In this document: one piece after another, positions 1 through 32,493 of the stretch
How positions within the stretch are numbered: position 1 is the first letter of the stretch
Layout: each line of letters opens with the position of its first letter
Origin: Kiritimatiellales bacterium
Lineage (GTDB): Bacteria > Verrucomicrobiota > Kiritimatiellia > Kiritimatiellales > Pontiellaceae
Reading direction: 5' to 3'
NCBI GenBank assembly: GCA_021734345.1
Contig: JAIPJC010000023.1
Coordinates: 1-32,493, forward strand
Length of the DNA: 32,493 nt
The notes under the pieces: model-generated
What the model was told of the DNA's origin: nothing
The model's database searches: none
Seen by the model: the letters and a program-made list of their open reading frames with translations, nothing else
Translations under genes and position numbers: made by a program

Positions 1-75
1 ACCGGCGGCGGGGCATCGCTTGAATTCATGGAAGGAAAGCAGCTCCCTGGCATCGTTGCCCTGACCGACAAGTAG
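1..75 (+). CDS. pgk: Phosphoglycerate kinase, C-terminal end (partial)
   Basis: The first 24 codons read in frame to a TAG stop and end in TGGGASLEF...LPGIVALTDK. This matches the well-known C-terminus of phosphoglycerate kinase, where the TGGGAS stretch lies in the nucleotide-binding domain and the enzyme ends shortly after an LPG-x3-L motif. The enzyme makes ATP from 1,3-bisphosphoglycerate in glycolysis, in the cytoplasm. Only the tail is inside the window, so the start and the rest of the gene cannot be judged. A clear intrinsic terminator follows 23 bases after the stop, so the glycolytic transcript ends here and is separate from the carbohydrate locus. Confidence 0.85.
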   Translation, partial: TGGGASLEFMEGKQLPGIVALTDK

Positions 76-98
76 TCCTGCCCGGCACGGAATGAAAA

Positions 99-127
99 AC
101 TCCCGTCGTCCGGCGGGAGTTTTTTTT
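99..127 (+). terminator. Intrinsic terminator after pgk
   Basis: A 7-bp perfect stem (ACTCCCG pairing with CGGGAGT), extended inward by further weak pairs, is followed directly by a run of eight T residues. This is a standard rho-independent terminator oriented for plus-strand transcription from pgk. Confidence 0.9.
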
Positions 128-173
128 GGTTCATGTCCCATTTGCGGGGAATGATTTTTTTGCGGATGCTCGT

Positions 174-252
174 TCGTAGATGCGATGCCCTCATCCCATT
201 TTCGGCAGCAGGGCTTCCCATGCGCAAAGCGGTGAGGGCACCGCTTCTACGA
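174..252. repeat. Imperfect long inverted repeat, REP-like
   Basis: The arms at 174-193 and 233-252 pair at 18 of 20 positions around a 39-base loop. The right side also contains its own shorter perfect hairpin, AAGCGGTG-AGGG-CACCGCTT, at about 227-246. Nested palindromes in an intergenic space are typical of REP-type elements and small non-autonomous mobile repeats. It lies beyond the pgk terminator and downstream of the stop of the minus-strand hypB, so it could also act as an end-of-transcript structure for hypB. I see no second copy in this window. Confidence 0.6.
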
Positions 253-313
253 TGACAACCCCTTTACCCGGAAATGGGTCATGAACCTTTTTTTGTCTAG
301 GGATCCGGTCGGA

Positions 314-1036
314 CTACAACCGTTCGAGATATTCGATCCATGCATCCATGCCGTCGCCGGTCTTGGCGCTGAGCTCGAAGGTGCAGGCACCAGGCTGGAC
401 CTGCTGGATATATTTGCGGCAGGCGGCGAGATCCCATTCGAGTGTTTTTGCCAGATCCATTTTGGTGAGGAGAATCGCCTTGGCGATGGCAAAAAGCACC
501 GGATATTTGACCGGCTTGTCTTCGCCCTCCGGTGTCGAAAGCAGGGCGACCTTGAAGCTTTCCCCGAGGTCGAACGCGGTGGGGCAGACCATGTTCCCGA
601 CGTTTTCAATGAAGAGAAGCTTCGTGCCTTCTTCGACGACCTCCGTGAGTGCGTGTGAAATTTGATGCGCGTCGAGGTGGCAGGAGCTGATTGTTTCAAT
701 CTGATGGATCTTGGCTCCCTTGCCGGCCAGCCGCCGGGCATCGCGGTCGGTCTGCTGGTCGCCCGTAATGACGGCGCATTTAATCCTGCCGTTGAGCCGC
801 TCCAGCGTTTTTTCGAGCAGTAGCGTTTTCCCAGACCCCGGGGCGGAAATCAGATTGATGGCAGTTATGCCATGTTCGGCCAGCCATGCGCGGTTCTGTG
901 CGGCCAACGTGTCGTTTTTCGCCAGCACCTTTTCCTCCAGCGTCACTGTCTTGGTGTGCACATGACCATGCTTGTGGTCGTGCCCGTGATGATGGTGATG
1001 TTCGTTTGCCTTTCCGCATCCGCATGTTTCGCACAT
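314..1036 (-). CDS. hypB: Hydrogenase/nickel maturation GTPase HypB
   Basis: A 240-residue protein with all the hallmarks of HypB, the GTPase that delivers nickel to [NiFe]-hydrogenase and sometimes urease. It begins with the high-affinity metal motif CETCGC (residues 2-7), followed by a histidine-rich tail (13-27). Next come a P-loop APGSGKT (65-71), the G-domain metal ligands CH (119-120) and C151 in the GNMVCP motif, and TKMD (191-194) for guanine recognition. The ATG is preceded by GGAGG at good spacing. No hydrogenase, hypA or urease gene is visible here, so its partner enzyme must be encoded elsewhere or left of the window. It sits between pgk and the sugar locus and is probably unrelated to it. 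Confidence 0.93.
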   Translation of the reverse strand: MCETCGCGKANEHHHHHGHDHKHGHVHTKTVTLEEKVLAKNDTLAAQNRAWLAEHGITAINLISAPGSGKTLLLEKTLERLNGRIKCAVITGDQQTDRDARRLAGKGAKIHQIETISSCHLDAHQISHALTEVVEEGTKLLFIENVGNMVCPTAFDLGESFKVALLSTPEGEDKPVKYPVLFAIAKAILLTKMDLAKTLEWDLAACRKYIQQVQPGACTFELSAKTGDGMDAWIEYLERL

Positions 1037-1131
1037 AGCCCACTTCCTCCCATGTTGCTGGAAATTCCACGCTCGGAGTCTAGCTCATTTACTGTAGGGA
1101 TCCATAATATTAATAGCCAGATGAAGGAGCC

Positions 1132-1953
1132 TTACTGCGCCTTGAAGAATCGGGCAATGCGTCCCGGCGGAAAGCCGTACATTTTTTTGAAAACCTTCGA
1201 GAAGTGGTAGGCATCGCAGAACCCGGTTTGTTCGGCGGCCTCCTTCACGCTCATGCGCTGGTTCTGCATGCGCAGGAACGCCTGCTTGCATCGTTCATTG
1301 TGCAGCACTTCGGTGGGGGTGGTGTGCAGCTCTTTTTTAAAAAGGTGGTTGATGTGTTGCGGCGAAATGTGGAAATGGGCGGCCAGCCTGCTGCGCGTTA
1401 CCGGTTCCATGTAGTGGTCGCGGATATGGTTCGCCATTTGGGCGGTGAGGGACGAGGGCGGGGTCAGTTCGGATGGGCTCCACCGTGTGCAGAGCCGCAG
1501 CCAGATTTCGCTGGCAACGGCTTGCAACAACGGTTCGCGCAGCGGGCCTGTTTTAATGAATGCTTCTGCGCATCGCCGGAATCCGTCGCACAGATCGGCA
1601 TCGATGTTCCGGGTGAGGCGTGCGGGTTCGATCCGGTTCGCCGGGTATTGCGCGGCGGCAAAAAGATCGCAGTGGATGCAACTGATGGATCCCTCTTCTT
1701 TCAGGCTTTTAAAGGTATGCCGTTCGCCCGGAAAGATGATCAGCAGATCGTTGTCGTTTGCCGTGAAAACCTGTTCGCCCAGTTCCAGCATGAAACTTCC
1801 GTGGTTGACCAGAATAAGTTCCATATCGGGAATAGTACGGGGTCCCCAGGTGTCGAAGGGTTTGGCCTGCATCCTGTGGTTAGAAATGTTGACGCGAGGG
1901 CGCACATCGGCCGATGGACAGGATCCCATGCTACAATCGTACATCTTATTCAT
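1132..1953 (-). CDS. AraC-family transcriptional regulator
   Basis: A 273-residue protein with an N-terminal cupin-like sensing domain and a C-terminal AraC-type double helix-turn-helix (about 170-270), including SRLAAHFHIS followed by the second helix pair SVKEAAEQTGFCDAYHFSKVFKK. It would bind DNA and activate genes in response to a sugar. The frame is open back to a TTG at 2007. I chose the ATG at 1953 because GGGTGA lies just upstream with normal spacing; an ATG at 1965 is also possible. It reads away from the UroD-like/GH78 gene train, whose start is 87 bases off, and so is the likely regulator of that train. The ligand is not known. Confidence 0.88.
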   Translation of the reverse strand: MNKMYDCSMGSCPSADVRPRVNISNHRMQAKPFDTWGPRTIPDMELILVNHGSFMLELGEQVFTANDNDLLIIFPGERHTFKSLKEEGSISCIHCDLFAAAQYPANRIEPARLTRNIDADLCDGFRRCAEAFIKTGPLREPLLQAVASEIWLRLCTRWSPSELTPPSSLTAQMANHIRDHYMEPVTRSRLAAHFHISPQHINHLFKKELHTTPTEVLHNERCKQAFLRMQNQRMSVKEAAEQTGFCDAYHFSKVFKKMYGFPPGRIARFFKAQ

Positions 1954-2040
1954 ATTTTCACCCATTTCTATCCAGAGGGCTTCCAGAGTATAACAGCCTC
2001 GTTTCAATGTAAATTACAACAGAACCACCAAAGGAGATGG
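1954..2040. promoter_or_regulatory. Divergent promoter region with a palindrome
   Basis: This 87-base gap separates the AraC regulator from the UroD-like gene and must hold both promoters. It contains the palindrome TGTAA-A-TTACA at 2008-2018, about 22 bases before the UroD-like start codon. The palindrome could be an operator, or the AT-rich part of a promoter. I cannot assign -35/-10 boxes with confidence. Confidence 0.35.
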
Positions 2041-3198
2041 ATGATGAACAACCGGGAACGTGTTAAAGCAATTCTACATTACCAACCGGTGGACAGCCTG
2101 CCGGTCGTCCATTTTGGGTTCTGGCCCGAGACGCTGGAGAAGTGGCATGGGGAAGGTCATTTGACCGAGGAGGAATCCAAAACTGGCTACGAAGGATGCC
2201 TTTCAATCGACCGGAAGCTGGGTTTTGACTTCAACTGGTTCAGCACGTTTTTCTATCACGGCTCCCTCCATCCCATGTTTGAACGCAAGATGCTTGAGGA
2301 GTTGCCGGACGGATCGAAGAAGGTGATGAATGCCTACGGCGTGGTGGAGATGGAAAAGCCGGGCGCGGGCAGCATTCCGATGGAGGTTTCGCACACGTTG
2401 ACCGACCGTGCGTCGTGGGAGGAGCACTATCTGCCGCGTCTCCAGTTTTCAGCTGAGCGCATTCAGCAGTCGTGGGTGATGAATCCCGACGACGGGACAT
2501 ACAAGGTGTTTTCCGCAGGCGGACTGGCGGTGCTGAAAGACGAGCGACGCTCGCAGCACTACGGCCTCTACTGCGGCAGCCTGATCGGTGATATCCGCAA
2601 CTGGCTCGGCGTCGTGGGCTTGAGTTATCTGCAAGTCGATGACGAGGATCTGTTCATGGAAATGGTGGGAACCGTGGCGGACCTCGACTACCGCAACACC
2701 GAGTACATCCTGAAGACCGGTGCGAAGTTTGATTTCGCCCATTTCTGGGAGGACATCTGTTTCAAGAACGGCCCGCTGGTTGCCCCGACCGTATTCAACG
2801 AAGTGATTGGTCCGCACTATAAGCGGATCACCTCGCTTTGCCGGCAGTACGGCGTCGATATTGTTTCAGTCGATTGCGACGGCTGGATCGACTCGCTCAT
2901 CCCGACATGGCTTGAAAACGGCGTGAACACCATGTTCCCGATCGAAGTAGGCACGTGGAACGCCTCCATCGCGCCGTGGCGCGAGAAATACGGGCGCGAG
3001 CTGCGTGGCGTCGGCGGCATGAACAAAACGGTTTTTGCAAAAGACCGGAAGGCGGTGGATGCGGAAATCGATCGGCTCAGGCCGTTGGTGGAACTCGGCG
3101 GCTACATTCCATGTCCGGACCACCGCCTCGCGCCGGATGCCGAGTGGGACAACGTTCGCTACTACTGCGACCAGATGCACAAAAACTTCCAGAGGTAA
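2041..3198 (+). CDS. Uroporphyrinogen decarboxylase (URO-D)-like protein 1
   Basis: A 385-residue cytoplasmic protein of the URO-D/methyltransferase fold. It opens with NNRERVKAILHYQPVD, the usual start of URO-D-like proteins near sugar loci. In MtaA/CmuA-type methyltransferases a zinc site is formed by HxC plus a distal Cys. Here the first part reads V-D-C (C279, no His) and a distal Cys sits at 358 in GYIPCPDH, so one ligand has changed. True heme-pathway function is unlikely given the neighbours. Strong Shine-Dalgarno AAGGAG lies at 2031; ATG codons at 2041 and 2044 are both possible and the second has better spacing. The open frame runs further upstream, but that part is antisense to the regulator. 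It is the first gene of the train, 6 bases ahead of the GH78 gene. Confidence 0.82.
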   Translation: MMNNRERVKAILHYQPVDSLPVVHFGFWPETLEKWHGEGHLTEEESKTGYEGCLSIDRKLGFDFNWFSTFFYHGSLHPMFERKMLEELPDGSKKVMNAYGVVEMEKPGAGSIPMEVSHTLTDRASWEEHYLPRLQFSAERIQQSWVMNPDDGTYKVFSAGGLAVLKDERRSQHYGLYCGSLIGDIRNWLGVVGLSYLQVDDEDLFMEMVGTVADLDYRNTEYILKTGAKFDFAHFWEDICFKNGPLVAPTVFNEVIGPHYKRITSLCRQYGVDIVSVDCDGWIDSLIPTWLENGVNTMFPIEVGTWNASIAPWREKYGRELRGVGGMNKTVFAKDRKAVDAEIDRLRPLVELGGYIPCPDHRLAPDAEWDNVRYYCDQMHKNFQR

Positions 3199-3204
3199 AA
3201 TGCC

Positions 3205-5850
3205 ATGATTGCTGAAAACCTGCGGTGCGAATATCAAACCGATCCGTTGTGCATCGACGCAGAACACCCGCGTCTAGGCTGGACGCTTTCCTCGACGGAG
3301 CGGGCGAAGCGGCAGACGGCATATCGCATTCTCGTCGCCTCGTCGTCGGAACGGTTGGCCGAAGAGATAGGCGACCTTTGGGATACGGGACGCGTGGAGT
3401 CTTCGCAAAGCCTGCAGGTGGAATATGCCGGAAGCCCGATGGAAAGTTTCCGCCGTCACTTCTGGAAAGTGCAGGTGTGGGATGAAGCCGGGCAACCCAG
3501 TGGTTGGAGCGATGTCGCGGAATGGGGTGCCGGCATTCTTCGCGACGACGACTGGGGTGGAGATTGGATGGCTTCGCAACGCAGGCTTCTAACCGCGGGC
3601 CCGCTGGAGCGCTACCGGAAACCATTTTTCATCAACAAGCCCGTCAAGCGGGCGGTTGTCTATTCCACGGCCACCGGATTCCATGAACTGTTTTTAAATG
3701 GCCGCAAGGTGGGCGACGATGTGTTGTCGCCGCTGTGGGCCAACTATCGCAAAACGATCTACTACGTCGCGCACGAGGTAACCGGCCAGCTCCATCAAGG
3801 CGACAATGTTTTTGCAGGCGAGCTGGGGAACGGATTCTACAATGTCGCCGGTGGACGCTATACGAAATTTGTCGGGTCGTTCGGCACACCGGCACTGCGG
3901 ATCATGCTGCGGATCGAGTATGCCGACGGGTCGGTTTCTGTGGTTGGTTCGGATCACACATGGAAGGTGGCTGAAGGGCCGGTCACGTTCTCCTGCATCT
4001 ACGGCGGCGAAGACTACGATGCCCGGTTCGAACAACCCGGCTGGAACGATGTCGGCTTCGACGACACGGCATGGGCCGAGGCCAGCTATTACGGAGCGCC
4101 GTTCAACGAGCTGCCGGGCGGAGCGCTTCGTGCGCAGATGGCCGCTCCCATCAAAGTGATGCAACGCTTCCCGGCGGTGGAAATTTCCCGGCCCGAACCC
4201 GGCGTGTGTATTTATGATTTCGGACAGAACTTTGCCGGTTGGCCGCGGCTCAAGGTTCGCGGAAAGGCGGGGGCCTGCATCCGGATTAAACCGGGTGAAC
4301 TGCTGGATGCGGCCGGCCGAATCAATCAGCAAACGTCGGTTGGAATCAGTAAAACGGAAATCTATTTCAGCTACACGCTCAAGGGCGCAGGCGAGGAAGA
4401 GTGGCATCCCTCTTTTTCCTACACCGGATTCCGCTATGCCGAAGTGTCCATCGATGGCGATGCGGAAATTATCGCCTTGGACGGTGAATTTGTCCATTCG
4501 TCGACCGGTCGCGCCGGCGCGTTTTCCTGCTCCAACGAACTGCTCAACCGGATTGACCGGTTGGTCGACAACGCGGTGCGCAGCAACTTCCAGGCGGTGC
4601 TGACCGATTGCCCGCACCGTGAAAAGCTGGGCTGGCTCGAAGTGGCGCATTTGATGGGGCCGTCGATCCTCTACAATTATGACGCCGCATCGTTCTATGG
4701 GAAAGTCGTCCGCGATGCCGCCGAAGCCCAGCTGGACACCGGGCTGGTGCCGGACATCGCTCCCGAATACGTGGTTTTCCAGGGCGGGTTCCGCGACTCT
4801 CCGGAGTGGGGCAGCGCGATGGTTCTTATTCCATGGATGCTGTACCAATGGTTTGGCGACACCCGCGTGCTGGCCGAAAACTATTCCGCGATGACGCGGT
4901 ATGTCGGCTATCTTGCGAGTGTTGCGGTGGACGACGTGGTTTATCAAGGGTTGGGCGACTGGTACGACATCGGCCCGGGCTTTCCCGGACCGTCCAAGCT
5001 GACACCGGCCGGGGTGATGCCCACCGCGTTCTATTATCACAACCTGCGCATTCTTGAACGCACGGCCGCTCTGCTGGGGAAGACGGACGATGTCTCACGG
5101 TTTGCGGAGCGTGCGGCGCAGGTTCGCGCGCGGTTCCACGATACGTTCTTCCAGGCCGATAAAGGCTACTACGCCACGGGTAGCCAGGCGGCCCAGTCGA
5201 TTGCACTGGTCTATAATCTTGTGCCGGAGGAGTTCCGCGCCGGCGTGGTGCGGCAGCTCGTGCATGGTGTGGAGTCGCGCGGCGACCGGCAGACCGCCGG
5301 CGATGTCGGCTACCGGTATCTGATCCGCGCCCTGATCGATGCGGGGCGTTCGGATTTGCTGTACCGGATGAACACCCGCACCAACGATCCCAGCTATGGA
5401 TATCAATTGGCGCAAGGCGTCACCAGTCTGGCCGAGGCATGGGACGCCACGCCGGCGACTTCGCAAAACCACTGTATGCTCGGACACGTTCAGGAGTGGT
5501 TCATGTCGTCGCTTGCGGGCATCGGGCAGGAAGAAGATTCCACGGGATTTGAACGCATTGTCGTCAAGCCTTTTGTTCCGGCCGGCCTGGAACGTGTTTC
5601 GGCGCATTACGATTCAGTGAGGGGTCGGATCGAAAGCGAATGGTGCGCAGAGGGGAATCTCCTGAAGTTGCGGGTGAAGATTCCCGCGAACTGCACGGCC
5701 CGGGTCTTCATCCCCGCCACAGACGGATCGGTGGACGAGGGCGGCGTTCCGGTTGCATCGGCGGCGGGTGTGCGGTCGGTTGAATATGCCGACGGTTGCT
5801 GCGTCGCCACCATCGGCTCGGGCGAGTATCGGTTTGTGTCAAAAAAATAG
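3205..5850 (+). CDS. Alpha-L-rhamnosidase, GH78
   Basis: An 881-residue enzyme beginning IAENLRCEYQTDPLCID and PRLGWTL, the classic N-terminus of GH78 rhamnosidases. Beta-sandwich domains (about 1-430) precede the (alpha/alpha)6 barrel (about 435-770) and a C-terminal beta domain. The barrel holds T467-D-C-P-H-R-E-K-L-G-W-L-E479, matching the family's acidic signature around the catalytic pocket, then EWGSAMVLIPW and later QNHCMLGHVQEW. It would hydrolyse terminal alpha-L-rhamnose. No signal peptide is seen, so it likely acts in the cytoplasm on imported oligosaccharides. The start has AGAGG 9 bases upstream, just inside the end of the URO-D-like gene, so the two are co-transcribed. Length is normal for the family. 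Confidence 0.9.
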   Translation: MIAENLRCEYQTDPLCIDAEHPRLGWTLSSTERAKRQTAYRILVASSSERLAEEIGDLWDTGRVESSQSLQVEYAGSPMESFRRHFWKVQVWDEAGQPSGWSDVAEWGAGILRDDDWGGDWMASQRRLLTAGPLERYRKPFFINKPVKRAVVYSTATGFHELFLNGRKVGDDVLSPLWANYRKTIYYVAHEVTGQLHQGDNVFAGELGNGFYNVAGGRYTKFVGSFGTPALRIMLRIEYADGSVSVVGSDHTWKVAEGPVTFSCIYGGEDYDARFEQPGWNDVGFDDTAWAEASYYGAPFNELPGGALRAQMAAPIKVMQRFPAVEISRPEPGVCIYDFGQNFAGWPRLKVRGKAGACIRIKPGELLDAAGRINQQTSVGISKTEIYFSYTLKGAGEEEWHPSFSYTGFRYAEVSIDGDAEIIALDGEFVHSSTGRAGAFSCSNELLNRIDRLVDNAVRSNFQAVLTDCPHREKLGWLEVAHLMGPSILYNYDAASFYGKVVRDAAEAQLDTGLVPDIAPEYVVFQGGFRDSPEWGSAMVLIPWMLYQWFGDTRVLAENYSAMTRYVGYLASVAVDDVVYQGLGDWYDIGPGFPGPSKLTPAGVMPTAFYYHNLRILERTAALLGKTDDVSRFAERAAQVRARFHDTFFQADKGYYATGSQAAQSIALVYNLVPEEFRAGVVRQLVHGVESRGDRQTAGDVGYRYLIRALIDAGRSDLLYRMNTRTNDPSYGYQLAQGVTSLAEAWDATPATSQNHCMLGHVQEWFMSSLAGIGQEEDSTGFERIVVKPFVPAGLERVSAHYDSVRGRIESEWCAEGNLLKLRVKIPANCTARVFIPATDGSVDEGGVPVASAAGVRSVEYADGCCVATIGSGEYRFVSKK

Positions 5851-5899
5851 TTAAATATTTAGATCAAAAATTGACCTTTTATGTTAAGGAGTTGTGCCT

Positions 5900-7474
5900 A
5901 TGAAAAATGACACTTGGTATCTGAATGCGGTGTTCTACCAGATTTATCCGCAGACGTTTTGTGACAGCGACGGCGACGGAATCGGCGACCTGAAAGGCAT
6001 CGAGAGCAAGCTCGATTACCTGAAGGATCTCGGCGTGGACGCCATTTGGATCAACCCGATTTTCGAGTCACCAATGCTCGACGCGGGATATGACGTGACC
6101 GATTACCGCAAGATCCACCCGCGCTACGGTTCGATGGCGGACTTCAAGCGGCTGCTGCGCGAGTCGCACAAGCGCGGCATCCGCGTGCTCCTTGATCTGG
6201 CGCTCAACCACACCTCCATCTTCCACCCGTGGTTCCAGGAGTCGCGCAAGTTCAAGAAAAACAAATATTCCAACTGGTATGTCTGGAATGAAAACGAATG
6301 GTTTCCGAAGCTTCCCGGCAAATGGCTGACCAACCACCACGGACGGCACGAGTCGGCGTTTTCCACTTTCCATCAGGAGCAGGTTGATCTGAACTTCGGC
6401 CTCGCCGCGCTGGCCGACGATTGCGGCAACACGCCGAAGGATCCCGGCGTGAAGGCGCTCTGGGAGGAAATGCGGAATGTGGTTCGCTTCTGGCTCGATC
6501 TCGGCGTCGACGGCTTCCGCTGCGACGTGCCGGATGCGGTCGGCGTCAAAGCGTTCGCCAATGAACCGGAGCTGTCCGGCGCGTTCTGGAGCTACATCCG
6601 CAAGGCAGTCGATCAATATGGCGACCGCATGATGGTGGCGGAGCATTGGGACGATGATTCGCACGCGATCAACGACCTGAATTTCCATTTACAGTTCACC
6701 AAAAACTTCTGCCTGCTTTCGACGCATAAAGACACGCTCTTCAGCGAGAACCGGCAGTATATCCGCGCCGGCCGCGCCCTCGATCCGACCGGCTTCGACG
6801 AACACATCAACCTTCAGGTTTCCAATGTCCGGAAAAAAAACGCGGCCATCGCCATGCAGACAAGCAACCACGATCTGCCGCGTCCAAGCACCGGAAGCGA
6901 AGGTGACGATGATCTCACCATTCTGGCGCTGGCGATCAACCTCACGCATAACACGGTGCCGTTCATCTACTACGGCGACGAGCTGGGCATGATTGTTAAT
7001 CCGAACGCGCCGTCGGTGGAAGGCGCCGCGTTCAAAGCGCAGTACCGCACGCCAATGCAGTGGGCGTCCGGCAAGAACGCGGGGTTCAGCGGTGCACCGG
7101 AAAAGAAACTCTACCTTCCGCTTTCCAAGGATTGGAAAAGCCGCAATGTCGAAAAGCAGCTCAAGGATCCCGGCTCGGTGCTGAACGAAACGAAGCGGCT
7201 GATCGCGCTGCGCAAGAGCCATCCGGCGTTTGCGATAAGCGCCGAAAAGATCACGGTTCTGGCGGAAACGGGTAATCCGGTCTACATCTACAAACGCAAG
7301 GCGAAAAACCAAGCGGTGCTGGTGGCGGTGAATGCTTCGGCTTCGAAGCGCACGGTTGAACTGGACGTTGGCGAGGCTGGCCTGCTGCTCGCCCGGCATG
7401 GAACGCAGCCAACATGGGCCGATGGGCAATTGATCCTGCCGCCGCGCAGTTTTGCAATCTTCGAGGTGCGCTGA
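5900..7474 (+). CDS. GH13 alpha-glucosidase-type enzyme
   Basis: A 524-residue alpha-amylase-family enzyme with the conserved regions intact: DLALNH (region I), GFRCD with the nucleophile D209, the acid/base E248 in VAEHW, and D325 in SNHD. It begins WYLNAVFYQIYPQTFCDSDGDGIGDL, the usual opening of oligo-1,6-glucosidase, alpha-glucosidase and trehalose-synthase-like members. The region V sequence reads QVDLN rather than QPDLN, so exact linkage preference is open. It has no signal peptide and is expected to cleave alpha-glucosides in the cytoplasm. I chose ATG 5900 over the GTG at 5894 because AAGGAG lies 8 bases upstream of the ATG. Its stop overlaps the start of the symporter gene. Confidence 0.9.
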   Translation: MKNDTWYLNAVFYQIYPQTFCDSDGDGIGDLKGIESKLDYLKDLGVDAIWINPIFESPMLDAGYDVTDYRKIHPRYGSMADFKRLLRESHKRGIRVLLDLALNHTSIFHPWFQESRKFKKNKYSNWYVWNENEWFPKLPGKWLTNHHGRHESAFSTFHQEQVDLNFGLAALADDCGNTPKDPGVKALWEEMRNVVRFWLDLGVDGFRCDVPDAVGVKAFANEPELSGAFWSYIRKAVDQYGDRMMVAEHWDDDSHAINDLNFHLQFTKNFCLLSTHKDTLFSENRQYIRAGRALDPTGFDEHINLQVSNVRKKNAAIAMQTSNHDLPRPSTGSEGDDDLTILALAINLTHNTVPFIYYGDELGMIVNPNAPSVEGAAFKAQYRTPMQWASGKNAGFSGAPEKKLYLPLSKDWKSRNVEKQLKDPGSVLNETKRLIALRKSHPAFAISAEKITVLAETGNPVYIYKRKAKNQAVLVAVNASASKRTVELDVGEAGLLLARHGTQPTWADGQLILPPRSFAIFEVR

Positions 7475-8961
7475 TGCAGAAGCTGGCACCGGGGAAAGAG
7501 AGCTATCGCGGGAAGGTTCCGTTCTGGCGGAAGATCGCCTACGGCTTCGGCGCGCTGAGCGGCAACTTCATGCTCAATGTGCCGTGGGCGTTCATCGGCC
7601 CGATCTACAACGTGGCGCTCAAGCTCGACCCGGTTTTGATCGGCATCGCCACGGCCATTCCCCGCATCTTCGATGCCATCAGCGATCCGTGGGTAGGGAA
7701 CCTTTCCGACAATACGCGCAGCCGCTTCGGGCGGCGGATTCCCTATATGTTTTCCGGTGCGCTGCTTTCGGCAGCGGTTCTGCCGCTGATGTGGATGCCG
7801 CCGTCGCAGTCGACGTGGATGTTGTTTTCGTTTCTGGCTGTGACGGCTTCCATGTTCGCGGTGAGCTACACGCTCTATATCATTCCCTATTCCGCGCTCG
7901 GGTTCGAGCTGACGAGCGACTACAACGAGCGCACCCGCCTGCTGGCGTGGCCCAACTACATCGGCCTGCTCGGATCGTTCGTGATCATGTGGGTGCCGAA
8001 CATGCTCTACCGCTGGACGGCGGATCCGGATCTGCCGGGGAAAGTTCATGTCCTTTTCCCCAGCGAGCTGGTCGCGGCCCGCTGGATCAGCGTCGGGGTG
8101 GGCATCCTGATCATCGTCTTCGGATGGATTCCGGTCTTTTTCCTCAAGGAGCCGCAGGCGGCGCAGAAGCAGAGCCCTATTAAAATCCTGGATGCGTTGA
8201 AATACACGCTGCAAAACCGCGCCTACCTGATGCTGCTCATCACCAGCCTGATCGTGCAGGGCGGCCTTTCGACCGTCGGTGTTTTTGGTTTTTATGTGAA
8301 CACCTATCTTGTTTTCGGTGGCGACAAGAACATGGGCACGGAAATCGGAGCGGTTGGCGGGAACCTCTACACGATCAGCGCCTATCTCGGCGTGTTCCTG
8401 TTGACCAAGGTCGCCACGTCGATCGGCAAAAAGGTGGCCATGCATTGCGGGTTGTTGATCGCCGCCATCGGATCGGCCTCCTATTGGTGGACGCTGTCGA
8501 GCGAGCGGTTTTCCTTCTGGGGCTTGCCGGAATACACCTACCTGCCGTTGATCGCGCCGTTCATCATCGGCCTCGGCCTGCAAGGGTGCTGGATGCTCTT
8601 TGTTTCCATGACCGGAGATGTCTGCGACGAGGATGAGTTGAAAACCGGTCTGCGGCGCGAGGGGATGTACAGCGCCATCACCAGCTTTTCACAGAAAATC
8701 TCGCTGGCCTTTGCCGGTCTGTTTGGTGGATTGATTTTGAAATACAGCGGGTTCGACGCCACCGTGGCGGAGTCCACCGGGGTTGCGCCGGAGATTCTCG
8801 GCCACATGAAAAACTTTTTTGTATTCGGCCAGACCGGTGTTTTTATATTAGCTTTCATCATGATCGGATTTTTCCCGATCACGAAGAAGCGGGCGCTGGC
8901 TACCCGGCGCATTCTAGACGAGCGCAGGGCGGCGGGAGAGGTTACTAGAGGGATTGAATGA
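7474..8961 (+). CDS. GPH-family sugar:cation symporter 1 (MelB-like MFS)
   Basis: A 495-residue membrane protein of the glycoside-pentoside-hexuronide:cation family with about 12 hydrophobic segments. MelB-type signatures are clear: DAISDPWVGNLSDNTRSRFGRR after the second helix, YSALGFELTSDYNERTRLL in the central part, and DEDELKTGLRREG near the C-terminus. It should import an oligosaccharide or glycoside with Na+ or H+ through the inner membrane. The start codon shares one base with the GH13 stop (TGATG), which implies translational coupling. It is clearly more divergent than symporters 2 and 3 of this locus, so it may take a different substrate. The substrate cannot be read from sequence. 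Confidence 0.92.
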   Translation: MQKLAPGKESYRGKVPFWRKIAYGFGALSGNFMLNVPWAFIGPIYNVALKLDPVLIGIATAIPRIFDAISDPWVGNLSDNTRSRFGRRIPYMFSGALLSAAVLPLMWMPPSQSTWMLFSFLAVTASMFAVSYTLYIIPYSALGFELTSDYNERTRLLAWPNYIGLLGSFVIMWVPNMLYRWTADPDLPGKVHVLFPSELVAARWISVGVGILIIVFGWIPVFFLKEPQAAQKQSPIKILDALKYTLQNRAYLMLLITSLIVQGGLSTVGVFGFYVNTYLVFGGDKNMGTEIGAVGGNLYTISAYLGVFLLTKVATSIGKKVAMHCGLLIAAIGSASYWWTLSSERFSFWGLPEYTYLPLIAPFIIGLGLQGCWMLFVSMTGDVCDEDELKTGLRREGMYSAITSFSQKISLAFAGLFGGLILKYSGFDATVAESTGVAPEILGHMKNFFVFGQTGVFILAFIMIGFFPITKKRALATRRILDERRAAGEVTRGIE

Positions 8962-11120
8962 CGAAGTCGAAATTCTGGATTTGGTGGGCGGGCATGGTTT
9001 TGTTCGCCCCGTTGTCGGTGGTCGCTATGCAAACCGGTGAAACATTCACACTCAAACCCGAGCCGCTAGGCGGCGAGGAGATGGTTTGGTACCTGATCGA
9101 TTGGGGCGACGGGATCATCATGCCGACATCGCATGGCATCGCCACTTTTTCGCCGGCGCTTTCCAAGGTATGGCGGAAGCCTGGCATGTATAAAGTCGTG
9201 CCCTATGCCATTACGATGTCGGGCACCGTGAAGCCGTTGACCGAAACCTCGGTTCCGGTTGGTGGAAGCCAGCTCGACTTCCCCCCGTTCGTCGAAGCAC
9301 GGCAAAGCGACGATCCGCCAGCAAGCCAGGAGCCGTACCGCCCGCAAAGCATCGAGTTGCATTTTGCAAAGATCGAAGGCCTTGACGCCTTGCTGCTGAA
9401 AAAGGATCCCAAGGTTCCATTTCCCGACTCGTTCAGCATCGAAACCAGCACCGATGGCGGCACCGTATGGAACGATGTGCCGTCCGCCTCGTACTCCCAC
9501 TTCCCGAATCCCGGAAGCCAGGTGGTCTGGATTCCGCTGCACGGGGTGGTGGCCAATGCGGTGCGCGTGGTTTCCTACAAGCCTCCGGCAATCAAGGCCG
9601 GGACATACTCCCTGCGGCTGGGCACACTGCGCGCCATTGGCCGCGAACCGCTTTTCGAGATGGATGCCGATCCAAAAACCGCGGCGGACTGGAACAACAT
9701 GTGGCTGGCCTATGGATCGGCCAAGAATGAGGTGTTTCATTATTTTATTCCTTATCCATGGCCGACCGACCGGCCGGACGAAGGAGGATTGCTCATGATC
9801 GGAAGCACGATCTGGGCGCATTGGAACGCGATGAAGATTTCCTGGCTCGATGAGCCTGCCGCGAGCAAATACTATGAGAACGTCGTCAACAGCTACCCGC
9901 AGGACGAGCGCGGGCTGATGGGCGTGTCACCCGGGAGCTTCCTCCATCTCGACCACTCCAAGCACTATGTGACGCCGGCCATCTTTGTTGCCGGAACGGC
10001 CGACTGGTATCTGATGCATCGGGATGGATCGTTCCTGGAAACGAAGGATAGAAAGACCGGCGTTTCGCTGCTCGAAAAAATGCGCAAGGCCATGCGCTAC
10101 CAACTCGACGACATGGATGGAAAGACCGGCGTGCTGACGATCCATGATCCGGAACACGACGGCACCGTCAACGGCATGAGCGGCAACTACTGGGACGGCT
10201 GGCGCTTCGGCTACCAGTCCGCCTACGCCAATATGCTGTTCTACCAGTCGCTCGACTGGATGGCGCAGCTGGAAACCGCGCTCGGCAATTCGGACAAGGC
10301 CGCGGAATACGCGGCGGTGCGGCCGCTCGTGAAGCAACGGTTCAACGAGGTCTTTTGGAATGAAAAGACCGGCCGCTTCGTAGGGTGCATCGGCAAGGAC
10401 GGAACATTGCAGGACTACGGATTCACCTTTGTGAACCTGGAGGCCATCGCATCCGGCATTGCCACGCCGGAACATGCCGAAAAAACCCTCCAGTGGTTGG
10501 ATGGCGAACGGATCGTGAAGGGCGACACCTCGACCGGCGCGGATATCTATTATTGGAAGATTTCGCCCCGGGCCAATACGCTGGCGGCGGAAGCGGTAAC
10601 CCCGAGTTTCTGGGACGGCTGGACGATGAAGGTCGGTCCCGGAACCATCGGGGAGTACGGCAAGCAGATCCAGAACGGGGGACATATTTTCTATGTGTCC
10701 TACTATGATTTGATGAGCCGCCTGAAAACCCGGGGCATCGCCGACGCCATGAAGCGGATGGGGGTGATCCTCGATGAATTCCACAAGGACAATCTGCGGC
10801 GGAAGACCTCGAACAAATTCGGCAGTACGCATGTGGAGGGGATCTTGCGCGAGTTCCCGGAATCCGGGCTGGTGCCGCTCTTTTTCGTGAATGGGATTCT
10901 CGGCATAGAACCGGGATCCGACGGGTTGCATATAGAGCCGGCCCTGCCGGACGGCTGGAAATTTGCTGCGGTAAATGAATATTGGTTTGCCGGAAAAAAA
11001 TACCGCATACGTATTGAACGGGAACGAACCGAGCCCGTGGTTGACGGTGCACAAATCAGGCTACCGGCCGAGGGTCGATGGGTCTTGTCACCGGATGGAG
11101 AAATCAGACATGCCAATTAA
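8958..11120 (+). CDS. Secreted six-hairpin glycoside hydrolase with PKD-like and discoidin-like N-terminal domains
   Basis: A 720-residue protein with a Sec signal peptide (about 1-23, ending SVVA). Residues 25-85 resemble a PKD-type beta domain (IDWGDG, then KPGMYKVVPYA). Residues 85-215 look like an F5/8C discoidin-like sandwich with the phrase FSIETSTDGGTVWNDVP. The rest (about 225-690) is an (alpha/alpha)6-type catalytic region with NYWDGWRFGYQSAYANMLFYQSLDW and GWTMKVGPGTIGEYG, ending in a beta domain. I cannot place it in a numbered GH family. Its start overlaps the symporter stop (ATGA), so it belongs to the same operon. It probably acts in the periplasm or outside on the polysaccharide before import. 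Confidence 0.68.
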   Translation: MTKSKFWIWWAGMVLFAPLSVVAMQTGETFTLKPEPLGGEEMVWYLIDWGDGIIMPTSHGIATFSPALSKVWRKPGMYKVVPYAITMSGTVKPLTETSVPVGGSQLDFPPFVEARQSDDPPASQEPYRPQSIELHFAKIEGLDALLLKKDPKVPFPDSFSIETSTDGGTVWNDVPSASYSHFPNPGSQVVWIPLHGVVANAVRVVSYKPPAIKAGTYSLRLGTLRAIGREPLFEMDADPKTAADWNNMWLAYGSAKNEVFHYFIPYPWPTDRPDEGGLLMIGSTIWAHWNAMKISWLDEPAASKYYENVVNSYPQDERGLMGVSPGSFLHLDHSKHYVTPAIFVAGTADWYLMHRDGSFLETKDRKTGVSLLEKMRKAMRYQLDDMDGKTGVLTIHDPEHDGTVNGMSGNYWDGWRFGYQSAYANMLFYQSLDWMAQLETALGNSDKAAEYAAVRPLVKQRFNEVFWNEKTGRFVGCIGKDGTLQDYGFTFVNLEAIASGIATPEHAEKTLQWLDGERIVKGDTSTGADIYYWKISPRANTLAAEAVTPSFWDGWTMKVGPGTIGEYGKQIQNGGHIFYVSYYDLMSRLKTRGIADAMKRMGVILDEFHKDNLRRKTSNKFGSTHVEGILREFPESGLVPLFFVNGILGIEPGSDGLHIEPALPDGWKFAAVNEYWFAGKKYRIRIERERTEPVVDGAQIRLPAEGRWVLSPDGEIRHAN

Positions 11121-11697
11121 TCGAAGAACAGCGTTGCAGGGAATGGCTTGCGGAACGGCAGGCGCGGCATTGGGCGCATCGCCCGTCCCGGTGTATTTCA
11201 ACTTTTTCGACTCGCCGGTTCGCTTGGATCGCTACACGCGGAACATGCACGACCTGGTGGCGAGCCGGGTGGTGACGGAACCGTCGCTGCAGGGCGGGCA
11301 TTCGCTCGAAATGGAGTTCCGGTTTTCCGAAAAGGACCGCTCTGGAATCCTGTTCTGGGATCTGGTTCCCGTGCATATTTCCGGAATCCGCTTCAATGTC
11401 TTCAATCCCAATCCGGCCCGCGACGAGATTGTATTGAAAACCACCTTGCAGGATACCCAAGGCCGGAGTTGGCTGCTGGCCACCGATAACCAGCCCTTGG
11501 CGACCAATGGCTGGACCAAGGTGGAGGCCAACTTGGTCAAGGATGCAACCGTCCAGCAGGGAACCACAAAACTGGAGGCCCGCGACATTGCCGGCGCGGT
11601 ATTCGAGCACCTGGTATTCAAGTTCGAGGTCGGACGAAAGTTTCCAGCTTTCGACAAACCGCTGCTCCTCTATCTCGACGGCGTGGAATGCGTGTAG
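11110..11697 (+). CDS. Small Tat-type exported beta-sandwich protein, function unknown
   Basis: A 195-residue protein starting MPINRRTALQGMACGTAGAALGA: a twin-arginine pair at 5-6 followed by a short hydrophobic stretch, so it is likely exported by the Tat route. The mature part (about 30-195) is rich in alternating hydrophobic residues and has no catalytic motif I recognise. It reads like a carbohydrate-binding or galactose-binding-like sandwich (for example DIAGAVFEHLVFKFEVG and LLLYLDGVECV). The start at 11110 is chosen for GGAG 9 bases upstream; it overlaps the previous gene by 11 bases, which supports co-translation. An in-frame ATG at 11095 exists. I do not recognise a family. Confidence 0.6.
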   Translation: MPINRRTALQGMACGTAGAALGASPVPVYFNFFDSPVRLDRYTRNMHDLVASRVVTEPSLQGGHSLEMEFRFSEKDRSGILFWDLVPVHISGIRFNVFNPNPARDEIVLKTTLQDTQGRSWLLATDNQPLATNGWTKVEANLVKDATVQQGTTKLEARDIAGAVFEHLVFKFEVGRKFPAFDKPLLLYLDGVECV

Positions 11698-11789
11698 AGG
11701 CGAATACTAAAGGTTAATTATCTTTACTTTCCAATCTCCCTTCAGCCACTCTGTCCAACCACAATGAACGGAATTTGAGGGGTATGGAT

Positions 11790-13211
11790 ATGAAGCAAGA
11801 CATAGGTGAGACGGAGCAAGCGGAGTATACACCGCAACACATTCCCCTGCTGAATAAAATCGGCTACGCCTTCGGCGCCATGACGGATAATCTGATCATG
11901 AACGCCTTCGGGTCGCTGGTGATGCCGGTCTACAACCTTGCGCTGTTCATCGATCCGGCCTTGCTGGGATGGGCGGTGGCGATTCCGCGCATTTTCGACG
12001 CCATCACCGACCCGATCATGGGGAATATTTCCGACAACACCCGTACCCGCTGGGGACGCCGCCGCCCCTATATTTTCGGGGGGGCGACCCTCTGCGCCCT
12101 GATTCTCCCCTTTATCTGGATGGCTCCGGTTCTCACCGACTGGGGTGTGTTCTGGTGGGTTGCCGTGCTCGGCTCGCTCTACTTCACCGCCTACACCATT
12201 TTCATTATTCCCTACCAGGCGCTGGGTTTTGAAATGACGACCGACTACGACGAACGAACCCGCCTGCTGGCGTGGCCCAACTATGTAGGCCTCACCATGT
12301 CGTTCCTGCTGCCTTGGCTTCCACGCATGATCGAGTTCAAGGTTTTTGGCGGAGCGGCGCACGGGGCGGTTTGGGTCAGTATTGGTGCCGGGATCATCAT
12401 CATGGTGAGCGGCATCATGCCTGCGATTTTCGGGCGCGAAATCGCGCAGGCCGAGAAGCAGGACCGTATTCCGTTCCTTGCCGCTATCAAGGAATCGGCG
12501 AGCAATCGCTCGTTCCTCATCGTGGCCTTGTCCAACGTCATCGTCCTGACAGGCTTGGCGACGTTTGTCGGGATTGGCCTGTACGGGAACATCTTCATGA
12601 TCTTCGGCGGCGACCGCGCCGCCGGTTTGGCGCTGGCCGGACTGGGCGGAACCGTCTACGCCATTGTGTCCTACTTCAGCGTGATGATTGCCGTCTGGTT
12701 GGGAACCCGCTTTGGGAAGAAGATCACCACGCAGATCCTGCTGGGGATCACGATGATCGGTTCGGCCAGCCTATGGTTCACGCTGCGTCCGGATCTTCCA
12801 TATCTGCAGCTGCTTTCCACGGTCATTGTCGGGATCGGCCTGCAGGGAACCTGGATGACCTTCTTCACGATGGTCGGCGATGTCTGCGAAGAGGACGAAC
12901 TGAAAACCGGTTTGCGGCGGGAAGGCATGTTTAGTTCCATTGGCGGCTTTTCCCGTAAAATGGCCGTGGCCGTAGCCGCGATCATGGCGGGGAATCTCCT
13001 CAAATGGATCGGCTTCGATGCGGCGTCCGCCGCTGAATCGGGTGTGCCAGACGCGGTGTTGTCCCACCTCAAGGTGGCCTATGTACTCGGGCAGGTTGCG
13101 GTTCTCGGACTGGGCTTGCTATTGATCAGCTTCTACCCCATCACGCGCCAGCGCGCCATGGAAACCCAACGGCTGCTCCGGGAACGCCGCGGGGAATTGA
13201 CCGAAGTATAA
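11790..13211 (+). CDS. GPH-family sugar:cation symporter 2
   Basis: A 473-residue MelB-like symporter with about 12 membrane segments. It has the family signatures DAITDPIMGNISDNTRTRWGRRRP, YQALGFEMTTDYDERTRLLAWPNY and EEDELKTGLRREG. Over most of its length it is strikingly similar to symporter 3 (25274-26686), much more so than to symporter 1. The ATG at 11790 is chosen because GAGGGG lies 7 bases upstream; upstream in-frame TTG 11775 and ATG 11784 sit inside or too near that site. The preceding 92-base gap probably holds a promoter, but no boxes are clear. Sulfatase 1 starts 20 bases after its stop, so the two are co-transcribed. Confidence 0.92.
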   Translation: MKQDIGETEQAEYTPQHIPLLNKIGYAFGAMTDNLIMNAFGSLVMPVYNLALFIDPALLGWAVAIPRIFDAITDPIMGNISDNTRTRWGRRRPYIFGGATLCALILPFIWMAPVLTDWGVFWWVAVLGSLYFTAYTIFIIPYQALGFEMTTDYDERTRLLAWPNYVGLTMSFLLPWLPRMIEFKVFGGAAHGAVWVSIGAGIIIMVSGIMPAIFGREIAQAEKQDRIPFLAAIKESASNRSFLIVALSNVIVLTGLATFVGIGLYGNIFMIFGGDRAAGLALAGLGGTVYAIVSYFSVMIAVWLGTRFGKKITTQILLGITMIGSASLWFTLRPDLPYLQLLSTVIVGIGLQGTWMTFFTMVGDVCEEDELKTGLRREGMFSSIGGFSRKMAVAVAAIMAGNLLKWIGFDAASAAESGVPDAVLSHLKVAYVLGQVAVLGLGLLLISFYPITRQRAMETQRLLRERRGELTEV

Positions 13212-13231
13212 TTCAAAAGAGAACATCCTCC

Positions 13232-14554
13232 ATGGGATTTCAAAACAAGTTGTTTGCCGTATTGGCCGTCATGTTTTTCCAAGGGATTTGGATTTGCGCC
13301 GATGCGGCTCTCCCGGCCAAACCCAATATTCTGCTGATCGTGGCCGACGACCTCGGCTACGGCGATCTGGGGATTCAGGGCTGCAAGGAATTCGCCACGC
13401 CGAACATCGACTCGATTGCCCGGAACGGCATGCGATTTTCCAATGCTTATGTGAGTTGTCCCGTATGTGCGCCTTCGCGTGCCGGACTACTGACCGGACG
13501 CTACCAGGACCGGTTCGGATTCTGCGGGAATCCGAAGCCGGGAGCGGAGTGGGGCCTTCCGGTGGGCGAACAGACTATCGCCTCGGCGTTGAAGGCGGCA
13601 GGGTATCGCACGGCGGTGTTCGGGAAATGGCACCTTGGCGAGGAACCGCAATACCGTCCGACGGCGCGTGGTTTCGACGAGTTCTATGGATTCCTTTCCG
13701 GCAAGCATTCCTATTGGCATGCCGAAGATCCGCATTGGGGTCCCATGGTTCGCGACGATGCCGAGGCGGCGGAATTGCCGAAATACCTGACCTTCGCCTT
13801 GGCGGACAAAGCATGCGGATTCATCAAGGAATCAAAGCCCGGCCCGTTTTTCCTCTATCTGGCCTTCAACGCTCCGCATGCCCCGATGGAGGCTCCGCCG
13901 GAGTATTTGGAGAAAACCCGCGGCATCAAGGATCCGCAACGGAGCATCTACGCCGCGATGGTCTTGGCGCTCGACGATGCCGTCGGGCAGGTGCTTGATG
14001 TGCTCCGGCAGGCTGGGACGGCCGACGATACGCTGGTTGTTTTCCTGAGCGACAACGGGGGCGCCATCATCGACGGGAGCGACCGCAACGGAGCCAGCAA
14101 CGCGCCGCTGCGCGGCTCCAAGGCGCAGCTGTGGGAAGGCGGGATACGGGTTCCTTTCTTGGCCGCTTGGCCCGGAAAGATCCAGCCCGGCGGCGTGAGC
14201 GATGTGCCGGTCATTTCATTGGATTTGTTTCCGACATTCGCAGGACTCGCCGGTGCCAAAGCGCCCGACGTCCTTGATGGATTGGACCTGTCGGACTTGC
14301 TGTGCGGGAAGGTCAAGCAACTGCCGCCGCGCGATTTGTTCTGGCGGTTCTACGACACGCAAAAAGTCGTCCGCTCCGGCGACATCAAGTGGATTCGCAT
14401 GGAGTCGGACAACGGGTTGTACAACGTCTTCGAGGATCCGGCGGAATCGGATAACCGACTGAACCAGTCCGAGCAGTATCGTGCAGTGGCCGAGCAACTC
14501 GGCACCCGCTGGCAGGAGTGGGATCGGTCCAACCTAAGGAAAGTACTTCCCTGA
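13232..14554 (+). CDS. Sulfatase 1 (type I, S1 family), exported
   Basis: A 440-residue sulfatase with a Sec signal peptide (about 1-26). The formylglycine motif is C79-A-P-S-R83, followed by AGLLTGRY; metal-binding Asp residues 39-40 lie in IVADDLGYGDLG, and GKWHLG and FLSDNGG are also present. It would hydrolyse sulfate esters on a glycan outside the cytoplasm, after a maturase converts Cys79 to formylglycine. No maturase gene is in the window. It follows GPH symporter 2 closely, so desulfation and import appear co-expressed. Subfamily cannot be fixed by eye. Length is normal for a single-domain sulfatase. Confidence 0.93.
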   Translation: MGFQNKLFAVLAVMFFQGIWICADAALPAKPNILLIVADDLGYGDLGIQGCKEFATPNIDSIARNGMRFSNAYVSCPVCAPSRAGLLTGRYQDRFGFCGNPKPGAEWGLPVGEQTIASALKAAGYRTAVFGKWHLGEEPQYRPTARGFDEFYGFLSGKHSYWHAEDPHWGPMVRDDAEAAELPKYLTFALADKACGFIKESKPGPFFLYLAFNAPHAPMEAPPEYLEKTRGIKDPQRSIYAAMVLALDDAVGQVLDVLRQAGTADDTLVVFLSDNGGAIIDGSDRNGASNAPLRGSKAQLWEGGIRVPFLAAWPGKIQPGGVSDVPVISLDLFPTFAGLAGAKAPDVLDGLDLSDLLCGKVKQLPPRDLFWRFYDTQKVVRSGDIKWIRMESDNGLYNVFEDPAESDNRLNQSEQYRAVAEQLGTRWQEWDRSNLRKVLP

Positions 14555-14734
14555 GATGGCCCGGCGCGCGGAATCGACAGGGACATTGCGGAGGTGGCGG
14601 AACGAGTGCCTCTCATAACCAAGGTTCACATGGCCATCACAAGCAAATCAATCATCACTATGAGGTGCATCCGACCCACCGCTTATGATACATCTCAAAA
14701 TCAACTGAGAACAGGCAAAGGAGTCGGATAAACA
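14555..14734. promoter_or_regulatory. 180-base gap before GH29, probable promoter region
   Basis: No gene is seen. An imperfect inverted repeat pairs 14607-14617 (TGCCTCTCATA) with 14659-14669 (TATGAGGTGCA) at 9 of 11 positions. A TATGAT sequence near 14684 could be a -10 box. A good ribosome-binding site (AAGGAG, 14718-14723) serves the next gene. The gap breaks the otherwise tight gene train, so the fucosidase may have its own promoter. Confidence 0.3.
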
Positions 14735-15889
14735 ATGATTAATCGGAAAACATTCATCGAGTCGAGCATGGCATGTGCTGGATTGGCCGCATCCGGCTCT
14801 TTCGTCCATGCAAAATCCACAACGAACATACCTGCCTTTCTAAAAGGATATGAAACGCTTTACGCGGACGATCCGCGTAAAGCAGCATTGATGTATTTTC
14901 GCGAGGCGAAGTTTGGCCTTTTTGTGCATTACGGTTTGTACAGCCTGCTGGAAGCGTATTGGCAAGGCCAGCATTCCAAGCCTTCCAGTTGGGTGCAGCT
15001 CCGTGGAAAAATACGGGTCAAGGAATACGAAAAGTTGGCGGCAAGGTTCACTGCAGAGAAATTTGATGCCGATTTCATCACGGATATGGCTTTGGATGCC
15101 GGAATGAAGTACATCAACCTGACCACCCGGCACCATGACGGGTTCTGCCTCTTTGATTCCAAGTATACGGACTTCAAGAGCACGAATTCCCCAGCCAAGC
15201 GGGATTTGGTTGGCGAACTGGCGGAACAATGCCAACAAAAGGGCGTGGGCTTCTATCTTTATTATTCGCACGGGCGCGATTGGCGGCACCCGCACGCCCC
15301 CAACAACCATGATTGGGGTGGCAGTGCGAGACCGGACTATGATCCGCCCGAGGAGAGCTACAAATACGGACAGGAACATGACCTGCAGATCTACGTTGAG
15401 TTCATGAAGAACCAGATCACCGAACTCCTGACCAACTATGGCCCCATTGGGGCGATCTGGCTGGATGGAATCGGAACACCAGCTTCCCGCAAAGAAAAAA
15501 TCCCCCTGTTCAAAACCCAGGAGCTGTACGACCACATCCACTCCTTGCAGCCGCAAGTGCTGGTGTCCTACAAGCAGGGACTGCTCGGCACGGAGGATTT
15601 CAAGGCGCCGGAACGCAAATACGATGGCTCGTCCGAGGTGCCATTGGAGCTCTGCGACACCCTACAAGGTTTTTCCTGGGGATATGATCGCCAAGATGAA
15701 AACAACCATAAGTCGGCAGACCAGGTGATGGCCATGCTCGACCACGCAAAAACCATGGGCGCAAACTTGTTGCTGAACACGGGGCCGCTGCCGGATGGCT
15801 CCGTCCATCCCGATGACGTGAAAACCTTGGCGGAAGTTGGCAGACGCTTGCGAAAATCAACAGAGGCGTCTGTCCCCAGTGAACCATGA
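14735..15889 (+). CDS. Alpha-L-fucosidase, GH29, exported
   Basis: A 384-residue GH29 enzyme that removes alpha-linked L-fucose. It has KFGLFVHYG (59-67), TTRHHDGFCLFDS (130-142, substrate-binding His pair 133-134) and the nucleophile D244 in AIWLDG. The N-terminus (MINRKTFIESSMACAGLAASGS) has an RK pair and a hydrophobic run, so it is an export signal resembling Tat; the same MACxGxAA pattern is in the small protein at 11110. The acid/base residue varies in this family and cannot be assigned by eye. Shine-Dalgarno AAGGAG lies upstream. It is convergent with the sugar isomerase, 21 bases apart, with no strong terminator visible. Confidence 0.92.
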   Translation: MINRKTFIESSMACAGLAASGSFVHAKSTTNIPAFLKGYETLYADDPRKAALMYFREAKFGLFVHYGLYSLLEAYWQGQHSKPSSWVQLRGKIRVKEYEKLAARFTAEKFDADFITDMALDAGMKYINLTTRHHDGFCLFDSKYTDFKSTNSPAKRDLVGELAEQCQQKGVGFYLYYSHGRDWRHPHAPNNHDWGGSARPDYDPPEESYKYGQEHDLQIYVEFMKNQITELLTNYGPIGAIWLDGIGTPASRKEKIPLFKTQELYDHIHSLQPQVLVSYKQGLLGTEDFKAPERKYDGSSEVPLELCDTLQGFSWGYDRQDENNHKSADQVMAMLDHAKTMGANLLLNTGPLPDGSVHPDDVKTLAEVGRRLRKSTEASVPSEP

Positions 15890-15910
15890 TTAGATCCATC
15901 GTCTGAAGTT

Positions 15911-16807
15911 CTATGCCCGCACTCCGCTTCGCAGTAAAGCTTCCGTCCACGCGCTGCGTGCAATTTTATTGAGGACCAGGGCTTGCTCCCAGCGGTTCGT
16001 CTCTTCGCGCAACTGCCCGCTGACGGGGTCTGGGAATGTCCGGGCGTAGTAGATTTCCGGACCGAGTAGTTCGGGCGCGAAAACAAAATAGTCGCCCGGT
16101 TGTGCGCTGCGTAGAAAGCCGGTCATGCTGCGCGTCCACATCTCCCTGAAATGATCCACGAACTCGAATCCGACCCCGCCGCTGCCGTCGCCGACCCCGA
16201 CCTGTATGCAACCCGGATTCCCGATCCGTCCGTGCATGAAGCGGACACGGTCAAAAACCGGTTGGATGAAATCCATTTTTATTTCGATTCCGCCGTAGAC
16301 CATTTCGTGACCGGTATACCAGTGTGAAAAATCGCCATTGAACCGAATGCCGGGATGCCGTTCGACCAGCTTTACGGTGCGCCACAAGTCTTCGGTCATG
16401 GTTGCCCGGTGTGTTTCGATGTACACCGGAAAGTTGTATTCAACAGAGCGGGATAGAATGTCGCGAACGATCAGGTCAACTTCTGCATCGTCTTCGAGTC
16501 CCCACGCGACATGGAGCGTACAGCATTCGTGGCCGGCATCCATCGATCCCTTGATAACCCCTTCAACCTCGCCAACCGCATTCACGCGCGCGACGCCGGT
16601 GTTGCCAAGACCATGTTTTTCACACAGGTCGGGTTCGCCACACTGCGTGCCGGTGTAGCCCGCCGCCTTGATCGCGGCATACAATCCGTCGACGCTTCCA
16701 TCCGGGCTGTCGGACAGGCTGGCGTTCCCCATGTTGAGGTAGCATTCCAGCCGTGGTGCGGCATCGCTGCCATCGTTCATATTTTTCATTGCGAAGTTGT
16801 CATTCAT
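15911..16807 (-). CDS. Sugar phosphate isomerase/epimerase (xylose-isomerase-like TIM barrel)
   Basis: A 298-residue cytoplasmic protein of the AP-endonuclease-2/xylose-isomerase-like fold. The four metal ligands expected in this fold are visible: E131 in YIETHRA, D159 in NGDFSHW, H192 in MHGRIG and E246 in APELLGPE. Members isomerise or epimerise free or phosphorylated sugars; the substrate cannot be read here, but fucose, rhamnose or a derived ketose fits the context. ATG 16807 has GGAG 6 bases upstream. It is transcribed away from sulfatase 2, and the 214-base gap between them should contain both promoters. Confidence 0.82.
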   Translation of the reverse strand: MNDNFAMKNMNDGSDAAPRLECYLNMGNASLSDSPDGSVDGLYAAIKAAGYTGTQCGEPDLCEKHGLGNTGVARVNAVGEVEGVIKGSMDAGHECCTLHVAWGLEDDAEVDLIVRDILSRSVEYNFPVYIETHRATMTEDLWRTVKLVERHPGIRFNGDFSHWYTGHEMVYGGIEIKMDFIQPVFDRVRFMHGRIGNPGCIQVGVGDGSGGVGFEFVDHFREMWTRSMTGFLRSAQPGDYFVFAPELLGPEIYYARTFPDPVSGQLREETNRWEQALVLNKIARSAWTEALLRSGVRA

Positions 16808-17021
16808 AATAATCTCCGTGAACCGAACAGGTTTCTAAACATGTCGTCTCGGCACTTTGCCAAAACCAATGGCCTATTCATACATGCCGCAGGCATAGGT
16901 TGTAAACACGAGGGCGTGAAGATGTTTCGATGGTTTCCCGGTACGTCGCAAGAGAAAGATGTGGAAGTGCGCCGTTCGATGATTTAGGTTGCCACATCAA
17001 AACTAGGGAAGGAAACGTCCA
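16808..17021. promoter_or_regulatory. Divergent promoter region, isomerase / sulfatase 2
   Basis: No gene is supported in this 214-base gap. At 16964-16981 lies GAAGTGCGCCGTTCGATG, a partial match to the 12-base motif found upstream of the UroD-like 2 and GH65 genes; it reads toward sulfatase 2 and ends 40 bases before its start. GGAAGG at 17007-17012 is the ribosome-binding site of sulfatase 2. No clear -35/-10 pair is seen. Confidence 0.3.
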
Positions 17022-18521
17022 ATGAACAGTCGTCAGAGTGGAATGAATAAAAAGTCCAGACATGGAGCCGTGTGGTGCGGGTTGTTCTGCCTGCTGGCCA
17101 GCTTTGCGCTGGCGCAGGAAATGAAACTGCCGAACATCGTGATCATTTATACCGACGACCAAGGCTATGCCGATGTCGGCTGTTTTGGCGCGAAGGGATT
17201 TACCACGCCCAATCTGGACCGGCTCGCAAAGGAAGGCAGGCAGTTTACCAACTTTCACGTGGCCCAGGCCGTCTGCTCGGCGTCGCGCACGGCACTGTTG
17301 ACGGGTTGCTATCCCAACCGCGTTGGCATCCAAGGCGCACTCAATCCGTGGGCGAACTTCGGCATTAGCGACTCGGAAACGACCCTCGCCCAATTGGTGA
17401 AGCAGCGCGGCTATGCAACCGGCATGGTCGGCAAATGGCACTTGGGCCATCTGCCGCCGTTCCTTCCGACCCGCCACGGGTTTGACGAATGGTTCGGCTT
17501 GCCGTATTCCAACGACATGTGGCCGCCTAACCCGAAGAAGTCTTCAGGCAAAAAGAATTGGCCGCCGTTGCCGCTGTTCGAAAACGAAAAGGTTGTCATT
17601 CCCGATGTTTCCGCCGCCGATCAGGAGCAGCTCACAACCTGGTATACCGAGCGGGCGGTGAAGTTTATCGACCGGAACAAGGCGCACCCGTTTTTCCTCT
17701 ATGTGGCCCAGAGCATGCCGCACGTGCCGCTGCATGTGAGCGACAAGTTCAAAGGAAAATCCGACCGCGGCCTGTATGGCGATGTGATCGAGGAGATCGA
17801 CTGGTCGGTCGGACAGATTCTCGATGCCCTGAAGCGGAACGGGCTGGAGGAAAACACGTGGGTTGTCTTCGCGTCCGACAATGGACCGTGGCTGGTTTAT
17901 GGCGACCACGGCGGTTCGGCCGGACCGCTGCGCGAAGGCAAGGGCACGGCTTGGGAAGGTGGTACGCGCACGCCGTGCCTCATGCGCTGGCCTGCACGGA
18001 TTCCCGGCGGAACGGTCTGCAACGACATGCTCATGACCATTGACCTGCTGCCGACGATTGCAAAAATAATTGGTGCAACATTGCCCGAACACCCGATCGA
18101 CGGTCTCGATGTCTGGCCGATCGTTTCCGGCCAACCGGGCGCAACGAATCCCCACGCCGCCTATTGGTTCTACTATGGCAAGGATGAGTTGCAGGCGATC
18201 ACGACCGGCGATGGCCGCTGGAAATTGCAGTTTCCCCACAGCTACGGTTCGGTGGCTGACAATGGGGGCGGGAAAAACGGCGCGATTGGTTCGGGTGTTG
18301 GAAAGAAAGTCGTGAAAACCGAGTTGTACGATCTCTCCAACGATATCGGGGAGTCGGTCGATGTGGCGGACCAATATCCCGAAATCGTCGCCCGTCTCGA
18401 ACGCGATGCGGAAATGGCCCGCACAGAATTGGGCGACACACTTACGGGACGTACAGGCAAGGGCGTGCGTCAGCCGGGCAAGGTAAAGACCGAACCGAAA
18501 GACCATTTGCCGAAGGAATAA
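17022..18521 (+). CDS. Sulfatase 2 (arylsulfatase A-like), exported
   Basis: A 499-residue type I sulfatase with a Sec signal (about 10-31, ending ALAQ). The formylglycine motif is C85-S-A-S-R89, the C-x-A-x-R form rather than C-x-P-x-R, followed by TALLTG. Metal-binding Asp residues lie in IIYTDDQGYADVG (D45, D46); GKWHLG and ASDNGPW are present. The polar C-terminal tail (about 470-499, rich in Lys, Pro and Gly) is probably flexible. It would desulfate a glycan in the periplasm or outside. The chosen ATG has GGAAGG 9 bases upstream; a second in-frame ATG at 17043 would still leave the signal peptide. The HAD phosphatase/mutase gene follows after 33 bases. Confidence 0.93.
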   Translation: MNSRQSGMNKKSRHGAVWCGLFCLLASFALAQEMKLPNIVIIYTDDQGYADVGCFGAKGFTTPNLDRLAKEGRQFTNFHVAQAVCSASRTALLTGCYPNRVGIQGALNPWANFGISDSETTLAQLVKQRGYATGMVGKWHLGHLPPFLPTRHGFDEWFGLPYSNDMWPPNPKKSSGKKNWPPLPLFENEKVVIPDVSAADQEQLTTWYTERAVKFIDRNKAHPFFLYVAQSMPHVPLHVSDKFKGKSDRGLYGDVIEEIDWSVGQILDALKRNGLEENTWVVFASDNGPWLVYGDHGGSAGPLREGKGTAWEGGTRTPCLMRWPARIPGGTVCNDMLMTIDLLPTIAKIIGATLPEHPIDGLDVWPIVSGQPGATNPHAAYWFYYGKDELQAITTGDGRWKLQFPHSYGSVADNGGGKNGAIGSGVGKKVVKTELYDLSNDIGESVDVADQYPEIVARLERDAEMARTELGDTLTGRTGKGVRQPGKVKTEPKDHLPKE

Positions 18522-18554
18522 TTCCATTGCCATTCGAAAGATGGAGGGAGAGGG

Positions 18555-19208
18555 ATGATGAAAGCGTTTATTTTTGATATGGACGGCGTGTTGTGCGATT
18601 CCGAGATGTTTATGACCGAAGCCGCTTGCCGCATGTTTGCGACGGTACACGGCACGAACGTGTCGCCGGAGGATTTTGAGCCGTTCGTCGGAACCGGCGA
18701 AGACCGCTATCTTGGCGGCGTGGCGGAAAAATACGGCATAAAACTGACCATGCCCCGCGACAAGGAGACCGCCTATCGTCTGTATGCCGAATGTGTCCAG
18801 GGACGGCTCCATCCGGTTCCCGGGGTGGTGGACTTTATCCGTCAGGCTGCTGCAAAAGGACTCAAGCTCGCCGTGGCAACCAGCGCCGACAAGATTAAGA
18901 TGGAGGTCAATCTGCGGGAGATCGGACTGGACGAAGCCATATTCCATGCCCTCGTGACCGGCAGCGATATCGAGCATAAAAAACCGGCTCCGGACATATT
19001 CCTGAAGGCGGCCGAAAGGTTGGGCGTGGCACCGCAGGAATGCATTGTTTTTGAAGACGCGATTAACGGTGTGCAGGCCGCCAAGGCTGCCGGAGCCCGA
19101 TGTGTCGGAGTGGCGACATCCTTTTCGGCAGATACGCTGGAAAAAGCCGGGGCGGACGAGACCATCAACGATTTTTCAGGATCGGCCAGTACTGTCTTTT
19201 TAAACTGA
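18555..19208 (+). CDS. Beta-phosphoglucomutase-like HAD enzyme
   Basis: A 217-residue HAD subfamily I protein with an alpha-helical cap, the full length of beta-phosphoglucomutase. All motifs are intact: D8-x-D10-G in FDMDGVL, T109-S110 in VATSADK, K143 in HKKPAPD, and E167-D168 in VFEDAINGV. Family members interconvert beta-glucose 1-phosphate and glucose 6-phosphate, or remove phosphate from sugars. Because the locus also encodes a GH65 phosphorylase, which releases beta-glucose 1-phosphate, a mutase role is the most sensible inference. It lies downstream of sulfatase 2 with GGAGGG upstream. Its stop is only 4 bases from the stop of the opposing PhyH-like gene, so no room exists for a terminator between them. 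Confidence 0.85.
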   Translation: MMKAFIFDMDGVLCDSEMFMTEAACRMFATVHGTNVSPEDFEPFVGTGEDRYLGGVAEKYGIKLTMPRDKETAYRLYAECVQGRLHPVPGVVDFIRQAAAKGLKLAVATSADKIKMEVNLREIGLDEAIFHALVTGSDIEHKKPAPDIFLKAAERLGVAPQECIVFEDAINGVQAAKAAGARCVGVATSFSADTLEKAGADETINDFSGSASTVFLN

Positions 19209-19212
19209 AGCC

Positions 19213-20028
19213 CTATCCCTGCCGCGGCGGCCGTATGGCCGGGACGGGATCGAGGATCGTTCTTTGCGCCGGAGTCAACCGCTCAAGAAGCTTCTTTGAA
19301 TATTCGAAGCCATACCGGGTTCTGGTATATGCAGGACCGTAGCGGTAGATGATGATCCGCCGTTCGCCGTCGTTGGTCCGGCTGCTTCCACCATGCAGGA
19401 TGCCATCGACGAAGAGCAAGGCATCGCCCGCCTTCAGGTGCACGGGAATGGCACCTTCGAGCGTATTCATCCGGTCGCCCGCATCGTAGTCTCCGGCGTT
19501 GGGGTGGGGGAAGTTCGACTTGTGGCTTCCGGGAACCACCATCGTCGGGCCGTCGCCCGGGCCGATGTCGGTGAGGGCGAGGATAATGTTGCATTGGCCG
19601 CAGCGGAAAACCTCGTGCATGTACTGGTAGAGGCATCGGAGCGATACACGGTAGCCGCCGGAATGGACGGGATGGTGTCCGCCGGATCGCCGGATCGAGG
19701 CAATGCATTCGTCGATAAACAAGCCTTCGAAATAACTGTCCTTATCCCCGCAGTAGCGCCGGACATACTCGATCCAGGAAGGGTGGTCGATAAGGCACTC
19801 GAATGGTTTGCCTATTTCAACGACGTTGTGCAGCTCAAACCCGGTGTCCTTGGTATAGTCGCGCCGCTGGGCGTTGCCCCACCATTCGTTGGTTTCCAGC
19901 GGCGGAAAATTATCAAACTGCTGGTTCAGTTCTTTCAGGTGCTCCGGATCGACGGCATTTTCAAGAATAAGGTAGCCGCGGAGATCGAAAAGAAAGTCAT
20001 CGAGTGGGCTGGGTGTTTGGTTTCCCAT
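19213..20028 (-). CDS. PhyH-like Fe(II)/2-oxoglutarate dioxygenase family protein
   Basis: A 271-residue protein of the phytanoyl-CoA dioxygenase superfamily, recognised by ALTDIGPGDGPTMVVPGSHKSNF (151-173) and LFVDGILHGGSSRTNDGERR (205-224), which supplies the distal iron-binding His (H212) and likely a 2-oxoglutarate-binding Arg. The proximal site, normally HxD, appears as H122-S-G in HHPVHSGGYR, so the usual Asp is not obvious. Such enzymes hydroxylate or oxidatively demethylate small molecules. AGGAG precedes the ATG. It lies 27 bases downstream of UroD-like 2 on the same strand, so the two form an operon read away from the XylR regulator. The substrate is unknown. Confidence 0.75.
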   Translation of the reverse strand: MGNQTPSPLDDFLFDLRGYLILENAVDPEHLKELNQQFDNFPPLETNEWWGNAQRRDYTKDTGFELHNVVEIGKPFECLIDHPSWIEYVRRYCGDKDSYFEGLFIDECIASIRRSGGHHPVHSGGYRVSLRCLYQYMHEVFRCGQCNIILALTDIGPGDGPTMVVPGSHKSNFPHPNAGDYDAGDRMNTLEGAIPVHLKAGDALLFVDGILHGGSSRTNDGERRIIIYRYGPAYTRTRYGFEYSKKLLERLTPAQRTILDPVPAIRPPRQG

Positions 20029-20055
20029 TAACGGTCTCCTGTTTTGGGTTTGTTT

Positions 20056-21198
20056 TTAGAACAGTTTGGAAAGGCTGATTTTTCCCTCGTCCGCCGCGCC
20101 TTGAATGGCGCGGATGTCGTCGCCGATATCCTCTTTTTCGGTGAGCGATCCCGCCGTGCGATACAGCGTTAAAATGTTTTCCAGCGGGGAGCCGACCTGG
20201 ATGGCATGGGTCGGACCGATGAAAAGCCCGCCGTCTTTGAACAGCTCAAGGCGGCGTTTGACTTCGCGTTCGATGTCGGCGGGCGTACCGAAGGCGATGG
20301 TGGATTGAACGCAGACGGTTCCACAGAAGATCAACTTGCTTCCGTATTTTTCGTGGAGCACGGCGATATCCATCGCCGGGGTGGTGGGTTGCACGACATC
20401 GTAGACATCCAGTCCCAGCTCGATCAGGCGCGGCAGGAAGGCGTTCACGCAACCGCACATGTGCATCTTGCTGCGGGCTCCGTACGAGTGAACCATGTAG
20501 AAATACTTTTTATATTTGGCGGCGAAGTGGCGCTCGAAAAGTTCCGGGCTGATCATCGGGCCGGTCTGGTTTCCAAGATCGTCGCCGACGTGCGCGAAGT
20601 CCATCAATCCGCCGGCGGCTTCGAGCATGCGGCGGTGCTGTTCGTAGAAAAATTCAAAGCGTGCTTCCATGATGGCCAGATAGACTTCGTTGTCCTCGAT
20701 CAGGTCGATCAAAACCTGCTCGGTCCCGCGGCAGCGGGCGATGCTGTTGATGAAGTCCATGTCGCCGGCGGTGCCGCAGCAGATGGCCACGCCTTGTTCC
20801 GCCAGTTTCTCGCACTGCGGGCGGATAGCGGAATAGTCGAACCAGTTGGCGGAAGGAAAGTGCGAGCGGTCCAGCGCGTCGAGCGTTTCGATACCGGCAT
20901 AGGGCAGATAGCTGGCTTCCAGATATTTGCCGCCTTCGAATTCGGCGTATTTGTAGCGTTCGCCAAAATAGCCCTCGATGCTGCCATCGGGGAACGTTTG
21001 TAGTTTCGGCCCGATATAGACGGGTTCGACGTAGCGGAAGTCGCTGCCCAGCACGCACAACAGCTGTTCGTGGTTTGCCAGTCCGAAATAATCCATCAGC
21101 ATGTGGTCGATTTCGGGAGTGCCTTCGTGCTTCACCGGAATGCGGTCGTACCCTGTCCGGTTGACTGCGCCCATTACGCGTTCGCGGGATGTCATCAT
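20056..21198 (-). CDS. Uroporphyrinogen decarboxylase-like protein 2 (methyltransferase-type)
   Basis: A 380-residue URO-D-fold protein starting MMTSRERVMGAVNRTGYDRIPV, the same opening pattern as UroD-like protein 1. A potential zinc motif H246-M-C248 lies in SKMHMCGCVNAF, as in MtaA/CmuA-type methyltransferases, but the distal position reads FIGPTHAIQ, with no Cys. The frame is open to ATG 21210; I chose 21198 because GGAG lies 6 bases upstream of it and nothing suitable precedes 21210. Its sequence is quite different from UroD-like 1, so the two are not a recent duplication. It is first in a minus-strand operon with the PhyH-like gene, divergent from the XylR regulator. Substrate unknown; methyl transfer is possible but no corrinoid protein is nearby. 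Confidence 0.82.
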   Translation of the reverse strand: MMTSRERVMGAVNRTGYDRIPVKHEGTPEIDHMLMDYFGLANHEQLLCVLGSDFRYVEPVYIGPKLQTFPDGSIEGYFGERYKYAEFEGGKYLEASYLPYAGIETLDALDRSHFPSANWFDYSAIRPQCEKLAEQGVAICCGTAGDMDFINSIARCRGTEQVLIDLIEDNEVYLAIMEARFEFFYEQHRRMLEAAGGLMDFAHVGDDLGNQTGPMISPELFERHFAAKYKKYFYMVHSYGARSKMHMCGCVNAFLPRLIELGLDVYDVVQPTTPAMDIAVLHEKYGSKLIFCGTVCVQSTIAFGTPADIEREVKRRLELFKDGGLFIGPTHAIQVGSPLENILTLYRTAGSLTEKEDIGDDIRAIQGAADEGKISLSKLF

Positions 21199-21269
21199 AG
21201 CCTTCTCCATTTTGTGGGATCGATCCTCGTGGATCCAGTGGCCAGATTAGGACGGTGCAGGATTGCAGA

Positions 21270-21281
21270 CAACGCCACTTC
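21270..21281 (-). promoter_or_regulatory. Candidate XylR operator, copy 1
   Basis: On the minus strand this reads GAAGTGGCGTTG. It lies in the divergent gap between UroD-like 2 and the XylR-type gene, 71 bases before the UroD-like start and in the same orientation as that gene. An identical 12-mer lies at 22528-22539. Both copies have GGTT[A/T]AA a short way upstream (9 and 5 bases), which could be a second half-site. Confidence 0.45.
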
Positions 21282-21326
21282 GCGTTAGCGTTTAACCAAT
21301 TTGCGAACATGAGGATGGTTCGGGTT

Positions 21327-22487
21327 ATGAAGAGTGCGATTCCCCGCATTATGATTTTGATGGATCCGGCACGCGGCTACGACCGGGCGTTGATGCGTGG
21401 AATGGCCCACTATGTCCACACCACCGGACCGGTCCAGTTTTTCCAGCCGCCACCGTTCTGGGAACGATGGGACCACTATTCCCTGATTGGATTCATCCAG
21501 GAAAGCAAGGTCGACGGAATGATCATGATTGAGCGCGAAGACATGGATGCGCTTTTTGAACTGAACATTCCGATGGTCGTCAGCCCGTACAACCGCCTGG
21601 AGATAAACAATGCGGTCAACCTCGTGACGGACCATCACGCCATCGGGCGGTTTGCCGCCGAGCATTTGATCACCTGCGGCTTCCGGCAGTTTGCCTTTTG
21701 CGGATACAACGACATGTTCTGGTCTGGAGAACGGTTGGCCGGATTCACGGAACGGTTGGGGGAAGACGGCTTTGTTCCGGATGTCTATGCAGGGAATGCA
21801 CATTCGCCCAGCGATGAAAAAGTCCGGTTGCTGATCTGGCTGAACGGCCTTGCGCATCCAACGGGAATCATGGCGTGCGCCGATGAACGCGGACGCGAGC
21901 TGGTGGAACTGTGTGTTTCCAGCGGTATCCGCGTGCCGGACGAGATCGGTGTTATCGGCGTGGATGACGACGAGCTGCTGTGCGACCTTTCCCCGGTTCC
22001 GCTTTCCAGCGTCGCCAATACCGCCGAGCAGTGCGGCCACGAAGCCGTGGCGCGCATTGTCGAGTTGGTTGGAAATAAAAAAAAGTGCTCACTTAAGCCG
22101 GACATCGTCGTCGAACCGAACTGTTGCGTTGGTCGGCTGTCAACCGACTTTATCAACACGGAAGATCCAGCCTTGGCCAAAGCCATCAGGTTTATCCGCG
22201 ACCATGCGCGGCAAGCCGTCGGGGTAGAGGGAGTAGCGCAGGCCTGCGGACTTTCCCGCCGGGTATTGGAAAAGCGGTTTCGCAAAAACCTGGGCATATC
22301 CGTTTATGCCGAAATCCGCCGCGTCAGGGTCGATCTTTTCGCTCGGCTGCTGTTGGAAAGCAACCGGACGATTGCCGAGATTGCCGAGCAACTGGGGTTT
22401 GAAGGCATCGAACATGTCTCCCGCTACTTCAAGGCCCAAACCGGCACAACGCCACGCGAATACCGCCTCCGCTACGGACGCGGCTGA
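21327..22487 (+). CDS. XylR-type transcriptional regulator (sugar-binding domain plus AraC HTH)
   Basis: A 386-residue regulator with a LacI/periplasmic-binding-like sensing domain (about 5-270, beginning IPRIMILMDPARGYDRALMRGMAHY and including DEIGVIGVDDDELLCDLSPVPLSSV) and a C-terminal AraC double helix-turn-helix (about 285-385, VEGVAQACGLSRRVLEKRF and TIAEIAEQLGFEGIEHVSRYFKAQTG). This is the XylR architecture, which typically activates sugar catabolic genes on binding a free sugar. The start is ambiguous: ATG codons at 21309, 21315 and 21327 are in frame and none has an ideal Shine-Dalgarno; 21327 fits the family's usual N-terminus. It is flanked by UroD-like 2 (divergent) and the GH65 gene (downstream), both carrying the same candidate operator. 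Confidence 0.9.
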   Translation: MKSAIPRIMILMDPARGYDRALMRGMAHYVHTTGPVQFFQPPPFWERWDHYSLIGFIQESKVDGMIMIEREDMDALFELNIPMVVSPYNRLEINNAVNLVTDHHAIGRFAAEHLITCGFRQFAFCGYNDMFWSGERLAGFTERLGEDGFVPDVYAGNAHSPSDEKVRLLIWLNGLAHPTGIMACADERGRELVELCVSSGIRVPDEIGVIGVDDDELLCDLSPVPLSSVANTAEQCGHEAVARIVELVGNKKKCSLKPDIVVEPNCCVGRLSTDFINTEDPALAKAIRFIRDHARQAVGVEGVAQACGLSRRVLEKRFRKNLGISVYAEIRRVRVDLFARLLLESNRTIAEIAEQLGFEGIEHVSRYFKAQTGTTPREYRLRYGRG

Positions 22488-22527
22488 GGTTTAAAAGATA
22501 ATTCGCAAAACGGTGGTTTAAAGACGG

Positions 22528-22539
22528 GAAGTGGCGTTG
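22528..22539 (+). promoter_or_regulatory. Candidate XylR operator, copy 2
   Basis: GAAGTGGCGTTG lies in the 118-base gap upstream of the GH65 fusion gene, ending 66 bases before its ATG and pointing toward it. It is identical to the minus-strand copy at 21270-21281. Downstream, TTGCTG (22568-22573) and TTTAAT (22591-22596) are spaced 17 bases apart as a possible sigma-70 promoter, but that would give an almost leaderless transcript, so the promoter is doubtful. Confidence 0.45.
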
Positions 22540-22605
22540 ATGTTCGACGGCGAATGGTGCGATCCTCTTGCTGGTGCGGTGTAGAACATTTTTAATCGGG
22601 GCTTT

Positions 22606-25290
22606 ATGAACAGACATCATATACGGGCGGTTTTATTTGATTTCAACGGGGTGGTGACGGCTGGCGGAGAGGTTTTCCCAGACGTTGTACCGTTACTGCA
22701 TAAACTGAAAGCTGAAGGCTCCCGGCTGGCGGTCTATTCGGAGGACAACACGGCCGAGGCGACGCTTAATGCGTTAAAGCTCGCCGCCTATTTTGATGCG
22801 ATTATTGCGGGGAGCGACAAGCTCGACTCCGAACTTTTCACCAATGGAGCAGAGGCCGTCGGCGTCCATCCGTTCCACTGCCTTGTCTTTGCCGCGACCT
22901 CCATCGGTGTTGAGGCTGCGCGGTTGGCGGGCATGAAATGCGTTGGGCTCGGCGATGCCGCAACGTTGTCGGAGGCACCGTCGGTCATCGTCGAGTACAG
23001 CGAGATCGATGTGGAAGCACTGCTGGATTCCGCCCGTCCATTCCGACCGGAGCCGCACGGCTGGAATTTGGTGGAAAGCGAATTCCGCTCGAGTCGCTCG
23101 CTCTACTGGGAATCCATGCTGGCCGTCACCAACGGCGTGCTCGGCGTGCGCGGAAATCTTGAGGAAGAGAACGAGGGCGTCGAGTCGTATCCGGCAACGC
23201 TGATGAACGGCGTGATCGGCTTCTTTCCCTATTTCTACATGTGGAAGTTTTCCGGCTTCCCGGAGCGCGGCCACTGCGTACTCAACGCCTGCGAATGGAC
23301 AAAGGTTCAGCTGGAGGTGGACGGCGAGCGGTTTCACATCAGCCATCCCGGCCTGAAAAAACACCGCCGCTGGCTCGATATGAAGACGGGCGTGATGCAC
23401 CGCGAGTTTGTATGGGAAACATCCAGCGGAGTAGAGGTAACAGTTCGCTCCCGCCGCATGGCGAGCATGGTGCGGCGCCATCTGGCCGCGCTGGAATATT
23501 CCGTCGAAGTTTCCAAACCTTGCAACGTCCGCCTGCAAACCGCGACGGACTGTTCCCCGAAGAGCCGCCATTTTGGCAAGGAAGGTTTTTCTTTCGGCGG
23601 ATGGCAGACGCGCAACGGAGTTCTTTGTGCGCGGCAGACCGCCGTCTCCGGCGGGCAGCAGGTCGCCTCCGGCTTCCGCGTTCTCTTTTCGGAAGGCAAC
23701 AGCGAGCCGCAACGGGACGGAGCCGTCAGCGTTTCTTCGATCAATGTTGCGGCGGTGCCGGGCAAGCCGGTCACGCTCGAAAAGACCGCCGTCTTCTACA
23801 GCGATCTGGAGACCGACGCCGGCACCCTGGACGCGGCGGTTGACCGCGAGCTGGCCGAGGCTCCCGCGCCCGGCGGTCTCGTTGAAGAGCAATCCAAATT
23901 CTGGAAAGACTATTGGAACATCGCCGACGTGCAAATCGACGGCGATGCGATGGATCAGCTGGGTGTCCGGCTGAGCCTGTTTCACAACCGGCAGAGCAAT
24001 CCGGAAGACGGGTTCCGCAGTATCAGCGCCAACGGCCTGACCGGCGACAACTATGCCGGCCACGTTTTTTGGGATACGGAAATGTATATCGCCATGCCGT
24101 TCCTCTATTCGGAACCGGCAACTGCGCGCGGCCTGCTGGAATATCGCTACCGCATTCTGGACAAAGCGCGGGAACGCGCCCGTCAGCTCGGACGCAAAGG
24201 GGCGGAATATTCGTGGAACTCCGTCAATGGAGAAGAGTGCGGGCACGTCTTTGAAGCGGCCACCGGACAGCACCATTTGCAGAGCGACATCGCCTGGGCG
24301 GTGGATCGCTATGTCGATGCCAGCGGCGACCGGGAGTTTTTGTACACGATGGGTGCCGAGATCGTTTTTGAAACCGCGCGATTCCTGCGCGACCGCGGCG
24401 CGTTCAGCGACTACAAGGGCGGCTTCGTGCTCAACGCCGTCTGCGGGCCGAACGAATACGGCTGCGGCGTCGACAACAACGCCTACACCAATTACATGAT
24501 GCAGTGGCATTTTGAAACCGCCGCCCGCTTCTTTGAGGAAATGAAAAAGGAAGCGCCGGGAATCCTCTCCGCTCTCTGCGAACGCATCGGCCTGACGGAA
24601 GAAGAAGCGGCGGATTGGAAAAAAACTGCGGCGTGCGTCTATCTGCCGTGGGATGAAAAACTTGGCATTGTTCCGCAGGACGACGCTTTTCTCGGACACG
24701 ATCCGGTAGACATGTCGAAAATCCCGTTGCACACCGATATTCGCACGTTGGTCCATCCGCTCGATCTCTGGCGCATGCAGCTCATTAAACAGGCCGACAC
24801 GGTGCTGCTGATGTATCTGCACCGCGACAAGTTCGACGACGAAACCGTGCGCCGCTGCTATGAATATTACGAGCCAAAGACCAACCACGGTTCGTCGCTC
24901 TCCGCCTGTATGCACGCCATTGTCGCGGCGGACATCGGACTGCTGGACGATGCCTACCACTTCTTCCGCGAAAGTTCGCAGATGGATATCAACGACCTCA
25001 AGAGCAACACCGGCGGCGGCGTTCATTCCGCCTGCCTCGGCGGAACCTGGATGGCGGTGGTCAACGGATTCGGCGGCATGCGCGACGAAAAACACACGCT
25101 CAAATTCCGCCCGCAACTTCCGGAGAAATGGACACGCCTTTCATTCCAGCTGGTCTGGCACGGCACGCGCATCGGTGTGGAAATGAAACAAGATGCCGTG
25201 ACCTATCGCCATCTCGGCGGCCCGGTGGTAACCTTCGGACATTGTGGCCAGACCGTTCAATTGGATGAGGGTGATGAAAAGCAAATTTGA
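22606..25290 (+). CDS. GH65 glycoside phosphorylase with N-terminal degenerate HAD (beta-PGM-like) domain
   Basis: An 894-residue fusion. Residues 1-145 form a short HAD domain without the cap. D12 is present in FDFNGVV, S45 in VYSEDN and K72 in KLDSELF, but the second motif I Asp is N14 and the motif IV acids are replaced (FAAT, 95-98, where the intact enzyme at 18555 has FEDA). Residues about 150-890 are a complete GH65 inverting phosphorylase, with the general acid E617 in VCGPNEYGCGVDNNAYTNYM, KQADTVLLMYLH, and the phosphate-site region TNHGSSLSACMHAIVA. GH65 enzymes cleave alpha-glucosides with phosphate to beta-glucose 1-phosphate. With rhamnosidases nearby, an alpha-glucosyl-rhamnose substrate is plausible. 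No signal peptide, so cytoplasmic. The symporter gene overlaps its end. Confidence 0.88.
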   Translation: MNRHHIRAVLFDFNGVVTAGGEVFPDVVPLLHKLKAEGSRLAVYSEDNTAEATLNALKLAAYFDAIIAGSDKLDSELFTNGAEAVGVHPFHCLVFAATSIGVEAARLAGMKCVGLGDAATLSEAPSVIVEYSEIDVEALLDSARPFRPEPHGWNLVESEFRSSRSLYWESMLAVTNGVLGVRGNLEEENEGVESYPATLMNGVIGFFPYFYMWKFSGFPERGHCVLNACEWTKVQLEVDGERFHISHPGLKKHRRWLDMKTGVMHREFVWETSSGVEVTVRSRRMASMVRRHLAALEYSVEVSKPCNVRLQTATDCSPKSRHFGKEGFSFGGWQTRNGVLCARQTAVSGGQQVASGFRVLFSEGNSEPQRDGAVSVSSINVAAVPGKPVTLEKTAVFYSDLETDAGTLDAAVDRELAEAPAPGGLVEEQSKFWKDYWNIADVQIDGDAMDQLGVRLSLFHNRQSNPEDGFRSISANGLTGDNYAGHVFWDTEMYIAMPFLYSEPATARGLLEYRYRILDKARERARQLGRKGAEYSWNSVNGEECGHVFEAATGQHHLQSDIAWAVDRYVDASGDREFLYTMGAEIVFETARFLRDRGAFSDYKGGFVLNAVCGPNEYGCGVDNNAYTNYMMQWHFETAARFFEEMKKEAPGILSALCERIGLTEEEAADWKKTAACVYLPWDEKLGIVPQDDAFLGHDPVDMSKIPLHTDIRTLVHPLDLWRMQLIKQADTVLLMYLHRDKFDDETVRRCYEYYEPKTNHGSSLSACMHAIVAADIGLLDDAYHFFRESSQMDINDLKSNTGGGVHSACLGGTWMAVVNGFGGMRDEKHTLKFRPQLPEKWTRLSFQLVWHGTRIGVEMKQDAVTYRHLGGPVVTFGHCGQTVQLDEGDEKQI

Positions 25291-26686
25291 CGCACAGCAT
25301 ATCCCGCTGCTGAACAAACTCGGGTACGGCTGCGGCGCCATGGCGGACAACCTGATCATGTGCGCTTTTGCCTCAATGGTTTTGCCGGTCTACAACATTG
25401 TGCTCCACATCGATCCGGTCATCCTCGGATGGGCGATGGCGATCCCCCGCATCTTCGATGCCATCACCGATCCGATCATGGGAAACATTTCCGACAACAC
25501 CCGCACCCGCTGGGGCCGGCGCCGTCCGTACATTCTCGCCGGAGCGGTGGCTTGCGCAATCATCCTTCCTTTTCTGTGGCTGTCGCCATTCAAGAGCGAC
25601 TGGGGCGTATTCGGCTGGCTGGCTGTTCTCGGCACGCTCTATTTCACTGCCTACACCGTTTTTATCATTCCCTATCAGGCGCTTGGTTTTGAAATGACCA
25701 CCGATTACGACGAACGCACCCGTCTGCTGGCGTGGCCGAACTATGTCGGCATGACGACATCCTTTCTGCTGCCGTGGCTGCCACGGATGATTGAGTACAA
25801 GGGATTCGACGGGCCGGTCAACGGTGCGTTTTGGGTCAGCATCGGGGTCGGGCTCATCGTGCTCTTTGGCGGTTCGATGCCGGCGATCTTCGGCCGCGAA
25901 ATTGCGCGGGCGGAAGAGCAGGTCAAAACCCATTTTCTGGATGCGATCAAGCAGGCGGTTCAGAACCGGGCGTTCTTGATCGTGGCGGCATCTAATGTGA
26001 TCGTGCTGACCGGGTTGGCCGCGTTTGTCAACCTGAGCTTGTACGTGAACATTTACATCATCTACGGCGGACTGGCGCCGGATGCGGCGCGCGCGGCGGG
26101 GCTGGCGATGGTTGGCATCGGCGGCACGCTCTATGCCTTGATTTCGTATGTCAGCGTCATGATCGCCGTCTGGCTGAGCACCCGGATTGGTAAAAAAGCG
26201 ACCGCGCAGATTCTGCTCGGCGTAACCGCGATCGGCGTCGGTAGCCTATGGTTCACCCTGCGTCCGGAGCTTCCGTATCTGCAACTCGTCTCCACGTTCA
26301 TCATCGGCCTTGGCTTGCAGGGAACCTGGATGACGTTCTTTACGATGATCGGCGATGTCTGCGAAGAGGATGAGTTGAAAACCGGGCTGCGGCGCGAAGG
26401 AATTTTCAGCTCCATCGGCGGCTTTTCCCGCAAAATGTCGGTGGCGGTGGCCGCCGTGCTGGGCGGTGTTACGCTCAAATGGGTCGGCTTTGATGCCGCC
26501 GTCGCGGAGACAGCGGGCCTGACCGATGCGGTTAGCCTGAATCTGAAGATCGCTTATGTTGCGGGGCAGGCCGCGGTGGTTGTCGGCGGGCTGGTTTTAA
26601 TCTGGTTTTATCCCATCACGCGCAAACGTGCCATGGAAACCCAGCGGTTGCTCAAGGAGCGTCGCGGCGTACTTTTAAATGACTAA
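25274..26686 (+). CDS. GPH-family sugar:cation symporter 3
   Basis: A 470-residue MelB-like symporter, a close paralogue of symporter 2: long stretches such as DAITDPIMGNISDNTRTRWGRRRP, IIPYQALGFEMTTDYDERTRLL and EEDELKTGLRREG are the same in both. It differs most in the outer loops and near 265-285 of its own sequence, where IIYGGLAPDAARAAG is a short insertion compared with symporter 2. The ATG at 25274 is chosen because GAGGGTGATG forms a near-ideal ribosome-binding site; ATG 25265 is also in frame. It overlaps the GH65 stop by 17 bases, so phosphorylase and importer are translationally linked. Confidence 0.92.
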   Translation: MKSKFDAQHIPLLNKLGYGCGAMADNLIMCAFASMVLPVYNIVLHIDPVILGWAMAIPRIFDAITDPIMGNISDNTRTRWGRRRPYILAGAVACAIILPFLWLSPFKSDWGVFGWLAVLGTLYFTAYTVFIIPYQALGFEMTTDYDERTRLLAWPNYVGMTTSFLLPWLPRMIEYKGFDGPVNGAFWVSIGVGLIVLFGGSMPAIFGREIARAEEQVKTHFLDAIKQAVQNRAFLIVAASNVIVLTGLAAFVNLSLYVNIYIIYGGLAPDAARAAGLAMVGIGGTLYALISYVSVMIAVWLSTRIGKKATAQILLGVTAIGVGSLWFTLRPELPYLQLVSTFIIGLGLQGTWMTFFTMIGDVCEEDELKTGLRREGIFSSIGGFSRKMSVAVAAVLGGVTLKWVGFDAAVAETAGLTDAVSLNLKIAYVAGQAAVVVGGLVLIWFYPITRKRAMETQRLLKERRGVLLND

Positions 26687-26700
26687 GGAGAGACAGGAAC

Positions 26701-29037
26701 ATGCCCGCAGTTAATCAACTTGCAGTGATGGTTATGAGTCTGGCGGCATTGGACCAGCCGGACTCCCATCTGCTTCTACACGGAACGTTCGACCTGCCGG
26801 CGGATGCCGAAATTCGGTGCGATCTATACAGCACCGCCTGGTTCAATGCGTTCATGGATGGCAAATGGTGGATGGATGGCCCGGCGCGTTTTTCGCCGTC
26901 GCAAAAGGAATATATTCAGGCCGGTAAAAAACTGTCCGCCGGGAAACATACGCTGGCACTCCAGTTGAAAACCAACGGAGTGGATACACGGATTGCAAAA
27001 CATCAACCGCCACGTTTTTTTGCACAGCTCTTTTCCGGCGAACAGGAGATTCCGGTCGATTGGAAAGTCTGCCGTTCCGATGCGTATGAATCACAGAAGG
27101 CGCGTTTGACCGGAGTCCTTGGATGGATCGAATGGTGCGACACCCGCAAGCTGCCGACCGCCTGGCCGTTGGAAGCCGGAACGAATCAGCAATGGAGTAC
27201 GCCCATCTTCCAGCAGGAAGACAAAAGTACCTTTACCCTGATTGATGTTCCGCCGGTGGCGCGTGTCCGGCATGGACTGGAGCCGATGGAGCAGGGCCGG
27301 TTGATCATGGCGCGCGGCGAGGCCTTCACCAAAGAGGCGGGCTGGAACTTTTTCATGCGCAACCTTTCCCCGGTTCGCCAGCATGATCAGGGCGTCTGGC
27401 GACGCTATGATCTCGGCCGTGTACGGCTGGCCTATCCGCGCTTCACGCTGGATGTTCCCGCCGGAACGGTCGTCGAGTTTGGCTACAGTGAATATCTGGA
27501 TCACGGACGGGTTTGTCCGGTCGTTTCGCAGTCCGGCTGTCCGACCTGTTTTCTGGATCATTATGTGGCGCGCGGCGGCATGCAAACCTTCCAACCTTCG
27601 GAACCGCGCGGCATGCGCTTCCTAGAGGTGCATGTGATCGGCGATCCAGAGAGGATTCGGTTTGTGGATGAGGCGGTTGATGAGCGGACGTACTACACGG
27701 AAAAACCGCAGGGAAGTTTTGCATGTGACGACAAACTGCTCAACCGGATCTGGTCGGTCGGCGTCGAGACCATGCGCTGCTGCTACGAGGATTCCCCGAC
27801 CGACACGCCCGGCCGTGAGCGCGGGCAGTGGCTGGGCGATGTCACTGCGGCGGGAATCGATGTGACGGCGGTCTCCTACAGCGACCTCGCGCCGATCCGG
27901 CGGATGCTCGTCCAGGCCGCGCAATGCCCGGAGCCCGACGGCACGATTTTCGGCATGGTGCCCGGCATGGGCATGATGATTCCGGCGTTTGCGTTGCAGT
28001 GGGTTAGCACGACCGCGCACTACTACGAACTGACCGGCGACCGTGCGCTGCTGGAAGAGTTGTTCGAGGCCGCGCTCACCAACATGGCGGCCATGAAGTC
28101 CTACAGCGAAGACGGCCTGCTTAAAAAGGTTCGCGATGTCTGGAACTTTATCGACTGGGGCTATCAGACGCCCAGCAGTCCGTTCCCGGGGATTGACCCC
28201 GCCTTCCGGGCAACGTTGAAAGAAGATTTGGCTTTGAGCCTCAATTGGTACCGCGCCCTGCAGGATTTGCTGCGCTGGGCGGATTGGATCGGGGCAGGCG
28301 ACCGGGTTGACCCATTCCGCGCGGCCTTTGCGGAGAGCGATGCGGCCCTCCGTCGGTCGTTGCCGACGCAGAACCTCGACAAACCGGAAACGTGGTATGC
28401 CTACGGGTTCCACGCGACGGTGTTGAGCCTGCTTTACGGTTTGATGGATGACAGCCAGACCGCGTCCGCCGTCACCTTCATTGAAAATCATATTGAATCC
28501 TGTTTCCCGAACGATCTGAACGCGCCGATCCTGTATTGCGAAAACATCATGGAGCGGCAGGTCTTCACGCCGTACTTTGCGCACTACATCTTCGATGCGC
28601 TGATCCAGCACGGCGAAATGGACTTTGTGCAGCGGCAGTACCGCTCCTGCTGGGGGTGGTGCCTCGAACAAGGACTGACCACGTGGCCGGAGGTTTTCGA
28701 TCTGCGCTGGAGCCACTCGCACCAGTATTCCGCCTGTCCGACCTGGCAGCTTTCCCGCTACGCTCTCGGCCTGCATCCATGTTTCGACAAGGGAAAGGAC
28801 CACTACCGTTTCGATCTGCGCCCCGGATCGTTGCACCAGGCCCGTGGCACGCTGCCGGTTTGCGGCAGCAACGAATTGCCGATCGAGGTGGAGTGGAAGC
28901 GGAGTGGTGATTGCATGCGTGTAAAAATCACGACGACCCATCCGATTTATCTGCATCGCGAAGGGATGGATGTTCTGTTGATAGAAGGAAGAACCGAATT
29001 CGACGTGCCCGCAGAACCCATGACGAAAGCATTGTAG
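26701..29037 (+). CDS. Second GH78-like alpha-L-rhamnosidase
   Basis: A 778-residue protein of the rhamnosidase six-hairpin type, without a signal peptide. An N-terminal beta domain (about 20-150) is followed by a linking beta domain and an (alpha/alpha)6 barrel (about 330-690). The barrel holds D364-S-P-T-D368-T-P-G-R-E-R-G-Q-W-L-G-D380, the family's acidic signature in a form close to canonical GH78 (DxPxRxxxxWLGD). It differs from the first GH78 at 3205 in sequence and domain layout, so the two probably split substrates by linkage or neighbour sugar. It follows symporter 3 by 14 bases with AAGGAG upstream and so is part of the GH65 operon. Identity as rhamnosidase is likely but not proven by sequence. 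Confidence 0.78.
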   Translation: MPAVNQLAVMVMSLAALDQPDSHLLLHGTFDLPADAEIRCDLYSTAWFNAFMDGKWWMDGPARFSPSQKEYIQAGKKLSAGKHTLALQLKTNGVDTRIAKHQPPRFFAQLFSGEQEIPVDWKVCRSDAYESQKARLTGVLGWIEWCDTRKLPTAWPLEAGTNQQWSTPIFQQEDKSTFTLIDVPPVARVRHGLEPMEQGRLIMARGEAFTKEAGWNFFMRNLSPVRQHDQGVWRRYDLGRVRLAYPRFTLDVPAGTVVEFGYSEYLDHGRVCPVVSQSGCPTCFLDHYVARGGMQTFQPSEPRGMRFLEVHVIGDPERIRFVDEAVDERTYYTEKPQGSFACDDKLLNRIWSVGVETMRCCYEDSPTDTPGRERGQWLGDVTAAGIDVTAVSYSDLAPIRRMLVQAAQCPEPDGTIFGMVPGMGMMIPAFALQWVSTTAHYYELTGDRALLEELFEAALTNMAAMKSYSEDGLLKKVRDVWNFIDWGYQTPSSPFPGIDPAFRATLKEDLALSLNWYRALQDLLRWADWIGAGDRVDPFRAAFAESDAALRRSLPTQNLDKPETWYAYGFHATVLSLLYGLMDDSQTASAVTFIENHIESCFPNDLNAPILYCENIMERQVFTPYFAHYIFDALIQHGEMDFVQRQYRSCWGWCLEQGLTTWPEVFDLRWSHSHQYSACPTWQLSRYALGLHPCFDKGKDHYRFDLRPGSLHQARGTLPVCGSNELPIEVEWKRSGDCMRVKITTTHPIYLHREGMDVLLIEGRTEFDVPAEPMTKAL

Positions 29038-29062
29038 GTATGGGGAGTTGCTCTGGGGATAC

Positions 29063-29962
29063 CTACGTTATCTTACGGTCGGAGCCGTTTAATTTGCGGA
29101 AATCGCGCGGGCTGGTTCCGGTGGTTTTGCGGAAGCAGGAGGCAAAGTACTGGCTGCTGCTGAATCCGAGATCGAAGGCGATATCCGTGATGGGGGCGTC
29201 GCTTTCCATTAGTTGGAGTTTTGCCGCCTGAATGCGCAAGAGGGTCTGGTATTCACCGGGACTGTAGCCGGTTTCTTTTTTGAACTGTTCGCGGAAGTAG
29301 CTCGGTTTAAGGCCGGCGGTTGCAGCCATCTGTCCGATGGTCATGGCCGCGTGGCCGTCGGCATGCAGCCGGTTGATGGCCTTCTGGATGCGGGGTGAAC
29401 AGGCGGAACGCTTTGCTCCGGGTTTCGAGGTGGCCGACTTCGCAACGTCACAGAGGATGGTTTGTATGGTTGATTGGATGATGGTTTCCGAAAAGGGACA
29501 GGGGGAGGAAAAGGCATTAAGCAGCCGGTCGAAGTGTTCGCCGATGCCCGCCGGGGCCTTGAACGTCCGGCTCGGAACGGCGCGCAGTGCATCGTCGAGT
29601 TGCCGGGTCTGCCGGGCGGAGAGTCCAAAGCTGCCTTTTTTTCCTGAAAGCCGAAAGATCATCCAATACAGCTCGCAAGGATGCATGGCCTGGCCTTCCC
29701 CGCCGTGCAGTTCGTCTGGCCAGGTCAGGAAGATTTCGCCGGGCTGGACACGGAAGAGTTCCGTGCCGACTTGCCAGAAGGTCGATCCGCCACGCAGGAA
29801 ACAAATTTCATAGGCGCCTTGGTGCCGGTGCGGAAAAAGGGTTTTGGGTTGGGCGACGGCGTAGCGGCACCACCCGACGGTTCCAAAGTCTGGAAAACGC
29901 CGGTCTGAAAATTCGGGGATTAACAGGTCGATCCGCTGTGGTTCTGTAATAGCTTTATTCAT
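29063..29962 (-). CDS. AraC-family transcriptional regulator 2
   Basis: A 299-residue regulator. The N-terminal cupin is marked by FPHRHQGAYEICFLRGGSTFWQVG (about 43-66) and VQPGEIFLTWPDELHGGEG. The C-terminal AraC double HTH (about 195-295) includes TIGQMAATAGLKPSYFREQFKKETG and ITDIAFDLGFSSSQYFASCFRKTTG. It is convergent with the second GH78-like gene (25 bases between stops) and divergent from the desaturase gene, so it likely controls the desaturase/sulfatase unit. No clear Shine-Dalgarno precedes the ATG. Confidence 0.9.
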   Translation of the reverse strand: MNKAITEPQRIDLLIPEFSDRRFPDFGTVGWCRYAVAQPKTLFPHRHQGAYEICFLRGGSTFWQVGTELFRVQPGEIFLTWPDELHGGEGQAMHPCELYWMIFRLSGKKGSFGLSARQTRQLDDALRAVPSRTFKAPAGIGEHFDRLLNAFSSPCPFSETIIQSTIQTILCDVAKSATSKPGAKRSACSPRIQKAINRLHADGHAAMTIGQMAATAGLKPSYFREQFKKETGYSPGEYQTLLRIQAAKLQLMESDAPITDIAFDLGFSSSQYFASCFRKTTGTSPRDFRKLNGSDRKIT

Positions 29963-30055
29963 GGGGCTTCAAATGTTCGAATTTCGACGGTACAGGAAGT
30001 CGAACGACGCGCAAGCGTTTTTGCGTATACTGTCCGCAATTAATGGAGATTACCA
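29963..30055. promoter_or_regulatory. Divergent promoter region, AraC 2 / desaturase
   Basis: GTTCGA at 29975-29980 and TCGAAC at 30000-30005 form an inverted repeat (8 of 10 positions when extended), a possible operator. TATACT at 30026-30031 fits a -10 box for the desaturase, with a transcript start about 20 bases before its ATG. No convincing -35 box. GGAG at 30045-30048 is the ribosome-binding site. Confidence 0.4.
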
Positions 30056-31060
30056 ATGAGTATGGAAACAACGGCAGCCTGTCGGATCGAATGGTACCGG
30101 ACGCCGATCGAAAAGGAGCAGTTCAAGGCGCTGACGCAGCGGTCGGATGCAAAGGCCTTTTTGCAGGCCGGCTCATACCTGTTGGTGATTGTACTGACGG
30201 GTGCGTTGACGTTTTGGGTTAAGCGGAACTTGGGTTGGCCATGGCTGGTTCCAGCCTTGTTCATCCACGGAACCGTTTATGCCTTCCTGATCAATGCGGT
30301 GCATGAGCTATCGCATGGAACGGTGTTCCGCACCAAATGGCTCAACAGCCTCTTCCTGCATATCTTCGCTTTTCTGGGCCTGAACAACCACGTCTTCTTC
30401 CGGGCCAGCCACATGCAGCATCACCAGCATACGCTGTACTTTCCGCAGGACTCGGAAGTGGTGCTACCCATCAAGCTGACCCTTAAAGGTTTTTTTCAAA
30501 CTGCGCTTGTGAACTGGCCGCGGATGAAGTGGCAGATGGGCCAGTTGCTACGGTTCGCCTTTTCGCGTTTCAAGGGGGATTGGGAATGCGTGTTGATGCA
30601 GGATGACAAGGTGCGCATTGCGGTCGTTCGGTGGGCGCGCGCAATGTTGGTCGGCCATGTGGTGATCGCGGTGTTCTCCTTGGCGTATGGTGTGTGGCTC
30701 GTTCCTGTCCTGGTTACACTCGCACCATTCTATGGCGAAGGATTGAACTACCTGCTCAACAACACCCAGCATGTCGGACTTTGCGGCGACGTCGCCGACT
30801 TCCGCCTTTGCTGTCGGACGATTCAAGTGAATCCGCTATTCCGGTTTCTGTATTGGAACATGAACTGGCACACGGAACACCACATGTATGCGGCGGTTCC
30901 CTGCTATAATCTCGGCAAGCTGCACCGAGCCATCGGGCACGACCTGCCGCCTGCGCCGAAAGGGCTGGTTGAAACCTGGCGCCAGATATCCAGCATACTC
31001 CATTCCCAGAAAGCCGATCCTTCATACCAGTTTGTTTCCACTCTTCCCGAACCCGGTTAA
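30056..31060 (+). CDS. Membrane fatty-acid desaturase-like di-iron enzyme
   Basis: A 334-residue integral membrane protein with the three histidine boxes of the membrane desaturase/hydroxylase superfamily: H83ELSH87, H119MQHH123 (with H125), and H272TEHH276, plus H239 in NNTQHVG. Hydrophobic segments lie at about 36-56, 63-83, 97-115 and 197-225. Members use a di-iron centre and O2 to desaturate or hydroxylate lipids, carotenoids or other small molecules. It is only 14 bases upstream of a sulfatase, so the two are co-transcribed. The substrate is unclear: a lipid role is standard, but the location beside sulfatases in a sugar locus leaves other oxygenations open. Confidence 0.83.
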   Translation: MSMETTAACRIEWYRTPIEKEQFKALTQRSDAKAFLQAGSYLLVIVLTGALTFWVKRNLGWPWLVPALFIHGTVYAFLINAVHELSHGTVFRTKWLNSLFLHIFAFLGLNNHVFFRASHMQHHQHTLYFPQDSEVVLPIKLTLKGFFQTALVNWPRMKWQMGQLLRFAFSRFKGDWECVLMQDDKVRIAVVRWARAMLVGHVVIAVFSLAYGVWLVPVLVTLAPFYGEGLNYLLNNTQHVGLCGDVADFRLCCRTIQVNPLFRFLYWNMNWHTEHHMYAAVPCYNLGKLHRAIGHDLPPAPKGLVETWRQISSILHSQKADPSYQFVSTLPEPG

Positions 31061-31074
31061 CAAAGGAGTTGATC

Positions 31075-32493
31075 ATGCATTATCGCAAAAAGATAACCAT
31101 GGCGGTCGTGATGGCTGCCGGAATGTTGCTCCCGTTGGCTGGCTATTCCTCCAACGAGCCGCGCCCGATGAATGTGCTGTTCGTCATGGTGGATGACCTG
31201 AAGCCGCTGATGGGCTGCTACGGCGACCCGATTGCAAAGACACCGAACATGGACAGGTTGGCGGCGCGCGGCGTGCTCTTCGAACGGGCAACCTGCCAAA
31301 TTTCCCTGTGCGCTCCCAGCCGGGCATCCATCTTCACCGGTCTGCGGCCCGATACGTTGAAATGCTACACCAATGTAGACAAGTTCCGCAAGAACCTCCC
31401 CGGTATCGTGACCATGCCGCAGGCCTTCCAGCGTTCGGGCTACCACACGGTCAGCATCGGCAAGGTGTACGATGCGCGCAACTGCGATCCCGGTGCGTGG
31501 GACGAGGAGATGCTGCCCAGCTCGGAGACGGAGAAGAAAATATACGCGCTGGAGGAAAACGAGCGGCTCTACCATGAGAACGATGCGCGCTTCAAGGCGG
31601 CGACCACCCAGGAAAAGTTCCGCCTCTGGCGCGTCGGCCCCGCCTACGAGAACGCGCCGCTCGACGAGTCGCACTATTGGGACGACCAAGTTGCCGAACA
31701 GGCCATCGCGACACTGCGCCGCATCAAGGACAAGCCGTTTTTCCTCGGCGTGGGTTTCATCAAGCCGCACCTGCCGTTTGCCTGCCCGAAGAAATACTGG
31801 GATCTCTATGACCACGACAGCATGCCGCTGGCGTCCAACCCCGAACCGCCGGACAACGGCGTGCCGATGGCGCTGCACGACGGTTTCGAGCTGCGGCAGT
31901 ACCAAGGCATCCCCCGCAAGGGACGGCTCGACGACGACCTGGCCCGCACGCTCATCCAGGGCTACTACGCCTGCGCCTCGTTCGTCGACGCCATGATCGG
32001 CCGGGTGCTCGACGAGCTGGATGCGCTTGGCCTTAAGGACAACACGATCATTGTGCTGATGGGCGACCACGGCTGGCATCTGGGCGACAAGGGCATATGG
32101 GGCAAATTGACGGCATACCAGGAAGCAACCATCGCGCCGATGATTGTGGTTGATCCGCGGCGCAACGGCGGCAGTCGCGTCAATGGACTGGTCGAGTTCG
32201 TCGATATCTGCCCGACGCTCTGCGAGCTGGCCGGTGTCGCGGCGCCAGACGGGTTCGAGGGAACCAGTTTTGCGCCGTTGCTCGCCGACCCTTCCAAGAA
32301 CTGGAAAAGGGCCACCTTTTCGGAAGTAGGTCGCGGCGCGGCGTGGAAGGAATTCATCGGCACCTCCATGCGCACGGAGCGCTACAACTATGTCGAGTGG
32401 CGTCACCGCACGAAAGGCACGTTGCAAGCCCGCGAACTCTACGATCTCGAAACCGATCCGCGCGAAATGAACAATCTCGCGTTGACTCCCGAG
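31075..32493 (+). CDS. Sulfatase 3 (iduronate-2-sulfatase-like), exported, partial at the 3' end
   Basis: The frame runs open from ATG 31075 to the end of the window (473 codons, no stop), so the C-terminus is missing. It has a Sec signal (about 1-26), FVMVDDLKPLMGCYGD with metal-binding D40-D41, and the formylglycine motif C79-A-P-S-R83 followed by ASIFTGLRPDTL. IGKVYD, FIKPHLPFACPKKYWDLYD and GDHGWHLGDKGIWGK are typical of iduronate-2-sulfatase-like members (S1_7 type). It would remove sulfate from a glycan after export. The ribosome-binding site AAAGGAG lies in the gap after the desaturase stop. By analogy with the family, only a short tail should be missing. Confidence 0.93.
   Translation, partial: MHYRKKITMAVVMAAGMLLPLAGYSSNEPRPMNVLFVMVDDLKPLMGCYGDPIAKTPNMDRLAARGVLFERATCQISLCAPSRASIFTGLRPDTLKCYTNVDKFRKNLPGIVTMPQAFQRSGYHTVSIGKVYDARNCDPGAWDEEMLPSSETEKKIYALEENERLYHENDARFKAATTQEKFRLWRVGPAYENAPLDESHYWDDQVAEQAIATLRRIKDKPFFLGVGFIKPHLPFACPKKYWDLYDHDSMPLASNPEPPDNGVPMALHDGFELRQYQGIPRKGRLDDDLARTLIQGYYACASFVDAMIGRVLDELDALGLKDNTIIVLMGDHGWHLGDKGIWGKLTAYQEATIAPMIVVDPRRNGGSRVNGLVEFVDICPTLCELAGVAAPDGFEGTSFAPLLADPSKNWKRATFSEVGRGAAWKEFIGTSMRTERYNYVEWRHRTKGTLQARELYDLETDPREMNNLALTPE

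Follow-up and report, generated by a model that had tools for sequence, protein, structure and literature searches.

A GH65 phosphorylase fused to a capless and apparently inactive beta-phosphoglucomutase core in a Kiritimatiellales bacterium

Pseudoenzyme domains as such are already known. The chains of the solved kojibiose phosphorylase (3wiq/3wir), glucosylglycerol phosphorylase (4ktr) and maltose phosphorylase (1h54) start directly with the GH65 module and carry no HAD domain ahead of it. Other GH65 proteins, including one from Paenibacillus (locus L071), carry a beta-phosphoglucomutase (bPGM) at the C-terminus and so join the two activities in a single chain. For the bPGM of L. lactis (PgmB; 1lvh/5o6r) the excerpt of PMC11283535 places the cap at T16-V87, the phosphate-bridging loop at A113-N118 and the control loop at E140-I150; for beta-phosphoglucomutase, solved structures include D10N and D170N variants. 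GH65 phosphorylases, in the excerpted text of PMC8626586, hold phosphate by means of one lysine, one histidine and two serines.

The protein analysed here has its HAD domain at the opposite end to that of the C-terminal fusions. It is encoded in a stretch of 32,493 nucleotides (contig JAIPJC010000023.1), which as a whole is referred to as the window. In intact N-terminal fusions the HAD domain is capped and its motifs are complete, whereas the HAD of the window protein is neither capped nor complete. From sequence comparison, the protein is probably a GH65 alpha-glucoside phosphorylase whose N-terminal bPGM partner has been reduced to a dead alpha/beta core that serves as a structural module. 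It would be a natural analogue of the hand-made variants that goes further, in that the cap has been removed and the rest joined to an enzyme that makes the substrate. Among the matches listed, no description of a pseudo-bPGM fused to GH65 was found in the open-access literature by title or start of abstract.

Domain layout and relatives of the fusion

The open reading frame (22606-25290, forward strand) starts at an ATG and encodes 894 amino acids, of which residues 1-145 (22606..23040, +) make up the capless HAD core and residues 151-886 (23056..25263, +) the GH65 module. In Pfam all three GH65 domains exceed their cut-offs (Glyco_hydro_65N at 157-399, 65m at 455-816 and 65C at 825-886), and HAD matches lie ahead of them (Hydrolase over 11-109, HAD_2 over 22-114). 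Of the bPGM model TIGR01990 only positions 89-187 are matched, beginning at residue 22, which leaves its cap part unmatched; the HAD alone scores 55.2 bits, below the cut-off of 189.4. The AF2 model of the protein is confidently folded, and the Rossmann-like core of the HAD superposes on bPGM, in keeping with the HAD fold. The first-pass annotation had described the gene as a GH65 phosphorylase fused to a HAD without its cap, and this description is upheld by Pfam, by TIGR01990 and by the alignment with L. lactis bPGM given below.

Relatives were sought with the window protein as query (E <= 1e-150) in the order (43 genomes), a sample of the phylum (387) and the class (288), in the class (286) and order (177) of G275, in the family of G717 (26) and in the class of G715 (298). 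These sets overlap, and in those of 387, 286, 288, 177 and 298 genomes 2 to 5 candidates were scored per genome, so that extra copies may escape. The G908 protein was used as query at 1e-120 in its own order (38 genomes), and of 111 relatives in a contig scan the best 80 were kept. All searches together gave eleven N-terminal HAD::GH65 proteins, nine of which are capped: the paralogue G000:C76 from the same genome; G717b (62%) and G275 (59%), which came out nearest; and G032a, G032b, G472, L036, L039 and L037. C76 is 51% identical to the window protein from residue 22 on, and its complete capped HAD scores 214 bits on TIGR01990, above the same cut-off. The intact fusions (C76, G275, G717b and others) agree with the window protein in domain order, linker and type of GH65, and the closest four are 48-61% identical to it over the aligned length. 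Since all nine capped relatives have intact motifs, the window HAD is derived from an intact one.

The first-pass annotation had held that its reading would be refuted by homologues whose HAD and cap are intact. Such homologues do exist, as 9 of the 11 fusions found, yet they point to decay from an intact domain and not to activity of the window protein. No homologue with both N14 and the FAAT motif, which it had also proposed to look for, is present among the relatives found; 2 of the 11 N-terminal fusions are capless, and their states differ.

Several other candidates for a capless HAD were set aside. In L014, whose match begins before residue 15, motif I lies 70 residues upstream of a second match, and the domain looks capped. 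The long frames from G007, G033 and G030 (one frame each in L141, L142, L143 and L144) have a complete capped HAD. The C-terminal fusions were likewise rejected as a source of capless proteins: motif I (DxDGV) is intact in all 12 that were checked and the spacing is that of a capped domain in 11 of 12, these being the ones in which the K motif was found, while L046, whose K motif was missed by the pattern, is capped by alignment. It is common for a GH65 frame to contain no HAD. The long N-terminal parts of the GH65 frames L101, L095, L096 and L106 gave no match to a HAD-core profile at E <= 1; in L101 (5212 on) and L106 (587 on) about 250 and 350 residues, respectively, precede the GH65 match, and this extra stretch could represent a different N-terminal domain or simply an open frame that reads through.

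Residues of the HAD core

Residues were paired by a phmmer alignment of the window HAD with L. lactis bPGM. A weak piece (5.3 bits) pairs residues 7-22 with bPGM residues 3-18, and the alignment resumes at window residue 21, which corresponds to chain residue 90. This jump matches the published cap, so the missing part is essentially just the cap; the site of its absence is residues 18-20 (22657..22665, +), where relatives have some 72-77 residues. Motif I reads DFN rather than DxD: the nucleophile D8 is retained as D12, and the general acid-base aspartate, D10 of L. lactis bPGM, is replaced by N14 (22645..22647, +) in a column that is Asp in 9/9 capped N-terminal fusions. Of the phosphate-bridging loop only the serine is kept; in the remnant S45-E-D-N-T49 (22738..22752, +), for which capped relatives have S-[SA]-S-[KR]-N, S45 pairs with S114 and N48 with K117. 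The control-loop remnant (22816..22830, +) retains K72, the partner of K145, but it is four residues shorter than in PgmB through a deletion ahead of the lysine, and it carries the changes P73L (L73 pairs with P146 of PgmB) and P75S. Finally, F95-A-A-T98 (22888..22899, +) replaces FED[AS], and with A96 and A97 at the positions of E169 and D170 both acids of the Mg site are gone.

Residues D12, N14, S45, K72 and F95-T98 all sit where the first-pass annotation had placed them, and its proposal that the fused HAD is catalytically dead agrees well with the alignment. A working mutase site does not appear credible in this domain, which is almost certainly a dead mutase. The motif II serine and the motif III lysine are nevertheless present, and together with D12 they count against reading the core as dead. 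They could belong to a regulatory or ligand-binding core by which a sugar phosphate is sensed or held on behalf of the phosphorylase, as had been suggested earlier, and L. lactis bPGM with the D10N change does form a complex with beta-glucose 1,6-bisphosphate (excerpt of PMC11283535). That variant, however, has a cap with R49, K117 and an Mg site, all of which the window protein lacks. The elements by which a mutase grips its substrate (the cap with its specificity loop, the phosphate-bridging loop, the control loop and the Mg site) have been lost or altered, and no retained ligand site is visible; furthermore, a second capless protein, G908:C51, has lost even the equivalents of D12, S45 and K72. 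A sensing role is thus improbable, and the suggestion fares poorly. The remaining nucleophile and fold would also be compatible with altered catalysis, namely by a HAD phosphatase of the capless C0 type with a different substrate, but the loss of the second motif I aspartate and of both motif IV acids means that no Mg site is visible, and this we consider very improbable.

Origin of the core and a second capless protein

The GH65 and HAD parts of the window protein have different nearest relatives. In the GH65 tree it groups with G717b (99%) and then with G275 (100%), and in the HAD tree with C76 and G032a (97%). Within the HAD, residues 24-90 (22675..22875, +) are of the type of the genome's own paralogue C76 and reject a grouping with G275/G717b (AU test, p 0.0013), and residues 98-150 reject a grouping with C76/G032a (AU p 0.013) and are of the G275/G717b type. 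Residues 98-150 share 72% with G275 and G717b, whereas residues 24-90 are just 54% identical to C76. These results suggest that the core is a mosaic, with recombination inside the domain. A single recombination with a C76-like paralogue, its left junction skipping the cap, could explain both the mosaic and the loss of the cap; the right junction lies near the altered motif IV.

Misassembly with the paralogue might also yield a lost cap or a chimeric HAD, given that the genome is a draft of 176 contigs and that residues 24-90 resemble C76. At 54% identity, however, this segment is much too distant from C76 for an assembly join. The frame is open throughout, N14, A96 and A97 lie outside the gap, and a capless fusion is present in another genome. 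An artefact is extremely improbable.

That other fusion is G908:C51 (L137 5413-8199), from the same class as the genome of the Phycisphaerae locus L036. It aligns from residue 5, and the cap is absent. Its architecture is that of the window protein (capless core, GH65 retained), at 37-39% identity, but its HAD, aligned after trimming of a long open frame ahead of the N-terminus, is fully degenerate: motif I reads FGLRA, with the nucleophile that the window protein keeps as D12 gone, the motif II serine is a histidine, the motif III lysine a glutamate and the motif IV acids are threonine and arginine, so that all six catalytic positions are altered. The GH65 tree joins it to the capped G032b with 100% support, on a branch well away from the window protein; cap and catalysis have therefore been lost at least twice, independently. 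The neighbourhood compared for G908 has just the fusion in common with the window.

In both capless cases the core was retained after the cap had been lost, which suggests that it is kept for structure and not for catalysis. The main rival to this reading is plain decay, in which the HAD core is a vestige without a role, on its way to full loss and tolerated as long as GH65 is undisturbed. Where all nine capped N-terminal fusions are identical, the window protein differs at 12 of 39 HAD sites against 3 of 125 in GH65, more than would be expected by chance. The HAD changes fall at 8 of 17 sites in active-site loops and 4 of 22 elsewhere, a difference that is not significant alone (p 0.08), and the non-loop HAD sites too are less conserved than those of GH65 (4/22 vs 3/125). 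G908 is changed at 23 of 39 HAD sites (14/17 in loops and 9/22 elsewhere, p 0.02) and at 9 of 125 GH65 sites. The pattern in the two proteins would fit a loss of catalysis with the frame partly retained; slow decay fits too, since non-loop HAD sites are also relaxed in both.

Two further comparisons lend weight to decay. At sites invariant in seven outgroup fusions the window protein is changed at 12 of 34 in the HAD and 17 of 149 in GH65 (p 0.0015), the corresponding figures being 3/34 and 12/149 for G275 and 2/34 and 22/149 for G717b. In the HAD stretch codon bias stands at 0.061, below all of the 150-codon GH65 segments taken (0.193-0.291). Among 579 such segments from 17 other genes of the window, however, 5.4% have values this low, and two of these genes score lower still over their first 150 codons (-0.014 and 0.055).

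On the other hand, decay does not readily account for two independent losses of the cap that each kept the whole core, although GH65 frames lacking a HAD are common, nor for the identity still shared by residues 98-150 with G275 and G717b or the confident fold of the AF2 model. Differences from C76 at the three codon positions of residues 24-90 (0.33/0.19/0.54) also have a purifying-selection pattern over the branch, one that is undated relative to the loss of the cap; third positions differ by 0.45-0.68 in every pair listed and are saturated, which rules out dating the loss by dN/dS. On balance plain decay seems less likely, and structural retention of the core is favoured with some reserve, in line with the first-pass idea that the domain may shape the phosphorylase; the structural role is argued for by the persistence of the core in two proteins and by the model. 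The intact paralogue and the second capless case make the question raised by such fusions testable, namely whether they serve channelling or hold a scaffold that has outlived its chemistry.

The phosphate site, the partner mutase and the neighbourhood

The GH65 module has the N, central and C domains of its family together with the general acid, the serine pair and the histidine, and in fold and in these residues it is like 3wiq/3wir, 4ktr and 1h54. The general acid E617 (24454..24456, +), in the motif GPNEY, is Glu in 36/36 aligned proteins; the serine pair S763-S764 (24892..24897, +), which binds phosphate according to the excerpt of PMC8626586, is Ser-Ser in 36/36, and H807, assigned by spacing as the phosphate histidine, is present in 35/36. 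With these residues retained, the module would still make beta-glucose 1-phosphate. The attached HAD, having no cap, acid-base residue, Mg ligands or phosphate-bridging lysine, would be unable to turn this into glucose 6-phosphate, so the product would have to pass to another mutase. We are less sure why the core persists; GH65 may fold, dimerise or stay soluble with the core packed upon it.

The phosphate lysine is a different case. N476 (24031..24033, +) stands in a column that is Asn, Thr or Cys in 10/10 N-terminal fusions and Thr in G908, but Lys in all 26 other GH65 proteins chosen for alignment and in 77 out of the 78 further GH65 frames longer than 600 aa from the contig-scan loci, the exception being Asn. 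The column lies 141 residues before E617. In the hydrolase FjGH65A, Met330 replaces the phosphate lysine 142 residues before the general acid, and the catalytic base Glu616 lies nine residues before the replacement of the phosphate histidine (excerpt of PMC8626586); column 476 is, from its spacing, inferred to be that of the phosphate lysine. Conversely, K799 (25000..25002, +), which precedes H807 by eight residues, is peculiar to the clade of N-terminal fusions, with Lys in 10/10 fusions and in G908 and in 0/78 other frames. At the column that is Asn, Thr or Cys in the fusions, solved GH65 structures carry Lys, or Arg in the case of 4ktr, and there is no Lys at the K799 column in 3wiq, 1h54 or 6w0p. 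It seems from the alignments that the phosphate lysine has moved from 476 to 799, and K799 is a possible stand-in. The exchange is common to the window protein and L121, L122, L123, L124, L125, L128, L036, L037, L039 and L137.

A stronger form of the structural reading, which we put forward tentatively and do not favour, is that the mutase core may be a required structural part of a phosphorylase whose clade has also re-engineered its phosphate site (Lys 476 to 799). Cap and catalytic residues could then be stripped, as in the window protein and G908, but the core could not, because it is required structurally.

The separate HAD protein P0002 (18555..19208, +) had been taken in the first-pass annotation as an intact enzyme and a full mutase of the same locus. 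Its HAD motif set is indeed intact, but it is not a convincing bPGM, scoring 100.8 bits (repeat 100.5) on TIGR01990 against the cut-off of 189.4. In place of the cap Arg and Ser of the fusions, which we take to be R49 and S52 of L. lactis bPGM, it carries Glu and Tyr. Among solved structures its closest relatives are the phosphorylated-carbohydrate phosphatase 3kbb (87.0 bits) and CbbY (82.8), ahead of bPGM (64.0 bits), and it is better called phosphatase-like. On the same evidence P0002 was rejected as the partner mutase, and the idea of a full mutase in the locus is not supported. The sole domain of this genome above the TIGR01990 cut-off is the fused HAD of C76; the draft is 84.8% complete, so a further mutase could be missing from the data. 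Should the window phosphorylase need a mutase, the attached domain of C76 acting in trans would be the best candidate seen. There is a risk in annotation that the window protein is credited with mutase activity and P0002 mistaken for the missing mutase. P0002 itself is likely to be over-annotated as a beta-phosphoglucomutase.

The fusion lies on one strand in the order regulator, fusion, transporter and rhamnosidase-like enzyme. By Pfam the upstream regulator (21255..22487, +) has a Peripla_BP_3 sensor and an AraC-type HTH, the transporter (25244..26686, +) is an MFS_2 sugar:cation symporter, and the last gene (26701..29037, +) encodes an alpha-L-rhamnosidase-like glycosidase (Bac_rhamnosid6H). 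Relatives of the transporter are found near the fusion in 2 of 8 neighbourhoods, L128 (74% identical) and L121 (65%), and relatives of the rhamnosidase-like enzyme in 5 of 8, one of them about 4.7 kb off. The rhamnosidase-like neighbour hints at a GH65 substrate of the glucosyl-rhamnose type, though this is a guess.

Elsewhere in the window, the frames 1204-3198 (664 aa) and 31057-32493 (478 aa, leaving the window) have no Pfam match at E <= 0.001. A URO-D-family, methyltransferase-like gene adjoins a phytanoyl-CoA dioxygenase-like gene (20056-21210 and 19213-20028, minus strand), and this pair sits between the sulfatase/HAD pair and the regulator. The window has three MFS_2 sugar symporters in all (7414-8961, 11775-13211 and 25244-26686), and also an alpha-amylase-like enzyme, a fucosidase, two sulfatases and two rhamnosidase-family proteins.
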